Positions 1 through 64,000 of a stretch of DNA of 64,000 nt are shown in pieces. The stretch is taken from assembly GCF_902459525.1 (NCBI RefSeq), contig NZ_LR699166.1, positions 659,501-723,500 on the forward strand. The letters run 5' to 3'. Source of the DNA: Sideroxydans sp. CL21. GTDB lineage: Bacteria; Pseudomonadota; Gammaproteobacteria; Burkholderiales; Gallionellaceae. The notes under the pieces were generated by a model that worked only from the letters and a program-made list of their open reading frames with translations, was not told the origin of the DNA and searched no databases. Positions within the stretch are counted from its first letter, which is position 1, and each line of letters begins with the position of its first letter. Both the position numbers and the translations under genes were made by a program.

Positions 1-1
1 G

Positions 2-430
2 GTGTGCGAGGTGCAGGGCTACGAAGGCCAGGCGGCGATGCTGCTGGAGGGGCTCGCCGAGCGCCACGGCAAGACTGATCCGCTGGCCCTCGGTTATATC
101 CACACCGCGCAGAACGATCTGGATTTCCATCCGCTGCTGGCCGCCCTTGCCGACTGCAAGGACGCCGCCTACGGCGCTGCCCTGTTCCATGCCACGCTGG
201 CCGCCGGTCTATGCGCATGGGTGCAGCGCGCCGCCGGTCGCTCCGGCATCGCCCATGTCGCGCTGGGGGGCGGTTGTTTCCTCAATAATCTGTTGTCGCA
301 AGCGTTGATCGAAAGTTTGTCGGAGCAGGACTTGCACGTGCTGACAGCGCAGCAATTGCCGCCCAACGACGGTGCAATCTCATTCGGGCAAGCCAGTATC
401 GCCCTGCAACGTATCAACAAAGGAGCCTGA
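2..430 (+). CDS. hypF: HypF, C-terminal part (carbamoyltransferase)
   Basis: This is the last ~142 residues of the hydrogenase maturation carbamoyltransferase; the rest lies left of the window, so the gene is partial by truncation and not broken. HypF makes carbamoyl-adenylate from carbamoyl phosphate and passes the carbamoyl group to HypE, which turns it into the cyanide ligands of the NiFe site. The visible part is the end of the Kae1-like domain: ALGGGCFLNNLL and, near the C-terminus, PPNDGAISFGQA are typical of HypF. The stop codon is 3 bases before hypC, with an AGGAG ribosome site inside its last codons, so the two are co-transcribed. Confidence 0.95.
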   Translation: MCEVQGYEGQAAMLLEGLAERHGKTDPLALGYIHTAQNDLDFHPLLAALADCKDAAYGAALFHATLAAGLCAWVQRAAGRSGIAHVALGGGCFLNNLLSQALIESLSEQDLHVLTAQQLPPNDGAISFGQASIALQRINKGA

Positions 431-433
431 ATC

Positions 434-682
434 ATGTGTCTCGCCATACCCGCCCGCATCGAAGAGCTGACGACTCCGGGCAACGCCATCGTCAACCTGG
501 GCGGAGTCCGCAAGGAGATATCGCTGGCGCTGGTGGATGACGCCGGGGTCGGTGACTACGTCATCGTGCATGTCGGATATGCCCTGCAAAAGCTGGATCA
601 GGAGGAAGCCGAACGCACGCTCGAGATGTTCGCCGAGATGGGGCAGCTGGACGAGCTGCGTGCCGAGCTGGCAGGAGGTTGA
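434..682 (+). CDS. hypC: HypC, hydrogenase assembly chaperone
   Basis: This 82-residue protein has the normal HypC size. It begins MCLAIPARI, and Cys2 is the residue that carries the Fe(CN)2CO unit and contacts HypD and the hydrogenase large-subunit precursor. The rest matches the small OB-fold ([25 protein letters not shown]). HypC scaffolds assembly of the iron moiety with HypD and hands it to the apo-large subunit in the cytoplasm. A strong AGGAG precedes the ATG, and the hypD start follows 3 bases after the stop. Confidence 0.97.
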
Positions 683-685
683 CGC

Positions 686-1858
686 ATGAACATCGGGCAG
701 ACTCACACCAAAAATAGCATGAAATACGTCGACGAATTCCGCGATGGCGAACTGGCCAGGAACATCGTCGCCAACATCCTGCGCGAAGCGGCGGGCGGCA
801 AAAGCTACAACTTCATGGAATTCTGCGGGGGGCACACCCACGCGATCTCGCGTTACGGCATCGCCGACTTGTTGCCCGCCAATGTGCACTTGATCCACGG
901 CCCGGGGTGCCCGGTATGCGTGCTCCCCATCGGGCGCGTCGACCAGGCGATCCGCCTCGCACTGGAGCAGGGCGTGATCCTGTGCACTTATGCCGATACC
1001 CTACGCGTGCCGGCTTCCGACAATCTTTCGCTGATGCGGGCCAAGGCGCGCGGCGGCGATGTGCGCATGATCTATTCACCGCAGGACGCATTGAAGATCG
1101 CGCGCGAGAATCCGCAGCGCGAAGTGGTGTTCTTTGCCATCGGCTTCGAAACCACAACGCCGCCGACCGCCTTGATCATCAAGCAGGCCAGGGAAGAAGG
1201 AATCGCCAACTTCAGCGTGCTGTGCAATCACGTACTGACTCCGGCAGCGATCACGCACATTTTGCAATCGCCGGAAGTGCGCCAGTACGGGACCGTGCCG
1301 CTGGACGGCTTCATCGGGCCGGCGCATGTGAGCGTGGTGATCGGCAGCCAGCCGTACGAACATTTCGCCCACGAGTATCGCAAGCCGGTAGTGATCGCGG
1401 GTTTCGAACCGCTGGACGTGTTGCAGGCCATCCTGATGCTGATCCGCCAGATCAACCAGGGCCGCGCCGAAGTGGAGAACGAGTTCACGCGCGCCGTCAC
1501 GCGCGAGGGCAACGTGAAGGCGCAGGCCATGGTGTCGGAGGTGCTGGAACTGCGGCGCAGTTTCGAATGGCGCGGCCTGGGCGAGGTGCCGTATTCCGCG
1601 CTAAAGATACGTCCGGCTTATGCGCTGTTTGATGCGGAAACGCGCTATGGCATCGGCTACAAGCCGGTGGCCGACAACAAGGCCTGCGAATGCGGGGCGA
1701 TCCTGCGCGGCGTGAAAAAACCGCAGGACTGCAAAGTATTCGGCACGGTGTGCACGCCAGAGAACCCGTTGGGTTCGTGCATGGTGTCGTCGGAAGGTGC
1801 CTGCGCCGCGCATTACAGCTACGGAAGATTCAAGGATATGGAGTTGGTTTCGAAATGA
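686..1858 (+). CDS. hypD: HypD, Fe-S scaffold for Fe(CN)2CO assembly
   Basis: This 390-residue protein is full length for HypD, the [4Fe-4S] protein on which cyanide and CO are attached to iron before transfer to the NiFe large subunit. Recognisable motifs are EFCGGHTHAI (about residue 46), GPGCPVC (about 75), and the C-terminal cysteine cluster CECGAILRG, CKVFGTVCTP and GSCMVSSEGAC that holds the cluster. AGGAGG lies inside the end of hypC. The 70 bases to hypE contain a perfect hairpin. Confidence 0.97.
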   Translation: MNIGQTHTKNSMKYVDEFRDGELARNIVANILREAAGGKSYNFMEFCGGHTHAISRYGIADLLPANVHLIHGPGCPVCVLPIGRVDQAIRLALEQGVILCTYADTLRVPASDNLSLMRAKARGGDVRMIYSPQDALKIARENPQREVVFFAIGFETTTPPTALIIKQAREEGIANFSVLCNHVLTPAAITHILQSPEVRQYGTVPLDGFIGPAHVSVVIGSQPYEHFAHEYRKPVVIAGFEPLDVLQAILMLIRQINQGRAEVENEFTRAVTREGNVKAQAMVSEVLELRRSFEWRGLGEVPYSALKIRPAYALFDAETRYGIGYKPVADNKACECGAILRGVKKPQDCKVFGTVCTPENPLGSCMVSSEGACAAHYSYGRFKDMELVSK

Positions 1859-1865
1859 GCTATTT

Positions 1866-1895
1866 TAGGGTGGGCACGTTTCTGTGCCCACCCTA
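1866..1895. repeat. 12-bp perfect inverted repeat between hypD and hypE
   Basis: TAGGGTGGGCAC and its exact complement GTGCCCACCCTA are separated by 6 bases. It resembles the dispersed GGGTGGGCAC...GTGCCCACCC palindromes seen in many betaproteobacterial genomes. There is no T tract after it, and hypE continues on the same strand, so a REP-type element or a partial attenuator or mRNA stabiliser is more likely than a full terminator. Confidence 0.75.
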
Positions 1896-1928
1896 CGCAC
1901 TAATCTAAACGAATGAACAGAATAAATT

Positions 1929-2981
1929 ATGAATGGTGAAGTAAAAAAAGGTTACGTGCGCGGACTGGACATCAAGAACGGGCGAGTGGATATGAGCCAC
2001 GGCAGCGGCGGGCGGGCAATGGCGCAGTTGATCGAAGAAATGTTTGCCACCGCTTTCGATAACGAATATCTGCGTCAGGGCAATGACGGTGCATTGTTGC
2101 CGCTGGCACAGGGACGCCTAGTGATGGCGACCGATGCGCATGTGGTGTCGCCCTTGTTCTTTCCCGGCGGCGATATCGGGTGTCTGTCAGTGCACGGCAC
2201 GATCAATGATGTGGCGGTGATGGGGGCGAAGCCGCTCTACCTGGCCGCTTCTTTCATCCTGGAAGAAGGATTCCCGCTGGCCGACCTGCAGCGCATTGTG
2301 CAGTCCATGGCGGCGGCGGCGCGGGAGGCGGGTGTGCCGGTGGTGACCGGCGATACCAAGGTGGTCGAGCAAGGCAAGGCCGACGGTGTGTTCATAACCA
2401 CCACGGGCGTGGGCGTGGTGGCGGATGGGGTGGAACTGTCCGGTGCCAACGTGCGGCCCGGCGATGCCATACTGCTCTCCGGCGATATCGGCGATCACGG
2501 TATGGCGATCATGAGCCGGCGCGAAAACCTGGCCTTTGACGTCCCCATCGAATCGGACACCGCCGCCTTGCACGGCCTGATCGCCGCCATGCTTGAAAGC
2601 GGCGCAGGTATCCGCTGCCTGCGCGATCCCACGCGAGGGGGATTGGCCACGACGCTGAACGAGATCGCCAAACAGTCTTCCGTCGGCCTGATGATCAACG
2701 AGGAAGCCATTCCGGTGAAGCCGGTGGTGGCGGCCGCGTGCGAATTCCTCGGGCTCGATCCTTTGTATGTCGCCAACGAAGGCAAATTGATCGCGATCTG
2801 CGCGGCAGCCGATGCCGAACGCCTGCTGGCCGTGATGCGGGCGCACCCGCTGGCCGGCGACGCGGCCATCATCGGCTCGGCGCATGCCGATTCGCATCAT
2901 TTCGTCCAGATGAAAACGGCCTTCGGCGGCCGCCGCAATGTGGACTGGCTGGCTGGCGAACAGTTACCGCGAATCTGCTGA
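1929..2981 (+). CDS. hypE: HypE, thiocarboxamide dehydratase
   Basis: This 350-residue protein is full length for HypE, a PurM/ThiL-like ATPase. HypE receives a carbamoyl group from HypF on its C-terminal cysteine and dehydrates it to a thiocyanate, the source of the CN ligands. The protein ends LPRIC, so the essential terminal Cys is present. SHGSGGRAM near the N-terminus and GDIGDHGMAIM are typical family motifs. The start at 1929 has a poor ribosome site; an internal ATG at 1992 just before SHGSGG is a possible alternative. The stop overlaps the hypX ATG by one base (TGATG), which indicates translational coupling. Confidence 0.96.
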   Translation: MNGEVKKGYVRGLDIKNGRVDMSHGSGGRAMAQLIEEMFATAFDNEYLRQGNDGALLPLAQGRLVMATDAHVVSPLFFPGGDIGCLSVHGTINDVAVMGAKPLYLAASFILEEGFPLADLQRIVQSMAAAAREAGVPVVTGDTKVVEQGKADGVFITTTGVGVVADGVELSGANVRPGDAILLSGDIGDHGMAIMSRRENLAFDVPIESDTAALHGLIAAMLESGAGIRCLRDPTRGGLATTLNEIAKQSSVGLMINEEAIPVKPVVAAACEFLGLDPLYVANEGKLIAICAAADAERLLAVMRAHPLAGDAAIIGSAHADSHHFVQMKTAFGGRRNVDWLAGEQLPRIC

Positions 2982-4687
2982 TGCGCATCCTGCTGCTGAC
3001 CCACTCGTTCAATAGCCTCTCCCAGCGTCTGTGGCTTGAATTGAGGGCGTGCGGCCACGAAGTCAGTGTTGAACTCGATATCGCAGATTCGGTGGCGGAG
3101 GAGGCAGTGGCTCTATGGCGGCCGGATGTGATCGTCGCGCCGTTCCTGAAACGCGCCATCCCCGCCTCGATCTGGTCGCGGCACGTGTGTCTGATCGTGC
3201 ATCCGGGTATCGTCGGAGACCGTGGCCCGTCGTCGCTGGACTGGGCGTTACAGGAAGGCGTCGCGGAATGGGGTGTGACCGTGTTGCAGGCCAATGCCGT
3301 GATGGATGGCGGCGACATCTGGTCGGCGCAGACCTTCGCCATGCATGCCGAAAAAAAATCCAGCCTGTATCGCGGGGTGGTGGCCGATGCGGCCGTGCGC
3401 GGCGTGCTGGAGGCGCTGGTGCATTATCCGGATTATGTGCGCGGCAGCTGGAAGCCCACTCCGCTGCACGAGCTTAAAACACCGGTGCTTGGCGTCGAAC
3501 GCCCTCCCATCAAGCAGGTGCAGCGCGCCATTGATTGGCGGCACGACGATACCCTCACCGTGCTGCGCAAGCTGAATGCAGCCGACGGCTGTCCGGGCGT
3601 AAAGGACATGCTGTTCGGCCAGCCGTGTCACCTGTTCGATGCGCGTGCCGAAACCGGATACAAAGGTGCGGCGGGTGAAGTGCTCGGGCGTTGCGGCGAT
3701 GCCTTGCTGCGCGCCACCGCGGACGGCGCGGTCTGGATCGGCCATGTGCGCAGACCCGAACACGATCCCGGATTCAAGTTGCCCGCGGCCGTGGCTTTCG
3801 CCACGGAAGCTGCGGCTCTGCCGTCACTGGCACGTTCCGTGCCGGGAGAGATACGTTACGAAGAACACGGCAGCACCGGTTTCCTGCATTTCGATTTTTA
3901 CAACGGCGCGATGTCCACTGAACAGTGTTCGGCGTTGCGCCTTGCCTATCTGGATGCGTGCAGGCGGCCGACTCGCGTGCTGGTGCTGATGGGCGGCGAG
4001 GATTTCTGGTCCAACGGCATACATCTCAATCGCATCGAGGCCGCCGATAGCCCGGCCGACGAATCGATGCGCAATATCGAGGCAATGGACGATCTGGCGC
4101 TGGAAATATTGCTTACCACCGACAAGCTCACTGTGGCCGTGATGCAAGGCAATGCCGGTGCGGGCGGATGTTTCCTTGCGTTGGCAGCGGATCAGGTGTG
4201 GGCGCGGCAGTCGGTGGTACTCAATCCACACTACAGAAATATGGGGAATCTGTACGGTTCCGAATACTGGACCTACTTGTTACCGGCACGAGTAGGTAAG
4301 GAACGTGCGCAGGCCATCATGCAAAGCCGCTTGCCTATTTCGGCTGCTGGCGCCGTGCAGGAAAGACTAATCGATGCCTGTTTCGCCGACGATCCAGTTG
4401 CATTTCGAGCCAGAGTAAAACACATGGCGTTTGAAATGGCAGCATCGCCAGAATATACCAAGCTTCTGGCCGATAAATGCGCACGACGTGCGTGGGATGA
4501 GGCGAAGAAACCGCTGGCCGAGTATCGTGCTGCTGAATTGAACGAGATGCGCCGCAATTTTTATGGCTTCGACCCCAGTTATCATTACGCACGACATTTT
4601 TTCGTTTACAAGGTTGCGCACGCCTTTACGCCGCGTCATCTCGCAGGGCATCGTGAATTGTCGTCGTCAGTAAGGGAGTGTGCATGA
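2981..4687 (+). CDS. hypX: HypX, CO-ligand synthase for NiFe hydrogenase
   Basis: This is a 568-residue protein. HypX makes the active-site CO under aerobic conditions from the formyl group of formyl-tetrahydrofolate, via formyl-CoA. The N-terminal ~270 residues are a formyltransferase-like fold (HPGIVGDRGPSSLDWAL near residue 75). The C-terminal half is an enoyl-CoA hydratase/isomerase fold (FWSNGIHLNRIEAADSP, then GNAGAGGCFLALAADQVW). An upstream in-frame ATG exists, but the ATG that overlaps the hypE stop gives the canonical MRILLLTHSFNSLSQR start. HypX implies an aerobic or microaerobic H2-using lifestyle. Confidence 0.95.
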   Translation: MRILLLTHSFNSLSQRLWLELRACGHEVSVELDIADSVAEEAVALWRPDVIVAPFLKRAIPASIWSRHVCLIVHPGIVGDRGPSSLDWALQEGVAEWGVTVLQANAVMDGGDIWSAQTFAMHAEKKSSLYRGVVADAAVRGVLEALVHYPDYVRGSWKPTPLHELKTPVLGVERPPIKQVQRAIDWRHDDTLTVLRKLNAADGCPGVKDMLFGQPCHLFDARAETGYKGAAGEVLGRCGDALLRATADGAVWIGHVRRPEHDPGFKLPAAVAFATEAAALPSLARSVPGEIRYEEHGSTGFLHFDFYNGAMSTEQCSALRLAYLDACRRPTRVLVLMGGEDFWSNGIHLNRIEAADSPADESMRNIEAMDDLALEILLTTDKLTVAVMQGNAGAGGCFLALAADQVWARQSVVLNPHYRNMGNLYGSEYWTYLLPARVGKERAQAIMQSRLPISAAGAVQERLIDACFADDPVAFRARVKHMAFEMAASPEYTKLLADKCARRAWDEAKKPLAEYRAAELNEMRRNFYGFDPSYHYARHFFVYKVAHAFTPRHLAGHRELSSSVRECA

Positions 4688-4734
4688 CGGGACAATCGCA
4701 ACAACGACCGGATATAGAAAGAGGCTACTGATTT

Positions 4735-6183
4735 ATGGCTAATCAAACCACCGTCCTGGTCATCGACGATGAGCTACGCTCGCAGGAGTCGATACGCCGT
4801 ACCCTGGACGAGGAGTTCAATGTATTGACCGTATCGAGCACCGAGGAGGGACGCGCGGTGATGGAGCGGGAACGGATAAGCGTCGTGCTGTGCGATCATC
4901 GCATGCCCGGCGTGACCGGGATCGATTTCCTGAAAGAGGTTCGCGAACGCTGGCCGGATGTGGTACGGATAATCATTTCCGGTTACACCGATGTCGAGGA
5001 CATCATCGCGGGTATCAACGATGCCGGTATTTACCAGTACATCCTTAAGCCTTGGCATCCCGAGTCGCTGCTGCTGAACGTGCGCGCGGCTGCGCAGCTG
5101 TACGACCTGCAGCAACAGAGCAACCGTATGAACTTGGAGTTGCACACCATGCAGCCGGTGTTGCAGAAGCGTGTGGCGGCAAAGCACGAGAAGCTGCGCA
5201 ACCACTATGAGTTTTCGCGCATCGTACGCGCGGAATCCAGTCCGATGAACCAGGTCATCGAGCTGGCGGCGCGGGTCGCCAGCAGCGACATAGCCGTGCA
5301 TATCTCTGGCGAATCCGGCTCCGGCAAGGAATTGCTGGGTCGCGCCATCCACTATTCCAGCCCGCGGGCGACGCGTGCCTTTGTCATCGAGAACTGCGGC
5401 GCAATGTCGGACCAGTTACTGGAATCCGAACTGTTCGGACACAAGCGCGGCAGTTTCACCGGCGCGTTTGAGGACCGGATCGGCCTGTTCGAGCAGGCCG
5501 ATGGTGGCACGATATTCCTGGACGAGATCGGCGACACCTCGCCTTCGTTCCAGGTCAAGTTGCTGCGCGTGCTGCAGGAAGGCGAGATACGCCCTGTCGG
5601 TAGTTCGCGTTCGCGTAAGATCGACGTGCGCGTCCTGTCGGCAACCAACCGCGACCTGGATGAGGAAGTACGCAAGGGACGTTTCCGCGAAGACCTGTAT
5701 TACCGGTTGACGCAGTTCCTGTTGCCGATGCCGGCTCTGCGCGAGCGCAAGATGGATACACCATTGATCGCGCTCTCCCTGCTGCGCGAAGCCGCGCCAG
5801 CCATGGGCAAGACGATACAGGGATTCACGCCGGAAGCACTGGACTGCATGTGCAATTACCAGTGGCCGGGCAACGTGCGCGAGATGCAGAACGAGATATT
5901 GCGCGCCATATTGCTGTGTGATGCCGAACACATAGGCGCGCATCTGTTTTCGCCCAAGGTGCTGCGCGCGGCGCCGGAAGAGCAGGTGCAGGACATGAGC
6001 ATACTCGCTGGGCTGGACGGCAGTCTCAAGGACAGGATGGAAGCGCTGGAGGCGCGCGTGCTGCGCGAAAGTCTGATCCGGCACCGCTGGAACAAGACAC
6101 GTGCCGCGACCGAACTCGGGCTGTCGCGCGTCGGCCTGCGCAGTAAGCTGGCGCGATACGGGCTGGAGAAGAAGGGAGAATGA
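4735..6183 (+). CDS. hoxA: HoxA, NtrC-family response regulator of hydrogenase genes
   Basis: This 482-residue sigma-54 activator has a receiver domain at 1-120 (D11, D12, D54 in LCDHRMPG, K105), an AAA+ domain at ~165-400 (Walker A GESGSGKE at 192, Walker B IFLDEIG at 260) and a Fis-type helix-turn-helix at ~450-476. The sigma-54 contact loop reads GSFTGA, not GAFTGA, a one-residue departure. Its position between hypX and hoxB is the same as in Cupriavidus, where HoxA activates hydrogenase promoters and is controlled by HoxJ. Regulation should therefore depend on H2 sensed by HoxBC. A small AAGAGG lies upstream. Confidence 0.93.
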   Translation: MANQTTVLVIDDELRSQESIRRTLDEEFNVLTVSSTEEGRAVMERERISVVLCDHRMPGVTGIDFLKEVRERWPDVVRIIISGYTDVEDIIAGINDAGIYQYILKPWHPESLLLNVRAAAQLYDLQQQSNRMNLELHTMQPVLQKRVAAKHEKLRNHYEFSRIVRAESSPMNQVIELAARVASSDIAVHISGESGSGKELLGRAIHYSSPRATRAFVIENCGAMSDQLLESELFGHKRGSFTGAFEDRIGLFEQADGGTIFLDEIGDTSPSFQVKLLRVLQEGEIRPVGSSRSRKIDVRVLSATNRDLDEEVRKGRFREDLYYRLTQFLLPMPALRERKMDTPLIALSLLREAAPAMGKTIQGFTPEALDCMCNYQWPGNVREMQNEILRAILLCDAEHIGAHLFSPKVLRAAPEEQVQDMSILAGLDGSLKDRMEALEARVLRESLIRHRWNKTRAATELGLSRVGLRSKLARYGLEKKGE

Positions 6184-6288
6184 CATTACTTTCCTCTCTA
6201 TAACTCTGATGGGGCTACTGGTCATTCGACTAAGCGCGCAAGCGGGCAAGTCGCTGGTTATCTCCCGCAAGCAGCAGAAAGGACAATC

Positions 6289-7308
6289 GTGAGAGACAAT
6301 TTTCAACACGAGCCGCTCAACCTGCTCTGGTTGCAGTCTGGCGGTTGCGGCGGCTGCACCTTGTCGCTTTTGAATGCGGATTGCCGCAATCTGTTCGATA
6401 CTCTGCGAGGATTCGGCATCAATCTGTTGTGGCATCCATCCTTGTCCGAACAAAGTGCAGACGAGGCAATGGCTATCATCGAGGCATGCGCGAGTGGGGC
6501 AACACGGCTGGACATACTCTGCCTCGAAGGTTCGGTGTTGAAGGGGCCGTTCGGAAGTGGAGGCTTCCACCGCAGGACTGGCAGTGTTTCGATGATGAGC
6601 ATGATCGAACGCCTGGCCAAGGTCGCGCAGCACACTGTGGCAGTCGGCAGCTGCGCTGCCTTTGGTGGCGTGACGGCAGCCGGGATTAATCCTGCGGACG
6701 CCTGCGGCCTGCAGTACGACGGGGAAGCGCAAGGCGGTCTGCTCGGCGAGGAATACAGGGCGGCGGCCGGCTTGCCGGTGATTAATATCGCAGGCTGTCC
6801 GACCCATCCCAACTGGGTGATCGAGACCCTGCTTGCGGTCGCCCAGGGCGAGATGTACGAGGAGAATCTGGATGCGTTCCGTCGCCCACGCCTATTCTCG
6901 GATCATCTGGTACATCACGGTTGTACTCGCAATGAATTCTATGAGTTCAAGGCCAGCGCCTGCAAACCATCCGATCTGGGCTGCATGATGGAGCACATGG
7001 GATGCAAGGGCACGCAGGTGCATGCCGATTGCAATATCCGCCTGTGGAACGGCGAGGGCTCGTGCACGCGCGGCGGCTATGCCTGCATCGCCTGTACCGA
7101 GCCGGGTTTCGAGGAACCGGGTCATGCGTTCGGTGTGACGCCCAAGATCGCGGGTATTCCGATCGGCTTGCCGACTGACATGCCAAAGGCGTGGTTCGTG
7201 GCGCTGGCGGCGCTGTCCAAGTCGGCCACGCCGAAGCGCGTCAAGGAGAATGCGGTCGCCGACCATCAGGTGGTCACGCCAGCAAACAAGAGGACGGGCC
7301 TGAAATGA
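6289..7308 (+). CDS. hoxB: HoxB, small subunit of H2-sensing regulatory hydrogenase
   Basis: This is a 339-residue NiFe-hydrogenase small subunit that starts GTG after AAAGGA. It has no Tat signal peptide, which separates group 2b sensors from membrane-bound hydrogenases. Cluster motifs in order are SGGCGGCTLSLL (residues 17-28), GSCAAFGGV, AGCPTHPNW, then HHGCTRNEF and the cysteine-rich CMMEHMGCKG...CTRGGYACIACTEPGF region for the medial and distal clusters. It passes electrons or conformational signals to the kinase HoxJ in the cytoplasm. The stop overlaps hoxC by four bases (ATGA). Confidence 0.94.
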   Translation: MRDNFQHEPLNLLWLQSGGCGGCTLSLLNADCRNLFDTLRGFGINLLWHPSLSEQSADEAMAIIEACASGATRLDILCLEGSVLKGPFGSGGFHRRTGSVSMMSMIERLAKVAQHTVAVGSCAAFGGVTAAGINPADACGLQYDGEAQGGLLGEEYRAAAGLPVINIAGCPTHPNWVIETLLAVAQGEMYEENLDAFRRPRLFSDHLVHHGCTRNEFYEFKASACKPSDLGCMMEHMGCKGTQVHADCNIRLWNGEGSCTRGGYACIACTEPGFEEPGHAFGVTPKIAGIPIGLPTDMPKAWFVALAALSKSATPKRVKENAVADHQVVTPANKRTGLK

Positions 7309-8753
7309 GCCGTCGCATCATCGGGCCTTTCAATCGCGTCGAGGGTGATCTGGAAGTGACGCTGGACATCGAGTCGGGGCGAGTTCGCGCCGCTTATGTG
7401 AATTCGCCCATGTACCGGGGCTTCGAGCAGATACTCGCGGACAAGCATCCGCTCGATGCGCTGGTCTTCGTGCCGCGCATCTGCGGGATATGCTCGGTGG
7501 CGCAATCCGCTGCCGCCGCACAGGCGCTGGCGCAATGCATGGGGATACAGCCGCCGGTCAATGGCCGTCTGGCGGCCAACCTTACCCTGGCTGCGGAGAA
7601 TCTGGCCGATCACCTGAGTCATTTCTATCTGTTCTTCATGCCGGACTTTGCGCGCGACGGCTATGGCGACCGTCCCTGGTTCGCCGATGCGCAAGCGCGC
7701 TTCAAGTCGGTGACAGGCTCAGCCTCCGCGGATGCATTGCCGGTGCGCGCCAAATTCATGAACGTGATGGGCTATCTCGCGGGCAGGTGGCCGCACACAC
7801 TGTCCCTGCAACCCGGGGGCTCGACGCGCGCGCTCGAGGAAGCGGAAAAATTGCGTTTGAAGATCCTGCTGGCGGAGTTTCGCGGATTCCTGGAACAGAC
7901 TTTGTTCGGCGACAGGCTGGAAGCCGTGACTTCTCTGGATTCCGAAGCCGCACTATACAAATGGATGAAACCGCGCGCGAAGCGTGCCGACTTCCCGCGC
8001 TTCTTGAACATCGCGCGCGACTTGGGATTGCAGCATATCGGCAGGGCCACGGATCGATTCATCAGTTACGGTGCCTATTCCGACGGCGAGGCTGCGTTGT
8101 TTCCGGCGGGACTCTGGGCGGACGACCAGTTGCAGGCACTGGACATCGGCGCGATACGCGAAGATGTGACCTGTAGCTGGATGGCGGGCGATCACTCCCT
8201 GCATCCGAGCGAAGGATTTACCCTGCCGCAGCCGGACAAGGAAGAGGCGTATTCATGGTGCAAGGCGCCGCGATTGTCGGGGCAGGTGGTGGAGACGGGA
8301 GCATTGGCTCGACAGATGGTGGCGGGACACCCCCTGATACGCGATATGGTGGGACGCCACGGTGCCAGCGTGACCGCCAGAGTGGTGGCGCGCATGCTGG
8401 AACTTGCTTTGGTGTTGCCGGTCATGGAGACATGGTTGCGCCAGTTCCTGCCCGGTGATGCGTACTGTCTGCCTGCCCTTGAGATAGAAAATGTGCGCGG
8501 GATCGGCCTGATCGAAGCTGCGCGCGGCGGCCTCGGGCACTGGCTGGATGTGCGCAACGGAAAAATCCACAATTACCAGATCATCGCGCCCACGACGTGG
8601 AACTTTTCCCCGCGTGATGCGGCGGGCGAGCCGGGTGCGCTGGAACAGGCGCTGGTCGGCCTGGAAGCGGACGAGGGCGGTAATGCCGCGCCGCTGGCAG
8701 TGCAGCATGTGGTTCGGTCGTTCGATCCGTGCATGGTGTGCACCGTACATTAA
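7305..8753 (+). CDS. hoxC: HoxC, large subunit of regulatory NiFe hydrogenase
   Basis: This 482-residue NiFe large subunit carries the active site. The N-terminal motif is RICGICSVAQ (58-67), and the C-terminal motif is DPCMVCTVH. The protein ends exactly at that His, so there is no C-terminal extension for a maturation protease, which is diagnostic of regulatory hydrogenases. Gln67 replaces the His usual in the first motif of energy-converting enzymes, another sensor hallmark. The ATG within the hoxB stop gives MSRRIIGPFNRVEGD, and a further upstream in-frame start is not needed. It senses H2 and needs the Hyp proteins encoded upstream. Confidence 0.95.
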   Translation: MSRRIIGPFNRVEGDLEVTLDIESGRVRAAYVNSPMYRGFEQILADKHPLDALVFVPRICGICSVAQSAAAAQALAQCMGIQPPVNGRLAANLTLAAENLADHLSHFYLFFMPDFARDGYGDRPWFADAQARFKSVTGSASADALPVRAKFMNVMGYLAGRWPHTLSLQPGGSTRALEEAEKLRLKILLAEFRGFLEQTLFGDRLEAVTSLDSEAALYKWMKPRAKRADFPRFLNIARDLGLQHIGRATDRFISYGAYSDGEAALFPAGLWADDQLQALDIGAIREDVTCSWMAGDHSLHPSEGFTLPQPDKEEAYSWCKAPRLSGQVVETGALARQMVAGHPLIRDMVGRHGASVTARVVARMLELALVLPVMETWLRQFLPGDAYCLPALEIENVRGIGLIEAARGGLGHWLDVRNGKIHNYQIIAPTTWNFSPRDAAGEPGALEQALVGLEADEGGNAAPLAVQHVVRSFDPCMVCTVH

Positions 8754-8765
8754 CCGGGGGAACTC

Positions 8766-9209
8766 ATGGAACGCTTCACCATCTCGCTGGATGAAAAACT
8801 GGCCAGCGAATTCGACCGTCTGATCCGTGAGCGCGGTTACCTGAACCGCTCCGAGGCGGTGCGCGATATGCTGTGCGGCAAGCTGGACGCACTGCGCTTG
8901 CAGGAATCCCAGGCGCCGTTCTGTGTCGCCAGCCTGTCCTATGTGTACAACCACCACGAGCGGGATCTGGCCGAGCGTCTGACTGAGCTTCAGCATCATC
9001 ATCACGACCTGGTCGTGGCGGCTACACATGTCCATCTCGATCACGACAATTGCCTGGAAACGGTGATGCTGCGCGGGGCGACGGGAACAGTGCGGCGCTT
9101 CGCGGATACATTGATCGCCGAGCGCGGTGTGCGGCACGGGCAGGTGAACCTCGTTCCCGTCGATGTGGATGCAGGGCATAGGCATGTCCACAGCCACCCC
9201 AGGACATGA
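8766..9209 (+). CDS. nikR: NikR, nickel-responsive repressor
   Basis: This 147-residue protein is full length for NikR: an N-terminal ribbon-helix-helix (MERFTISLDEKLASEFD, residues 1-45) and a C-terminal ACT-like tetramerisation domain. The square-planar nickel ligands of E. coli NikR are all present as His77, His88, His90 and Cys96. A short His-rich tail (GHRHVHSH) follows the ACT domain. The gene is 12 bases after hoxC and 11 before hoxJ, inside what is normally an unbroken hoxBCJ unit. It may control nickel uptake, for example the permease two genes on, or the operon itself. Confidence 0.95.
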   Translation: MERFTISLDEKLASEFDRLIRERGYLNRSEAVRDMLCGKLDALRLQESQAPFCVASLSYVYNHHERDLAERLTELQHHHHDLVVAATHVHLDHDNCLETVMLRGATGTVRRFADTLIAERGVRHGQVNLVPVDVDAGHRHVHSHPRT

Positions 9210-9220
9210 GGGAATAAGCG

Positions 9221-10564
9221 ATGACGACACGTCAGACACCAAGCAGACTTCCATTGCCGAATGAGTTGGATACATTTTCGGAATCGGCCTGGATAGATGT
9301 CGTGCGTTCCATGGACGAGGTGTACAACGAACTGCTGCAATACGAGGTCGTGCTGGAGCAGAAGAACTCGGAACTGGAAGAGTCGCAACAGTTTATATTC
9401 AGCATACTGACGTCGATGTCCGATCTGCTGTTGGTGTGCGACCGCAACGGCGTGATCGAAGAAGTGAATCATGCGCTGCTCGCGTTTACCGGCAAGACAG
9501 AGCAGGAACTGAAGGGTGCGAAACTGTCTTCGCTGTTTGCGGACGAGAACGACTGCGCGACCGCAAAAAGCGTGATCTCAAGTTTGACGACCGAGCCGGC
9601 GAACGATGTGGAATTGCAATTCCGCACGCGCGAGGGCAACGCAACGCCCGTCGCGCTCAATTTCACGCCGCGCCTCTCCGCCACCCAGAAGCTGCTGGGC
9701 GTGGTGATCACCGGACGACCTCTGGGCGAGTTGCGGCGTGCCTATCACAAGTTGCGCGAAGCGCACGACCAGCTCAAGCGCACCCAGCAGCAACTGCTGC
9801 AATCCGAGAAGATGGCATCGCTGGGCAAGCTGGTGGCGGGGGTGGCGCACGAACTGAACAACCCGATCAGCTTCGTGCTGGGCAACATGCACGCGATGCA
9901 GCGCTACACGCCGCGTTTCAAGCGTTATCTGGATGCGATACACATCGGCGCACCGAGTGAAGAGCTGGAGAAGTTGCGGGCCGAGTTGCGCATCGACCAT
10001 ATTCTGGACGACTTGGCGCCGTTGTTGACGGGTGCGGTGGAAGGTGCGGAACGTACGCGCGACATCGTGGACGGCCTGAAACGGTTCTCCGCGGCGGATC
10101 GCGACGAGAATATCGAGTTCAACCTGGCCGAAACCATCGAGCGCACCGTGCACTGGGTGACACGTGCAGCGCCGACGAACTTCCGTGTTGTGATCGACGT
10201 GCCGAAAGAAATGCCGTTTTATGGTTCGCCCGGGCAGATACAGCAGGTCATTACCAACCTCGTGCAGAACGCGTCGGATGCCACGGAGAGCCTGCCCGAC
10301 CCGATGCTGACCATTACTGCCAGGATGGACGGGGAAGGTATCTGCATCTTGTTCCGCGACAACGGACCGGGAATCTCGGATCAAGCGATGGGCAAGATAT
10401 TCGATCCGTTCTACACCACCAAACCTGTCGGAAAAGGCACCGGGCTGGGGTTGTCAATCAGCTACGGCATCATCGAGCGTCACGGCGGGCTGCTGTCGGT
10501 GAGCAATGCCGCGGATGGTGGCGCTGAGTTCAAGCTGTGCTTGCCGCATTCAAACCGGAAATAA
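9221..10564 (+). CDS. hoxJ: HoxJ-like H2-signal histidine kinase
   Basis: This is a 447-residue soluble sensor kinase. Residues 1-52 form an amphipathic/coiled region, ~53-165 a PAS domain, ~166-200 a linker coil, then a dimerisation/phosphoacceptor domain with His210 in GVAHELNNP and a HATPase domain with the N box (TNLVQNASDA), DNGPGIS and GTGLGLSISYGI. No membrane segment is present. Cupriavidus HoxJ has the same layout, binds HoxBC and keeps HoxA in check when H2 is absent. The GAGGGAAT ribosome site fits the ATG at 9221. Gene order supports the name more than sequence does. Confidence 0.88.
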   Translation: MTTRQTPSRLPLPNELDTFSESAWIDVVRSMDEVYNELLQYEVVLEQKNSELEESQQFIFSILTSMSDLLLVCDRNGVIEEVNHALLAFTGKTEQELKGAKLSSLFADENDCATAKSVISSLTTEPANDVELQFRTREGNATPVALNFTPRLSATQKLLGVVITGRPLGELRRAYHKLREAHDQLKRTQQQLLQSEKMASLGKLVAGVAHELNNPISFVLGNMHAMQRYTPRFKRYLDAIHIGAPSEELEKLRAELRIDHILDDLAPLLTGAVEGAERTRDIVDGLKRFSAADRDENIEFNLAETIERTVHWVTRAAPTNFRVVIDVPKEMPFYGSPGQIQQVITNLVQNASDATESLPDPMLTITARMDGEGICILFRDNGPGISDQAMGKIFDPFYTTKPVGKGTGLGLSISYGIIERHGGLLSVSNAADGGAEFKLCLPHSNRK

Positions 10565-10731
10565 AGCGATAAGCCGAGTTCCAGCGTTCTTGCGCAAAAT
10601 CTGGGCAGATCTGATTGTTGCAGTTCCTGCACTCGGCAACCCGCTTATTCGTCAGCTTATTTTTATTATAAATTAGCAGGTTGCAGTGTCGAAATGAATA
10701 CCTGTTAGCAGCTATCGATTCTTTTGATTGT

Positions 10732-10747
10732 TGGCATAATTCTTGTT
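10732..10747 (+). promoter_or_regulatory. candidate sigma-54 promoter of the nickel permease
   Basis: TGGCAT-A-ATTC-TTGTT resembles the -24/-12 consensus TGGCAC-R-N4-TTGCW, with the GG at -24 intact and mismatches at the C after TGGCA and the C of the -12 element. It sits ~35 bp upstream of the permease ATG in a 217-bp AT-rich gap. HoxA, encoded upstream, is a sigma-54 activator, which makes a sigma-54 site here plausible. The imperfect -12 element is the main doubt. Confidence 0.4.
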
Positions 10748-10781
10748 AAGAGAATATATAAATTCTTCTTACGGGGGTGTT

Positions 10782-11597
10782 ATGGAATCGATACACGGCA
10801 GCATTCTTCCCTTGGTCGCACTGGCTTTCGTGCTGGGCATGAAGCACGGCATGGATGCCGACCACCTTGCCACCATCGATGGATTGACGCGGTTCAATGC
10901 GGCAGCCGGTCGCCACGGACTGGCGCGCTTGTGCGGTTTCCTGTTCTCGGTGGGGCACGGCTGCGTGGTGTGCATCGTGGCCGTTGCAACCGGTTATCTG
11001 TTCCAGCATGGTGCGGTGCCGGCATGGATGGATGATGTCGGTGCCTGGGTGTCGGCGTTCTTCCTGCTGTTGCTGGGGGCGCTGAATCTGCATGCCGTGC
11101 TGACGACCCCCTCGCACGAAATGGTGCGGATGGTGGGCATCAAAGGGCGCTGGCTGGGCAAACTCAGGCATGCGGGGCATCCGGCGATGATCGCGCTGGT
11201 GGGCGCACTGTTTGCATTCTCTTTCGACACGCTTTCGCAGGCTGCCTTGTTTTCGGCCACGGCCACGCAATACGGCGGCATGCTCCAGGCTTTGCTGCTG
11301 GCGGTCTGTTTCATGTTCGGCATGATGCTGACCGACGCGGCAAACGGCTTGTGGATATCCCACCTGTTGCAGCGTGCCGATGCGACGGCGCGTGCCGCTT
11401 CGCGCGTCATGGGCGTCACCGTGGCCCTGCTCAGCCTGGCGGTGGCTGGTTTGGGGTTGTCGCGCAGGTTCTTCCCGCAAGCGGCAGCGTGGCAGGACGG
11501 GCGCGAGTTGTTCATTGGCGTGTCCATCGTCGTCGTGGTCGCTGTCTGCTTCCTGTTCGCGCGCTACGCGCAACAGCGCGTGTTCGCTACAGCCTGA
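10782..11597 (+). CDS. hoxN: NiCoT-family nickel/cobalt permease (HoxN/HupN type)
   Basis: This is a 271-residue integral membrane protein with about seven hydrophobic segments. It carries the NiCoT signatures KHGMDADHLATID (metal-binding HxxxDH in helix 2), SVGHG, FSFDTLSQ and GMMLTDAANG. It should import Ni(II) across the inner membrane for NiFe hydrogenase. I chose the ATG at 10782; a TTG 39 bases earlier would add residues with no homologous look. Position after hoxJ matches hoxN in Cupriavidus. NikR and HoxA are both possible regulators. Confidence 0.88.
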   Translation: MESIHGSILPLVALAFVLGMKHGMDADHLATIDGLTRFNAAAGRHGLARLCGFLFSVGHGCVVCIVAVATGYLFQHGAVPAWMDDVGAWVSAFFLLLLGALNLHAVLTTPSHEMVRMVGIKGRWLGKLRHAGHPAMIALVGALFAFSFDTLSQAALFSATATQYGGMLQALLLAVCFMFGMMLTDAANGLWISHLLQRADATARAASRVMGVTVALLSLAVAGLGLSRRFFPQAAAWQDGRELFIGVSIVVVVAVCFLFARYAQQRVFATA

Positions 11598-11687
11598 CCC
11601 GTATTCCCGCAGAGGAATCTCCCTGGGGCCTGATGGCGTCTGTCATGGGGAATTCCATTTCGTACTTGCAAGTAGTCCCGGATGTTC

Positions 11688-13871
11688 ATGAAGCAGCTCA
11701 TTTGCATATTGATTTCGATTGCTGTTGCGGCGGATGTTCTCGCGGCTGATCCGGGCAGTAATGAACCGCCTGAGGTTACGGTAAATGACCAGGCCGATCA
11801 CAGGAAATCATCGTTATCCCGATCCGAAACGATTAATGCACTGCCTGAGGTGACGGTCATAGGGCATTACGACAATGCGATCGGAACCTCCGATGCCGCT
11901 TCCCAAGGCGTCATCCGCGGCAAGTTATTGCAGGACATTCCTCTGCTCAGGCCGGGCGAGGTGCTGGAGACCGTGCCGGGTATGGTGGTCACCCAGCACT
12001 CGGGCGACGGCAAGGCCAACCAGTACTTTTTGCGCGGATATAACCTGGACCATGGCTCCGATTTCGCCACCAACGTTGACGGCGTGCCGACGAACATGCC
12101 CACCAATGCCCATGGTCAGGGCTATTCCGACGTGAATTTCCTGATCCCGGAGCTGGTGGAACGCATCGATTACCGCAAAGGCCCGTATTTCGCCGACAAC
12201 AGCGATTTTTCGTCAGCCGGTTCCGCAGACATCAAATACCGGAACAGTCTTGATCACAATTTTGCGGACATGACCGTCGGAGCCTATGGCTACCGGCGCG
12301 TGCTTATGGCGGGGTCGACGGTGTTGGCGCCACAAGGTCGGGATTCCCAGAATACATCTTCACTCAACAAAACCGGCCCGACCCTGCTTGGCGCAGTGGA
12401 GCTCATGAGCAACAACGGTCCGTGGGCGGTCAACGAGGATATGCACAAGACCAATGCTCTGTTGCGTCTCAGCGGTGGCGGTGCCACAAACGGATGGTCG
12501 CTCAATGCGATCCATTACGATGCGAAGTGGAATTCAACTGACCAAGTGCCGCTGGATTTGATCGCTTCGGGGCAGTTGGGACGCTATTCGGCATTGGATC
12601 CCACCGACGGCGGAAATTCCAGCCGGGATATCGCTTCTGGGGAATGGCGCAGCAGCGATTCCGCGGGGTATACGAAGTTGTCCACCTTCATTGAACATTA
12701 CCATCTGCAACTTTGGTCGAACTTCACATTTTTCGAATTGCGTCCGGCAACAGGCGACCAGTTCGAACAGGCGGAAGACCGGAACATCGTTGGCGGGCAG
12801 GCGGTCAGGGGATGGAACCATGGCCTGCTGGAACACGATTCGTTTACAGAACTGGGCCTGCAGTTGCGCCACGACAACATAAACGTCAGCCTGCAGAACA
12901 CGCAGGCACGCATACCTTTTGCAGCAGTAAGCAACAACCGGGTTGGAGAGACCCTGACCGGCCTGTATCTGCAAAACACTACCTATTGGGCCAGCTGGAT
13001 ACGCATCCTGGTTGGATTTCGCGAAGATGCCGTTTCCATGGACATGACTTCGTATGTGCAGTCGCAGAATTCGGGCACAGCCGGAGGTTCCCGTCCTTCG
13101 CCCAAGTTCTCGGCGATCTTTGGCCCCTGGCAGCGGACGGAATTGTTCTTCAATGCCGGCAAGGGATTTCATAGCAACGATGCGCGTGGCGTGATCGACA
13201 GGGTAGACCCGACTACCGGTGTGCCCGCGACTGGGGTGCCGGCCCTGGTTGGCAGTACAGGCAAGGAAATCGGGGCGCGCACGGAAATGATCGAGGGTAT
13301 ACAAAGTTCGGTTGCATTCTGGAGTCTGGATAGCGATTCGGAGATCGTCTATGCGGCCGACTCTGCGATCGGCAGCACGACACCGAACGGCGCAAGCAAG
13401 CGCACCGGGGTGGAGTGGAACAATCGCTGGAATGCCAATCGTTGGCTGCTCATCGATGCAGATCTTGCCTGGACCCATGCGCGCTATGCAATCATGAATG
13501 ACAACGGTGCCGCCGGAGACCTGATTCCGAATGCGGTGAGCAAGGTTGCGCTGCTCAGGGCCGCGATCCGCGATGCTGGCCCCTGGATGGTGGGAGTCGA
13601 AACCCGATACATTGGGCAATATACCCTCGCCCAGGATGGCAGTCTGACGGCGCCCTCGGTGATCGTGACCAATGTGAGGGTGCAGCGCGAGATTTCTTCG
13701 CGCATGGCAGTCTCGCTGGACGCACTCAATCTGTTCAACCGCCAGTACTACGATATCGCCTATCAGCAGGATTATCGGGTATCACCCACGAGTCCAGTGG
13801 TGCCGAGCGGAATCACGGTGCATCCGGGAGAGCCGCGTCAATTGCGGGTGACTTTGGAACTCAGGCTCTGA
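11688..13871 (+). CDS. TonB-dependent outer-membrane receptor
   Basis: This is a 727-residue TonB-dependent receptor: signal peptide 1-~20 (cut near VLAAD), plug domain (about 60-180; VLETVPGMVVTQHSGDGKAN, then NVDGVPTN) and a beta barrel ending in an aromatic-poor TLELRL. The N-terminal extension has two PEVTV motifs (PPEVTVND and LPEVTVIG), either of which could be the TonB box. An ATG six bases upstream (11682) is an alternative start. It follows the NiCoT permease by ~90 bases on the same strand, so a nickel or nickel-chelate ligand is a reasonable guess. Sequence alone does not give the substrate. Confidence 0.85.
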   Translation: MKQLICILISIAVAADVLAADPGSNEPPEVTVNDQADHRKSSLSRSETINALPEVTVIGHYDNAIGTSDAASQGVIRGKLLQDIPLLRPGEVLETVPGMVVTQHSGDGKANQYFLRGYNLDHGSDFATNVDGVPTNMPTNAHGQGYSDVNFLIPELVERIDYRKGPYFADNSDFSSAGSADIKYRNSLDHNFADMTVGAYGYRRVLMAGSTVLAPQGRDSQNTSSLNKTGPTLLGAVELMSNNGPWAVNEDMHKTNALLRLSGGGATNGWSLNAIHYDAKWNSTDQVPLDLIASGQLGRYSALDPTDGGNSSRDIASGEWRSSDSAGYTKLSTFIEHYHLQLWSNFTFFELRPATGDQFEQAEDRNIVGGQAVRGWNHGLLEHDSFTELGLQLRHDNINVSLQNTQARIPFAAVSNNRVGETLTGLYLQNTTYWASWIRILVGFREDAVSMDMTSYVQSQNSGTAGGSRPSPKFSAIFGPWQRTELFFNAGKGFHSNDARGVIDRVDPTTGVPATGVPALVGSTGKEIGARTEMIEGIQSSVAFWSLDSDSEIVYAADSAIGSTTPNGASKRTGVEWNNRWNANRWLLIDADLAWTHARYAIMNDNGAAGDLIPNAVSKVALLRAAIRDAGPWMVGVETRYIGQYTLAQDGSLTAPSVIVTNVRVQREISSRMAVSLDALNLFNRQYYDIAYQQDYRVSPTSPVVPSGITVHPGEPRQLRVTLELRL

Positions 13872-13885
13872 GGCAGCAGGATGCT

Positions 13886-13904
13886 GGCCGGGTTGCTCCC
13901 GGCC
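13886..13904. terminator. hairpin between convergent genes
   Basis: GGCCGGG-TTGCT-CCCGGCC forms a strong 7-bp stem in the 45-bp gap between the receptor gene and the convergent lyase gene. There is no clear T run on either side, so intrinsic termination is likely but not certain. Confidence 0.5.
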
Positions 13905-13916
13905 CCTCTCCCGCCC

Positions 13917-14909
13917 TTAACTGAAAAATGCGGCATCCGCTTGGGCAGGTATCTCGACCCGGGTGAGTTTCGCCTTTTGCAGCACTTCCCAGAAATAGCG
14001 GTAGGTGGCGCGATCATGCAATTCGCCATCGTACTGTATGGGTCCCCATCCGGCCGCTTGCGCGGCGAGCAGGATGTTGCTCGCATCCGTCACCTCGTGG
14101 TAATCCGGTTTCATCGCGTCCACGATCGCTTGGATCTGCGTCGGATAGATGCTCCACATGCGCATGAAGCCAAATTCGTTGCGTGCGCGGCTGGCATCGG
14201 AGAATGTGGTCTCGGCATTCTTCAGGTCCAGCGTGACATTGTGTGCGGGTACTACGCCATGTGCCAATGCGGCGGCGACCACTTCGGCCTTGGCGCGCGC
14301 CAGCAGGCGATGCTCGAACTGTCCCGGGCTGCGCATGGCTGTGGCGGGAATGGCTCCGTGGTGACCGCTGACGAAATCCATCAGCCCGAAATCCAGCACC
14401 TGCACCCAGGGCAGTGCTGCGATCTCGTAGGCATCGTGCAGGGCACCGTGCGTCTCGATCAGTGCATGGACGGGGATCTCGCGGCTGATGCCGCGGGCAG
14501 CCGCGACCTTCTGGATGTAGGCGATCATCTCTGCGGTCTGCGCCGCACGAGTGGACTTGGGGATGGTGATGTAGGCCAGCATTTTACCGGCGCCCCCCAC
14601 CAGGATATCCACATCCTGCTTCCATGAAGCATGTGTGTAGTCGTGTATGCGCGCGCCCGCCATGCGATGCTTGTTGGCATCGGAATTAAGGACGCGGACG
14701 ATCATCTCCGCGTGTTCGCGTTCCTGTCCTGCCGCGGCGCCGTCTTCGCAATCACAGGTGATGTCGAAGATCGGTCCCAGGGTGTCCTGCAATGCGAGCG
14801 CTTTGAGTATGAGTTTTTCGCTGCCCGCGAAATGCTCGCAGCTGGGAATGACGGGGAACGGTTTCTCTCCCCCGAAAAGGGCCTGGTTTGGATGTACGGA
14901 TGTTGACAT
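13917..14909 (-). CDS. CitE/HpcH-family C-C lyase (malyl-CoA lyase-like)
   Basis: This 330-residue TIM-barrel protein belongs to the HpcH/HpaI/CitE superfamily, which cleaves or forms malyl-, citramalyl- or related CoA esters with Mg2+. Visible motifs are ITCDCEDGAAAGQE (residues ~50), YITIPKS, HALIETHGAL (metal-binding Glu) and LDFGLMDFVSG (metal-binding Asp). It is the last gene of a minus-strand trio with a mesaconyl-CoA-hydratase-like protein and another CitE-like protein. The likely role is retro-aldol cleavage of the hydrated thioester, but the exact substrate is unknown. Confidence 0.8.
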   Translation of the reverse strand: MSTSVHPNQALFGGEKPFPVIPSCEHFAGSEKLILKALALQDTLGPIFDITCDCEDGAAAGQEREHAEMIVRVLNSDANKHRMAGARIHDYTHASWKQDVDILVGGAGKMLAYITIPKSTRAAQTAEMIAYIQKVAAARGISREIPVHALIETHGALHDAYEIAALPWVQVLDFGLMDFVSGHHGAIPATAMRSPGQFEHRLLARAKAEVVAAALAHGVVPAHNVTLDLKNAETTFSDASRARNEFGFMRMWSIYPTQIQAIVDAMKPDYHEVTDASNILLAAQAAGWGPIQYDGELHDRATYRYFWEVLQKAKLTRVEIPAQADAAFFS

Positions 14910-14919
14910 GATGTTTTCC

Positions 14920-16002
14920 TTATCTGCGCGGCATTAAGATTGTGTAATCGAGATCGAGCACGACGTTGGGGTGGTAGACCTTCTTGCCGTTCTGCTCGAT
15001 ATGGGTGTCGGGCAATTCCCTGGCTGGCAGGTTCTTCAGGCCGACCATGCGCAGACGCAAAGCGCCGATGCCTTTTTTACCGGGTAATTCCCAGCGCTCC
15101 AGCACTTCCGTCCAGGTATAGAAGGTGTCGCCGCCAAAACTCGGATTGCTATGGGTGCCGGCATTGATGGCTGCGACGCACATTGCATTTTCCAGTCCGT
15201 CGTAGGACAGCGCGCGGCAAATCGAGATGACGTGACCGCCGTACATGAGGCGACGACCGAATGGCGTGTCCTTCATCATCTGGGCGTCGAAATGCAGGCG
15301 CGCATTGTTCTGGTAGAGCTTGGTGGCCAGGGTGTGATCGCTATCATCCACCGTCATCCCCGCCGGGTGGTTGATGCGTTCGCCCGGTTCGTAGTCATCC
15401 CATAGTCGTTGACCGCCCGTCAATGCTGTTTCGAATTGGCGACAGTCCACGAATGCGGGTACGTGCAAGCGCTCGACGGGAACGACGGCAGGCAGTTCTG
15501 GAATGACTGTCGCCGGAGCGGGGCGAGTGATGTCCTGCTTGTGCACCATCACCCAGCGCTTCCATTCCAGCACGGGTTCGTGGCTTTGGTTGCGCGATAC
15601 CGAATGTACATAGACCACACCATTATTGCCGCTGGAATTCTGCTTGAGCCCGATGACCGTGGACGAAGTGCTCAGGGTGTCGCCGGGATAGACGGGCGAC
15701 AGAAAACGCACATCGGCATAACCCAGATTGGCCACGGCATTGACCGAGATATCCGGTACCGTTTTGCCGAAGGCGATGTGGAACGCCAGCAAATCGTCCA
15801 CGGTGCGATCGCGATATCCCATGGCATGCGCCACCGGTTGCGCGCAGTGCAGGATATGGCGGCTCCCGGTGAGCGCGATGTAGAAAGCGCAATCGCCTTC
15901 CGTGACGGTCCGAGGCGTTGCGTGGCGGAACACCTGGCCGACATGAAAGTCTTCAAAAAAGTTGCCGCGACCAGGCTCCTGTTTGTTGGTCTGTTTAGAC
16001 AT
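14920..16002 (-). CDS. double-hotdog MaoC-type hydratase (mesaconyl-CoA hydratase-like)
   Basis: This 360-residue protein has two MaoC/hotdog halves. The N-terminal half (~15-160) carries NFFEDFHVGQVFRH and then DLLAFHIAFGKT. The C-terminal half (~185-350) carries a second hydratase pattern around LMYGGHVISICRA. Its length and organisation match mesaconyl-CoA hydratase, which adds water to mesaconyl-CoA or the reverse. Its start overlaps the upstream CitE gene by 8 bases and its stop is 10 bases from the next gene, so it is in an operon. It should provide the hydroxyacyl-CoA that the neighbouring CitE-like lyases cleave. Confidence 0.82.
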   Translation of the reverse strand: MSKQTNKQEPGRGNFFEDFHVGQVFRHATPRTVTEGDCAFYIALTGSRHILHCAQPVAHAMGYRDRTVDDLLAFHIAFGKTVPDISVNAVANLGYADVRFLSPVYPGDTLSTSSTVIGLKQNSSGNNGVVYVHSVSRNQSHEPVLEWKRWVMVHKQDITRPAPATVIPELPAVVPVERLHVPAFVDCRQFETALTGGQRLWDDYEPGERINHPAGMTVDDSDHTLATKLYQNNARLHFDAQMMKDTPFGRRLMYGGHVISICRALSYDGLENAMCVAAINAGTHSNPSFGGDTFYTWTEVLERWELPGKKGIGALRLRMVGLKNLPARELPDTHIEQNGKKVYHPNVVLDLDYTILMPRR

Positions 16003-16876
16003 ATGAACTTTCCAGTTTTGCGATCATTTCACTCAGGTTCAACAGGCGCTGGGCGGCCTTGACGTGGTGGTGTTCCACCAGGCGGTCGTTCACGACTACC
16101 GTGCCGCGTCCTGCGGCATTGGCTGCAGACAACGCGCTGATGATTTCCCTGGCCGTGTTCACTTCGGCCGTCTTGGGGGTGAAGGCGTCGTTGGCATAGG
16201 TGAGCTGCAAAGGATGCACCAGCGACTTGCCGTCGAAACCCATGTCCCGGCCCAGTCGGCACGCATACTCGAAGGCTTCCATATTCTTGATATGGCTGTT
16301 GATGCCGTCTACCACGCCGCGGTTATAGGCTTTGGCCGCCAGGATCACCATGGAGAGGCTGGTCAGCAAAGGAAAGCGGTCTTTCGTGCTGTGGGCATGC
16401 ATCTGCGAGATCAGGTCGGACGTGGCCATGATCATGCACGCGATGCGATCCGATGCACTGGCGATTTCTTCGGCATGCAGGACTGCCAGGGGACTTTCTA
16501 TCATCACCATCACCGGCGTATCTTTGCCGCCTGCCTGATCCAGAGCTTCAAGCGCGGTCAGCACATCGTCTCGCCCCTCGATATTGGTGAAAAGGATCGC
16601 GTCGGCGCCTATCTTTGCGACGGCCTTGATGTCTTCATGTCCCCAGGGGGACTCCAGATCGTTGACGCGGATAACCACCTCGCGTGCGCCGTATCCGCCC
16701 TGTTTGACGGCGTTCACGACATTGCGTCGGGAGTCTTCCTTGGCGGCAATCAATATCGGATCACCCAGATCCAGGATGACGGAATCCGCCGGCAGGCCCT
16801 TCGCCTTTTCCAGGTAGCGCGTATTGCAACCCGGCACATACAGCATGGAGCGGCGCGGTCGAAAGTGCTTGTTCAT
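15995..16876 (-). CDS. CitE-like lyase or thioesterase
   Basis: This 293-residue CitE/CLYBL-type TIM barrel includes RSMLYVPGCNTRYLEKA at the N-terminus, VVIRVNDLESPWG, VMIESPLAVLHAEEI (metal-binding Glu), ATSDLI (metal-binding Asp) and GFDGKSLVHPLQ. The usual DLEDAV signature reads DLGDPI here, losing one acidic residue. It could be a citramalyl-CoA or malyl-CoA lyase, or a malyl-CoA thioesterase-type member. It is the first gene of the minus-strand operon, divergent from a GntR regulator with 141 bases between them. Confidence 0.8.
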   Translation of the reverse strand: MNKHFRPRRSMLYVPGCNTRYLEKAKGLPADSVILDLGDPILIAAKEDSRRNVVNAVKQGGYGAREVVIRVNDLESPWGHEDIKAVAKIGADAILFTNIEGRDDVLTALEALDQAGGKDTPVMVMIESPLAVLHAEEIASASDRIACMIMATSDLISQMHAHSTKDRFPLLTSLSMVILAAKAYNRGVVDGINSHIKNMEAFEYACRLGRDMGFDGKSLVHPLQLTYANDAFTPKTAEVNTAREIISALSAANAAGRGTVVVNDRLVEHHHVKAAQRLLNLSEMIAKLESSYV

Positions 16877-16976
16877 GATTCCCCCTCTTGAAGTGTCATG
16901 TTTTATTTAATCGTTATCAAGAAATCGTCAGTTGATTCTATCGGGGGCAAAATTCAGTGTCAACAAAATTCTTATG

Positions 16977-16995
16977 TCTTATATAAGATATATAA
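16977..16995. promoter_or_regulatory. candidate GntR operator in divergent promoter region
   Basis: TCTTATATAAGA (16977-16988) is a perfect 12-bp palindrome. It overlaps a second dyad, TTATAT-AAGAT-ATATAA (16979-16995). It lies 23 bases before the GntR start codon and ~100 bases before the divergent CitE start. This is the position and symmetry expected of an autoregulatory operator for the adjacent UTRA-type GntR protein. Confidence 0.5.
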
Positions 16996-17017
16996 CACTT
17001 GATTAAGGGAAATTGGC

Positions 17018-17791
17018 ATGATAAATTCCCCCTACCTAATGATGACCGGCACCGACAGGAACGAAGCAATGGGATCTCCGATATTTCAGCCGTTGTACCA
17101 GCAAATCAAGGCGCTCATCACGCAAAGCCTGATCTCGGGCGAGTGGGGCCCCGGGGCTGCCATTCCCAGCGAGATGGAATTGGCGGCACGGTTCGGGGTG
17201 AGTCAGGGGACGGTCAGGAAGGCGATAGACGAGCTGGCGGCGGAAAACATCGTGGTGCGGCGCCAGGGCAAGGGTACCTATGTGGCAACCCACTCCGAGG
17301 AGACCGTGAAACTCAGGTTCCTGCGGTTGGTGGCGGCCGACGGCAGCAACGAGTTGCTGGATAACAAGTTGTTGAGCTGCGAGCGCGCCAAGGCTCCGGC
17401 CAATATTGCGCGGTTGCTGGATATCAAGACCGGCAGTGCGGTGATAGAGATCAAGAGGCTGTTGCTGTTTTCAGGCAAACCGCAGATTCTGGATCGCATC
17501 ATTCTTCCTGCCGCAGCGTTCAAGGGAATTAACACCGAACGGATCGAGGCTTTCAACGGTTCGATGTACCGCATGTACGAAACGCTGCTGGGTATACATA
17601 TGGTGAGGTCCGAGGAGCGACTGACTGCTGTGGGAGCGGATGCGGATGTTGCAGCGGCGCTGAATCTCAAATCCGGAACGCCGCTGCTGAGCATAGAGCG
17701 CGTGTCCTATACCTATGGCGACAAGCCGATGGAATGGCGCCTGGGGCTATGTCTGACGGATGATCATTATTATTTGAATCACCTTGAGTAG
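17018..17791 (+). CDS. GntR-family regulator with UTRA ligand domain
   Basis: This is a 257-residue HutC/FarR-type regulator. The winged helix-turn-helix spans ~20-90 (FQPLYQQIKALI, IPSEMELAARFGVSQGTVRK, GKGTYVA) and the UTRA effector domain fills the rest. AAGGGAAA upstream supports the ATG at 17018, though later ATGs at 17039 and 17069 are possible. It stands between two divergent catabolic units and probably represses both until a pathway acid or CoA ester appears. The downstream lyase and ligase follow on the same strand. Confidence 0.9.
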   Translation: MINSPYLMMTGTDRNEAMGSPIFQPLYQQIKALITQSLISGEWGPGAAIPSEMELAARFGVSQGTVRKAIDELAAENIVVRRQGKGTYVATHSEETVKLRFLRLVAADGSNELLDNKLLSCERAKAPANIARLLDIKTGSAVIEIKRLLLFSGKPQILDRIILPAAAFKGINTERIEAFNGSMYRMYETLLGIHMVRSEERLTAVGADADVAAALNLKSGTPLLSIERVSYTYGDKPMEWRLGLCLTDDHYYLNHLE

Positions 17792-17844
17792 GAATGGCCG
17801 GATTGGGATGTCCGGTGTAGTGAAATAGAGGCTGAGGAGGGATC

Positions 17845-18990
17845 ATGGTAAAAAATCAAAACGAGCATATCGCCGACAAGGGCTCGTCCGGCAGTGCGGA
17901 CGCAAGTGTGCTGGGCGGCTTCTGGCCAGGGATCCAGTTGTACTATCCGCCGGTCAAATATGCGCCTTCGCTGGGCATCTACGAAGACCTCGAGGCGGCG
18001 GCGCAGCGCATGAAGAAGCATGCGCACCAGACGCACGCGCATACCCTGATCTTCGACCTGGAAGACGGTTGCCGCCAGAAGGAAATGAGCCGGACTTTGC
18101 TCAGGCAGGAATTGCCCAAGTTCAAACGCAGGCATGAAGTCGCCATTGCCATCCGGGTGAATCCTTTCCGCACCGAAGAGTACGAACTTGACATGAAACT
18201 GGTCAAGGACCTGGCCGAGCATATCGATGTGGTGATGCTGGCCAAGGCGGGAGAGGCTTACGGCGCGCCCGAGGTTCGGGACTTGTCCAATTTTCTGGTG
18301 GGCCTGAATCATCCGATCAGCATACAGCCCATCATCGAGCATCCCAAATCGCTCAAGATTGCGCCCGACCTGATGCAATACAGCACGGTCAAGCATGTGG
18401 TGTTTGGCATTCACGATTTTTCAAAAGCAATGGGTATCCAGATCACGCCCGAGCACTGGACCGAAGAGCTTAAATACTTTCTCAACCAGATCATGTTCGA
18501 GGCGCGTATCGCCGGTAAAGGCGTGATCGGCGGGGTGGAAACGCTGATCGGCTCCAGCAGCATGCCGGAGAACTTCGTCGAGCCGCACGACGTGCGGCGC
18601 TGGCTGGACCTGCACGGCGAGAATGAATCGCACATTGTCTACAAGCATGCCTGCCAGGAAGCGGCAAACGGTCTGACCGGGAAGCAGGTCATTCATCCGG
18701 CGCATATCCATCTGTGCAAGGTGGCGTACACCCCGTCGCCTACGGAGGTCTCGCAAAAGATCCGGATACTGAAGGCAGCCATCGAGGCGGATGCGCTGCT
18801 GGGAGGTGCCATCAAGTTCGAAGGCGAGATGCTGGATCCGCCCATGTTCGGCAAGGCCTTGCAGACACTGCTGCGGGCACACGCACTGCGCGCACTCACA
18901 CCCGCGGATACCGAGTTTGCCATGACGGTGCTGCAGCTGATGCCCGCACAAGTCATTCGCGAAAACTGGCCATACGGCGTAATTTTGTAG
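17845..18990 (+). CDS. large CitE/HpcH-family lyase
   Basis: This 381-residue member of the CitE/HpcH aldolase superfamily is longer than classical CitE (~290). It carries LIFDLEDGC (~residues 67-75) with the intact acidic signature, AIRVNPFRTEEYE, IIEHPKSL and FGIHDFSKAMG (metal Asp region). The C-terminal ~90 residues form an extra helical segment, as in malyl-CoA lyase or malate-synthase-like relatives. GAGGAGG precedes the ATG. It sits 8 bases before the acyl-CoA ligase gene. It is the third superfamily member in 5 kb, so the paralogs probably handle different CoA esters or form a mixed complex. Confidence 0.78.
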   Translation: MVKNQNEHIADKGSSGSADASVLGGFWPGIQLYYPPVKYAPSLGIYEDLEAAAQRMKKHAHQTHAHTLIFDLEDGCRQKEMSRTLLRQELPKFKRRHEVAIAIRVNPFRTEEYELDMKLVKDLAEHIDVVMLAKAGEAYGAPEVRDLSNFLVGLNHPISIQPIIEHPKSLKIAPDLMQYSTVKHVVFGIHDFSKAMGIQITPEHWTEELKYFLNQIMFEARIAGKGVIGGVETLIGSSSMPENFVEPHDVRRWLDLHGENESHIVYKHACQEAANGLTGKQVIHPAHIHLCKVAYTPSPTEVSQKIRILKAAIEADALLGGAIKFEGEMLDPPMFGKALQTLLRAHALRALTPADTEFAMTVLQLMPAQVIRENWPYGVIL

Positions 18991-18998
18991 GAGTAACC

Positions 18999-20630
18999 AT
19001 GTCAAATTTCAAACCGTTCGCCCCCTGGGTATGGCAAATCCCCGAGCATTTCAACATCGGTGTCGCCTGTACCGACGCACATCTGAATACGCCTGCCGCG
19101 GAAAACATCGCGATGATCGTGGAAGACGACAAACTGGGCACGTCGCAAATCACGTTCTCGCAGCTGGCCGAGCGCACCAGCCGTTTCGCCCAGATTCTGC
19201 GTAATCTCGGGGTTGGCCCCGGCGAACGCATCCTGATCCGGCTTCCCAACTCACTGGATTATCCAACCGCATTTCTGGGCGCGATGAAATGCGGCGCCAT
19301 TTCTGTGCCGACATCTACCCTGCTGACTGGCGAAGAGGTGGTCTATCTCGCGCAGGACTCGGGAGCTGCAGTGCTGGTGACCGACAAGGCGGCTTGGGCT
19401 ACTCTCAAGGACCAACTGCATGATGCAGTCAATCTGCGCCATGTCTTGCTGTCCGGTCCGGGCGAAGTGCAGAAAGTCGAAGGACTGGATGTGCAGGACC
19501 TGGATTCGGCGCTGGCGGGAATACAAAAATGTGAGCCGCCATATCCAACCAAAGTCAACGATCCGGCTTATCTGGTTTACACCTCGGGCACCACCGGATA
19601 TCCCAAGGGTGTTTTGCACGCGCACCGCGCCTTGATCGGTCGCACGCCGGCATCTACTTACTGGTTCGATTTTGCCAAGGAAGGCGATCGCATCATGCAT
19701 TCGGGCAAGTTCAACTGGACCTATGTGCTGGGCTCGGGGTTGATGGATCCCCTGTACCTGGGCAAGACGGTGATCGTGCACGAGGGAAAGAACGACTCGA
19801 ACACCTGGCCGCGCCTGATCAAGAAACATTCGGCGACCATCTTTGTCGGTGTACCGACCATCTACCGCCAGATCGTGCAGAAGAGCGATTTCACGAAAGC
19901 GGATGTTCCCAGCCTGCGCCACTGCATGAGTGCGGGCGAGCATCTGTCGGATGAGGTATTGACGCAATGGCGCGAGCGCTTCGGTGTGGACATCTATGAG
20001 GCGGTCGGCATGTCGGAGTTTTCCTACTATCTGTGCCAGACCAAGTCGCAGCCGATACGCCCGGGATCTGCTGGATTTCCGCAACCCGGCCACAAGATAC
20101 AACTGCTGAATCCGGAGACCTTGCAACCGGTTGCGGCTGGCGAAGAGGGCATGATCTGCGTGCCGGATGACGACCCCGGGCTGTTCCTGAATTACTGGAA
20201 CCTGCCGGAGGAAACGACCAAGCTGCGGCATGACGGCTTCTTTTTCACCGGCGACTATGCTCGTTACGATGAAGACGGCTACATCTGGTTCCTGGGGCGG
20301 CGTGACGACATCATCAAGAGTTTTGGTTACCGCGTTTCTCCGTACGAGATCGAGCGCGTGCTGAAGTCTCATCCCTCCGTTGCCGATTGCGCATCAGTCG
20401 GTGAGGAAATCGAGAAGGACAAGGTGCTGGTGGTGGCTTATGTGATCATGCAGCCGGACAGCAAAACGACGGCAGACGAACTGCTGGCCTTCGGGCGTGA
20501 ACATCTGGCGGCATACAAGGCACCCAAGACCATCTATCTTGCTAAGGACTTTCCCCGTACAAAGAACGGAAAGATATTGCGCCGGGATGTGAATCCGGCA
20601 ATCGCGATTTCAAAATCCACTCTGCGTTGA
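18999..20630 (+). CDS. AMP-forming acyl-CoA ligase
   Basis: This is a 543-residue ANL-superfamily ligase. The P-loop-like LVYTSGTTGYPKG lies near residue 191, then YEAVGMSEFSYY, FTGDYARYDEDGY, GRRDDIIKSFGYRVSPYEIE and the C-terminal catalytic Lys in RTKNGKILRR. It activates a carboxylic acid as acyl-AMP and then acyl-CoA, with a benzoate-CoA-ligase/acetyl-CoA-synthetase-like layout. TAGGAG overlaps the preceding stop and fixes the ATG at 18999. Within this cluster it would load a dicarboxylate such as itaconate, mesaconate or citramalate onto CoA; that substrate is inferred from neighbours only. Confidence 0.88.
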   Translation: MSNFKPFAPWVWQIPEHFNIGVACTDAHLNTPAAENIAMIVEDDKLGTSQITFSQLAERTSRFAQILRNLGVGPGERILIRLPNSLDYPTAFLGAMKCGAISVPTSTLLTGEEVVYLAQDSGAAVLVTDKAAWATLKDQLHDAVNLRHVLLSGPGEVQKVEGLDVQDLDSALAGIQKCEPPYPTKVNDPAYLVYTSGTTGYPKGVLHAHRALIGRTPASTYWFDFAKEGDRIMHSGKFNWTYVLGSGLMDPLYLGKTVIVHEGKNDSNTWPRLIKKHSATIFVGVPTIYRQIVQKSDFTKADVPSLRHCMSAGEHLSDEVLTQWRERFGVDIYEAVGMSEFSYYLCQTKSQPIRPGSAGFPQPGHKIQLLNPETLQPVAAGEEGMICVPDDDPGLFLNYWNLPEETTKLRHDGFFFTGDYARYDEDGYIWFLGRRDDIIKSFGYRVSPYEIERVLKSHPSVADCASVGEEIEKDKVLVVAYVIMQPDSKTTADELLAFGREHLAAYKAPKTIYLAKDFPRTKNGKILRRDVNPAIAISKSTLR

Positions 20631-20657
20631 CGTTTCACCTTTGCAGGAGCGCAGGCC

Positions 20658-20689
20658 AAAAAAAAGGCGACCAGACGGTCGCCTTTTTT
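20658..20689. terminator. bidirectional rho-independent terminator
   Basis: GGCGACC-AGAC-GGTCGCC is flanked by eight A on the left and six T on the right, in the gap between two convergent genes. It can end transcription from both directions. Confidence 0.9.
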
Positions 20690-20701
20690 GCGGTCTGCTA
20701 A

Positions 20702-21391
20702 TTAATCCCGTTCGCCGCTGAAGGCCATCAGCAGGCTCAGCAGGTTGATGAACAGGTTGTAGATGTCCAGATACAGAGACAACGTTGCCATCACGTAGTT
20801 GGTTTCCCCGCCCTGAACGATCCGGCTTACGTCGAAAAGAATGTAGGCCGAGAAGATCATGACTGCGATTGCGGAAATAGTCAGCGACAACGCAGGAATC
20901 TGGAAGAACATGTTCGCCAGCGAAGCCACGATGAGCAGGATTAATCCGATGAACAGGAACTTGCCCATGAAGCTGAAGTCCTTCTTCGTCGTAGTGGCAA
21001 TGGTGGCCAGTGAAAAGAAAATCACACTGGTTCCGCCTGCTGCCAGGCCGATAAGTTGTGCGCCGTTCTTCAGGTGCAGCGCTACTTGCAGGATGGGGCC
21101 CAGAAATACGCCTGCGACAAAGGTGAATCCGAGCAGGGCAACGATACCCCAAACGCTGTCGCGCAAGGCGGTGACGGCGAACAGCAGCCCCATCATTGTG
21201 CCGAACATCAGCAACGAGGCCATGATGGGGTGTCCCGCCATGAACGAGAAGTTGATCGAGGTGCCAACGAAAGCGCCGATGATCGTCGGGATCATGGTCA
21301 GCGCCAGCATCATGTAAGTGTTGCGCAGAACCTTGTTCTGGTCGGCTACTTGCGCCGAGGTTGGTAGTACGGATGGGGTTTCGTATTGCAT
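20702..21391 (-). CDS. BI-1/YccA-family membrane protein
   Basis: This 229-residue protein has seven hydrophobic helices and the Bax-inhibitor-1 family pattern (NKVLRNTYMMLALTMIPT near the start, FDVSRIVQGGETNYV, ATLSLYLDIYNLFINLL at the end). In bacteria the family includes YbhL and YccA; YccA interacts with the FtsH protease, and other members leak Ca2+ in a pH-dependent way. It is a single-gene unit ending at a strong terminator. The exact role here is unknown. Confidence 0.9.
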   Translation of the reverse strand: MQYETPSVLPTSAQVADQNKVLRNTYMMLALTMIPTIIGAFVGTSINFSFMAGHPIMASLLMFGTMMGLLFAVTALRDSVWGIVALLGFTFVAGVFLGPILQVALHLKNGAQLIGLAAGGTSVIFFSLATIATTTKKDFSFMGKFLFIGLILLIVASLANMFFQIPALSLTISAIAVMIFSAYILFDVSRIVQGGETNYVMATLSLYLDIYNLFINLLSLLMAFSGERD

Positions 21392-21475
21392 TGAGTTGCT
21401 CCTTTAAAAGACAGTTCTGATTCAATTACGGGAGTGAGACTACAGAAGCAGTGTAAAAGTTGCAACCTTAGTGCT

Positions 21476-21504
21476 TTGGGAACACGGGGTATTTCAGGTA
21501 TCAT
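21476..21504 (+). promoter_or_regulatory. probable tRNA-Ser promoter
   Basis: TTGGGA, a 17-bp spacer and TATCAT form a plausible sigma-70 promoter ~85 bp upstream of the mature tRNA 5' end. The leader is longer than usual for a tRNA, so confidence is moderate. Confidence 0.4.
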
Positions 21505-21589
21505 GCGCGCCATTGTGTGCCAGCCATTTATCGGGTAATGGAACTTTCGAGTGAAACCAAAACCTTAGGTTGGCACCTTGCAGGTTTTT

Positions 21590-21679
21590 GGAGGTGTGGC
21601 CGAGCGGTTGAAGGCACTAGTCTTGAAAACTAGCGAGGATGAAAGTCCTCCGTGAGTTCGAATCTCACCGCCTCCGCCA
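21590..21679 (+). tRNA. tRNA-Ser (anticodon TGA)
   Basis: This is a 90-nt class II tRNA with a long variable arm and encoded CCA. The acceptor arms GGAGGTG and CGCCTCC pair (one G-U), followed by discriminator G and CCA. The anticodon stem CTAGT/ACTAG encloses CTTGAAA, giving anticodon TGA. The T arm contains GTTCGAATC. It reads UCA and related serine codons. Confidence 0.97.
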
Positions 21680-21717
21680 AATTCGAATCATCTTGTAATC
21701 TCTTGGGAGTGAAAGTT

Positions 21718-22284
21718 ATGTTGCGCAAAATTCTGGCAATCTCGTTGATGTCTGTGACTACCATCGCCGCAGCGGATACCATGGACATTGGGCTGGGTAA
21801 TCATGCCGCCGAGTTCAAGTACGGTGTTCCCACCACGCTTGCGGGCAAGTCCGAGGTTTATGCAGATTTGCTGTACAACGATGTCAACAGTGTCATGGGC
21901 GGTGTGGGACTGCTGGTGGCGAATGACGAGGTTAAGGTACCGGGGCTAACCATCGGTATTGGCGCAAAAGCGGTTGCTGCCACGATCAGGGAAACACCAA
22001 GCAGGCAAAATACTTCCGCAGTCGCACTGGGGGCGCAAGTTCGCTATGAGCTACCTGCCGAGCGCCGTCTGGCATTTGCGGGTGAATTCTATTACGGTCC
22101 CCAGATCATTACTTTCGGCGATGCCAAGCAATTCCAGCAATACGGCGCGCGCGCCGAGTTCTCCGTCTCTCCGCAGGTTCAGGTTTATGCCGGATATCGC
22201 AAAACAGTATTTACGGTAAAGGCAACGAATGCGGACGCGGTTCTGGTAAGCGGAGTGCTCGCCGGTGTGCAGTTCACGTTTTAA
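21718..22284 (+). CDS. YfaZ-type outer-membrane protein
   Basis: This 188-residue secreted protein has a signal peptide of ~19 residues (cleavage after TIAAA) followed by alternating amphipathic strands typical of a small outer-membrane barrel. It ends VQFTF with C-terminal Phe, the usual Bam recognition end. The pattern (GNHAAEFKYG, VGLLVANDEV, ARAEFSVSPQVQVYAGYRK) resembles the YfaZ family, whose function is unclear. An ATG at 21718 after GGGAG is preferred; the frame also runs back into the tRNA but cannot start there. Confidence 0.75.
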   Translation: MLRKILAISLMSVTTIAAADTMDIGLGNHAAEFKYGVPTTLAGKSEVYADLLYNDVNSVMGGVGLLVANDEVKVPGLTIGIGAKAVAATIRETPSRQNTSAVALGAQVRYELPAERRLAFAGEFYYGPQIITFGDAKQFQQYGARAEFSVSPQVQVYAGYRKTVFTVKATNADAVLVSGVLAGVQFTF

Positions 22285-22300
22285 TGGCCGATCGTAGAAC

Positions 22301-22600
22301 GTGCTGAAACTTGCTGTGATTCTCGCTTTGCTTTCGATGACATCCCTGGCACAAGCCAAGGATGTTTCGGCACAACAAATAGGTGTCGAATACGCTCGCG
22401 GGAACCTGGACAAGGCTGATGCGGAGTACAAGGACAACCTGCAACATGTGTCCGAATCTGAAAAGCGGTTGACCGAGGCGCAGAACCGTTTGTCTGACGA
22501 CAGACAGAAAGCGGCAGTTTCAAAAAAGAATCTGGACGAGGCCAAGGCGAAATATTCAAGAGCGCAGGAATTGCTCGATCAAGCCTGGAAAAAACCGTAA
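22301..22600 (+). CDS. small periplasmic coiled-coil protein
   Basis: This 99-residue protein starts at GTG. It has a signal peptide (about 1-20, ending AQA before KDVSAQQ) and then ~75 residues of charged heptad-like helix rich in Glu, Lys, Gln and Ala (SESEKRLTEAQNRLSDD), predicted to form one long coiled coil. I do not recognise a family. It follows the YfaZ-like gene by 16 bases and may be co-expressed, possibly as an envelope spacer or chaperone. No strong ribosome site is seen. Confidence 0.6.
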   Translation: MLKLAVILALLSMTSLAQAKDVSAQQIGVEYARGNLDKADAEYKDNLQHVSESEKRLTEAQNRLSDDRQKAAVSKKNLDEAKAKYSRAQELLDQAWKKP

Positions 22601-22616
22601 TTCCGGTTTCGCACGT

Positions 22617-24404
22617 TCAATACCCCAGCGCGCGCGCTCCCTGGTAAAAGACAAAACTGACTACCCATGCCAGAACCAGCGACCAGCTGAGCGCGAACAG
22701 TGTGTAACGCAGGTCTTTTGATTCGCTGCGCAAGGTGGCGATCGCCGAGAGGCAGGGCGTGTAAATCAGGGTGAACAGCATGAAACTGTAGGCCTGTACC
22801 CAATCCAGTTGTTGTCCCAGCGCACTGCCCAGTGCATCACCACTCAATCCGTAGATGACAGCCAGCGAGCCGATGACGATCTCCTTCGCGACGAAACCGA
22901 AGATCAAAGCGATGGTAAGTTGGTCGTTGATGCCGATGGGGGCGAAGATCGGGTGCAGCAGGCTGCCTATCATTCCGGCCAGTGTGCCTGAGCTTGCGGG
23001 AGCAGCCGAGGTCGGCAAATGCGTGAGCAGCCATACCAGCACGACGCCGGCAACGATAAATTGCGTGGCCCGGCGCAAGAAGTGAGTCACTTCCAGCCAA
23101 CCGCGCAGCAGCATCTGGCGCACAGTGGGAAACCGGTACGGCGGCAGTTCGAGCACGAAGGGTTCGTTGTTCTTGAAGCTATTCTTGAACAGCAAGGCGG
23201 TGACGATGGCCGTGGCGAAGCTGAACAAGTAGAGGCTGAACAGTACTAGCGGCGCGGCTTTGGAAGAAAACAACGCGGCGGTGATGAACACGAATACCTG
23301 CAAGCGCGCCGAACAAAGCGAGAACGGAATCACCAGCATGGTGAGGAGTCGCAGGCTGCGCGAACGCATCACACGCGTACCCATGAGTGCGGGCACATTG
23401 CAACCAAAACCCATCAGCAGCATCACAAAGCCGCGTCCGTCCAATCCCATCTTCGCCATCAGCGCATCCATCAGGAAGGCTGCGCGCGACAAATAACCGC
23501 TGTCTTCAACCATGGCCATGAACAGGAAGAACAGGATGATGATGGGCACGAAGGCAGCGACGGTGGCAACGCCGTTGTAAATCCCGTCCAGCAGCAAACC
23601 GGAAAGCCAGACAGGCAAGCCGGAGAGGGCGGGGTTAAGCGCGGTCTCGCGCAGCCAGCCGAGCGCCTCGGCCACCCAGGCTTGCAGCGGTTGGCCGAGG
23701 AAAAAGATGCCCTGGAACAGCAGGTACATGATGGCGAAGAAGATCGGCAGCCCGAGCCACGGATGCAGCATCACGCGGTCGAGTTTGTCCGTAAGGTTCT
23801 CCGGCAATTGCGCCGGAACTTGCACGGCATGCTTCAAGATGCGCGCCATCTCGGATTCGATGTGTTCGTCCACTTCCAGCTGGCTGCGCAGTTCTTCCGC
23901 CATGCCGGGCGTGGGGTAGCGCAATGCCTTGGCGATGGCCTGCAGTGCTTCCTGGTAGCCTGTGCCGTATTTTCCGCTGAGCAGGAAGATAGGTATGCCC
24001 AGCATTTCTGTCATTTTTCGGCTGTCGATGCTGATGCCGTATTTCTTGGCCTCGTCCGCCATGTTGAGCAGGACCACGAGGTTCATGTTGAGCTGTTTGA
24101 GTTGCAGCAGCAGGCTCATCTGGCGTTCGATCTGCGTGGCATTCAGTATGACGAGCGCCAGGTCGGGTACGTTGTCATGAATGAAATGGCGCACCACCTG
24201 CTCGTCGTCGGAAAAACCATGCAGATCGTAAATGCCGGGCAGATCGATGATCTCCACCATGTCCGAACCGAGAAGAATCCTGCCGCTGAGAAGTTCAACA
24301 GTGATGCCTGGCCAGTTGCCCACGCGGGCGGCACCGCCTGTCATGCGGTTGAACAGGGTGGACTTGCCCGTGTTGGGCATGCCCAGTAAAGCGATGCGCT
24401 TCAT
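22617..24404 (-). CDS. feoB: FeoB, ferrous iron transporter
   Basis: This is a 595-residue Fe(II) permease. The N-terminal G domain has G1 GMPNTGKST (8-16), G3 DLPGIYDL and G4 NMAD. A GDI-like helical region follows, then the membrane domain with two Gate motifs (GFGCNVPALMGTR; FVAKEIVIGS) and the conserved Cys in FSLCSARLQVF. It is shorter than E. coli FeoB (773) because the C-terminal cytosolic tail is missing, as in many FeoBs. The ATG overlaps the feoA stop by 4 bases. It imports Fe(II) in anaerobic or iron-rich conditions. Confidence 0.95.
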   Translation of the reverse strand: MKRIALLGMPNTGKSTLFNRMTGGAARVGNWPGITVELLSGRILLGSDMVEIIDLPGIYDLHGFSDDEQVVRHFIHDNVPDLALVILNATQIERQMSLLLQLKQLNMNLVVLLNMADEAKKYGISIDSRKMTEMLGIPIFLLSGKYGTGYQEALQAIAKALRYPTPGMAEELRSQLEVDEHIESEMARILKHAVQVPAQLPENLTDKLDRVMLHPWLGLPIFFAIMYLLFQGIFFLGQPLQAWVAEALGWLRETALNPALSGLPVWLSGLLLDGIYNGVATVAAFVPIIILFFLFMAMVEDSGYLSRAAFLMDALMAKMGLDGRGFVMLLMGFGCNVPALMGTRVMRSRSLRLLTMLVIPFSLCSARLQVFVFITAALFSSKAAPLVLFSLYLFSFATAIVTALLFKNSFKNNEPFVLELPPYRFPTVRQMLLRGWLEVTHFLRRATQFIVAGVVLVWLLTHLPTSAAPASSGTLAGMIGSLLHPIFAPIGINDQLTIALIFGFVAKEIVIGSLAVIYGLSGDALGSALGQQLDWVQAYSFMLFTLIYTPCLSAIATLRSESKDLRYTLFALSWSLVLAWVVSFVFYQGARALGY

Positions 24405-24634
24405 GCCTGGCACACTTTGATCTTCTCGGCCTCGTTGCGGCGCAGCAGGATGTCGGTGGTGCCGATGCGCACCTGCAAAGGACCGGAAAAACTGGCCTTG
24501 CGTATCAGCTCGATCTGCTTCCCGCTGCGGAATCCCAGTGCCTGCAGACGCAGATGCAATGCTTCTTCGGCTTGGATGGAGACGATGGTGGCGATATCGC
24601 CGGGTTGCAGATGGGCCAAGGTGAGGGAGGGCAT
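24401..24634 (-). CDS. feoA: FeoA, small SH3-like partner of FeoB
   Basis: This 77-residue protein has the FeoA SH3-like fold (LQPGDIATIVSI, LRLQALGFRSGKQIELIRK, VRIGTTDILLRRNEA). It is thought to modulate FeoB in the cytoplasm. A longer upstream frame exists, but the start giving MPSLTLAHLQPGD matches family length. It is translationally coupled to feoB and divergent from dapA with ~110 bases between them. Confidence 0.92.
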   Translation of the reverse strand: MPSLTLAHLQPGDIATIVSIQAEEALHLRLQALGFRSGKQIELIRKASFSGPLQVRIGTTDILLRRNEAEKIKVCQA

Positions 24635-24743
24635 GATCAAATGGATTCCAGTTGCCTGCATTATTCCACACGGGTGCCGCTCTTGTCGCGTAGGGCGGGG
24701 CGAATAGGGTAGAATGCCATCTTTATTTTTGTGGCAGAGAAAC

Positions 24744-25619
24744 ATGATCAAAGGTAGTCTCGTAGCGATCGTCACGCCGATGCAAGAGGACGGCAGCCTG
24801 GATTTGGCGGCCTTCCGCGCGTTGATCGATTTCCATATAGCCGAAGGCACCGACGCCATCGTGGTGGTCGGTACCACCGGCGAATCCCCCACTGTCGATG
24901 TGGCAGAGCACGAGTTGCTCATCGCCGAAGCGGTGAAGCATTCTGCCAAGCGTGTCCCTGTCATCGCCGGAACCGGCGCGAACTCGACCAAGGAAGCGAT
25001 CGAGCTGGCCACTTTTTCCAGGAAGGCCGGAGCGGACGCATCCCTCACCGTGGTTCCCTATTACAACAAGCCGACCCAGGAAGGTCTTTACCAGCACTTC
25101 AAAGCCATCGCCGAAGCGGTGGACATGCCGCATATCCTGTACAACGTGCCGGGACGCACGGGTGCAGACTTGCACAATGACACAGTCCTGCGCCTTGCGC
25201 AGATCAGGAACATCGTCGGCATCAAGGAGGCGACCGGCGATATTTCGCGCGGCAGCGACCTGTTGCAGAAAGCGCCCAAGGATTTCGCCATATACAGCGG
25301 GGATGATGCCAGCACGCTGGCGTTGATGCTGCTTGGGGCACATGGCTCGATTTCGGTGACTGCCAACGTCGCGCCCAGGCTGATGCACGAGATGTGTACT
25401 GCTGCATTGAATGGCGAACTCGCCAAAGCACGCGAGATCAATTTCCGCCTGCTCGGCTTGCATCGCAACCTGTTCGTTGAAGCCAACCCGATACCGGTAA
25501 AGTGGGCGGTGGCGCGCATGGGCAAGATGAAGAATGCCCTGCGTTTGCCATTGACTCCGCTGACTGCCGGAGCGCAACCGGCGGTGGAAGCCGCCATGCG
25601 TCAGGCTGGCGTCATTTAA
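24744..25619 (+). CDS. dapA: 4-hydroxy-tetrahydrodipicolinate synthase
   Basis: This 291-residue protein has the usual DapA length. It condenses pyruvate and aspartate semialdehyde in lysine and peptidoglycan precursor synthesis. Visible residues are GTTGESPT (Thr44/45 region), YNVPGRTG (catalytic Tyr) and GIKEATGD (Schiff-base Lys). The ATG giving [13 protein letters not shown] is chosen over one 30 bases upstream because it matches the family. bamC follows 11 bases on, the same pairing as in E. coli. Confidence 0.97.
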
Positions 25620-25630
25620 TAGGAAAAAAC

Positions 25631-26299
25631 ATGAAGTTAAGGAACGTCGTATTTGGATTCGTTGCAACATCGTTACTCGCGGGATGCGGCATGTTCAGCA
25701 TGTTCGACCGGAAACCGGTGGATTATAAAGCTGGAGCGGTGCAAACACCGTCGCTGGAAGTCCCTCCCGATCTGACTGTTCCAGAGACGGAACAGCGTTA
25801 CATCATTCCCGGGACAGACGGGGAAAAGGTCGCCAGCTATTCGGAATATACCAGGAAGGCGGAACAGCCTTGCGTGAACCCGGCGAGTGCACCGGTTGCG
25901 GCAACTCCGGCTCCGCAACCGGTCAAGGCGCCAACTGCCAAGTTGCAGGAAGGCAATGGCACAAAGAGTATATTGCTGGATGATCCGTTCGATCGAAGCT
26001 GGCGCAGGGTCGGGTTGGCACTGGATCATGCTCGTCTCGTTACAACGGACAAGGACAGAAGCAAAGGTATCTATTTTGTTGCGGCAGCGCCTGATAAAGA
26101 TAAAAAGAAGCAGCCTGACTATCAGGTCGTGGTGCGTGAAATTGGCTCAGGCAGTGAAGTCACCATTGTGGATCAAGATGGCAAGAGCAGCGCGGAAACT
26201 ACGCGACTCGTAGATGTGCTGTTCCAAAACATGGACAAAAGCAATACCGGCGACCAGTCTCGCCCTCCTCGCGGAGATGCGGTTCGCACTTCTCGGTAG
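25631..26299 (+). CDS. bamC: BamC-like outer-membrane lipoprotein
   Basis: This 222-residue lipoprotein has signal peptide and lipobox SLLAGC, with lipidation Cys near residue 19. An unstructured N-terminal segment (VPPDLTVPETEQRY) follows, then a Pro/Ala linker and one helix-grip domain (SILLDDPFDRSWRRVGLAL). E. coli BamC has two such domains (344 aa), so this is a shorter form. It is part of the BAM machine that inserts outer-membrane barrels. The dapA-bamC order supports the call. The end overlaps the next gene by 23 bases. Confidence 0.85.
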   Translation: MKLRNVVFGFVATSLLAGCGMFSMFDRKPVDYKAGAVQTPSLEVPPDLTVPETEQRYIIPGTDGEKVASYSEYTRKAEQPCVNPASAPVAATPAPQPVKAPTAKLQEGNGTKSILLDDPFDRSWRRVGLALDHARLVTTDKDRSKGIYFVAAAPDKDKKKQPDYQVVVREIGSGSEVTIVDQDGKSSAETTRLVDVLFQNMDKSNTGDQSRPPRGDAVRTSR

Positions 26300-27041
26300 C
26301 GGCAGCGAGGGCAATGCCCTCGTTGTACAAGTCGGGCAAACCCATGTCCTGCTCGATTGCGGTTTTTCGCTAAACGAGACAATGTCGCGATTGGCGCGTC
26401 TTGGACTGCAAGCCGAACAACTCAACGGAATCGTGGTCACGCACGAACACGGCGATCACATTTCCGGCGTGGCGCGTCTGGCTCGCAAATTCAACATTCC
26501 GGTATGGCTGACCCACGGCACCTTGCGCACCCAAAACACTTCGTTCGACGAACTTTCCATCACCGAGATCAATCCGCACCTGCCATTTGAGATCGGTGAG
26601 GTTCGGGTGCAGCCTTATCCCGTGCCGCACGATGCGGCGGAACCGGTGCAATACGTGTTCAGTGATGGAACTTTCAGGCTGGGAGTGCTCACCGATTCCG
26701 GCAGTTCAACGCCGCATATCGAAGCGACCTTGAGCGGTTGTCATGCGCTGGTACTGGAATGCAACCACGACGCCCGGATGCTTGCCGAGGGCGATTATCA
26801 CTACAATCTGAAACAGCGTGTCGGCGGGCGTTACGGACACCTTAACAATGACGATGCTGCTGCTTTGCTGGCGCGCTTGGACAACAGCCGATTGCAGCAT
26901 ATTGTTGCAGCGCATCTGAGCCGCAAGAACAATGCGATCGATCTGGCAGTGGAAGCGCTAAGCAGAGCATTAGGCTGCACTACGGACCGGATCGCCGTGG
27001 CTACGCAGGAATTGGGATTGGACTGGTGCGAGATTTCCTGA
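26277..27041 (+). CDS. metallo-beta-lactamase-fold hydrolase (YycJ/WalJ-like)
   Basis: This is a 254-residue hydrolase of the metallo-beta-lactamase superfamily. The metal-binding motif THEHGDH lies near residue 57, followed by a His in PVPHDAAEP, an Asp in LTDSGSST, and HLSRKNN near the end. The YycJ/WalJ subgroup is linked to DNA repair or cell-wall signalling and may have 5'-3' exonuclease activity. The start at MRFALLGSGSEGN lies inside bamC, so the two are coupled. A strong terminator follows at 27059. Confidence 0.85.
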   Translation: MRFALLGSGSEGNALVVQVGQTHVLLDCGFSLNETMSRLARLGLQAEQLNGIVVTHEHGDHISGVARLARKFNIPVWLTHGTLRTQNTSFDELSITEINPHLPFEIGEVRVQPYPVPHDAAEPVQYVFSDGTFRLGVLTDSGSSTPHIEATLSGCHALVLECNHDARMLAEGDYHYNLKQRVGGRYGHLNNDDAAALLARLDNSRLQHIVAAHLSRKNNAIDLAVEALSRALGCTTDRIAVATQELGLDWCEIS

Positions 27042-27058
27042 TTAGGAATTTTCAGAAA

Positions 27059-27087
27059 CAAAAAAGCCGACTTGCGTCGGCTTTTTT
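27059..27087. terminator. bidirectional rho-independent terminator
   Basis: GCCGAC-TTGC-GTCGGC is flanked by A runs on the left and six T on the right. It lies between the MBL-hydrolase gene and a convergent small lipoprotein gene. Confidence 0.9.
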
Positions 27088-27106
27088 ATCAAGCTGGATC
27101 AGCTTC

Positions 27107-27301
27107 TTACTTTGCAGCAGGAGCGGCGGCAGCCGGCTCGGAAGCAGCAGGAGCAGCAACTGCGGAAGCGGCATCAGGAGCTGAAGCAGCTGGTGCAGGA
27201 GCGGCAACAGGAGCAGGAGCAGGTGCGGGAGCTTCAGCTTGTTTGCCACAAGCGGCCAAAGACAGAGCCAAAACGGCAGCGATCAGAGAGGTCAATTTCA
27301 T
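27107..27301 (-). CDS. small Ala/Pro-rich lipoprotein
   Basis: This 64-residue protein has a lipoprotein signal (MKLTSLIAAVLALSLAAC, lipobox LAAC) and a mature part that is almost entirely Ala, Pro, Ser and Val repeats, a low-complexity linker-like tail. GGAAATG precedes the ATG. Similar small lipoproteins are common in betaproteobacteria and their role is unknown. The low-complexity tail comes from short GCA/GCT-rich codon repeats, which may vary in number between strains. Confidence 0.65.
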   Translation of the reverse strand: MKLTSLIAAVLALSLAACGKQAEAPAPAPAPVAAPAPAASAPDAASAVAAPAASEPAAAAPAAK

Positions 27302-27436
27302 TTCATTTCCTTCGGTTGATTTAAAAATTACGGGAGTGCTAAATTTGTTTGGTACCCATTCGCCAAAGTCTCCCTCGTTGCGAAAGGCGCGGTATTCTAC
27401 CACCATCCCTGCAAAATATCAGTGAACATGCGCTTA

Positions 27437-28021
27437 CTATAGCCCAAGCGTTGTACCTGACGCACAGGGATGGGACGAAGTCCACATTTCGTTGAAGCGT
27501 GAATTGAGTCGGCGTGCCTCTTCGGGATCGTTTCTGGCTAACAGTCCGCGCATATCGTCAAAGTGGTAGCGGCGCACGTAATTGGCATTATCCGCAACAG
27601 CAAAAGGGTCTGAAATGTGCAGCAGGCTTTTGGTTGTCTGGTAGATGGACATGCTGTTACCGAATTGGCGGAGCAATATCATCATGCGCGGACAATAGCG
27701 GATCAGATATTGCGGATCGTGAACCAGCAGGTTAAGGCGGTTGATCGGGCTGGAAAGCAGAAAGCGGTGCAACATATCGAAACGCGCTTCGGTATTGAAA
27801 CCGATGCCTTCAAAGTTCTGTTCGAAGATATTCAGCGTACGTTGTGCCGATGAACACACTGTATCGAGCGCGGCGATGTAGTCGGCCACACCGTCAAACG
27901 TTGAATGCTGCAGGGCGTCGTTGCTCAAGATCGAATCCCGTATTATCTTTTGCCCGGTACCAGATATCCATCCAGATACCATTGATATAGCAGATCCGTG
28001 GCTTCCCGCGTGAGCTTGCAT
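27437..28021 (-). CDS. conserved hypothetical protein, PLD-like fold suspected
   Basis: Up to 194 residues. From about residue 42 it has a regular alpha/beta pattern (DGVADYIAALDTVCSSAQRT, FDMLHRFLLSSPINRLNLLV, YLIRYCPRMMILLRQ, NARRLNSRFNEMWTSS-like end). Homologous stretches occur in betaproteobacteria fused to acetyltransferase domains, so this may be a free-standing accessory domain. The first ~26 residues overlap the roxA end, so the true start is probably further in, for example the ATG at 27982 or a later non-ATG codon. No function is assigned. Confidence 0.6.
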   Translation of the reverse strand: MQAHAGSHGSAISMVSGWISGTGQKIIRDSILSNDALQHSTFDGVADYIAALDTVCSSAQRTLNIFEQNFEGIGFNTEARFDMLHRFLLSSPINRLNLLVHDPQYLIRYCPRMMILLRQFGNSMSIYQTTKSLLHISDPFAVADNANYVRRYHFDDMRGLLARNDPEEARRLNSRFNEMWTSSHPCASGTTLGL

Positions 28022-29076
28022 GCGGCTGGCAGGCTCCTTGCGTCGGCCAGTTCGCGCAGTATGCGGTAGCAGCCCATGCCGACCTGATGCGCATCGCCAT
28101 TGATGAATATTGTGCTGTCATGGCACAGCATCTGGGTTTTGAGATCGAGCGTGGCTCCGTTCTTTTGTACCGCCTGCCCGAAACGTTCTTCGGCCAAGGG
28201 CTTGACGGGCGTGTCAAAGAAAATGTGGGGTTTGGGTTCGGAGAGGTAGCAACCCAGAAAGTTGGCAACATCTTCGTCGTCCCACTTCACCTTGCGGATA
28301 GCGCGTCCGACTTGTTGCAGCATGTCCGCACTGATCTCGGCCGGATGCTTCTGTGCTTTCAGGCCAGGGTCGGCATAGATGCCTTCAATCTCGATGCGGT
28401 CTTGCAGATAAACCAGAAACTGTTCCGCCAACTCCTGGTACCAGGGAGTGCGAAAACCGATGGAATAGGTCATGCAGTCGTCTTCTGCGATGCCGTTATG
28501 GCCGCATTGGGGCGGTAGATACAGCATGTCGCCCGCCTCCAATACCCATTCCTGTTCCACTTTGAAATTTTGCAGCAATCGCAACGGCGCACCCTCGACC
28601 AGTGTGCGGTCTTTTTGCGTGGATATCTGCCAGCGCCGATGCCCCAGACCTTGCAGCAGGAAAACATCGTAAGGATCGAAATGCGGGCCGACCCCTCCGC
28701 CTTTGGGCGCATAGCTCACCATCAGGTCGTCGAACCGCGCATGCGGGATAAAGTTGAATTGCTTTGCCAGTTCGGCGCCTTTCGGCAGGAAGTGATTGAC
28801 ACCCTGCACCAGCACCGACCATTTTCCCTTGTTCGACAACCCCTCGAAATCTGCCGGTTCGAAAGGTTCGTGGCGCAATTTCCACTGTTTGCGCTGGTAC
28901 GTAACCAGACGTGCCTGCACATCGGCAACGCATGCCAGATCGATCAATTGTTGCGGATCGAGCAGGCCCTTGAAACCGGGCACAGCCTGGCGGATCAGCA
29001 AAGGTTTCTTCTGCCAATAGTCGCGCAGAAATTCGTTGACGGTCAGACCGCCGAGCAGGGTTAATTTAATATTCAT
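27943..29076 (-). CDS. roxA: RoxA/YcfD-type ribosomal protein arginine hydroxylase
   Basis: This 377-residue JmjC-type cupin is a 2-oxoglutarate/Fe(II) oxygenase. The iron-binding HxD lies in GPHFDPYDVFLLQG and the distal His in PPQCGHNGIAE. The C-terminal third is the winged-helix dimerisation region typical of RoxA (about 370 aa). In E. coli it hydroxylates an arginine of ribosomal protein L16 (uL16). The ATG start MNIKLTLLGG is clear. It is followed on the same strand by the overlapping hypothetical gene. Confidence 0.9.
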   Translation of the reverse strand: MNIKLTLLGGLTVNEFLRDYWQKKPLLIRQAVPGFKGLLDPQQLIDLACVADVQARLVTYQRKQWKLRHEPFEPADFEGLSNKGKWSVLVQGVNHFLPKGAELAKQFNFIPHARFDDLMVSYAPKGGGVGPHFDPYDVFLLQGLGHRRWQISTQKDRTLVEGAPLRLLQNFKVEQEWVLEAGDMLYLPPQCGHNGIAEDDCMTYSIGFRTPWYQELAEQFLVYLQDRIEIEGIYADPGLKAQKHPAEISADMLQQVGRAIRKVKWDDEDVANFLGCYLSEPKPHIFFDTPVKPLAEERFGQAVQKNGATLDLKTQMLCHDSTIFINGDAHQVGMGCYRILRELADARSLPAACKLTREATDLLYQWYLDGYLVPGKR

Positions 29077-29151
29077 CTGGTAATTATAATCTCCGCGAAA
29101 CCGTTTGGTACAAAATGAAACTCGGTTAGAATGCTCCGGCAGGAGGGCGCT

Positions 29152-29634
29152 ATGCCACTACAGGTAGTACAGCTACAAACAGGAACAGATGCGCCGCAAT
29201 TCGAGCTGGCGGATGCAGACATGCAGATGTTCAGCCTGAGCGAGCAACGCGGCAAGAACATCGTGCTGTATTTCTATCCCAAGGACGATACGCCGGGATG
29301 CACGATGGAGGCGAACGAATTCAGCGATTGCGAAGAAGAGTTTGCCAAGTACGACACCATCGTGGTCGGTATCAGCCGCGACGATTGCATCAGCCACGCC
29401 ACCTTTCGCGACAAGTACGGTCTTTCGGTGCAGTTGTTGTCCGACACCGACGGGCGTGTTTGCAGGAAATACGGCGTGTTGTACGAGAAGGAAGTGGATG
29501 GTCACAAGAAACTCTCCATCCAGCGCTCCACTTTCGTCATCGGCAAAATGGGCGAGCTGCGCCATGTCTTGTACGGTGTCCATGCCCACGGACACCCCCA
29601 GGAGATTCTTAAACTGATAAAGGAAATGAAATGA
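29152..29634 (+). CDS. bcp: Bcp-type peroxiredoxin
   Basis: This 160-residue peroxiredoxin of the BCP/PrxQ class reduces H2O2 and organic peroxides with a thiol donor. The peroxidatic Cys is in KDDTPGCTMEANEF. The position five residues later, where many BCPs keep the resolving Cys, is Asn; the next Cys is ten residues away (SDCEEEF), so this is either 1-Cys or an atypical 2-Cys form. AGGAGGG fixes the ATG at 29152. The stop overlaps slyD by 4 bases, so the two are coupled. Confidence 0.92.
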   Translation: MPLQVVQLQTGTDAPQFELADADMQMFSLSEQRGKNIVLYFYPKDDTPGCTMEANEFSDCEEEFAKYDTIVVGISRDDCISHATFRDKYGLSVQLLSDTDGRVCRKYGVLYEKEVDGHKKLSIQRSTFVIGKMGELRHVLYGVHAHGHPQEILKLIKEMK

Positions 29635-30116
29635 AGATTGAAAAGAACGCCGTTGTCTCGCTGACTTATGAACTGACCGACGCCAGCGGCGCCCTGTTGG
29701 AAAAGAATGGCGACCCTATCAGCTACCTGCACGGCGGTTACGATGGCATCTTCCCCCTTGTCGAGGAAGCCCTGCACGGCAAAGCCGTGGGCGATAAATT
29801 CTCCGTCAGCATGGAACCGGACGACGCTTTTGGCGAATATGAACACGATCTTGTGCGCGCCGAACCGCGCGCCATGTTCCCCAAGGATGTCGCTGTCGGC
29901 ATGCAATTTGAAGGCGGCGCTGAAGGCGACGACGATGAAGACTATGTGCTCTATACCGTCACTGAAGTCACCGACGATGAAGTCACCGTGGATGGCAACC
30001 ATCCGCTGGCCGGCAAGGCTCTGGTATTCGCCGGCACGGTGACCGGCGTGCGCGCGGCCACAGCCGAAGAATTGTCACATGGTCACGTGCATGGCGACGG
30101 TGGACACCACCACTAA
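29631..30116 (+). CDS. slyD: SlyD-type FKBP peptidyl-prolyl isomerase
   Basis: This 161-residue FKBP-type isomerase has FKBP halves (residues 1-70 and 125-150; GGYDGIFPLVEEALHGK, DDAFGEYEHDLV) around an inserted IF chaperone flap (80-120), with a His-rich C-terminus (SHGHVHGDGGHHH). The His tail binds Ni2+ in SlyD proteins and helps load nickel into hydrogenase, which would fit the hyp/hox genes elsewhere in this window. It is shorter in the tail than E. coli SlyD. It is coupled to the bcp gene. Confidence 0.9.
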   Translation: MKIEKNAVVSLTYELTDASGALLEKNGDPISYLHGGYDGIFPLVEEALHGKAVGDKFSVSMEPDDAFGEYEHDLVRAEPRAMFPKDVAVGMQFEGGAEGDDDEDYVLYTVTEVTDDEVTVDGNHPLAGKALVFAGTVTGVRAATAEELSHGHVHGDGGHHH

Positions 30117-30118
30117 GC

Positions 30119-30142
30119 AGGCCGAACCGGCCTAACCGTTTT
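30119..30142. terminator. hairpin with T run after slyD
   Basis: AGGCCG-AAC-CGGCCT is followed by AACCGTTTTT. It lies at the convergent junction of slyD and the next minus-strand gene, partly overlapping that gene's stop. It is a modest intrinsic terminator candidate. Confidence 0.5.
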
Positions 30143-30554
30143 TCTGGCTCCGGGCGGCGAGTATGTGACACAGATGGTCGTCGTTCGGGTTCACCGTGCA
30201 TTCCGCCACGGCATTCAGCAAATACTGAATCTCATCCAGACTGAAATGCGCCAGCAGTCGGTTGGCCATTTCGATTTGCAGCGGCAGCATGCGCGGTTCG
30301 CCGTTCGGCAGGGTGAAATTGAATCCGGCCAGGCGGTTCAGGTCGCCTTCCGTCTCGCTCTGCGTTTCCTGCTCGTCTTCGAGCATTGTGTAATATTTTT
30401 CGATGTCGTCCGATACACGCTCTGGTATGTCCTCGGGGATCGCCACCACCATTCCCATGTTGTCCTCGGGGGCCGTGTACTGCACTCCTCGTTTTTCGAC
30501 ATAGGATACGAATTTGTCGCGCAGTGGGATGTCGAAAAAAATGTACTCGATCAT
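30132..30554 (-). CDS. conserved hypothetical protein (140 aa)
   Basis: This 140-residue soluble acidic protein starts MIEYIFFDIPLRDKFVSYVE. The N-terminal part is an alpha/beta unit (VEKRGVQY, PEDNMGMVVAIPEDIPE). The C-terminal half has helices (LPLQIEMANRLLAHFSLDEIQYLLNAV) and two Cys (ECTVNPNDDHLCHIL). I do not recognise a family. It sits alone between slyD (convergent) and the glycosyltransferase gene, 59 bases upstream on the same strand. Confidence 0.7.
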   Translation of the reverse strand: MIEYIFFDIPLRDKFVSYVEKRGVQYTAPEDNMGMVVAIPEDIPERVSDDIEKYYTMLEDEQETQSETEGDLNRLAGFNFTLPNGEPRMLPLQIEMANRLLAHFSLDEIQYLLNAVAECTVNPNDDHLCHILAARSQKNG

Positions 30555-30613
30555 GATGGCGTCCGCCTCTGGAAGTTAGAATAGCTTCATCCTGCCGTGC
30601 AGGCCGGGCGAAA

Positions 30614-31705
30614 TCAATACCCCGAAAGAGATAGTCGGCGGCTGATCCAGTCCGCCGCCTGTGCCGCGCCATCCGGCTTTGGCGGGACGGCCGCAGGTGC
30701 AGACCAGAGGTCCAACAGCGCGCCCGCGATATCCCCGTTTTCCATCCGTATGCGCGTAACCTCCCGGCATACACCGTGCTGTCCCAGCCATTCGGTCAAG
30801 GGCGGTGCTTCGGGCCAACCCTCTCGAGTCACGAACAATACTGGCTTTCCGCTGCATGCGGCTTCGACGAAACTGCCATAACCCGGTTTGCACAGCAGCG
30901 CATCGCAGCTGGCCAGCAGATCGATGAAATTCATCGGCAGCGATTCCAGCACGACGGCGTCCGGATGCACAACTTGCCAGCTCTCCTGCACCAGCCAGCG
31001 CACGCCGTCTATGCGCGGCCAGCGCTCGACAGGCAAACGGCTGGCGATACCGCCCATACTGACCAGCACCAGCTTTTCTTCCTGCGACAATTTCAAATGG
31101 CGACTCAATTCATCGCGCCGGTTGGTGCCAACGGCCGCGATGGGTGCGACCGGAACGAGGTTGGGCAGATTGCTCATCGCCATGCCCGGCGTGGTGCGCA
31201 GAAAGGCATCGGCATTGGCGTAGCAGGAAAGCATTTGCGCAGCAATGGCGTCGTCGCCGCAATAGTGCCGATAGATATCGAACCAGTTCAAAGAGCATAG
31301 TGCCGCATTTGCAATGCCTGCCCGCTGCGCTCCGGCCAGCGGCAGATAACCGACGTTGGAGAACACCATATCCGCACCGAGATCGTGCAGCAGACGTGCC
31401 TCATCGGCGATGCGCGGGTCCCAATCCGCATGGAAAGCCCGGTAAGCCGCTCGGCTATCCTCTGCGCGCACGTCCAGCGCCGACGACATCAGCATGCCGA
31501 TGTCGCCCTCGCTGGTCAGATGATCGAAAGGTATGCGGATGAGCGAACGCAGATGTGCGAGCGGTACCGTGGAGCGCACAGTCAGGCGCAACTTCGGTAC
31601 GCGTTCATGCAGCAGGTTCAGGATGGGAGCGGTCTGTGCGACATGGCCGAAGCCGTGGCCGGAGATGGAAACAACGAGATGGGGCATGTCCTGGATAGCT
31701 TTCAA
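30614..31705 (-). CDS. MurG/UGT-like glycosyltransferase
   Basis: This is a 363-residue protein of the GT-B glycosyltransferase fold. The N-terminal domain begins MPHLVVSISGHGFGHVAQ (an ATG 18 bases into the gene is a good alternative start). The C-terminal nucleotide-sugar domain includes LVSMGGIASRLPVERWP and CKPGYGSFVEAACSGKPVLFV, the pattern expected for donor binding. The donor and acceptor are not evident. It resembles the galactosyl/UDP-glycosyl transferases that modify lipids or small molecules. It precedes a pair of oxidoreductase genes on the same strand. Confidence 0.7.
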   Translation of the reverse strand: MKAIQDMPHLVVSISGHGFGHVAQTAPILNLLHERVPKLRLTVRSTVPLAHLRSLIRIPFDHLTSEGDIGMLMSSALDVRAEDSRAAYRAFHADWDPRIADEARLLHDLGADMVFSNVGYLPLAGAQRAGIANAALCSLNWFDIYRHYCGDDAIAAQMLSCYANADAFLRTTPGMAMSNLPNLVPVAPIAAVGTNRRDELSRHLKLSQEEKLVLVSMGGIASRLPVERWPRIDGVRWLVQESWQVVHPDAVVLESLPMNFIDLLASCDALLCKPGYGSFVEAACSGKPVLFVTREGWPEAPPLTEWLGQHGVCREVTRIRMENGDIAGALLDLWSAPAAVPPKPDGAAQAADWISRRLSLSGY

Positions 31706-31813
31706 TTACCGTGGCGCAGGGAATGTTCAAATGCGACGCAATGGGGCCACCCGACTGAGTCGGTGCATGCCGATTGCGACCGTCCGGTAATTTACACTAT
31801 CTCGGAAGCGAGC

Positions 31814-32992
31814 CTAATCGCTTATTTTCCCCACCAGCGCTGAACTGGAATGCTGTTTTTTTTCCGCAATCAACTGTGTCGCGGCGGCAACCTGTCCCCA
31901 GGTGTTCCACAACAGGACGCCGCGCACCCGGCCGTCGCGCAAATAATAGATGACACCCTTGCGGAACGGCTCCTTCCAGTCTTCGACGATATCAAGTGTC
32001 GAATCGAGTTCACCCACCGCTTCGTAGCCCAGGTCGAACAGGTCGGAATAGAAGTAGGGCTGATGGCTGTAGATGTCGGATTGCCCGGCCATGTTCCTGC
32101 CCGCCAATTCTCCCATGGCATTGGCGTTGTCTTCATGTTCCACGCGCATGCGCTTGTCCAGTGCGGCACTGTAAAAATTCGCCACGTCTCCCGCTGCATA
32201 GATGTCGGGATTGCTGGTGCGCAGCAGCTCGTCAATCACGATCCCGTTGTCCACGATGAGACCGGCTTGCTCGGCCAACGCGGTGTTGGGCTGGATGCCG
32301 AGGCCGGCCACCACGCCGTTGGCAGAGATCTCGACGCCTTTTCCCGTGGTCACTATCGTCTTGCTTCCCGCTGTCCGCACCGATTTGACGCTTTCCGAAT
32401 CGAGCAGCTTGACTCCCTTCATTTCGTAATAGGAATTCAGGAACGCCACGAGCGACGGCGGATAGACACGCGATCCGATCCCGTTTGAAGGAAAGATCAT
32501 GGTGACCTGTTTACCTTGCATGGCAAGTGCGGCAGCCACTTCCGAACCGATAAAGCCTCCGCCGATCACGACAAACTCCGAGCCGTGTTCACACAACGCG
32601 CGCAGCTTGCGGTAATCGCCCGCGGTCCTGAAATAGATCACGCTCCCGTTTGCGTCCGGCAGTTGATGTACCGTGCCACCCGTGGCGAGCAACAACTTTT
32701 CATAAGAACAGGTGTTTCTCGCATCATCGGTCACCGTCCTTTTGGAAGCATCAAGCGCGACCACTTTCTTGCCCAGATGCATGTCGACATCCAGGCCATT
32801 GGGACTGCGCCAGATGGAGGAGAAGGGCTTGCCCGTCCATAGCGATTTGGACAGGGGAGGGCGGTCATAGGGAGGATCGCTTTCATCGCAGAACAAGGCA
32901 ATGCTGCCGCTATTGTCGATTTTCCGGATACCGTGGATGGCTGAATCGGCAGTCATGCCGCCGCCGACTATGATGTATTTGTGATGCTTCAT
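31814..32992 (-). CDS. FAD-dependent NAD(P)H reductase (ferredoxin reductase-like)
   Basis: This 392-residue two-dinucleotide-binding flavoprotein has FAD motif YIIVGGGMTADSAI near residue 6, DPPYDRPPLSKSLWTGK, NAD motif FVVIGGGFIGSEVAAAL (~140) and the second FAD motif NPDIYAAGDVANF (~255). It has no CxxC disulfide motif, so it fits the AIF/rubredoxin-ferredoxin reductase group, which passes electrons from NAD(P)H to a small redox protein. No partner ferredoxin or oxygenase is adjacent, so the acceptor is unknown. Confidence 0.83.
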   Translation of the reverse strand: MKHHKYIIVGGGMTADSAIHGIRKIDNSGSIALFCDESDPPYDRPPLSKSLWTGKPFSSIWRSPNGLDVDMHLGKKVVALDASKRTVTDDARNTCSYEKLLLATGGTVHQLPDANGSVIYFRTAGDYRKLRALCEHGSEFVVIGGGFIGSEVAAALAMQGKQVTMIFPSNGIGSRVYPPSLVAFLNSYYEMKGVKLLDSESVKSVRTAGSKTIVTTGKGVEISANGVVAGLGIQPNTALAEQAGLIVDNGIVIDELLRTSNPDIYAAGDVANFYSAALDKRMRVEHEDNANAMGELAGRNMAGQSDIYSHQPYFYSDLFDLGYEAVGELDSTLDIVEDWKEPFRKGVIYYLRDGRVRGVLLWNTWGQVAAATQLIAEKKQHSSSALVGKISD

Positions 32993-33183
32993 GTCCGCTC
33001 CTTCTAATTGTCAGGCTCGTTAAACCGTTTGCCAAAACAAACATACCTAACTCGCTGCATCTAAAGTAACGCAGGTTGAATCACCAAAATGAACGCATCA
33101 TCTTACGCCGTAATGTCCGGATTGGCGCACACGCCGGATTGACCCTTCTGGCTGTGTTTTTAAGCGGTGCAAAACGACCGTCT

Positions 33184-34089
33184 TCATATCGCGCAACTTA
33201 CCCTTTCCCTCAATTGCTTCAAATAATCCTCGACCCGTTCATGCAGTGTTTCCGGTGCAGTGACGATATCGTGTGCCAGGGTGAACAGGGGAAAAGCTCG
33301 CCAATCGAAAAGATGATGCTTCACCACCATCTGCAAAGTATGCACTCCCTCACCGGAGATGTTGGACCACTCGCCGCGTACCAATTGACGACCGAGCGCA
33401 TGGTGATGAGAATCTTCGCTGGTGGCCGTCGTCAGCAGGTCTCCCAGTCCTGCATAACTGTAGGGTGTGTGCGCCCGACCGCCGAACGATTGCACGATAC
33501 CGGACAACTCCGAGATGGCGGTCACCATCAGATGACCGCGCATATTGTTTCCCAGTTTCAGTTCGTCTGCGACACCGAACATGATCGCGTACACGTTCTT
33601 CAGGATCACCGACCAGCTCCTGCCGTGCATGTCCGATGCCTGTTCGCAAATCAGTTTGGTTCCCAGAAACAGATCGAATATTACTTGAAAGTCCGCAGTG
33701 TCGGACAACACCACATCGGCAAAAGCATGGCGCCCCGTTCTGATCTCCTCCGAGATCATCGGACCGTAGATCACGCCGTAGTGATGACCGCCCGTGAGCA
33801 CGCACTCATACACCTGAGCTGCAGTCCGTCCCGATTCATCCAGTCCCTTGGCGATAGTCAGGCACAGGCTGCCTTGCGCAAGATATGGCGCGATTCGAGT
33901 GACGATTTCATGGTGCGGATTCACCGGTAGGCAGAACAGGATCACCTGCGCCCATGCGACCAGATCCTCCAGCGGTGCTTCGCCTTTCTCTTCCATGCAC
34001 CAGATGCGGACATCGTGCCGCCCGGACACCAGACATTCCATGGCATGCCCCATCTTGCCATGCCCCAGAATCAATACGCGATGCTTCAT
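33184..34089 (-). CDS. NAD(P)-dependent glycerol-3-phosphate dehydrogenase-like protein
   Basis: This 301-residue protein has Rossmann motif ILGHGKMGHAM, where GpsA has GxGxxG, then ILFCLPVNPHHEI, a catalytic-Lys-like ILKNVYAIMFGVADEL and a helical C-domain with YAGLGDLLTTATSEDSHHHALGRQL, close to the GpsA GDLxxTxxSxxSRN signature. It is ~30 residues shorter than typical GpsA, and the dinucleotide loop is degenerate. It may be a paralog of the lipid-synthesis enzyme. It stands alone between two gaps of ~190 bases where I see nothing convincing. Confidence 0.75.
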   Translation of the reverse strand: MKHRVLILGHGKMGHAMECLVSGRHDVRIWCMEEKGEAPLEDLVAWAQVILFCLPVNPHHEIVTRIAPYLAQGSLCLTIAKGLDESGRTAAQVYECVLTGGHHYGVIYGPMISEEIRTGRHAFADVVLSDTADFQVIFDLFLGTKLICEQASDMHGRSWSVILKNVYAIMFGVADELKLGNNMRGHLMVTAISELSGIVQSFGGRAHTPYSYAGLGDLLTTATSEDSHHHALGRQLVRGEWSNISGEGVHTLQMVVKHHLFDWRAFPLFTLAHDIVTAPETLHERVEDYLKQLRERVSCAI

Positions 34090-34282
34090 ATCGTCCCCTT
34101 GTCGAATTAGCCGGACAATATCCTAAAACCGGAAAGCCCGCCTATGCGATTCCGGCTTGAATGCTTTGGATATTACGGACCCGCAGGGCGCCAGAAAAAC
34201 CGTTATCGACTCCCCGGTTGTAACCCTTCCATTACTTGCTATGATGTGACTGCCGAACTGCACTATTCACGGAGCAGAACCA

Positions 34283-35095
34283 ATGAGTCAAGATGTCAAC
34301 CAGCTCGATATTCCAGACCGCCAACTGCTGACAAGCAATGCACGACCGAGCATTTGGACAGAGATTGGCGATGCGAAAATCACCCATACGATCTTTGGCA
34401 AGGCCAAGGTTCGCATCGTCCGCAGGCATGACAATACCCGCCGCGTATTGTGGCTGGCCGGGATAATGGCCATCGTGATCTCGGCTGCTGTTGTCTGGCA
34501 GGGCCTGCTTGCCCCGCAACAAACGGAACCGGTGCAGAGCGAAGACCTCACCCCGCCTGTTCGGGCAAAAGCGAAGGTCAGCTCTCCGACATTCCAGTCT
34601 GAGAACATCGCCTCGCCCGAGATTCCTCCGGCGGCAAGGAAAGAGCCTGAAAGACAGGCTCAAGTCGAGTCCGATAAGCCGGCCATCGTCACGAAGAGTG
34701 CATCAGAATCGGCAATAGATTTGCAGAAAAATGAGACTCAGACTGAGAAACCGCCTGCGCTGCAACCAAAACCGCGTATGGTTCAAAGGAGACCTGTGGT
34801 TGCTCAGCCCGTCAAACCCCAGCCGTTGGCAGATGGCAAGCCTCAAGCAACGCAACCTGCGGCAATCAACGCATCCCCGAATACGATAGAGGCGTCGCCG
34901 CCGGTCAAGCTGCCGCCGCCGAAGCTGATCGTTGCCCCTGTCACTGCGACACCTCCGGTTGCACCGTCGCAGTCTGCAAGCAGCCCGGCCGACATCATTC
35001 AATTGACGGCTCCCTTGGGCACGCACGGTGCCGCGACTCCACCACCGGCAGCAATCGATCAGTTGTCCGCTCCGGTCGATGTGCAAAGCAAATAG
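34283..35095 (+). CDS. single-pass membrane protein with Pro-rich periplasmic domain
   Basis: This 270-residue protein has ~55 cytosolic residues, one membrane helix at ~55-76 (RVLWLAGIMAIVISAAVVWQ), then a long periplasmic segment rich in Pro, Gln, Ala and Lys (KPPALQPKPRMVQRRPVVAQ). The layout is TonB-like without a C-terminal TonB domain. I do not recognise a family. The next gene, a coiled-coil protein, follows ~90 bases on the same strand, so the two may form a unit spanning the inner membrane. Confidence 0.65.
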   Translation: MSQDVNQLDIPDRQLLTSNARPSIWTEIGDAKITHTIFGKAKVRIVRRHDNTRRVLWLAGIMAIVISAAVVWQGLLAPQQTEPVQSEDLTPPVRAKAKVSSPTFQSENIASPEIPPAARKEPERQAQVESDKPAIVTKSASESAIDLQKNETQTEKPPALQPKPRMVQRRPVVAQPVKPQPLADGKPQATQPAAINASPNTIEASPPVKLPPPKLIVAPVTATPPVAPSQSASSPADIIQLTAPLGTHGAATPPPAAIDQLSAPVDVQSK

Positions 35096-35184
35096 ATGAG
35101 ACTTGCTCATGTGCTTGAACAGGTCCAACATTCGCAAGCATTCAAGTTTGCGCCGTGTTGCGTATCAATCCGGAATTGACGAAA

Positions 35185-35850
35185 ATGGCTGATATGGATA
35201 AGACATTTAAACTTCGCACTTTCACCGATGCCGCCAAAAACGATGTCGAGAAAAGCAATGTTGCGGATGAAAACAAAGCTCAGCAACTTGTTGCCAAGAA
35301 AGATGCGCTGCTCGCAGAAGAGCGCAGCAAGTCGCTCGATCTTCTGAAAACCATCGTGCAACTGCGTGAGAGCCTCAAGCAGGAACAGGCAAAGACAGCC
35401 GAACTGCAAGCCAGATTGAACAAGCTGGATGAAGTGGAAGAGAGCCAACTCGTCAAGAAAAACATCCAGCTTGAAGACGAGAAGAAAAAATCGCTCGAAT
35501 ACATGAGAATGATCGAGCAGCTCAGGGAAAGCACCAGGCAGGAGCAGGAAAAGAGCACCGAGATGGTCAGGAAGATGGCCGAGCAGCAGGCTCAACTGAA
35601 TAAATTGACCACAGTTGAAGAGAGCCAGCTCGCCAGAAAAAATGCCCAGCTTGAAGAAGAAAAGCAGAAACTCATCGAATACATGAAGATGATTGAGCAG
35701 CTCAGGGAAAACGTCAGGCAGGACCAGGAAAAAAAGATCGAGATGGCCAACAAGCTGGCCGTGCTGGAAACCAAAGTAAAAGAACTTTCCGTTGTGCTGG
35801 CCAAGATATCAAGTCTTGCCACGGGCGGGAAGCTGGATAGCATAGACTGA
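35185..35850 (+). CDS. repetitive coiled-coil protein, 60-residue repeat
   Basis: About 221 residues from the ATG at 35185; GTG at 35155 is an upstream option, and no clear ribosome site decides between them. After an N-terminal stretch it consists of a degenerate and two strong copies of a ~60-residue unit. Each good unit begins VEESQL, then (V/A)(K/R)KN, QLE(D/E)EK and EYM(R/K)MIEQLRE. The whole is predicted to be a long parallel coiled coil. No membrane helix or signal peptide is seen, so it is cytosolic. It may scaffold with the preceding Pro-rich membrane protein. Confidence 0.65.
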   Translation: MADMDKTFKLRTFTDAAKNDVEKSNVADENKAQQLVAKKDALLAEERSKSLDLLKTIVQLRESLKQEQAKTAELQARLNKLDEVEESQLVKKNIQLEDEKKKSLEYMRMIEQLRESTRQEQEKSTEMVRKMAEQQAQLNKLTTVEESQLARKNAQLEEEKQKLIEYMKMIEQLRENVRQDQEKKIEMANKLAVLETKVKELSVVLAKISSLATGGKLDSID

Positions 35851-35877
35851 GCCGGGCCAGCGCGTTGTCTTCGTCGG

Positions 35878-36834
35878 TTATTTGTTGCCGATCCAGAAAT
35901 CATATCCCGCACTCAAAAACTCATCGTGGGGAATGTAATGCGAACCGTCGCACGAAAAAGTGAGGCCGACGATGCCGTTAAAGAGATTCAGGGTGCCTGA
36001 ACGCAGGTAGAACATATCGTCCATGTATCGCAGCTTGCGAAACAAATCCAGCACGGGGCGTATACGGTCACGCGGCACCAGCGCATTATCCGGATAAGGT
36101 GTTCTGGGGTAGGCGAGGCAGATATCCGGGTCGTTCAATGCGTCGATGTCGAGCAGGCGGTAACGGTAAGGATCTTCCATCACCCAGATAACAGCCCGGC
36201 TGCTGGAGAAGTGCAAGATCACATGATAGACACCGTGATAAACCATCAATTCCTCGATCACCCCCAGCACGGTTTCGATATGCTGATCCATCACACTTTC
36301 GGCCCGATTCTGGTGAAAGACCGTGTTGCGTATGGAAGGGTCGCCCTTGAGTTGTTGCCAGAATACCGGCTCGTCGTACAGTTTGCGCGTCAGCGGGAGG
36401 TCGCGCAGATCGAAATCGGCGCCGATGAATCCCAGCACCGTTCCCGACAGATCGCGCACGATCTGCACGGCAGTCAGCGAAGGGCGCCGCCCGAGCAGGC
36501 TGATATAAGCTTCCGAAAGCAGCGTGCCTGCAATCGGCAACACTGCGCTCATGTAAGGTCGCCTTGAACGGTCCCGGCCGAAGGAGGCCAGTATCAATCC
36601 TTCGGCATTGACATTGCTGCTGATCTGGATCGCATTGGTATCCAGTGCATAAAGCGACCTGCCGAAAGGCAGTGTTTTCAATCCTTCGCTCAATACCTGA
36701 TCGAGTCTTGCGCGGTCAGACCAGGCTGGGTGACAACGTGCCGCAAGTTGCTGCAGCGGCTCCTGCATGATTTGCAAAAGCTCAGTGCGCTGCTGCGCAA
36801 TGCTCTCCTGCAATGTATCTTTTGTCTGGGGCAT
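35878..36834 (-). CDS. PDC (Cache-like) sensor domain protein
   Basis: This 318-residue soluble protein has a central region (~60-185) matching the PDC/Cache ligand-binding pattern: LPFGRSLYALDTNAIQIS, then RSRRPYMSAVLPI, LLSEAYISLLGRRPSL, VRDLSGTVLGFIGADFDL. A C-terminal ~110 residues follow without a familiar output domain. No membrane helix is visible, which is unusual because Cache domains normally sit outside the membrane. The ATG overlaps the stop of the preceding C_GCAxxG gene (TAATG), so they are translated together. Confidence 0.7.
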   Translation of the reverse strand: MPQTKDTLQESIAQQRTELLQIMQEPLQQLAARCHPAWSDRARLDQVLSEGLKTLPFGRSLYALDTNAIQISSNVNAEGLILASFGRDRSRRPYMSAVLPIAGTLLSEAYISLLGRRPSLTAVQIVRDLSGTVLGFIGADFDLRDLPLTRKLYDEPVFWQQLKGDPSIRNTVFHQNRAESVMDQHIETVLGVIEELMVYHGVYHVILHFSSSRAVIWVMEDPYRYRLLDIDALNDPDICLAYPRTPYPDNALVPRDRIRPVLDLFRKLRYMDDMFYLRSGTLNLFNGIVGLTFSCDGSHYIPHDEFLSAGYDFWIGNK

Positions 36835-37316
36835 TACAGCATCTCGACGACCCACTTCGTCACCGTCCCCGTTGCATGGGCGCATTGCTGACCGCGGGCC
36901 TTGTCGAACGCCTTGTATTCTTCGGCATTCCACATGTCATAGGTGCGCCCTGTGAACTGCTGCTGCAACTGCTGGCAAGTGACGCCGCCGAACTCCTGGC
37001 GGAAACGCTCGGTGAGTTCTTTAGCCTTCATGAAATTGTTGATGTGACGTCCACTGCCCAGTTTGTCGCGGTCGCGACCGTACTTTGCGCTCAATGCCAT
37101 CAACCCGCCCGTGAGTGCTCCGCAGACGCCTTCGCCGAGCAGGCCGCCGCCGCCCGAAAGGCCGTGGCTGGCCTTCACCGTCTGGTCGTCAACGATCCCG
37201 ACAGTCTCCTGCACGGTCGCCAGAACACACTGCGGGCAGCAACCGTAGGCCAGCTCGTATTCGAGGGCTTTCTCGTAGGCTTGCTCGCCGAGCGTGCTTG
37301 TTTGCTCCATATCCAT
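36834..37316 (-). CDS. C_GCAxxG_C_C family protein
   Basis: This 160-residue protein has the redox/metal-binding pattern of this family: YGCCPQCVLATVQETVGI near residue 25, then GGLLGEGVCGALTGGLMALS (Cys within GVCGAL), a Cys in GGVTCQQL and QQCAHATG near the end. These Cys likely hold a metal or cluster, and members often neighbour electron-transfer genes. AAGGAGT precedes the ATG. A 22-bp dyad lies 14 bases upstream of the start codon and may be its operator. Confidence 0.75.
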   Translation of the reverse strand: MDMEQTSTLGEQAYEKALEYELAYGCCPQCVLATVQETVGIVDDQTVKASHGLSGGGGLLGEGVCGALTGGLMALSAKYGRDRDKLGSGRHINNFMKAKELTERFRQEFGGVTCQQLQQQFTGRTYDMWNAEEYKAFDKARGQQCAHATGTVTKWVVEML

Positions 37317-37329
37317 GATCGACTCCTTA

Positions 37330-37351
37330 AATATTAGAAATTACTAATATT
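37330..37351. promoter_or_regulatory. 22-bp dyad upstream of C_GCAxxG gene
   Basis: AATATTAG-AAATTA-CTAATATT has perfect 8-bp arms and a 6-bp spacer. It lies immediately upstream of the ribosome site of the gene starting at 37316. Its symmetry and AT-rich arms resemble ArsR/SqrR-type repressor sites. No matching regulator is adjacent. Confidence 0.5.
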
Positions 37352-37503
37352 ATGGTACGTCTAACCTGACCGATCCGCAATGGACTGGCTCAGGGATCGT
37401 GCAGTGCCGGAATAGGTTACGGCACACAAATGAAGGGAATATGTCGGCCCGACTTGTCAGTCGCGCTGTCTTTCGGATGTTCAATAGCCTTCAGATCTTC
37501 TGT

Positions 37504-37764
37504 TTACGGGCATTGCGGGATAATTCCCGATCGCAGGAATCTGACGCTATCGATCACTTCCTCCGGAGCGGAATCGGCAACATCGGGAGCCGCGACAAGT
37601 ACTCGTTCATCCGGGTGTTTGCCGATCTGTTCGACGGAGTCTTTGCCCACCAGTGCAAGTTGCGGATTCCACCCTGCACACATCACTTCCTCGCCGTACT
37701 CTTTGAGCATAAGCGAATCATGCTCGGTATCGCATCCATTTACATTCAATACGATGCTAGCCAT
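37504..37764 (-). CDS. small protein A with EYGxEVMCAGWNPQL core
   Basis: This 86-residue protein of unknown family starts MASIVLNVNG. The centre reads EYGEEVMCAGWNPQLALVG, and the C-terminal ~35 residues are acidic then basic. It aligns without gaps over the first 50 residues (28 identities) with the protein at 39825-40049 in this window. Invariant Cys29, Trp and Asn-Pro in the core suggest a metal or redox site. AGGAGGTG precedes the ATG, and a promoter is visible at 37818-37845. Longer plus-strand frames here are chance shadows. Confidence 0.75.
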   Translation of the reverse strand: MASIVLNVNGCDTEHDSLMLKEYGEEVMCAGWNPQLALVGKDSVEQIGKHPDERVLVAAPDVADSAPEEVIDSVRFLRSGIIPQCP

Positions 37765-37817
37765 GTCACACCTCCTAGCGGGGCGCACCAACACACGCCC
37801 TGCATACAAGCTAGTCC

Positions 37818-37845
37818 ATTATGTAAATGAAATATATACGTACAA
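37818..37845 (-). promoter_or_regulatory. promoter of small protein A, shared with B
   Basis: On the minus strand this reads TTGTAC, 16 bp, CATAAT, about 50 bp upstream of the start codon. The spacer (GTATATATTTCATTTA) closely matches that upstream of the paralogous gene at 40104-40131 (TATATTTTTCAT in both). Two promoters with the same boxes, spacing and spacer sequence suggest common control or a recent duplication. Confidence 0.55.
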
Positions 37846-37939
37846 ACCGGTATTCAGGCAGTAGTCGTTACGGTAGAAGCATTGATGTTGTGCGAGCCAA
37901 TACGACGGGTGTTGCTGGAGACTATTGATCCATCGATCG

Positions 37940-38320
37940 CTATGGAGCGCAGAAAGCGATCTTTTCACCCAAAGGCTGAGATCGTTTCTCTCCGGCAAGA
38001 ACCCAGTCTGCGTCCAGCGATCGTATGGGCACCTCGATATCGGCAGGAATACGGCCGGACAATTGCAGCGCCAGGTAGCGCAGGCAACTGACGCGCAGGA
38101 ATGAACTGAAGTTGGTGCAGTCGCCGCCGGTATCGGCCAGCTCGTCGTACAGGCGGGAGATGAGCTGCGCGATACTCAGACTATCGCGTCGGCCGATCTC
38201 CTCCAGCACCTGCCAGAACTGGTTCTCCAGACGGATGCTCGTGGCGACGCCGGAGAGCCTCAATGACCTTGAACGACAACGATACAACTCGGGGTCTGCG
38301 CTGATGAAAATTTTGCACAT
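37940..38320 (-). CDS. ribbon-helix-helix domain protein
   Basis: This 126-residue protein has a ribbon-helix-helix DNA-binding segment at ~27-65 (TSIRLENQFWQVLEEIGRR, LSIAQLISRLYDEL), of the RHH_4 type, then a C-terminal tail with FSSFLRVSCLRYLALQL. It probably binds DNA as a dimer. GGGAGATT precedes the ATG. It lies between the two small-paralog loci and could regulate them, which is inference only. Confidence 0.75.
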   Translation of the reverse strand: MCKIFISADPELYRCRSRSLRLSGVATSIRLENQFWQVLEEIGRRDSLSIAQLISRLYDELADTGGDCTNFSSFLRVSCLRYLALQLSGRIPADIEVPIRSLDADWVLAGEKRSQPLGEKIAFCAP

Positions 38321-38406
38321 TGCCTAATCTCCCTGTCAGGATCAGTGGGAATACCGTTGTATTCCCACGGGGCAATTTAGCACTGTTTCAGCTGCGAATG
38401 AAAGCG

Positions 38407-38988
38407 TCAGAGTTCGATGCGGGTTCCCAGTACCTTGAGGAACTGGCCGATCCAGGCCGGATGTGCGGGCCAGGCCGGGGCAGTCACCAGGTTGCCGTCG
38501 GTCACTGCGGCGTCAATCGCGATCTCGGCGAACTTCCCATCGGCCAGCACCACTTCGGGGCTGCAAGCCGGATAGGCCGAGCAACGCTTGCCCTTGAGCA
38601 CGCCCGCCGCCGCCAGGATCTGCGCACCGTGACAGATCGCCGCGACAGGTTTGTTGGCACTGAAGAAGTGGCGCACGATATCCAGCACCCGCGGATTCAG
38701 GCGCAGATACTCCGGGGCGCGGCCGCCGGGTATCACCAGCGCATCGTAGGATTCCGCCTTGATATCGGCGAACGTGGCGTTGAGCCCGAAGTTGTGCCCG
38801 CGCTTTTCCGAATAAGTCTGTTGGCCTTCAAAATCATGGATCGCGGTGGCGACGCTGTCGCCCGCCTTTTTGTCCGGGCACACCGCATGCACCGTGTGGC
38901 CGACCGCAAGCAGCGCCTGGAACGGAACCATCACCTCATAATCCTCGACGAAATCACCGACCAGCATCAATATCTTTTTGGCAGCCAT
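38407..38988 (-). CDS. DJ-1/PfpI-family protein
   Basis: This 193-residue protein of the class I glutamine-amidotransferase-like fold carries the nucleophile elbow [10 protein letters not shown] with Cys, an upstream Glu in DFVEDYEVM, and [13 protein letters not shown]. Members act as proteases, chaperones or glyoxalase/deglycase-like enzymes in stress defence. AGGAGAG fixes the ATG at 38988; an upstream in-frame extension has no support. Confidence 0.85.
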
Positions 38989-39113
38989 GTTTCTCTCCTT
39001 GTTGTAGGGGCATGCACCTTCATGCCGAGGATTCATTCTTGCAGCAATCGGCAAAAACCGGGTGGTAACCGGCTAACGCATGCTGAAAAAGCAAGTTTTA
39101 CGGCCAGACAGGA

Positions 39114-39707
39114 TCAGCTGCCGCTGACGCGAAACCAGCCGGCGATACTGCGGCGGGTGGCGTGAGAGGTGAGGACCTCATGCGGAAAAGACTCGCTCAG
39201 GAAAATGATCATCGTGCCGAAGGTCGGGTTCACGGTCGCGACGATCGTCTTGCCCGTCGCCTCGAAGACAACCAGCTCACCCCCATCGCAGGCATGCCAG
39301 TCTTCATTCAGGTACAGCACGGTGGAAAGTATCCGGTTCTTCTTGCCCTGCAATACATCGGAATGTTTTGCATAGCCATCGCCCGAGCCGTAGATGGCGT
39401 AGTGACTTTCGAAATCGAACAAGCCAAGAAAAAGTGCCGCATTCAACCCAAGACGCAACTCTTCCATACAGGCGAGATAAGCCTGGTCGGTGCTGTTGCG
39501 TGCATCCAGCCAATCGATCACATCGCCGCGTATCGAATCTATTTGCTGCTTTGCCGCACCTCTGCCCACCTGCGCGGCATGGAAGCGTATGGGGTCGTCA
39601 TCGTGGCAACGCGTGAACAACTCTGCCAGCAGCTTATCCACCAGCGGTCTGGCCAGTACGATGTAACCGGTGTGTTCAAGCTCTGTAGCGATTTTTGCGA
39701 TGTCCAT
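39114..39707 (-). CDS. 2OG-Fe(II) oxygenase (prolyl-hydroxylase-like)
   Basis: This 197-residue protein of the P4Hc/2OG-Fe(II) family has HxD in YAKHSDVLQGKKN, the distal His in SFPHEVLTSHATRRSIAGWF and the 2OG-binding Arg in TRRS. STVLYLNEDWHACDGGELV is the typical jelly-roll strand pair. It would hydroxylate a protein or small molecule using O2 and 2-oxoglutarate. It is alone in its local operon, upstream of the DJ-1 gene on the same strand with ~125 bases between. Confidence 0.82.
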   Translation of the reverse strand: MDIAKIATELEHTGYIVLARPLVDKLLAELFTRCHDDDPIRFHAAQVGRGAAKQQIDSIRGDVIDWLDARNSTDQAYLACMEELRLGLNAALFLGLFDFESHYAIYGSGDGYAKHSDVLQGKKNRILSTVLYLNEDWHACDGGELVVFEATGKTIVATVNPTFGTMIIFLSESFPHEVLTSHATRRSIAGWFRVSGS

Positions 39708-39824
39708 AGGTGCATTGAGTCTAGCACCTATGGTTCAGGGGACTGTTACTGATTGCGGGCGATCAAGTCGCACGACTACCACTGCGGAGCCAAATCCCTT
39801 GGCCCGTTTTTGAACTACTCGATA

Positions 39825-40049
39825 TCAGCACTCAAGCTCGTACATCTTTTTCAGAAAAGCATCCACATCAACGCTCGCCAGATCGGCTGTCAGGTTGACG
39901 TGCTTGTTCGTCTGCGCAACGGGGCTTTCGCCCACCAGGGTGAGTTGCGGGTTCCATCCCGCACACATCACCTCGTCGCCGTACTCTTCGATTGCGGGCA
40001 CTGCATGCTCGATATCGCTGCCGTTCATATCTATCACGAGGGTACTCAT
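39825..40049 (-). CDS. small protein B, paralog of protein A
   Basis: This 74-residue protein starts MSTLVIDMNG with the core EYGDEVMCAGWNPQLTLVG and ends in a C-terminal Cys (KKMYELEC). It shares 28 of the first 50 residues with protein A at 37504 without gaps, after which the tails diverge. AAGGAG precedes the ATG, and the promoter at 40104-40131 matches A's. Function is unknown. Cys29 in the core is conserved in both, and each has a different extra Cys. Confidence 0.75.
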   Translation of the reverse strand: MSTLVIDMNGSDIEHAVPAIEEYGDEVMCAGWNPQLTLVGESPVAQTNKHVNLTADLASVDVDAFLKKMYELEC

Positions 40050-40103
40050 TTCACTTCTCCTTGCTTGGGGTAGCAGCACAGCCCCTATCTGCCAAGTTAC
40101 CGG

Positions 40104-40131
40104 ATCATGCTGATGAAAAATATAAGTACAA
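40104..40131 (-). promoter_or_regulatory. promoter of small protein B, matching A
   Basis: The minus strand reads TTGTAC, 16 bp, CATGAT, about 55 bp upstream of the start codon, with the same spacer core as promoter A at 37818-37845. The rest of the 295-bp gap at 40050-40344 shows no gene that I can support. Confidence 0.55.
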
Positions 40132-40344
40132 GCTCTTGCGTCGTCAGCAGCCGCTATGGCAACTGCACCTGAAAATTGCTCACGTGCACATTACTTAACG
40201 TGCCTGGATAGTATATGGATGACAAGCAAAGGAAGAATGGCCCCAATGGGCTATCTGAGGCTGACTCCTTCAGTTCACTCCGCCGAAGTCATTGGGGGTA
40301 TCCGCCTGGCATGCGGGCCGGGCGGCTATGGCACCGGGAAGCTT

Positions 40345-40878
40345 TCAGCCGGCCATTTGGGCCAGCTTGCACACGGTGCTCCAGTTGCGTCCGCTGGCCG
40401 CGACGCCCAGCAGCTTTTCTGCGCGAGCGGCGAGCCTCGAACGGCCGAAACCCTCCGGTGCGTGCAGGTAGAACACCTTGCCCGCCAGCTTGAAACGTTC
40501 GCTGTCGGCCCTGATGGCCTCCAGCGACTTCAAGTCGGGATGCGGCGGCGCTTCATCCAGAAAGAGCAGGCTCAGGGATTTGGGATCGGCCTCCGCTTCC
40601 GGATAAGGATTGCCCGCCATCGCCTTGCGCAACTCCGCGGCGTCAAGCAGCAGCACATGCGGAGCAAAGCCGTGCTGTGCCTCGATCGCAGCGCTGATCT
40701 TCGTGGCCAGCGCCGCCCGATTTTTCACGTCGCAGCGGAACACCACGTTCCCGCTCTGGATGTAAGTCTGCACATCGCGCAATCCCATGCCCGTCAGCAA
40801 TGCGGAGAGCTCCTTCATCGGCAACGGGTTGTTGCCTCCGATATTGATGCCGCGCAGCAGGGCGATGAGCGTGGTCAT
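40345..40878 (-). CDS. DUF1697-family protein
   Basis: This 177-residue protein begins MTTLIALLRGINIGGNN, the hallmark of DUF1697, followed by LLTGMGLRDVQTYIQSGNVV and a C-terminal RNWSTVCKLAQMA motif. The two alpha/beta halves resemble a ferredoxin-like fold. Biochemical function is unknown. It stands at the edge of the toxin-antitoxin stretch. Confidence 0.85.
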   Translation of the reverse strand: MTTLIALLRGINIGGNNPLPMKELSALLTGMGLRDVQTYIQSGNVVFRCDVKNRAALATKISAAIEAQHGFAPHVLLLDAAELRKAMAGNPYPEAEADPKSLSLLFLDEAPPHPDLKSLEAIRADSERFKLAGKVFYLHAPEGFGRSRLAARAEKLLGVAASGRNWSTVCKLAQMAG

Positions 40879-40956
40879 GGGTTGTCAGATGAAAATGCAA
40901 ATTGGTCAGGCGGCTAGTTTATCGAAAAACAATTCGAGGCCGCCCCCTTGATTACT

Positions 40957-41319
40957 TCAGCCTTTGTGTTGCCGAAGCTGTTGAATCTGCAGCCCAAGGG
41001 CGGGAATGGATTGTTGTATCGTGTCCCAGACGATATCCAGATTGATATCAAAGTAGCCATGCGCCATACGGTTGCGCATACCACGCATGCTTTTCCATTG
41101 CACATCGGGATGGAGGGCAACGAATTCGGGATATTCGTCTGCCAGCTTGGTGGCGGCTTCGCCGATGATCACAATATTCAGGATGACCGCTTGTTGGGTT
41201 CGCCTGTCGGCCAGGAAATCTTTCTTGGAAAAGCCTTCGACGTAACTGCGGATAAGTCCGATGGCCTCAAGCATGTGGTCGAGATAGTCGTTGTGGCGCA
41301 ACGGCTTCCCGGAGCTCAT
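40957..41319 (-). CDS. hepT: HepT-family toxin (HEPN/DUF86)
   Basis: This 120-residue HEPN protein has the RNase motif R-x4-H-x-Y present as RNRMAHGY. A helical bundle with HNDYLDHMLEAIGLIRSY precedes it. HepT toxins cleave RNA or are inactivated by AMPylation from their partner. The gene overlaps the upstream mntA by 4 bases, the classic arrangement for this type VII module, so toxin and antitoxin are translated together. Confidence 0.88.
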   Translation of the reverse strand: MSSGKPLRHNDYLDHMLEAIGLIRSYVEGFSKKDFLADRRTQQAVILNIVIIGEAATKLADEYPEFVALHPDVQWKSMRGMRNRMAHGYFDINLDIVWDTIQQSIPALGLQIQQLRQHKG

Positions 41320-41606
41320 ACGAGGGCAGCCTCTTTGAGTATCTGGTCGCGGAATTTGGCGGGCAGATCGCCGGGGGTGAGCACATCGACCGATACGCCG
41401 AGCAACTCTTCAAGTTCGAACTGGACGGCGCCAAGATCGAGCAAGGTTGTGCCGGGTAGCGGATCAACCAAAATGTCGAGATCGCTGTTACTGGTATCCT
41501 CTCCGTGCAGCACAGAGCCGAACACGCGGGGGTTGCGCATCCTGCTTTGCTCGATCACGCGGCGAATGGCGGCGCGATGTGTGTGGAGTGCTTCGGAGGG
41601 CTTCAT
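41316..41606 (-). CDS. mntA: MntA-family nucleotidyltransferase antitoxin
   Basis: This 96-residue minimal nucleotidyltransferase contains GSVLHGEDTSNSDLDILVD, matching the GSx10DxD active-site motif of MntA antitoxins, which inactivate HepT by adding AMP to its active-site Tyr. The ATG at 41606 after a weak GGAGGG is chosen; the frame upstream extends much further without homologous character. It is first of the coupled pair. Confidence 0.88.
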   Translation of the reverse strand: MKPSEALHTHRAAIRRVIEQSRMRNPRVFGSVLHGEDTSNSDLDILVDPLPGTTLLDLGAVQFELEELLGVSVDVLTPGDLPAKFRDQILKEAALV

Positions 41607-41691
41607 GGTCGATGTCGAGTAATGACCGGAATTTGATGCGCTTATTATGCCGTCTTTTTTGATGGTGGCACAGGTAGATGCGAAGCGGGCT

Positions 41692-41718
41692 GAAACCGTG
41701 GTGGGTCCCTTATTGTTC
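41692..41718. repeat. 27-bp direct repeat, copy 1
   Basis: The sequence begins GAAACCGTGGTGGGTCCC and ends TATTGTTC. It recurs with 3 differences at 43790-43816, in the same orientation. The two copies bracket ~2.1 kb holding DUF1653, DUF3301, the AbrB-ParE-HigA set and a REP-like palindrome. They may be intergenic repeats or scars of an insertion. Confidence 0.55.
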
Positions 41719-41822
41719 CTTAGAATGGCAACTCGATTATTTCCGGTCTCGATCGGGCACAATAGGGCAAGGATTAATGCTGTACCGGAATGAATGGAGC
41801 AACAGCGCAAGGAGGTCAGGCA

Positions 41823-42014
41823 ATGAAATATCGGCACTACAAAGGTGGCATCTACGAGATCGTCTGCGAGGCGAAGCTGGAGGCCGATCCCGACGTCATC
41901 ATGATGGTCTACAAGTCCGAAGAAGGCCTGATCTGGACGCGCCCCAAGGCTGCCTTTTTCGAACAGGTGCAGCACGAGGGCCAGACCGTCCCGCGCTTCG
42001 CCCCCTTGGGTTGA
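41823..42014 (+). CDS. DUF1653-family protein
   Basis: This 63-residue protein is of DUF1653 type: MKYRHYKGGIYEIVCEA, then PDVIMMVYKSEEGLIWTRPK and FFEQVQ. AAGGAGG fits the ATG at 41823. Function is unknown; related proteins are common single-domain small proteins in proteobacteria. It is followed by a DUF3301 gene 38 bases downstream. Confidence 0.85.
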   Translation: MKYRHYKGGIYEIVCEAKLEADPDVIMMVYKSEEGLIWTRPKAAFFEQVQHEGQTVPRFAPLG

Positions 42015-42052
42015 AGCACGGCCTGCCGATCAAACTTTTCATAACAGGATAC

Positions 42053-42373
42053 ATGGTGGACTTTGCGAGCTTGTTGCTACTGGCAGTGTTGGGCCTGGGG
42101 TTCTGGTTCTGGCTGCACAGCATCCGCATCCTTGAGATCGCGTGCGAAGCGGGCAGGCAAGCCTGCAACAGGATGGACGTTCAATTTCTGGATGACACCG
42201 TCGCCAGTACCAAACTGTCACTGGCGCGCAATGCATATGGACGCAGGGTGTTGCGCCGCACCTATCGCTTCGAATTCAGCGAAACGGGAAACAGCAGGCG
42301 GGAAGGAAAAGTGGTCATGCTCGGCGACCGGGTTGAAAGAGTGGCTATGGAGCCGTATCAGATTGTGGAGTGA
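42053..42373 (+). CDS. DUF3301-family membrane-anchored protein
   Basis: This 106-residue protein has one N-terminal membrane helix (VDFASLLLLAVLGLGFWFWL) and a soluble tail with RILEIACEAGRQAC, LARNAYGRRVLRRTYRFEF, the DUF3301 pattern. The function is unknown. It follows DUF1653 and is probably co-transcribed. A REP-like palindrome lies directly after it. Confidence 0.8.
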   Translation: MVDFASLLLLAVLGLGFWFWLHSIRILEIACEAGRQACNRMDVQFLDDTVASTKLSLARNAYGRRVLRRTYRFEFSETGNSRREGKVVMLGDRVERVAMEPYQIVE

Positions 42374-42384
42374 AGAAGCAAAAT

Positions 42385-42470
42385 CCGTAGGTCGGGTTAG
42401 CGTAGCGCATCCCGACATGAATTCAAAAGAACGTCGGGTTACACGATGAAACCGCTAACCCGACCTACGG
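42385..42470. repeat. REP-like palindromic element
   Basis: Outer arms CCGTAGGTCGGGTTAGCG and CGCTAACCCGACCTACGG are exact inverted complements, with a further GTCGGG/CCCGAC dyad inside. The same family of sequence is dispersed in many betaproteobacterial genomes. It sits between the DUF3301 gene and the end of the antitoxin operon, convergent. Confidence 0.75.
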
Positions 42471-42525
42471 GCTTCGGTGCTGCAATCGTTCGGGAAGATA
42501 CTGGTGCGGAAAGACGGTTAAATGT

Positions 42526-42699
42526 TCAGATTGATTGTGCCTTCCATCGAGTCTGAGCCTCGGTTCGGATAGCTTCCCAACTGACGGTATCGTTGGGATT
42601 GACATCGTCCTCTGCGAGTCGGCGGCCCAGTTCTGCGATCAAGTCCCCGGCGCTGCGGTAATTGCCGGGCTCAATGACTTTTCTGGTGGTCTCACTCAT
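42526..42699 (-). CDS. small 57-aa protein coupled to HigA-like gene
   Basis: This 57-residue protein begins MSETTRKVIEPGNYRSAGD and ends WKAQSI, with an acidic centre. Its ATG overlaps the stop of the HigA-like gene by one base (TGATG), which strongly implies that it is translated with it. I do not recognise a family. It could be a third component of the toxin-antitoxin unit or a degenerate toxin remnant. Confidence 0.55.
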   Translation of the reverse strand: MSETTRKVIEPGNYRSAGDLIAELGRRLAEDDVNPNDTVSWEAIRTEAQTRWKAQSI

Positions 42700-43124
42700 C
42701 ACAGAAACACAGCAGGCGAGACATTAAACCGCGCTGCCAGTGCCTTCACTTGGCGCGTATTGAGTTCGCGCTTTCCGTTCAGAATGGCAGAAACAATACT
42801 CTGCCCGCCCAGCTCTTCAGCCAAATCCGTTTGCTTCAGGTTGTGCTCTTCCATTAGAAAGGCGAGCACATCGGCAGGTGCTGCCTCGGGCAGGGCTTGC
42901 TGCTTGGCTTCGTAGGCTTCCACATCCTTGGTTACGAGATCGAGTAGCGGCATCAGGCGATGCGATTCATTCGCACCGATGCGGTCGAGCAATTCGTCCA
43001 TCACCGACACGCGGCGTTTGTAATCTTTTTCGCCGGTGATAGCCCCGAGCGGGACGAGTTTGTTTAAGTCCTGCCAGGCAGATTGCACCGAGGCGAGATC
43101 GAGATGACGGTCAACTATGCTCAT
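42699..43124 (-). CDS. HigA-like antitoxin with XRE helix-turn-helix
   Basis: This 141-residue protein has an N-terminal helical region (to ~75), then a helix-turn-helix in KQTDLAEELGGQSIVSAILNG and a C-terminal SPAVFL, as in HigA proteins. It is an antitoxin/repressor that would normally pair with a HigB toxin. The nearest toxin-like gene is the RelE/ParE gene 37 bases upstream, which already has an AbrB-type partner. Confidence 0.8.
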   Translation of the reverse strand: MSIVDRHLDLASVQSAWQDLNKLVPLGAITGEKDYKRRVSVMDELLDRIGANESHRLMPLLDLVTKDVEAYEAKQQALPEAAPADVLAFLMEEHNLKQTDLAEELGGQSIVSAILNGKRELNTRQVKALAARFNVSPAVFL

Positions 43125-43161
43125 TTTTGTTTACTCCTTTTTCTAGCCACGCCGGCTCAGA

Positions 43162-43458
43162 TCACTGCTTTTCAACGAAGCGCGCTTCAATATCCATTGC
43201 CCCGTGCAGTACACGCACGATGCAGACAGTCTGGACATCCTGAAAGAAGATCACGTAATTGCCATAGGCGCAGGAGCGGATGTTTTCGCCCAATTCCGGA
43301 CGGGCGCGAAATGCTTTGGGTGAGGACGCGATTTTGGCGCATTGGTTGCGCAGTTCGGTGACAAAGGTCAAAGCGCGGTGAGGGTTGTCGAGGGCGATGT
43401 AGTCGCCGATGCTTTCAATATCCTGTTCGGCGAGCGGCGAAACAAGGTAACGCGCCAC
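43162..43458 (-). CDS. RelE/ParE-family toxin
   Basis: This 98-residue protein matches the ParE/RelE toxin fold: LVSPLAEQDIESIGDYIA near the start, then RALTFVTELRNQ, RSCAYGNYVIFF and VRVLHGAMDI near the end. ParE toxins inhibit gyrase and RelE toxins cleave mRNA; sequence alone does not separate them, though RVLHGAMDI favours ParE. The gene starts 2 bases after the AbrB-type antitoxin stop. Confidence 0.88.
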   Translation of the reverse strand: MARYLVSPLAEQDIESIGDYIALDNPHRALTFVTELRNQCAKIASSPKAFRARPELGENIRSCAYGNYVIFFQDVQTVCIVRVLHGAMDIEARFVEKQ

Positions 43459-43460
43459 GC

Positions 43461-43715
43461 TTACTTGCCCGTGGCGAGTTTGCGGTATTTGTCTTCCAGA
43501 CGGTCAAAGACCTCGGTGGCGGAAATACTTGGCCCGCTTGCGAGACCTTGTGCGACAGCAGCCTTCAATTGTTCGGCGGAAAGTTTGGGAACCATTTGTA
43601 TACCCGAGCCATTCTGAATCAGTACGAACTCCTGGCCGGGCTGAAGGTGCATAGACTCACGTAACTCTTTGGGAAGTGTGATCTTGTAGTCGCTGGTGAC
43701 AGTGGCGGTGATCAT
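43461..43715 (-). CDS. AbrB/MazE-type antitoxin with ParD-like tail
   Basis: This 84-residue protein has an N-terminal swapped-hairpin AbrB DNA-binding domain (MITATVTSDYKITLPKEL) and a C-terminal tail SATEVFDRLEDKYRKLA that looks like the toxin-binding end of ParD antitoxins. It is the expected first gene and repressor of the ParE pair. The chosen ATG at 43715 is preferred over an upstream one because it gives the compact AbrB length. Confidence 0.82.
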   Translation of the reverse strand: MITATVTSDYKITLPKELRESMHLQPGQEFVLIQNGSGIQMVPKLSAEQLKAAVAQGLASGPSISATEVFDRLEDKYRKLATGK

Positions 43716-43789
43716 TTCGTATATCCTTGACCGAGGGGGTGGGGGCAATTTACACCGGAGCAGAGGGGAGGGCAACAGCGGAAAACGTG

Positions 43790-43816
43790 GAAACCGTGGT
43801 ACGTCCCCTATTGTTC
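43790..43816. repeat. 27-bp direct repeat, copy 2
   Basis: Second copy of the GAAACCGTGGT...GTCCCyTATTGTTC element found at 41692-41718, with 3 mismatches over 27 bases. It overlaps the end of the DUF2971-like gene. Confidence 0.55.
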
Positions 43817-44839
43817 TAACAAGAGGAATTCTTCAATCAGAAATAGTGGTCTGTCCCTGAATATTTTCGCCCCCAATAGTTCTTTAAAAAAAGGTACCTC
43901 GCTTAGTTCCGACGTACTTACTTTTACTTTAATGCCGTATTTCTCATTCACATCGTTTACTAAACCGATGAGCCAATCGGGAGCTTTGGGCGAAACAAAG
44001 ACTTCCTCAATCAGAACATCCAGATTGCAGGGCACCACCTTGCCCATGTCCTTGCACTCAAAGTCCATGATCAAAGCTCGTACTTCTCTTTCATGTTCAA
44101 AGGATTTTCTTTTCCTCCAGAATGCGTCATTTACCCCAGCGTATTCTTTCTTTAGGTCTATGTATCGCACACGACCGATGCTTATCGAGGGGTCCCGGCC
44201 AAGTGCGCTGTATAGACTCTTATATGTTGTTCTAACAGCAACGGCGTTGGCCAAGAAACTCGAATAGAGTCGCCACATGGCTTCTGATTCATGTTCGCTC
44301 TCATGCCAGCAGCTGACGAAAACTCTTTTCTTGTGTGCTTCTCCGCCGCTTTCAAGATCGCTGAGAAGCTTGTTCGCAAGTTGTTCTACTTCTTTCTCGG
44401 AAAGTTCGCACTTATTTCCTTCAGGCGGATTCTTGATTGCGCTACAAAAAAAATCAAAATAGTGAGCATCCCATTTTTCTTTATTTTTCCTTAAGCCTTT
44501 AGCTCCTTCAAAGGTGTCCTCGAAGCAGTCTGTGCGAGTGAAATACAATCCACGAGACGAAAGTAAGCTTACATATTTTGTGAAATCCATATAGCGCCAG
44601 AGTTTGCACTGTGGCGTTGGTACATCATACGGCCGAGGTGAATAGTATCGCTTTATGGTGGGTTCTTTGAGTAATCGAGTGCATTTATCACAGACATACA
44701 ATGGTGCATCGGAGTTGTCGTATCCAAGATTGGCCGTATCACCTTTTTTAAACTTATAACCGCACGCCACGCAAACACCATGATTTTCAAATTCCATTCG
44801 GCGAAGTTCAGTAGTAAACCCATTCGTCATTTTTTCCAT
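43808..44839 (-). CDS. zinc-ribbon plus DUF2971-like protein
   Basis: This 343-residue protein is noticeably more AT-rich than its neighbours, suggesting recent transfer. A CxxC...CxxC zinc ribbon (CVACGYKF, CDKCTRLL) lies at ~23-54. From ~80 the sequence WRYMDFTKYVSLLSSRGLYF, RTDCFEDTFEGAKG, VSCWHESEHESEAMW resembles DUF2971, a family of unknown biochemistry often found in mobile or defence-associated regions. It is monocistronic. The HNH-like first part is a zinc ribbon only; no nuclease His is evident. Confidence 0.65.
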   Translation of the reverse strand: MEKMTNGFTTELRRMEFENHGVCVACGYKFKKGDTANLGYDNSDAPLYVCDKCTRLLKEPTIKRYYSPRPYDVPTPQCKLWRYMDFTKYVSLLSSRGLYFTRTDCFEDTFEGAKGLRKNKEKWDAHYFDFFCSAIKNPPEGNKCELSEKEVEQLANKLLSDLESGGEAHKKRVFVSCWHESEHESEAMWRLYSSFLANAVAVRTTYKSLYSALGRDPSISIGRVRYIDLKKEYAGVNDAFWRKRKSFEHEREVRALIMDFECKDMGKVVPCNLDVLIEEVFVSPKAPDWLIGLVNDVNEKYGIKVKVSTSELSEVPFFKELLGAKIFRDRPLFLIEEFLLLEQ

Positions 44840-44893
44840 AGTTGTTCCACCGAGAGTTAAAACGACTAAGACTAACTAATTCAGCCGAGCTAC

Positions 44894-47389
44894 TTAGACC
44901 AGCTTCTTCAACTGATAAATCAGCTCCAGCGCTTCCTTCGGACTCAACTCATCCGGTTGCAAATCGCGCAGTGATTGCAACACCGGATGCTCTTCCGGTT
45001 CCGGCAGTTCCGGTTTCTTGTCGAACAGGTCGCCCTGCAGATTTTGCGCGGCGCTGTTCTGTTCCAGTTTGAGCAGTTGCTTCTTCGCGGCGCGGATGAC
45101 GTCGTTGGGCACGCCTGCCAATGCGGCGACTTGCAGGCCGTAGCTCTGGCTGGCAGCGCCTTCGTTAACAGAGTGCAGGAAGACGATGCTGTGCTGGTGT
45201 TCGATGGCGGCGAGGTGGACGTTGGCGAGCTGAGCGAATTCTTCGGCCAGCCGCGTGAGTTCGAAATAATGCGTGGCGAACAGGGTGTAGCTGCGGTTCT
45301 TTTCCAGCAGGTGGCGCGCGATGGCGTAGGCGAGGGCGAGGCCGTCGAAGGTGCTGGTGCCGCGCCCGATCTCGTCCACCAGCACCAGGCTCTTCTCGGT
45401 GGCGTTGTGCAGGATGTTGGCGGCCTCGGTCATCTCGACCATGAAGGTGGAGCGCCCGCTGGCGAGGTCGTCCGATGCGCCGATGCGCGTGAAAATCTGG
45501 TCGATCTCGCCCAGCACCGCAGCCTGTGCGGGAACGAAGCAGCCGACATGCGCGAGCAGCGCGATGATGGCGACCTGACGCATGTAGGTGGATTTACCGC
45601 CCATGTTGGGGCCGGTGATTAGCAGCGTGCGGCGCGCGTCGTTGAGCGTGGTGTCGTTCGGCGTGAACTGATCGACTTGCGCTTCCACTACCGGATGCCT
45701 ACCTTTGGCGATGTTGATCCGCGCATCGTCGGCGAATTGAGGAGCGCTGAAGTTCAGCGTGGCGGCGCGTTCGGCGAAGGTGGCGAGCACGTCCAGTTCG
45801 GCGATGGCGGCGGCGATGCGCTGCAGTTGCGGGATGAACGGCGCGAGCTGGTCCAGCAATTGTTCGTAGAGAAATTTTTCGCGCGCCAAAGCGCGGTCGT
45901 TGGCGGAAAGCGCCTTGTCCTCGAAGGCCTTCAGTTCCGGCGTGATGTAGCGCTCGACGTTCTTCAGCGTCTGGCGGCGGCGGTAGTCGTCCGGCACTTT
46001 GTCGGCGTTGGCGAAACTCACCTCGATGTAGAAGCCGTGCACGCGGTTGTATTCCACCTTCAGCTTGTCGATGCCGGTGCGGGCGCGTTCGCGCAGTTCC
46101 AGCTCCATCAGGAAATCGCCGCAGTTGGTCTGGATGCCGCGCAGTTCGTCCAGTTCGGGGTCGAAGCCGTCGGCGATTACGCCGCCTTCGCGGAGGATGG
46201 AGGACGGTTCGGGTTTGAGGGTTTTTTGGAGCAACTCGACCAATTCATTTCCCGTTCGCCCTGAGCTTGTCGAAGGGTTGACGGGCGTGCCCGCCGGGAG
46301 GGAATTCTCAGGTCCGCCGGCGCGTTGCGCCGATCCTTCGACAGGCTCAGGACGAACGGACAGAAGGAACGCATCGGCCAGTTGCCGGATGAGTGTGGCA
46401 TCACTCTTCCCCAGCGCGGCGTGGAGTTGAGGCAAGGTCAGCAACGTATCGCGCAGACCCGAAAGGTCGCGCGGACGGGCGCTGCGCAGGGCGATGCGGG
46501 CGGTGATGCGTTCTACGTCGACGCTAGGATTCAGGTGGTCGTGGACTTGGGGGTAAAGCTCCCTCGCCCCTTGGGAGAGGGTTGGGGTGAGGGAATGTTC
46601 AGTGAGTACCTCACCATTTCTTCCCTCACCCCCAGCCCCTCTCCCGGAGGGCGAGGGGAGCAGGAGTTGTTCCACCGCATCCAGTCTGGCTTGCAGCGTA
46701 GCTCGGTCGCGTAGCGGATGATGCAACCAGTTTGCCAGCAGACGGCTGCCCATGTTGGTGGCGCAGGTGTCGCGCAGCGCCAGCATGTGTGTGGAGTATT
46801 CGTCGAGCTCGGACAGAATGTGCGAAGACACCAGCAGGGTCATTCCGTCGGCCTGCAGCTGGCGGAACAATGTGGCCAAGCTGGCGCGCGCTTCGGGATC
46901 GAGGCCGGACGCGGGTTCGTCCAGCAGCAGCACTTTGGGCTGGTGGATGATGGCCTGACCGATGGCGACGCGCTGGCGCAGGCCGCGCGACAGGCTGCCA
47001 CTGGTCTGCTGCAGGCGGTCGATCAGGTTAAGCTGCCGTGCCGTGCGCTCGATCGCGGCGGGGATGTCGGCTTCCGGCAGGCCTTGCGCGGCAGCGGCGT
47101 ATTCCAGGCAGCGTGCCACGGTGAGGTCCTGGTAGAGACCGAAGAAATCCGAGAGGTAACCCATGACGCGGTGCACGTCGCGAGTCCGGTCGCTGACATC
47201 CATGTCGGCAACCGTGATGGTGCCCGTGAGCGGTGTCTCCAGTCCGGCGATGCAGCGCATCAGCGTGGTCTTGCCCGCACCGTTGGGGCCGACCAGTGCG
47301 GTGACGCTGCCGTTGGCGACGGTCAGTGTCACATCGTTGAGTGCGCGATGGCCGGGGTAGTCGAAGGTGAGATTGGTTATTTCGATCAT
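44894..47389 (-). CDS. ABC ATPase fused to MutS lacking mismatch-recognition domains
   Basis: An 831-residue open frame. Residues 1-~205 are an ABC-2-type transporter ATPase: Walker A GPNGAGKT (34-41), signature SLSRGLRQR (132-140), Walker B VLLLDEP (153-159), switch His region SSHIL. At [13 protein letters not shown] (~46769) it turns into MutS domain III, then clamp (domain IV) and the MutS ATPase ([10 protein letters not shown] 592-601; [10 protein letters not shown] 671-680) and the C-terminal dimer region. MutS domains I and II, with the Phe-x-Glu mismatch reader, are absent. Two palindromic repeats are read through in frame at residues ~243-277 and ~344-383. It may be an in-frame deletion, decay or an assembly join. 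Confidence 0.8.
46253..46358. repeat. in-frame palindromic repeat inside mutS part, element 2
   Basis: Arms CGTTCGCCCTGAGCTTGTCG (46253-) and CCTTCGACAGGCTCAGGACG (46335-) form an inverted repeat, 22 of 24 positions pairing. This is the common betaproteobacterial palindrome read as VRPEPVEG...[10 protein letters not shown] in protein. It interrupts MutS domain III without breaking the frame. Confidence 0.75.
46561..46659. repeat. in-frame palindromic repeat inside mutS part, element 1
   Basis: The element runs from CCCTCGCCCCTTGGGAGAGG to CCGGAGGGCGAGGGG, with TTGGGGTGAGGG pairing to CCCTCACCCC. It is a dispersed repeat translated here as [12 protein letters not shown]...[11 protein letters not shown]. 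It adds ~35 residues to MutS domain III and leaves the frame open. Confidence 0.75.
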
Positions 47390-47418
47390 TGCGGTTTCTT
47401 TATGGTTCGTTCGGTCAG

Positions 47419-48069
47419 TCAGGAGATTTTAACCACGATGTCGTGCAGGCGGTTGGCGCATAGCGCCATGTTCTCGGCGGCATTGGTCAGGTGCCGGTAG
47501 ATCTCGCGGCGCTTGAACATGTTGATGTAGTCGCTGCCCTCGAACAAGATGGGCAGTGCCACGCGGTACAGCTTCTCGGCGTGGCGTTCGGCCTTGCGCG
47601 CCTCGTCTGCGTTCAGTGCGGCGGTGGCGGGCGTAGTGCCCAGTTTGGCAAAGCCGTTGGCCAGCGCATCGACGCCTTCCTTGATGCAATGCGAGATGTC
47701 GCGCATGAATGCATCCGGCGTGACGCCGAGCACGTCCATCTCGTGCACTGTGGTCTTGCAGTACATCACGATCTCGTCGAGTGCAAAGATGGCACGGTAG
47801 ATGTCCTCACGGTCAATCGGGGTGGAGAAGGCGTCGTTGAGTTCGTGCAGGTTGCGCATCTTGATGAGGTCGGCTTCATGCACGTCCAGCTTGAGCGTCT
47901 CGGCGATCTTCGGGTCGCCGTGTTCCATGTATTCGACCAGCAGGTTGACGGTCTTCGCGACCATGATGGTCTGTTCGGTGAGCATGTGGAAGAAGTCGGG
48001 CACCTTGGGGAAGACCCTGTCCAGGATTCTTGCAAGCAGGGTTTTGGAAGCTTCGGGCATGGGGTTCAC
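47419..48069 (-). CDS. PhoU-like DUF47 accessory protein of Pit transporter
   Basis: This 216-residue all-helical DUF47/PhoU-like protein includes [34 protein letters not shown] and [29 protein letters not shown] at the end. Its start (GTG at 48069 or ATG at 48060) abuts the stop of the pit gene, so they form an operon. Such proteins are thought to regulate the low-affinity phosphate transporter. Confidence 0.88.
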
Positions 48070-49104
48070 TCAGGTAAATGCGCGGACGAGAAGATAGCAG
48101 CAAATCGACATCAATGCCGCGCCGGGTATGGTGATCAACCAGGTGGTGGCGATCTCGAAGGCCTTGTTCCAGCGCACGGCTTTGGGCCGTTCGGAGGCGC
48201 CGATGCCCATGATGGAAGAGGCGACCACGTGGGTGGTGGAGACGGGTGCGCCGAACAGCGATGAGCTGAAGATGACAGTGGCCGCAGTCATCTGCGAATC
48301 CAGCGCATGCAGCGGGCGGATCTTGTAGATGGAAAAGCCCAGCGTGCGCACGATCTGCCATCCGCCGGAAAGGATGCCCAGCGTGATGGCGCAGGAGCAG
48401 ACGACGATCACCCACAGCGGCACTTCAAACGTCGGGATGAAACCGCCTAGCAGCAGCACCAGCGTCAGGATGCCCATGCTCTTCTGAGCATCGTTGGCGC
48501 CGTGCGAGAAAGCGAGTCCGGCCGAGGTGACGAATTGCAGGTGGCGCAGGTCGCGGTTGATGGACGGATGGGCGCCGCGCAGCAAGCGCAGCATGATCTT
48601 GTGCAGCACGAAGCCGACCCAGAAACCGATGATGGGCGAAAGGATCAGGGCGGCGACCACTTTGGTGACGCCGTTCAGTTCGCCGTGCAACAGGTCGCCG
48701 AATCCCCAGGCGACATGGTCGGCCCCGGTAGCGACCACCACCACGCCGGCCAATCCGCCCACCATGGCATGCGACGAAGAGGAAGGGATGCCGCGCCACC
48801 AGGTCAGCAGGTTCCATGCGATGGCGCCGACCAGGCCGCACAGCACGATGGTCAGGGACAGTTCGCGGTCGAGATCGTCCAGCGTGATGAGCTTGCCTAT
48901 GGTGTTGGCGACCGCCGTGCCACCCAGCAGCGGGCCGAGGAATTCGAAGAAGGCCACCAGCACAACGGCCTGCACCGGCGTCATCGCGCGCGAGGCGATG
49001 ACCGTGGCGATGATGTTGGCGGCGTCATGGAAGCCGTTGGTGTACTCGAAGATCAGGACGATGAGGATGGTCGCGATCGCGAGGACGAATAGGGTGGACT
49101 CCAT
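48070..49104 (-). CDS. pit: Pit-type inorganic phosphate transporter
   Basis: This 344-residue membrane protein has ten or so helices and the PiT signatures FEYTNGFHDAANIIATVIAS near residue 20 and FSHGANDAQKSMGIL (~200). It carries out low-affinity phosphate (or metal-phosphate) uptake by ion symport. It is shorter than the E. coli PitA (499) because the central loop is small, which is common for this subfamily. It is the first gene of the pit-DUF47 operon. Confidence 0.93.
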   Translation of the reverse strand: MESTLFVLAIATILIVLIFEYTNGFHDAANIIATVIASRAMTPVQAVVLVAFFEFLGPLLGGTAVANTIGKLITLDDLDRELSLTIVLCGLVGAIAWNLLTWWRGIPSSSSHAMVGGLAGVVVVATGADHVAWGFGDLLHGELNGVTKVVAALILSPIIGFWVGFVLHKIMLRLLRGAHPSINRDLRHLQFVTSAGLAFSHGANDAQKSMGILTLVLLLGGFIPTFEVPLWVIVVCSCAITLGILSGGWQIVRTLGFSIYKIRPLHALDSQMTAATVIFSSSLFGAPVSTTHVVASSIMGIGASERPKAVRWNKAFEIATTWLITIPGAALMSICCYLLVRAFT

Positions 49105-49131
49105 GTCGGCGGGAGGAGGGCTTGTTCAGCG

Positions 49132-49929
49132 TCAGGCTTTGAGTCCCGGGGTCAGGTGCGGCGCAATGATCTCGAGCAATTGCGGGTGGATGAAGGGATT
49201 GCCCGCGCATACATGGCCGCTCTGGAGGAAGCCATCCGTTCCTTGCAGGTCGCTGACCATGCCGCCCGCTTCGGTAATCAGCAGGCATCCGGCGGCCATG
49301 TCCCAGGGTTTGAGACCTGTCTCGAAGAAACCGTCATAACGGCCTGCTGCTGTCCATGCCAGGTCCAGCGAGGCTGCACCGGGCCGGCGCAGTCCGGCAC
49401 TCTTCTGCATGACGTCTTTGAAGACGCCGAGGTAGGCGTCCATATGCTGCATATTCGAATAGGGGAAGCCGGTGCAGATCAGGCTGTCGGCCATTTCCTT
49501 GCGCTTGCTCACGCGCAAACGCTTGTCGTTGAGGAAGGCGCCGCGGCCGCGCGTGGCGGTGAACAGGTCGTTTTTGGTCGGGTCGTAGATGACAGCCTGG
49601 GTCAGCACGCCGTTGTGCTGCAGTCCGATGGAGACGGCATATTGCGGAACGCCGTGCAGGAAATTGGTCGTACCGTCGAGAGGGTCGATGATCCAGACGT
49701 ATTCCGACTGGCCTTGGGCGCCGCTCTCTTCTGCTAGAATTGCGTGGCTCGGATAGGCGTCATGCAGGGCTTCGATGATGATGCGCTCGGCGGCGCGATC
49801 CACTTCGCTGACGTAATCCGCATGGGATTTTTTGGTCACGGTGAGGTGGTCGAGATTATCGCCGGCACGGTAGATCAATTTGCCTGCGCGAATAGCGGCC
49901 TTCACCGCGATGTTGAGCATGGGGTGCAT
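49132..49929 (-). CDS. suhB: inositol monophosphatase family protein SuhB
   Basis: This 265-residue Mg-dependent phosphatase has LAEESGAQ (Glu metal ligand), [17 protein letters not shown] and [17 protein letters not shown] motifs. SuhB also associates with rRNA antitermination complexes in E. coli. Length and motifs are normal. It is divergent from trmJ, with a 62-base gap. Confidence 0.94.
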
Positions 49930-49991
49930 ATCAGTACGACCTTTTTAATGAGCTGGGGAAATCCGGCGCGTATTTTAGTTGGTATTGCGTT

Positions 49992-50879
49992 TTGAATAAA
50001 CCTAATAGTTTTGGGTGCGAGGGGGTCGCTGCAGAGCAGCGGGGTTCCCTTCGGCCTCCCCATGTGCGAGAGGGTGATGCTGAAAGCATCGGGTCCCCCT
50101 CGGCCTCCCCACTGCGGGGATACGGGGACAACATCCGTGTGGTGCTCAGTCACACCACCCATCCCGGCAACATCGGTGCAGCTGCACGGGCGATGAAAAC
50201 GATGGGGCTGCAACATCTGTATCTCATCAATCCGCGTTATTTCCCCGATCCGCAGGCGTCTGCAATGGCAGCTGGGGCGGACGACATCCTGCTGAATGCC
50301 GTGGTGTGCAAATCGATCGACGAGGCATTGCAGGGCGTGGTGTTCACCGTGGCGATGACGGCGCGCCTGCGCGATATCTCCATCGCGGTGAAAACGCCGC
50401 GTGAGGCGATGCCGGAAGTGTTGCTGCAGGCCGCGACGCACCCTGTGGCCTTGTTGTTTGGCACCGAGATGTCCGGCCTGACCAACGAGGAGATGGGTAA
50501 AGCACAGCTGGGGGTGAACATTCCGGCGCATCCCGACTTTTCTTCGCTCAACATCGCCGCTGCGGTACAGGTGGTCGCTTATGAACTGAGTGTGGCGGCG
50601 GAAAGCTACAGGCTGGTCTTGCCCGAGATCGAACCTGCCACGCATGAGCGGGTCGAAGGTTTATATGCCCATCTGGAAAAGACGCTGTTCGAGATCGGTT
50701 TCTTCACCACGCAGAACCCGGCGCGGCTGATGCAGCGCCTGCGCCGCCTGTACTCGCGTACCCGCTTGGAGGATGAGGAGATCAACATTCTGCGCGGTAT
50801 GCTGACTGTGGCAACCGAGTACAATGCCCGTCTGAAAAAACGTTATGCGGAAGAGCATCCGGATGTTCAAGAACATTAG
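49992..50879 (+). CDS. trmJ: TrmJ, tRNA Cm32/Um32 methyltransferase
   Basis: This 295-residue SPOUT-class methyltransferase modifies C32/U32 of tRNA using SAM. The conserved part begins [20 protein letters not shown] at residue ~47 and continues to [13 protein letters not shown] (SAM-binding knot) and [14 protein letters not shown]. The N-terminus, starting at a TTG codon, contains ~35 residues encoded by a 49-bp tandem repeat. A GTG at 50139 or nearby could instead start the protein just before the conserved domain, leaving the repeats in the leader. The end overlaps cysE by 17 bases. Confidence 0.9.
50015..50112 (+). repeat. 49-bp tandem direct repeat at trmJ 5' end
   Basis: Two adjacent 49-base units each begin GTGCGAG and end CGGCCTCCCCA(T/C). 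Within each is a short hairpin, GCTGC-AGA-GCAGC in the first and GATGCT-GAA-AGCATC in the second, so the pairing is kept though the arm bases differ. It is read in frame with trmJ from the TTG start, or lies in its leader if the start is later. Confidence 0.8.
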
Positions 50880-51594
50880 AGAAGACATCTCCAGCGTATT
50901 CGACCGCGATCCGGCGGCGCGCACCACCTTTGAGGTGATCACCTGCTACCCCGGCTTGCACGCGCGCATCTTCCATCGCTTAACCAACACGCTGTGGCAC
51001 GCCAATTTCAAGTGGCTGGCACGTTTTATTTCGCATATTGCACGCGGATTTACCGGCATCGAGATCCATCCGGGCGCGACTATCGGGCGGCGATTCTTCA
51101 TCGACCACGGAATGGGTGTGGTTATCGGGGAAACTGCAGAGATTGGCGACGATGTCACTATGTATCATGGTGTTACGCTGGGCGGAACGTCGTGGAAAGA
51201 GGGCAAGCGCCATCCGACCTTGGGCAACGGCGTGGTGATCGGGGCGGGTGCGAAGATTCTGGGCCCTATCCATATTGGCGACGGCGCGAAAATCGGGTCC
51301 AACGCAGTGGTAGTTAAAGATGTGCCGGCAGGTGCCACAGCGGCAGGGATTCCTGCGCGAATTCTGGATGAAGAAAAGAAAATTCCCTCTGGATTCAATG
51401 CATACGGTGTTGGGAATGACAAAGACGATCCACTTTCCAAAGCCATCCACGGCCTGTTGGGGCATAGCGTCACGGTTGATCAGCGCATAGAATTTATTCT
51501 GCAGCAGTTGGAAAAGATGGGTGTGCGTGTAGAAGAAGAGCGGGCGACCGCCGATAAGTTCGATCCAAAACATTTGAATAAAATTGTTGATTAA
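50863..51594 (+). CDS. cysE: serine O-acetyltransferase
   Basis: This 243-residue CysE makes O-acetylserine for cysteine synthesis. After an N-terminal helical domain, a hexapeptide left-handed beta-helix runs through [39 protein letters not shown] and [19 protein letters not shown]. The short length is like the SAT form that often precedes iscR, supplying cysteine to IscS. The ATG at 50863 overlaps trmJ. Confidence 0.94.
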
Positions 51595-51615
51595 AAGAAT
51601 CGGGTATTCTATGAT
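51583..51615 (+). promoter_or_regulatory. isc promoter with type-1 IscR-like box
   Basis: TTGATT (51587-51592), a 17-bp spacer and TATGAT (51610-51615) form a good sigma-70 promoter 77 bp upstream of iscR. A 25-bp stretch (51583-51607) overlapping its -35 and spacer matches the E. coli type-1 IscR consensus at 21 of 25 positions. It overlaps the cysE stop, so the site sits at the gene end. This implies autorepression of the isc operon by [2Fe-2S]-IscR. Confidence 0.7.
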
Positions 51616-51691
51616 GTCCGTAAGTTTTTGAGGGATTAAGCGGACAGTCGTTTGTCCATCTTGTTTGAATTTTTGAGAATAGGGGAAAGTT

Positions 51692-52165
51692 ATGAGACTC
51701 ACAACCAAAGGACGGTTTGCGGTAACAGCAATGGTTGATCTGGCAATGCGTGGCGGCAAAGGTCCTGTGACATTGGCAGGCATCAGCGAGCGGCAGAAGA
51801 TATCGCTCTCTTATCTGGAGCAATTGTTTGGCAAGCTGCGCAGGAATAATGTGGTGGCCAGTGTGCGCGGCCCGGGCGGCGGCTATTGTCTGGCACGTCC
51901 GGCGAACAAGATTTCCATGGTCGATATCATCACTGCCGTAGATGAGGCGCTGGATGCCACAAATTGCGGAACGAAAGGTAATTGCGATAACGGCAAACCT
52001 TGTCTGACACATGATTTGTGGTTCGGCCTGAACGAGTCGATCCACGAATATCTGGGCAAGATCAATCTGCAGCAACTGGTGGATGGACAGAGCAAAGCCG
52101 GTGCTTCGGATTCGTCTCCCATCATGATGCCGAAAAGCGAAACCTCATCGCGTGTGACCGCGTAA
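51692..52165 (+). CDS. iscR: IscR, Rrf2-type iron-sulfur regulator
   Basis: This 157-residue Rrf2 protein starts MRLTTKGRFAVTAMVDLAM, with a winged helix and dimerisation helix. The cluster ligands lie in CGTKGNCDNGKPCLTH (three Cys and the His). With a [2Fe-2S] cluster it represses isc, and without one it activates other promoters. AGGGGAAA precedes the ATG. It is the first gene of the isc operon, 125 bases before iscS. Confidence 0.96.
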   Translation: MRLTTKGRFAVTAMVDLAMRGGKGPVTLAGISERQKISLSYLEQLFGKLRRNNVVASVRGPGGGYCLARPANKISMVDIITAVDEALDATNCGTKGNCDNGKPCLTHDLWFGLNESIHEYLGKINLQQLVDGQSKAGASDSSPIMMPKSETSSRVTA

Positions 52166-52290
52166 TAGACAACCGGTCATTTGACGGCCTGGCAAAAGGC
52201 TTTGCACAGCTGTCACGCCAAGTTGGCAAACTGCGCCAGTGCGTTGTTGCTTAACGCCGGGTAAGTCGCTGGTTATTAGGAGAAGATGAA

Positions 52291-53505
52291 ATGACGTTGC
52301 ACCTGCCTATCTACATGGATTATTCCGCAACCACGCCGGTCGATCCGCGCGTTGCAGCGGCGATGATTCCGTACCTGACCGAGAAATTCGGCAACCCAGC
52401 TTCGCGTTCGCATTCGTTTGGATGGGTCGCGGACGAGGCGGTGGAACGGGCACGCGACCAGGTCGCGGCTCTGGTCAACGCCGATCCGAAGGAGATCGTG
52501 TGGACGTCGGGTGCAACTGAATCCAACAATCTTGCGCTGAAGGGTGCGGCGAATTTCTACGCCGACAAGGGCAAGCACATCGTTACAGTTCAGACTGAAC
52601 ACAAGGCTGTGCTCGATACGGTGCGTGAACTGGAGCGTCAGGGTTTTACGGCCACTTACCTCGATCCGGAACCGAACGGTCTGATCGATCTGGAGAAGCT
52701 CAAGGCGGCATTGCGCCCCGACACCGTCATCGTTTCGGTGATGTATGTGAACAACGAGATCGGTGTGATACAGGATATCGCGGCTATCGGCGAAATATGC
52801 CGCGAGCGCGGCATTCTGTTCCATGTTGATGCGGCGCAGGCGACCGGCAAGGTGGTGATCGATCTGCAAAAGCTCAAGGTCGACCTGATGAGCTTCTCGG
52901 CACACAAGACCTACGGCCCGAAAGGCATCGGTGCGCTTTATGTGCGCCGCAAGCCCCGCGTTCGTCTGGAAGCCCAGATGCACGGCGGCGGGCATGAACG
53001 CGGTTTTCGCTCGGGCACGCTGGCGACACACCAGATCGTCGGCATGGGCGAGGCATTCCATATCGCCAAAATGGAGATGGCGACCGAGAACGAGCGCGTG
53101 CGCATGCTGCGCGACCGCTTGTGGAAAGGCCTGTCCGGCATGGAAGAGGTTTACCTCAACGGCGACATGGAACAGCGTGTGCCGCACAATCTGAATGTGA
53201 GCTTCAACTTCGTCGAAGGCGAATCGCTCATCATGGCGGTGAAAGACATCGCGGTTTCCAGCGGCTCGGCTTGTACTTCCGCCAGCCTGGAGCCATCATA
53301 TGTATTGCGCGCCTTGGGACGCAACGACGAACTGGCGCACAGCTCCATTCGTTTCACTGTGGGGAGATTCACCACTGTAGAAGAGGTGGATTTTGCAGTG
53401 AAACTATTGCAGGAAAAGATTGCCAAACTTCGCGACCTCTCTCCTTTGTGGGAGATGTTCAAAGACGGAGTGGATTTGAATTCAGTGCAATGGGCCGCAC
53501 ATTAA
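52291..53505 (+). CDS. iscS: cysteine desulfurase IscS
   Basis: This 404-residue PLP enzyme removes sulfur from cysteine to give IscS-persulfide for Fe-S and tRNA thiolation. It has [10 protein letters not shown] (PLP-Lys), TEHKAVLD (PLP-stacking His region) and the mobile active-site loop [17 protein letters not shown] with Cys. AGGAGAAG precedes the ATG. The gene is full length for IscS. Confidence 0.98.
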
Positions 53506-53519
53506 AAGCAGGTTACGGA

Positions 53520-53580
53520 ATTCAGGATACGGGATACAGCCAAGCTGGTATTACCGAATCCTTTATCCCGTATCCTGAAT
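53520..53580. repeat. 17-bp perfect inverted repeat between iscS and iscU
   Basis: ATTCAGGATACGGGATA at 53520-53536 and its exact complement TATCCCGTATCCTGAAT at 53564-53580 are separated by 27 bases. It sits in the iscS-iscU gap. No T run follows and the operon continues, so a REP-type or mRNA-stabilising hairpin is likelier than a terminator. Confidence 0.75.
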
Positions 53581-53594
53581 CCTAGGAGAAATTT

Positions 53595-54011
53595 ATGGCT
53601 TACAGCAATAAGGTATTGGATCACTACGAAAATCCACGCAATGTTGGCACGCTGGATAAAGAGGACGAGTATGTGGGTACCGGCATGGTCGGCGCGCCTG
53701 CATGCGGCGATGTGATGAAGTTGCAGATCAAAGTGGGCAAGGACGGCATTATCGAAGATGCCAAGTTCAAGACATACGGTTGCGGCTCGGCTATCGCTTC
53801 CAGTTCGCTGGTCACCGAATGGGTGAAGGGCAAGACAGTGGATCAGGCATTGGGGATCAAGAACACGCACATCGCCGAAGAATTGGCGTTGCCGCCGGTG
53901 AAGATACACTGCTCCATTCTGGCTGAAGATGCGATCAAGGCGGCCGTTGCGGATTACAAGGCCAAACATGGCGCGACGGTGGAGACCGCGGCTTGTAACG
54001 GCAATAAATAA
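53595..54011 (+). CDS. iscU: IscU, Fe-S cluster scaffold
   Basis: This 138-residue scaffold has Cys residues in GAPACGDVMK and YGCGSAIAS, the LPPVKIHCSIL motif (HscA recognition, with the third Cys) and EHYENPRNVG-type N-terminus (LDHYENPRNVG). It assembles clusters received from IscS and delivers them through HscA/HscB. TAGGAGAAA precedes the ATG. Confidence 0.98.
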   Translation: MAYSNKVLDHYENPRNVGTLDKEDEYVGTGMVGAPACGDVMKLQIKVGKDGIIEDAKFKTYGCGSAIASSSLVTEWVKGKTVDQALGIKNTHIAEELALPPVKIHCSILAEDAIKAAVADYKAKHGATVETAACNGNK

Positions 54012-54025
54012 ATTAGGGATACGAA

Positions 54026-54349
54026 ATGACGATCTCGTTGACAGAAAGTGCGGCACAACATGTGCAAAATTTCCTGGCCAAGCGCGGCAAAGGCGTAGGC
54101 CTGCGCCTTGGCGTGCGTACCAGCGGTTGCTCCGGCATGGCTTACAAGCTGGAGTTCGCCGACGCGGTTGATAGTGAAGACCTGCAATTCGTCAGCAACG
54201 GTGTGACGGTACTGGTGGATCAGCACAGTCTGCCTTACATCGACGGCATGGAGCTGGATTACACCCGTGAGGGATTGAACGAGGGTTTCAAGTTCAACAA
54301 TCCGAATGTCAAGGATGCTTGCGGTTGCGGGGAAAGTTTCAAGGTTTGA
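54026..54349 (+). CDS. iscA: IscA, A-type Fe-S carrier
   Basis: This 107-residue protein has the three conserved Cys of A-type carriers: [15 protein letters not shown] and the C-terminal [11 protein letters not shown]. It receives clusters or iron for delivery to targets. The stop overlaps the hscB ATG (TGATG). Confidence 0.97.
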
Positions 54350-54891
54350 TGGATATCCTTAACTCGGATTTTCAGCAGGACTTCTTCCAGCTCTTCAACC
54401 TTCCAGCAGTATTCAAAATCGATAGCGCCGCGCTGGAGCGGAGTTTCCTTGGGCTGCAGGCGCAAGTCCATCCGGACAAATTCGCCCATCTCTCCGATGC
54501 GGAGCGCCGCCTTTCCATGCAGTGGGCGACGCGCGTGAATGAAGGGTACCAGACTCTGCGCAATCCTCTGAATCGCGCTCGCTACCTGTTGCTGCAGCAT
54601 GGGGTGGATACGCAGGAAGAAAGCAATACCGCGATGCCTGTCGATTTTTTGATGCAGCAGATGGAATGGCGCGAAGCGCTGGAAGCCGCGAAACAGGCGA
54701 AAGACACCTCGGCGCTGGATGAACTGGAACAGCGCATGCAACATCAAGTGCGGATTTTGCAACAACAACTCAGCATTGATATCGACGACACTCGCGATTA
54801 CGCGGCCGCTTCCGGTATAGTGCGCAAGCTCAAATTTCTTGAGAAACTGGCGGAAGAAATCGGCTCCGCATTCGACGAATTAGATTCTTAA
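54349..54891 (+). CDS. hscB: HscB, J-type co-chaperone
   Basis: This 180-residue J-protein has an N-terminal J domain with HPD ([16 protein letters not shown]) and a C-terminal three-helix bundle that binds IscU. It stimulates HscA. The chosen ATG overlaps the iscA stop, and an upstream in-frame start is not needed. HscA follows 2 bases after the stop. Confidence 0.95.
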
Positions 54892-54893
54892 AA

Positions 54894-56762
54894 ATGGCAC
54901 TGTTGCAGATTGCAGAACCCGGCCTTAGCGCCGCTCCCCACGAACACCGGCTGGCGGTCGGTATCGACCTCGGCACGACCAATTCCCTGGTGGCAACAGT
55001 ACGCAACGGTATCAGTACCGTGCTCAACGACATCGAAGGTTGTGCATTGCTGCCCTCGGTAGTGCGTTACGCAACTGACGGCAGCGTTCAGGTCGGCCAT
55101 GCGGCGCAGGCCGTGCAGAGTGAAGACCCGCAAAACACGATCGTTTCGGTGAAGCGCTTCATGGGGCGCGGCCTGAAAGATGTGGGTGAGGTCGGCAACC
55201 TGCCTTATCGCTTTGTCGATGCGCCCGGCATGCTGCAATTGCGCACAATTGCCGGTGCGAAGAGCCCGGTAGAAGTCTCGGCCGAGATACTCAAGGTATT
55301 GCGTGAGCGCGCGGAACTTTCACTGGGCGGAGAACTGGTTGGTGCCGTGATCACCGTGCCTGCCTACTTTGACGATGCGCAGCGCCAAGCCACCAAGGAT
55401 GCCGCCAGGCTGGCCGGACTCAACGTGCTGCGCCTCCTGAACGAACCCACCGCCGCAGCCATCGCCTACGGCCTGGATAACGCTGCCGAAGGCGTGTATG
55501 CGGTGTTTGACCTGGGCGGCGGCACCTTTGATATTTCCATCCTGAGGCTTTCCAAAGGCGTGTTCGAAGTGCTGTCCACCAATGGTGATTCGGCGTTGGG
55601 CGGCGACGACTTCGACCATCGCATCTACTGCTGGATGCTGGAAAACGGCGGCATATCTGCACTGAGTGCGCATGACACGCGTCTTTTGCTCACGAATGCG
55701 CGCACTGCCAAGGAGCAACTTACCGAGTATCCGCAGGCGAAGATCACCGCGATATTGGGCGGTGGCGACCTCGTGGATCTGACGCTCAAGCGCGAGGCAT
55801 TCTACGAGATGACGCAGAACCTCGTTGCCCGCACCCTGCAGGCGACACGCCGCGCTTTGCGCGATGCCAAACTGAAAGTCGAGGACATCAAGGGTGTCGT
55901 CATGGTGGGCGGCTCCACCCGTATGCCGCAGGTGCAGCATGCGGTGGGCGAATTCTTTGGGCAGGCACCGCTGAACAATCTGGATCCGGACAAAGTCGTG
56001 GCTTTGGGTGCCGCCATACAGGCGAATGTGCTGGCCGGCAACCGCAGTGCGGACGAGTGGCTGTTGCTGGACGTGATCCCGCTCAGTCTGGGCATCGAGA
56101 CCATGGGCGGGCTGGTGGAGAAGATCATCCCGCGCAATAGCACGATACCCAATGCGCGTGCGCAGGAATTCACGACCTACAGGGATGGCCAGACCGCGAT
56201 GAGCATCCATGTGGTGCAGGGTGAACGCGAGCTGGTGAGCGATTGCCGTTCTCTGGCGAAATTCGAGCTGCGCGGCATCCCGCCCATGGTGGCCGGTTCC
56301 GCGCGCATCCGTGTCACTTTCCAGGTGGATGCCGACGGCCTGCTCAGTGTCTCAGCGCGGGAGATGGCCAGCGGAACTGAAGCAAGTATCGTGGTGAAAC
56401 CCTCTTATGGCTTGAGCGACGAGGAAATATCCCGCATGCTGCAGGACTCAACCCGGCATGCGCGCGATGACATGGTGGTCCGCGCATTGCGCGAATTGCA
56501 GACCGAGGCGGCTCAATTACTGGATGCTGTGGGAAATGCCCTGCAACAGGATGGCGACGCGCTGCTGGATGAAGTCTCTCAGGCGCGTATCCGCAACAGC
56601 ATGGATGCATTGCGTGCGGTGCTTGAGGGAGACAATCAGCAGACTATCAAACGTGCTGTAGAGGCATTGAACCTGGCTTCGACCGAATTCGCGCAACTCC
56701 GTATGGATAAAAGCGTAAAACATGCCCTGGCCGGGCACAAACTATCGGAGTTGGAGGACTGA
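54894..56762 (+). CDS. hscA: HscA, Hsp70 for Fe-S transfer
   Basis: This 622-residue Hsp70 has the nucleotide-binding motif [26 protein letters not shown] and [13 protein letters not shown], and a substrate-binding half with a shorter C-terminal lid. It binds the LPPVK motif of IscU and drives cluster release with HscB. Its position after hscB and before fdx is standard. Confidence 0.97.
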
Positions 56763-56763
56763 T

Positions 56764-57108
56764 ATGACACAGATCATTGTCTTGCCGCATGTGGAGTTGT
56801 GCCCCAAGGGCGCGTTGTTCGAGGCCGAACCCGGCATATCCATCTGCGATGCATTGCTGGCGCACAATATCGAGATCGAACACGCCTGCGAAAAGTCCTG
56901 CGCCTGCACCACCTGTCACGTTATTGTGCGCGAAGGATTCAAAAGTCTGGTAGAAGCAACGGACCAGGAAGAAGATCTGCTGGACAAGGCATGGGGGCTG
57001 GAAGCCAATTCGAGACTGAGTTGCCAGGCCCTGGTCGGCAAGCAGGATCTGGTGGTCGAGATACCCAAGTACACCATAAACATGGCGAAGGAGGGACACT
57101 CCAAATGA
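56764..57108 (+). CDS. fdx: Isc-type [2Fe-2S] ferredoxin
   Basis: This 114-residue ferredoxin has four cluster Cys: CEKSCACTTCHVIV and, near residue 88, RLSCQAL, the adrenodoxin-type pattern. It provides electrons for cluster assembly. It begins 1 base after the hscA stop. Confidence 0.96.
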   Translation: MTQIIVLPHVELCPKGALFEAEPGISICDALLAHNIEIEHACEKSCACTTCHVIVREGFKSLVEATDQEEDLLDKAWGLEANSRLSCQALVGKQDLVVEIPKYTINMAKEGHSK

Positions 57109-57250
57109 GAGCACCCATAAATTTACTGCGCAATCCGATAGCCGCGATGCGCGGTGCTCATTCCTCACCTATCTATTTGATAGGTTTCGTTCATTGCGCT
57201 CCGTGCGCCTTGCTCTCGAATTGCTCGTTACAATTTACTGGGGCTCTCAT

Positions 57251-57445
57251 ATGAAATGGATAGACGTGCGCGACATAGCGATCGCACTGGCTGAGAAACA
57301 TCCGGATATCGACCCGAGCAAGGTCCGCTTTGTTGACCTGCATAACTTTGTCGTCGACCTCGAAGGGTTCGATGACGACCACAGCCGCGGCGGCGAGAAG
57401 GTGCTCGAAGCCATTCAGACTGCGTGGATGGACGAGGCGGAATGA
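57251..57445 (+). CDS. iscX: IscX, small Isc accessory protein
   Basis: This 64-residue acidic protein reads MKWIDVRDIAIALAEKHPDI, DPSKVRFVDLHNFV, DDDHSRGGEKVLEAIQ, the IscX pattern. It binds IscS and iron and modulates cluster assembly. The 142-base gap before it holds nothing that I can support, though an upstream frame runs through it. It is last of the isc genes here. Confidence 0.95.
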   Translation: MKWIDVRDIAIALAEKHPDIDPSKVRFVDLHNFVVDLEGFDDDHSRGGEKVLEAIQTAWMDEAE

Positions 57446-57446
57446 T

Positions 57447-57950
57447 ATGCTGAAAATCTGGGACGCCATATCCAGGCGCTGGCTGTATCTGATCGGCGCA
57501 CTGGTCGTGGCCATCCTGTTTTGTTCGGCGCTTTACCTGCAATATGTGCTGCGCCAGGATCCATGCCCGTTGTGCATGGTGCAGCGGGTAATCTTCATTG
57601 CCATCGGTGCGCTTTTCTTCATCGCCGCCCTGCTCAACTCGGGGCCGATCGGCAGCCGGATCTATTCGGTCCTCATAGCTCTCTTTGCCCTGGGAGGCGT
57701 GGCAGTCGCTTCGCGGCATATCTGGATACAGCATCTGCCCAAAGACCAGGTACCAGCGTGCGGGCCTGGTCTCGATTTCATGCTGAAGCACTTCCCGATG
57801 TCCGAAGTATGGCAGGAGCTGATGCACGGCTCGGGCGAATGTGCCGCAAAGGGATGGACATTCCTGACCCTCGGTATTCCGGAGTGGTCGCTGGTCTGGT
57901 TCGTGTTGCTGGGGATATTCTCTATTCTGGTCGGCTGGAAAAAACGCTGA
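57447..57950 (+). CDS. dsbB: DsbB, quinone-linked disulfide oxidase
   Basis: This 167-residue protein has four membrane helices and two periplasmic Cys pairs: DPCPLCMVQR after helix 1-2 and PACGPGLDF with GECAAKGW in the second loop. It reoxidises DsbA by passing electrons to quinone. It follows iscX with a one-base gap, so it is probably transcribed with the isc operon. Confidence 0.95.
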   Translation: MLKIWDAISRRWLYLIGALVVAILFCSALYLQYVLRQDPCPLCMVQRVIFIAIGALFFIAALLNSGPIGSRIYSVLIALFALGGVAVASRHIWIQHLPKDQVPACGPGLDFMLKHFPMSEVWQELMHGSGECAAKGWTFLTLGIPEWSLVWFVLLGIFSILVGWKKR

Positions 57951-58196
57951 TCAGGCGGTGATTCTCGCCACCACGCGTCGCACGAACGGCGCGACCACCA
58001 GCACGGAAGGAAAGGCGACAGGCCACGCTGTGATGAACCCCCTGAACCAGCGCGCAAAAAATTGCGGGTCATACCCCTGATTGATGAGTGTCACCGTGCC
58101 CGAAATGATGGTGACCATGATGATGGAGAGCATGCCCCCGAAAAGCAGATTGCTGTAGCGCGCCGGTATTTTCATCTGGGATTTCCTATAGAGCAT
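57951..58196 (-). CDS. DUF2798-family small membrane protein
   Basis: Up to 81 residues (a shorter form starts at the ATG at 58175). Two helices (LLFGGMLSIIMVTIISGTVT, FRGFITAWPVAFPSVLVVAPF) match DUF2798. Function is unknown. It is convergent with dsbB, whose stop is adjacent, and overlaps the end of the next minus-strand gene by 11 bases if the longer start is used. Confidence 0.7.
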   Translation of the reverse strand: MLYRKSQMKIPARYSNLLFGGMLSIIMVTIISGTVTLINQGYDPQFFARWFRGFITAWPVAFPSVLVVAPFVRRVVARITA

Positions 58197-58560
58197 GCCA
58201 GGGTGCCGGGTTGTGCGTCACGGCCACGCCCACGATGTAAAAGAACGCCAGTTGTGCCGCCAGCCAGGCAAGGAGCCGGATGCGCTTCGATTTGCCGTAT
58301 TTCAGCGCAAACGCACCGATGACGATATAAAACAGCAGGGCGATGATCTTGGCACCCAGCCACGGGCTGGAGAGCGGCGAAATGCCGAGCTGCCACGCAA
58401 GTGCAATAGCGCTTGCCAGCAGCAAGGTGTCGACCATATGCGGTGCGATCTTGACCCATCGCCGGTGCAGCAAGGAAGAGTCGCGCAACATCCATATTCC
58501 GCGCAGAAAAAACAGCGAGTAACTGAGTGCCACACATGTGATGTGGATGTGTTTGAGCAT
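58186..58560 (-). CDS. SirB2-family membrane protein
   Basis: This 124-residue protein with about four helices reads MLKHIHITCVALSYSLFFLR, LHRRWVKIAPHMVDTLLLA, LRLLAWLAAQLAFFY, the SirB2 pattern. Function is unknown; members may be linked to heme or envelope function. The ATG at 58560 is chosen, and an upstream one 12 bases earlier is possible. Confidence 0.75.
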   Translation of the reverse strand: MLKHIHITCVALSYSLFFLRGIWMLRDSSLLHRRWVKIAPHMVDTLLLASAIALAWQLGISPLSSPWLGAKIIALLFYIVIGAFALKYGKSKRIRLLAWLAAQLAFFYIVGVAVTHNPAPWHAL

Positions 58561-58626
58561 TGAGGTATCCAAATTACCGAAGGGCGGCGATCATGCCGCC
58601 CGGTGCCAAATGTGCAAGAACGGTTT

Positions 58627-59142
58627 CTAGAAGCGCCTGACCATGATGCGGCGCAGCAGATTGTCTTTCACGACGAACTGGTGATACAGCGCCGCGACGA
58701 CATGGAATGCAACCAGCAACAGCATGAGGCCGATGAACAGCTCGTGGAATTCCTTGGCATCGACCTTGTCGAAGTCCGGAATCAGATTGGGGTCGCCCTT
58801 CTTCAGCGCTTCGATCACCCCGGAGGTCGCGGCTGTTGCAACACCTGAGACCGCAACGGCAATGAGCGAAAGGTTCAGCAGCACGTGGGTTCCCGCAGCG
58901 ATCTTGTTCAACAAAGGATTGGCGTTGGCCGGAGCGGGTTCGCCGTCCTTTTTCCTGAAATAGATGCGCAGCAGGACAAGCAGCAAAACCAGATCGCCGA
59001 TCAGGAAATGCACCGGAAACATTGAAAGTTTCTGCGCGGTGTTCTTGCTTTCATCCAGATTATGGCCGAGATAGAGGGCTGCTATCACAAGCAGAAAGAT
59101 CAGCCAATGGATGAAGGCACTGCGTTTGCTGTATTGCTTCAT
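58627..59142 (-). CDS. cytochrome b561-like membrane protein
   Basis: This 171-residue four-helix protein has heme-ligating His in AFIHWLIF, FPVHFLIG, AGTHVLLNL and LLVAFHVVAALYHQF, the b561 pattern. It would move electrons between quinol and periplasmic carriers or superoxide. It begins with the ATG at 59142, and an upstream frame has no such motifs. It is a single-gene unit. Confidence 0.88.
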   Translation of the reverse strand: MKQYSKRSAFIHWLIFLLVIAALYLGHNLDESKNTAQKLSMFPVHFLIGDLVLLLVLLRIYFRKKDGEPAPANANPLLNKIAAGTHVLLNLSLIAVAVSGVATAATSGVIEALKKGDPNLIPDFDKVDAKEFHELFIGLMLLLVAFHVVAALYHQFVVKDNLLRRIMVRRF

Positions 59143-59209
59143 GATTCTGTCCTTGTATTGGAGATTGCTTTTTCGCATTGTAGCGCATGGGCAAGGCTTG
59201 CAAAATTCT

Positions 59210-60463
59210 TCAGGAATCGCCTTGCATTTGGCCGGATTGCCGTAACCAGTCCAAGACGCCTTTGCCGGCGGCAAAGCCGCTGGCAAAACACGCACTGAGC
59301 AAATAACCGCCAGTGGGTGCTTCCCAATCCAGCATTTCACCCGCGCAGAAAACGCCGGGCAGGTTTTTGAGCATCATCTTTTCATCCAAGGCTGCAAAAG
59401 TGATGCCGCCGGCAGTGCTAATGGCTTCGCTCAACGGACGCGCTGAAATGAGGAGGAGCGGCAAGTCTTTAATGGTGTGTGCCAGCAATACCGGATCGTG
59501 CATTTGCCCGGCACTCAATATTTCGCGCAGCAAGTTTGCCTTCACGCCTTTCAATCCAAGGCGGCTTTGCAGGTGGCTGGAAAGCGAGCGAGAACCGCGC
59601 GGATGCGACACTTCGATTTGCACTCTTTGCAGCGACCAATCCGGCAACAGATCGAGATGCAATGTCGCATGGCCGGTGCGTTCGATCTCGTCGCGCAGCG
59701 CGGCAGAGTGCGCATAGATCAAACCGCCTTCGATGCCCTGTTCGGTAACGACGCATTCGCCTTGTCTGCGCACGTCGCCAAAAGCGGCAGCGACAGACTT
59801 GAGGGGTTCGCCGACAAAGTGTTTACGGAAGTACGGGCTCCACTCGACATCGAAGCCGCAGTTGGCCGGGCGCAACGGTGCGATGGGAATATCGCGTTGC
59901 GACAGCAGGGGCACCCATGCCCCGTCCGAACCGAGTTGCGGCCAACTGCCTCCACCCAAGGCCAATACCACGGCATCTGCATTTACAGTGTGTTCGACTT
60001 CCGGTGTGGCAAAACGCAACGCACCCGTATCATTCCATCCGCACCAGCGATGCCGGACATGAAAATGCACGCCGCTCTCGCGCAAACGATGCAGCCAGGC
60101 GCGCAGCAGAGGCGCGGCTTTGATGTCGGCAGGGAAGACGCGGCTGGACGTGCCGACGAAAGTGTCGATACCGAGACCGTGTACCCATTCGCGCAATTTA
60201 TCTGGAGGAAAATCGCGCAAAAGCGGTTCGATATCCGGACGACGTGTGCCGTAGCGGGTGAGGAATATATCAAACGGTTCGGCATGGGTGATGTTCATGC
60301 CGCCTTTGCCTGCCATCAGGAATTTGCGCCCCAGGCTGGGCATCGCGTCATATAAGTCGACGCGCGCTCCGCCTTTAGCCAATACTTCCGCCGCCATCAA
60401 TCCGGCAGGGCCGCCGCCTATGATGGCGACAACAGGGGCAGGCAAAGAATTGCTCGAAGTCAT
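59210..60463 (-). CDS. YhiN/HI0933-family flavoprotein
   Basis: This 417-residue FAD protein has PVVAIIGGGPAGLMAAEVLAK (about 10-30), GRKFLMAGKGGMNITHAEP, LALGGGSWPQLGSDG, GGITFAALDEKMM and CAGEMLDWEAPTGGYLLS. It belongs to the HI0933-like NAD(P)/FAD oxidoreductases, whose substrate is unknown. The start at 60463 is chosen over a longer upstream frame because it gives the usual N-terminus. It is divergent from rhlE. Confidence 0.85.
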   Translation of the reverse strand: MTSSNSLPAPVVAIIGGGPAGLMAAEVLAKGGARVDLYDAMPSLGRKFLMAGKGGMNITHAEPFDIFLTRYGTRRPDIEPLLRDFPPDKLREWVHGLGIDTFVGTSSRVFPADIKAAPLLRAWLHRLRESGVHFHVRHRWCGWNDTGALRFATPEVEHTVNADAVVLALGGGSWPQLGSDGAWVPLLSQRDIPIAPLRPANCGFDVEWSPYFRKHFVGEPLKSVAAAFGDVRRQGECVVTEQGIEGGLIYAHSAALRDEIERTGHATLHLDLLPDWSLQRVQIEVSHPRGSRSLSSHLQSRLGLKGVKANLLREILSAGQMHDPVLLAHTIKDLPLLLISARPLSEAISTAGGITFAALDEKMMLKNLPGVFCAGEMLDWEAPTGGYLLSACFASGFAAGKGVLDWLRQSGQMQGDS

Positions 60464-60584
60464 ATGCGGGAAGGTCTTGTTATGGCAGGCGATTATAGGG
60501 CTTAACGGCTGCTCCGGCCGGTATTGGCGCAGGAGCGTATAATGTGACAATCAAGACCCCGAATAATACGAAGAGAACGATATA

Positions 60585-61949
60585 TTGAACACCGTTAGTT
60601 TTGCCGATCTGAAGCTGGCGCCCGAAATTCTCAGGGCACTCACCGAATCCGGTTACACCATACCCACCCCGGTCCAAGCCCAAGCCATTCCAGTGGTGCT
60701 GGAAGGCCACGACCTGATGGCGGGTGCGCAGACGGGCACGGGCAAGACCGCGGCGTTCGCGCTGCCCATGCTGCAAAAATTGCTGCCCCATGCCAGTTCC
60801 AGCACCTCACCTGCGAAGCATCCGGTGCGTGCACTCATCCTGGTGCCGACGCGCGAGCTGGCGATCCAGGTGGAGGAGAGCGTCAAGACTTACGCGAAGC
60901 ATACCAACCTGCGTTCGCTGGTGGTGTTCGGCGGCGTGGATATTAAAACGCAGACGCCGCATCTGAAAACCGGTGTGGAGATTCTGGTGGCGACGCCCGG
61001 GCGCTTGCTGGATCACATCGAACAAAAGACAGTGCAATTGAATCTGGTGCAGATGCTGGTGCTGGACGAAGCGGATCGAATGCTGGACATGGGCTTCATG
61101 CCGGCGCTGAAGCGCATCCTGGCCTTACTGCCCAGACAGCGCCAAAGTCTGATGTTCTCCGCCACATTCTCGAACGAGATCAAGAAGCTCTCTGAAGATT
61201 TCATGAACTACCCGACCTTGATCGAAGTCGCGCGCAGCAACGCTTCGGCCGAGAACATCACGCAAAAAGTCTATCTGGTCGCTCACGCCGACAAGCATCA
61301 ACTGCTGGCGCAATTGTTGCGCGGCGACGATGCGAAACAAGCCATCGTGTTCACCAAGACCAAAATCACTGCCAGCCGCCTCGCCAAGCAGTTGCAGCGC
61401 GAAGGCGTGTCTGCCGATGCCATTCACGGCGACAAGAGCCAGCTGGAGCGCATGCAGGCGCTGGATGCGTTCAAGCAGGGCAAGATCGCCGTGCTGATCG
61501 CCACCGATGTGGCTGCGCGCGGGTTGGATATCGACAGCCTGCCCATGGTCATCAACTACGAAATACCGCATGCTGCCGAAGATTATGTGCATCGTATCGG
61601 ACGCACGGGCAGGGCGGGCGCATCCGGCACCGCGATCTCGCTGGTTTCGCCGGAAGAAGAAAAATACCTGGCGGATATCGAAAAACTGATCAAGACCGAG
61701 ATCAAGAGAGAACGTGCCGATTTTCCTGAGCATGCCGCAAAGCCGCACCGGGCGGCGCGTGCAGAACCCGCGGAGCGCAGCCGCGAACACCATGCTCCGG
61801 CGCCGAAGAAGCCCAGTCATGATCCCTGGTTCGATAAACCTTACGAACCGAGTACCAGTGCACCTGCACCCGTAAAGAAGCCTGCCGAACCGGCGGCAAG
61901 CAAACCCAAAGCGCAGATCCCTGCGTTATTCGTGCGCCGCTCTAGCTGA
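60585..61949 (+). CDS. rhlE: RhlE-type DEAD-box RNA helicase
   Basis: This 454-residue DEAD-box helicase has AQTGTGKT (Walker A), PTRELAIQV, VLDEADRMLDMGF (DEAD), SATF, then the C-domain IVFTKTKITASRLA, TDVAARGLDID and HRIGRTGRAG. The tail (~390 on) is a basic Pro/Ala extension. Start is TTG. RhlE acts in RNA decay and ribosome assembly. Confidence 0.94.
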   Translation: MNTVSFADLKLAPEILRALTESGYTIPTPVQAQAIPVVLEGHDLMAGAQTGTGKTAAFALPMLQKLLPHASSSTSPAKHPVRALILVPTRELAIQVEESVKTYAKHTNLRSLVVFGGVDIKTQTPHLKTGVEILVATPGRLLDHIEQKTVQLNLVQMLVLDEADRMLDMGFMPALKRILALLPRQRQSLMFSATFSNEIKKLSEDFMNYPTLIEVARSNASAENITQKVYLVAHADKHQLLAQLLRGDDAKQAIVFTKTKITASRLAKQLQREGVSADAIHGDKSQLERMQALDAFKQGKIAVLIATDVAARGLDIDSLPMVINYEIPHAAEDYVHRIGRTGRAGASGTAISLVSPEEEKYLADIEKLIKTEIKRERADFPEHAAKPHRAARAEPAERSREHHAPAPKKPSHDPWFDKPYEPSTSAPAPVKKPAEPAASKPKAQIPALFVRRSS

Positions 61950-61964
61950 TACTCCACTGCTGGA

Positions 61965-62861
61965 ATGTCCGTCGCGCAAACCATCATTCCGATCTTTTTG
62001 CTGATCCTGCTCGGTGTTGCCATGCACCACTGGTTCGGCATGCGCGAAGATTTCTGGCCGCAACTGGAACGCCTGATCTATTACGTGTTCTTTCCCGCGC
62101 TGCTGTTCAATTCCCTCTCTCATTTCAAGATCGATCTGGGCGCTGCGATGCCGATGCTGATCGTTGCCATGCTGTACATGCTTGCAGGTATAGCGTTGGG
62201 TTACGCCGCGAAATTCCTGTTTCATGCGCCGTCCAAAGTATTCGCTGCAACGTTCCAGTCGTCATTTCGTTTCAATAGTTATGTCGGTCTCGCCATCGCG
62301 GGAGGCATGCACGGACAAGACGGTCTCGCCGCTATCGGCTTGCTGATGGGTTTCATGGTCCCCGTCGCCAATGTTGCAGCGGTGTTGGCGCTGGCACGCC
62401 ACAGTGAAAGCCACTGGCTCAAGGAGATATTGAGCAATCCCTTGATCCTCTCCACCGCAAGCGGTATCGCCGTGAGTTTTTCAGGTCTGGAGTTGCCTGT
62501 GCTGCTCAATGCCACGCTGGGTCTGTTGTCGCAGGCCTCGCTGCCGATGGGGTTGATCGCCGTCGGTGCGGGACTGCGTTTGCAGGGCTTGCACAGTCAT
62601 CTTGGTACCTTGTGGTATGGCGTGGTGATCAAACTGCTGGTGTTGCCCGCAATCGCGTGGGGATTGGCCAGGGCGTTCGGATTGAGCGGCGTGTATTTCA
62701 ATATCGCCGTATTGATGGCTGCACTGCCGGTATCCACCGTATCCTACGTGCTGGCGAGGCGCATGGGCGGCGATGGAGATACTATCGCCGCCCAGGTGAT
62801 GCTGAGCACATTGCTGGCCGCGTTGACGCTACCGTTGTGGTTGCTGTTGATGGGGTTGTGA
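61965..62861 (+). CDS. AEC-family transporter
   Basis: This 298-residue protein has ten or so helices of the auxin-efflux-carrier family (MSVAQTIIPIFLLILLGVAM, FQSSFRFNSYVGLAIAGG, MAALPVSTVSYVLARRMG). In bacteria these export organic acids such as malonate or malate. It begins 15 bases after rhlE, probably co-transcribed. No substrate can be fixed. Confidence 0.85.
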   Translation: MSVAQTIIPIFLLILLGVAMHHWFGMREDFWPQLERLIYYVFFPALLFNSLSHFKIDLGAAMPMLIVAMLYMLAGIALGYAAKFLFHAPSKVFAATFQSSFRFNSYVGLAIAGGMHGQDGLAAIGLLMGFMVPVANVAAVLALARHSESHWLKEILSNPLILSTASGIAVSFSGLELPVLLNATLGLLSQASLPMGLIAVGAGLRLQGLHSHLGTLWYGVVIKLLVLPAIAWGLARAFGLSGVYFNIAVLMAALPVSTVSYVLARRMGGDGDTIAAQVMLSTLLAALTLPLWLLLMGL

Positions 62862-62891
62862 GCAAGAAATTCCGGGCAAAGCAACAGCGTT

Positions 62892-63686
62892 TCAGTCTGC
62901 AGCAGGCACCTTGATCTCATTCTGGTTGTGCCGGGTCTGTTCTTCCATCACCAGCAACGCCAGTTCCTTCTTGAGGTTGTTGAACTCGACTGAACTCGGA
63001 TCGCGCTGGCGCGGCATGGTAACGCTCACGATCTTCTTGATCGTACCGGGGCGATAGGTCATCACGACGATGCGGTCGGCAAGGTAGATGGATTCTTCGA
63101 TGCTGTGCGTGACAAAGATGATGGTCTTCCTGAATTCCGTCCAGATGCGCAACAGTTCGTCCTGCAGATTGCGCCGGGTGAGCGAGTCGAGCGCGCCGAA
63201 GGGTTCATCCATCAGCAGGATCGGGGAATCCAGTGCCAGCACCCGGGCGATCGCAACGCGCTGGCGCATGCCGCCGGACAGGTCTTTCGGGTAACGGTCG
63301 CGAAAGTCCTGCAAGTTGAGCATTTCGAGCAAAGCGCTCACATTCTCCCTGATCTGCGCCTTGGGCTGCTTCTTGATCTCGAGTCCGAAGGCGATGTTCT
63401 TCTCCACAGTCATCCACGGGAACAGGGCATATTCCTGAAACACCATGCCGCGGTCCGGCCCCGGCGCTTGCACCAGCCTGCCGTCAACGATGACGCTGCC
63501 GGCAGTGGGCAGCGAAAAGCCCGCGATCGCATTGAGCAGGGTGGATTTGCCGCAACCGGACGGACCGAGCAGGCAGATGAATTCTCCGGGTATGACTTCC
63601 AGATTGATGTCATCCAGTGCAACGACTTCGCGACCGCCTGTGCTGAATACTTTGCTTACTTTGCTGATATGGATTTGTGGCTGCAT
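62892..63686 (-). CDS. ABC transporter ATPase, nitrate/taurine type
   Basis: This 264-residue ATPase has GPSGCGKST (Walker A), DLSGGMRQRVAIARVLA (signature) and LLMDEPFGALDSLTR (Walker B and D loop). It belongs to the NrtD/TauB/SsuB group importing nitrate, sulfonates or similar. The permease (partial) is upstream and its binding protein must be right of the window. The ATG at 63686 gives MQPQIHISKVSKVF. Confidence 0.92.
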   Translation of the reverse strand: MQPQIHISKVSKVFSTGGREVVALDDINLEVIPGEFICLLGPSGCGKSTLLNAIAGFSLPTAGSVIVDGRLVQAPGPDRGMVFQEYALFPWMTVEKNIAFGLEIKKQPKAQIRENVSALLEMLNLQDFRDRYPKDLSGGMRQRVAIARVLALDSPILLMDEPFGALDSLTRRNLQDELLRIWTEFRKTIIFVTHSIEESIYLADRIVVMTYRPGTIKKIVSVTMPRQRDPSSVEFNNLKKELALLVMEEQTRHNQNEIKVPAAD

Positions 63687-63688
63687 GG

Positions 63689-64000
63689 TCAATTGCTTTC
63701 GATTCCTCTGTGCCACTTGAGCAAATAATTGTTTAGTCGGTTCATGCCCGAGTCGATGGCCAAACCGAGCAATCCGATCGTGAACATGCCGGCGATGATC
63801 TTGTCCGACCAGAAGAACTCGCGCGCCTCCAGGATGCGGTAGCCGAGGCCGTTGTTGACCGCGATCATTTCGGCCACGATCACCACGATGAAAGCGGTGC
63901 CGACACCGATGCGCGCACCCGTCAGGATATAAGGGGTCGCGGCCGGCAGCATCACGCGCAGGAACAGGGTGGTCTGGCTCGCTCCCAGACTCCGGGCGGC
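63689..64000 (-). CDS. ABC transporter permease, C-terminal part
   Basis: The last ~103 residues of a BPD-type permease. It includes the EAA loop AARSLGASQTTLFLRVMLPA that contacts the ATPase, followed by two helices (AFIVVIVAEMIAVNNGLGYR, AGMFTIGLLGLAIDSGMNRL). It is truncated by the window edge. It is the translocation partner of the ATPase gene, whose start is 2 bases from its stop. Confidence 0.92.
   Translation of the reverse strand, partial: AARSLGASQTTLFLRVMLPAATPYILTGARIGVGTAFIVVIVAEMIAVNNGLGYRILEAREFFWSDKIIAGMFTIGLLGLAIDSGMNRLNNYLLKWHRGIESN

What the first reader, a model, noticed from the sequence alone, without database searches (positions are those of the whole stretch)
44894..47389. 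ABC ATPase-MutS chimera without mismatch-recognition domains
One open frame of 831 codons joins an intact ABC-2-type ATPase (residues 1-~205) to MutS from domain III onward. The Phe-x-Glu mismatch reader and connector domain are missing. Both nucleotide-binding sites (GPNGAGKT and [10 protein letters not shown]) keep their motifs. The join, [13 protein letters not shown], falls where both parents plausibly have L-x-x-D, so an in-frame deletion between two neighbouring genes, removing the ATPase tail, its permease and the mutS 5' end, is the simplest origin. If real, the strain may be a mutator, or the protein may be a new two-ATPase DNA-binding machine.
Basis: partly seen in the sequence, partly recalled or inferred. 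Interest (0 to 1): 0.85.

Follow-up and report, generated by a model that had tools for sequence, protein, structure and literature searches.

The report
Deletion fused transporter and repair genes
In this bacterium a 2.5-kilobase deletion joined the front of a transporter gene to the back of the DNA mismatch-repair gene mutS, which most likely leaves the cell without mismatch repair; the joined protein itself looks like a by-product and not a new machine.

Summary
In detail: window 47389-44894 (minus strand) is one 831-codon frame, ABC_tran then MutS_III (cut), IV and V, without MutS domains I and II. Relatives explain it. G013 and G007, of the same genus, carry ATPase, permease and full-length mutS in the same order and strand. 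Against them the window lacks 2,491 or 2,485 bp, from a GAC codon in the ATPase gene to one in mutS; both ends share CGAC, 10 of 11 bases. The lost permease and MutS domain I have no match in the one-contig, 99.98%-complete genome (control), and this is its only mutS. mutL is intact. Best reading: a deletion at a microhomology that happened to keep frame, inactivating mutS (no mismatch reader) and the exporter. A mutator phenotype is predicted but left no visible trace: the lineage's substitutions lack the spectrum of mismatch-repair loss and 22 homopolymers are unchanged, so the event is probably young. The two-ATPase machine reading has no positive support: the fusion was not seen in the other genomes (54 of 61 had a match) or in the 80 loci.

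The parts
44894..47389 (-). 831-codon fused reading frame (ABC ATPase N-terminal part + MutS C-terminal part)
46769..47389 (-). ATPase-derived part, residues 1-207; 92% (G019) and 94% (G013) DNA identity to their ATPase genes
44894..46768 (-). MutS-derived part, residues 208-831 and stop (most of domain III, IV, V, C-terminus)
46769..46772 (-). CGAC shared by both parents at the deletion ends (within an 11-base stretch matching at 10 positions)
   Evidence: comparison with G013 and G007
47267..47290 (-). Walker A of the ABC part, GPNGAGKT, residues 34-41
   Evidence: direct reading of the translation
45587..45613 (-). Walker A of the MutS part, GPNMGGKST, residues 593-601
   Evidence: direct reading
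46573..46643 (-). in-frame inverted repeat pair inside MutS domain III
   Evidence: 2 matches, 0.02 expected
46255..46356 (-). second in-frame inverted repeat pair inside MutS domain III
   Evidence: 2 matches, 0 expected; also in the mutS of 9 of 25 other genomes
47419..48069 (-). neighbour upstream: DUF47/PhoU_div protein; flank that stays collinear with relatives
48070..49104 (-). neighbour upstream: PHO4 phosphate transporter; collinear flank

Best explanation
A deletion of about 2.49 kb between two short matching sequences removed the last third of an ABC ATPase gene, its permease gene and the first 285 or so codons of mutS, and by chance (1 in 3) kept frame. Shown by comparison: the gene order in relatives, the ends, the absence of the deleted genes from the genome. 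Inferred: the remaining MutS piece cannot read mismatches (the Phe-x-Glu domain is gone), so MutL is not recruited to errors and the cell is a mismatch-repair mutant; the exporter is dead too; the joined protein, made from the ATPase gene's start, is a by-product. The event is probably recent on the scale of the species' divergence.
For: ATPase, permease and mutS neighbouring and on one strand in G007 (one contig) and in G013 (contig C36; the ATPase there is cut by the contig end); G019 has the ATPase and permease beside the same flank. The window aligns to both sides with one gap of 2,491/2,485 bp, and the ends share CGAC, 10 of 11 bases. MutS_I is absent in own, present in 28 of 34 genomes of the genus and in 20 of 21 of good quality, own being the exception; the other 5 without it are 62-79% complete. 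Permease absent in own but found by the same query in 5 of 6 chosen relatives. One mutS only. Flanks collinear.
Against: No reads could be examined. G029, the nearest of the 11 relatives (up to 94% DNA), has a contig end before this locus and no mutS or permease match (64% complete), so the state before deletion is known only from G013, G019 and G007. The expected mutator signature is not visible. The frame is open and the MutS remnant shows no relaxed selection: own-specific amino-acid to silent changes 10:29 against 10:37 in G013, none of the 10 between residues 558 and 783. This fits a young deletion, but also a protein that still does something.
Confidence: 0.85

Rival explanations
1. Assembly error: the strain has separate ATPase, permease and mutS genes and the assembler dropped the 2.49 kb between.
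For: No reads available. Draft genomes of this genus have contig ends near or inside these genes.
Against: The two joined sequences share only 4 exact bases at the join (10 of 11), too few, by general knowledge, to make an assembler collapse. The lost permease and MutS_I have no match elsewhere in a one-contig genome.
Confidence: 0.09
2. A functional new protein: two ABC-class ATPases in one chain with MutS clamp and dimer parts, kept by selection for a role other than mismatch repair.
For: 831 codons open, both Walker A motifs kept, no relaxed selection in the MutS remnant.
Against: Seen in one genome only: of 61 genomes searched, 54 had a match at E <= 1e-60 and only own has the query covered end to end in one place (a fusion with a distant ABC domain would not be listed at that threshold). 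The three longest MutS frames, G007, G021 and G017, are full MutS frames without GPNGAGKT. All 80 loci kept of 594 match from residue 174 or later. The ABC part lost its C-terminal third and its permease. The AlphaFold model has mean pLDDT 48.9 and says nothing either way.
Confidence: 0.04
3. A MutS of the MutS2 kind: a branch that never had the mismatch reader.
For: Lacking MutS domains I and II resembles the MutS2 layout (recalled).
Against: NCBIfam scores it as MutS1 (721.1 bits, cut-off 641.7) and far under the MutS2 cut-off (180.4 bits against 400). The gene at the same place in G007 has all five domains.
Confidence: 0.01

Closest known systems
MutS1 (DNA mismatch repair protein MutS, TIGR01070)
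   Same: Residues 208-831 correspond to the C-terminal two thirds of genus-mates' MutS, 83-91% identical over the six rows that reach back to the join; clamp, ATPase and C-terminus kept.
   Different: No mismatch-binding domain, no connector, domain III cut at its start; 207 foreign residues in front.
ABC exporter ATPase with its permease (G007: 310 + 435 aa)
   Same: Residues 1-207 are 97% identical to the G019 ATPase.
   Different: C-terminal third of the ATPase and the permease are gone.
Natural mutS-null mutators, e.g. Vibrio splendidus 12B01 (PMC5296598, passages read)
   Same: A rearrangement in the 5' part of mutS removes the working gene.
   Different: There a mobile element excises and leaves a 2-bp frameshift; here a deletion at a microhomology makes an in-frame fusion. 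No search for a mobile element was made at this locus.

Membership tests
MutS1 mismatch-repair protein | Mismatch-binding domain I (Pfam MutS_I) | tested here: not met
   Absent from the protein and from the whole genome (11 of 14 control genomes ring).
MutS1 mismatch-repair protein | Connector domain II | tested here: not met
   No MutS_II, while G007's protein has it.
MutS1 mismatch-repair protein | Domains III-V with Walker A | tested here: met
   (III from profile position 20 only); motif.
MutS1 mismatch-repair protein | Repairs mismatches | not testable with these tools
   Needs an assay; see next steps.
ABC exporter ATPase | ABC_tran domain with Walker A | tested here: met
   residues 17-160; motif.
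ABC exporter ATPase | Full-length ATPase with a partner permease beside it | tested here: not met
   207 of about 310 residues remain; permease absent.
MutS2 | Score above the MutS2 equivalog cut-off | tested here: not met
   180.4 bits against 400.
Long-lived mutator lineage (mismatch-repair loss) | Excess of both transition classes and of homopolymer indels on the lineage | tested here: not met
   Own vs G029: GC>AT 751 vs 507, AT>GC 318 vs 308, transversions 429 vs 386; 0 of 22 runs of 5 or more bases changed length (low power). Expected pattern from P. aeruginosa, PMC4702332 passages. This speaks only against an old mutator, not against one now.

The most novel reading that the evidence does not exclude
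The fused protein is made, dimerises through its MutS parts and uses two different ABC-class ATPase sites on DNA, giving the strain a working protein that is neither a transporter nor a mismatch-repair enzyme; the unrelaxed MutS remnant would be the sign of selection.
Probability: 0.04. Interest if true: 0.85.

Novelty: new member of a known kind. Interest (0 to 1): 0.35.

Why it matters
It is a clear natural case, with both ends resolved, of a bacterium (genus Sideroxydans or near it, inferred) with no complete mutS in a near-complete genome, while MutS domain I is kept in 20 of 21 good genomes of its genus. If the strain is in culture it would allow a test of how long an environmental mutator lasts. 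It also shows how a frame-keeping deletion can look like a new two-domain protein when no relatives are at hand.

Tried and rejected
Assembly artefact: considered; no long shared sequence at the join, lost genes without a match in the genome. Second mutS elsewhere: none. Old mutator lineage: tested by a three-genome comparison. Own-specific changes exceed G029's (1498 vs 1201 in 40,365 columns) and the excess is mostly GC>AT transitions. Columns within 5 of a gap and stretches that did not align in all three were dropped; one alignable stretch that I had left out was counted afterwards (4,572 columns: own 325, GC>AT 143, AT>GC 74; G029 239, 91, 70) and agrees. G+C is lower in own than in G029 and in G029 than in G013 in all three blocks. 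Small indels: one search lists 6 own and 11 G029 rows; most lie in poorly aligned stretches, and I count about one clean one each; the first, shorter test had listed 4 small ones for own and none for G029. I read all this as AT drift, not mismatch-repair loss. Ongoing decay of the fused gene: not seen. AlphaFold model: mean pLDDT 48.9, pTM 0.32, unusable, so no fold search was run; its alignment left out seven of own's other ABC ATPases that had misaligned. Longer MutS frames in G007, G021 and G017 were checked as possible other fusions and are not. Other broken mutS genes in the genus (G012, G027, G002) at first looked like further lesions; in G012 and G027 the stored sequence is unresolved at the break, and G002 is a 53%-complete draft, so no inference was drawn. 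G011, G001 and G031: the mutS piece lies near a contig end. Paper searches listed 15 of 84, 4 of 4, 10 of 88, 10 of 29, 10 of 18 and 6 of 13 papers; I noticed in the listings no report of this fusion or of mutS loss in Sideroxydans. Only passages of PMC4702332 and PMC5296598 were read.

Full report
What is there. Window 47389-44894 on the minus strand is one open frame of 831 codons. Its domains are ABC_tran (17-160), MutS_III (201-539, but only profile positions 20-194), MutS_IV (408-498) and MutS_V (590-776); MutS_I and MutS_II are missing. NCBIfam calls it MutS1 at 721.1 bits against a cut-off of 641.7. Two details change: the ATPase part is residues 1-207 of a protein that has 310 aa in G007, so it is not intact, and MutS starts after the residue aligned to D296 of the MutS chain of PDB 7ai6 (E. 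coli by recall), inside domain III.

The genome. The window lies in a one-contig genome of 3,772,857 bp, completeness 99.98, contamination 1.43. The only MutS in it is this one: of the 45 other matches of the chimera, 43 lie within residues 1-208 (ABC ATPases, inferred), one spans 13-239 and one only the repeat-derived residues 240-280. MutS_I has no match. mutL is there in a 614-aa frame.

Origin. In G007 the order is phosphate transporter, DUF47 protein, ATPase, permease, mutS, on one strand and one contig (families by likeness to the window's genes). G013 has mutS, permease and all but the start of the ATPase on contig C36, and its flank at the end of contig C21. G019 has the same flank, the ATPase and most of the permease on a short contig. 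Window 46769-49953 and, in two pieces, 44907-46785 align to the two sides of the same G007 stretch. The distance from the GAC codon in the ATPase gene to the GAC codon in mutS is 2,491 bp in G013 and 2,485 bp in G007. At the ends the two parents share CGAC exactly, and 10 of 11 bases in a slightly longer stretch. In G028, G014 and G003 the spacing (about 0.9 kb from flank to the join point in mutS) leaves room for the mutS start only, so the ATPase-permease pair is not universal in the genus.

Was it a fluke of assembly? The shared stretch is too short to make an assembler collapse (general knowledge), and the missing genes have no match elsewhere: the permease query found nothing in own while the same query found 5 of 6 chosen relatives (the miss, G029, is 64% complete). 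MutS_I is present in 28 of 34 genus genomes and in 20 of 21 good ones; the exception is own, and the other five without it are 62-79% complete. No reads could be tested, so a doubt of about one in ten stays.

Consequence. The domain that contacts the mismatch is gone, together with the connector and the first part of domain III; this is established knowledge of MutS (recalled) applied. Without it the protein should not find mismatches, and no other MutS was found that could replace it. The exporter has lost its permease. So the most likely result is a mutS-null strain that also lacks this exporter. That part is inferred.

Is the lineage an old mutator? I compared own, G029 and G013 over 40,365 aligned columns in three blocks beginning at window 50670. 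Own has 1498 lineage-specific substitutions, G029 1201. The excess sits mostly in GC>AT transitions (751 vs 507); AT>GC transitions are equal (318 vs 308) and transversions nearly so (429 vs 386). A further 4,572 columns agree. None of 22 homopolymer runs of at least 5 bases changed length. In P. aeruginosa lines without mismatch repair, transitions rise 592-fold on average, with AT>GC highest, and indels rise 230-fold, in homopolymers (PMC4702332, passages; the same passages say that Salmonella gave a different spectrum, so the expectation is not universal). Own does not look like that, so either the deletion is young or the effect is weak. G+C in the three blocks falls from G013 to G029 to own, which suggests plain AT drift.

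Is the fused gene kept or decaying? In MutS residues 381-831 own has 10 amino-acid and 29 silent changes of its own, G013 10 and 37. In the ATPase part own has 4 and 23, G019 1 and 17. Neither shows clear decay. A young deletion explains this; a kept function cannot be excluded but has nothing else in its favour. Of 61 genomes searched, 54 had a match at E <= 1e-60 and only own has the fusion; unusually long MutS frames in three relatives are not fusions with this ATPase; and the 80 loci kept of 594 all match from residue 174 or later. A fusion with a distant ABC domain would not have shown. The structure model is too poor to use.

Verdict. The thing is a natural, probably loss-of-function allele of mutS made by a deletion, a known kind of event, with an unusual by-product. 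The new-machine reading keeps about 4%.

Noticed in passing
46255-46356 and 46573-46643: Two kinds of inverted repeat pairs sit in frame inside MutS domain III; each pattern has its only two window matches (up to 3 mismatches) here. The first kind is also in the mutS loci of 9 of 25 other genomes checked (G013, G025, G014, G003, G021, G007, G005, G008, G027), and one arm has only 3 exact copies in the own genome. Full-length mutS genes therefore tolerate them.
   Followed up: partly
window 50670-64000 and G000:C1:723501 onward: The own lineage shows about 1.5 times as many GC>AT transitions as G029 (751 vs 507) with no excess of AT>GC; cause unknown.
   Followed up: partly
43808-44839 (-): 343-aa frame downstream of the fused gene with no Pfam match at 0.001.
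   Followed up: no
L039:5962-7269: The 435-aa permease-like partner of the ATPase has no Pfam match at 0.001, although relatives exist in other families of the order (G043 47%, G038 33% identity).
   Followed up: no
L038 and L131 (G013): In G013 contigs C36 and C21 both end at the start of the ATPase gene, so the join there is inferred from G019 and G007.
   Followed up: partly
L042 (G021), about 9935-10131: A second, 79% identical copy of the last 195 bases of mutS lies about 0.7 kb beyond the mutS end in G021.
   Followed up: no
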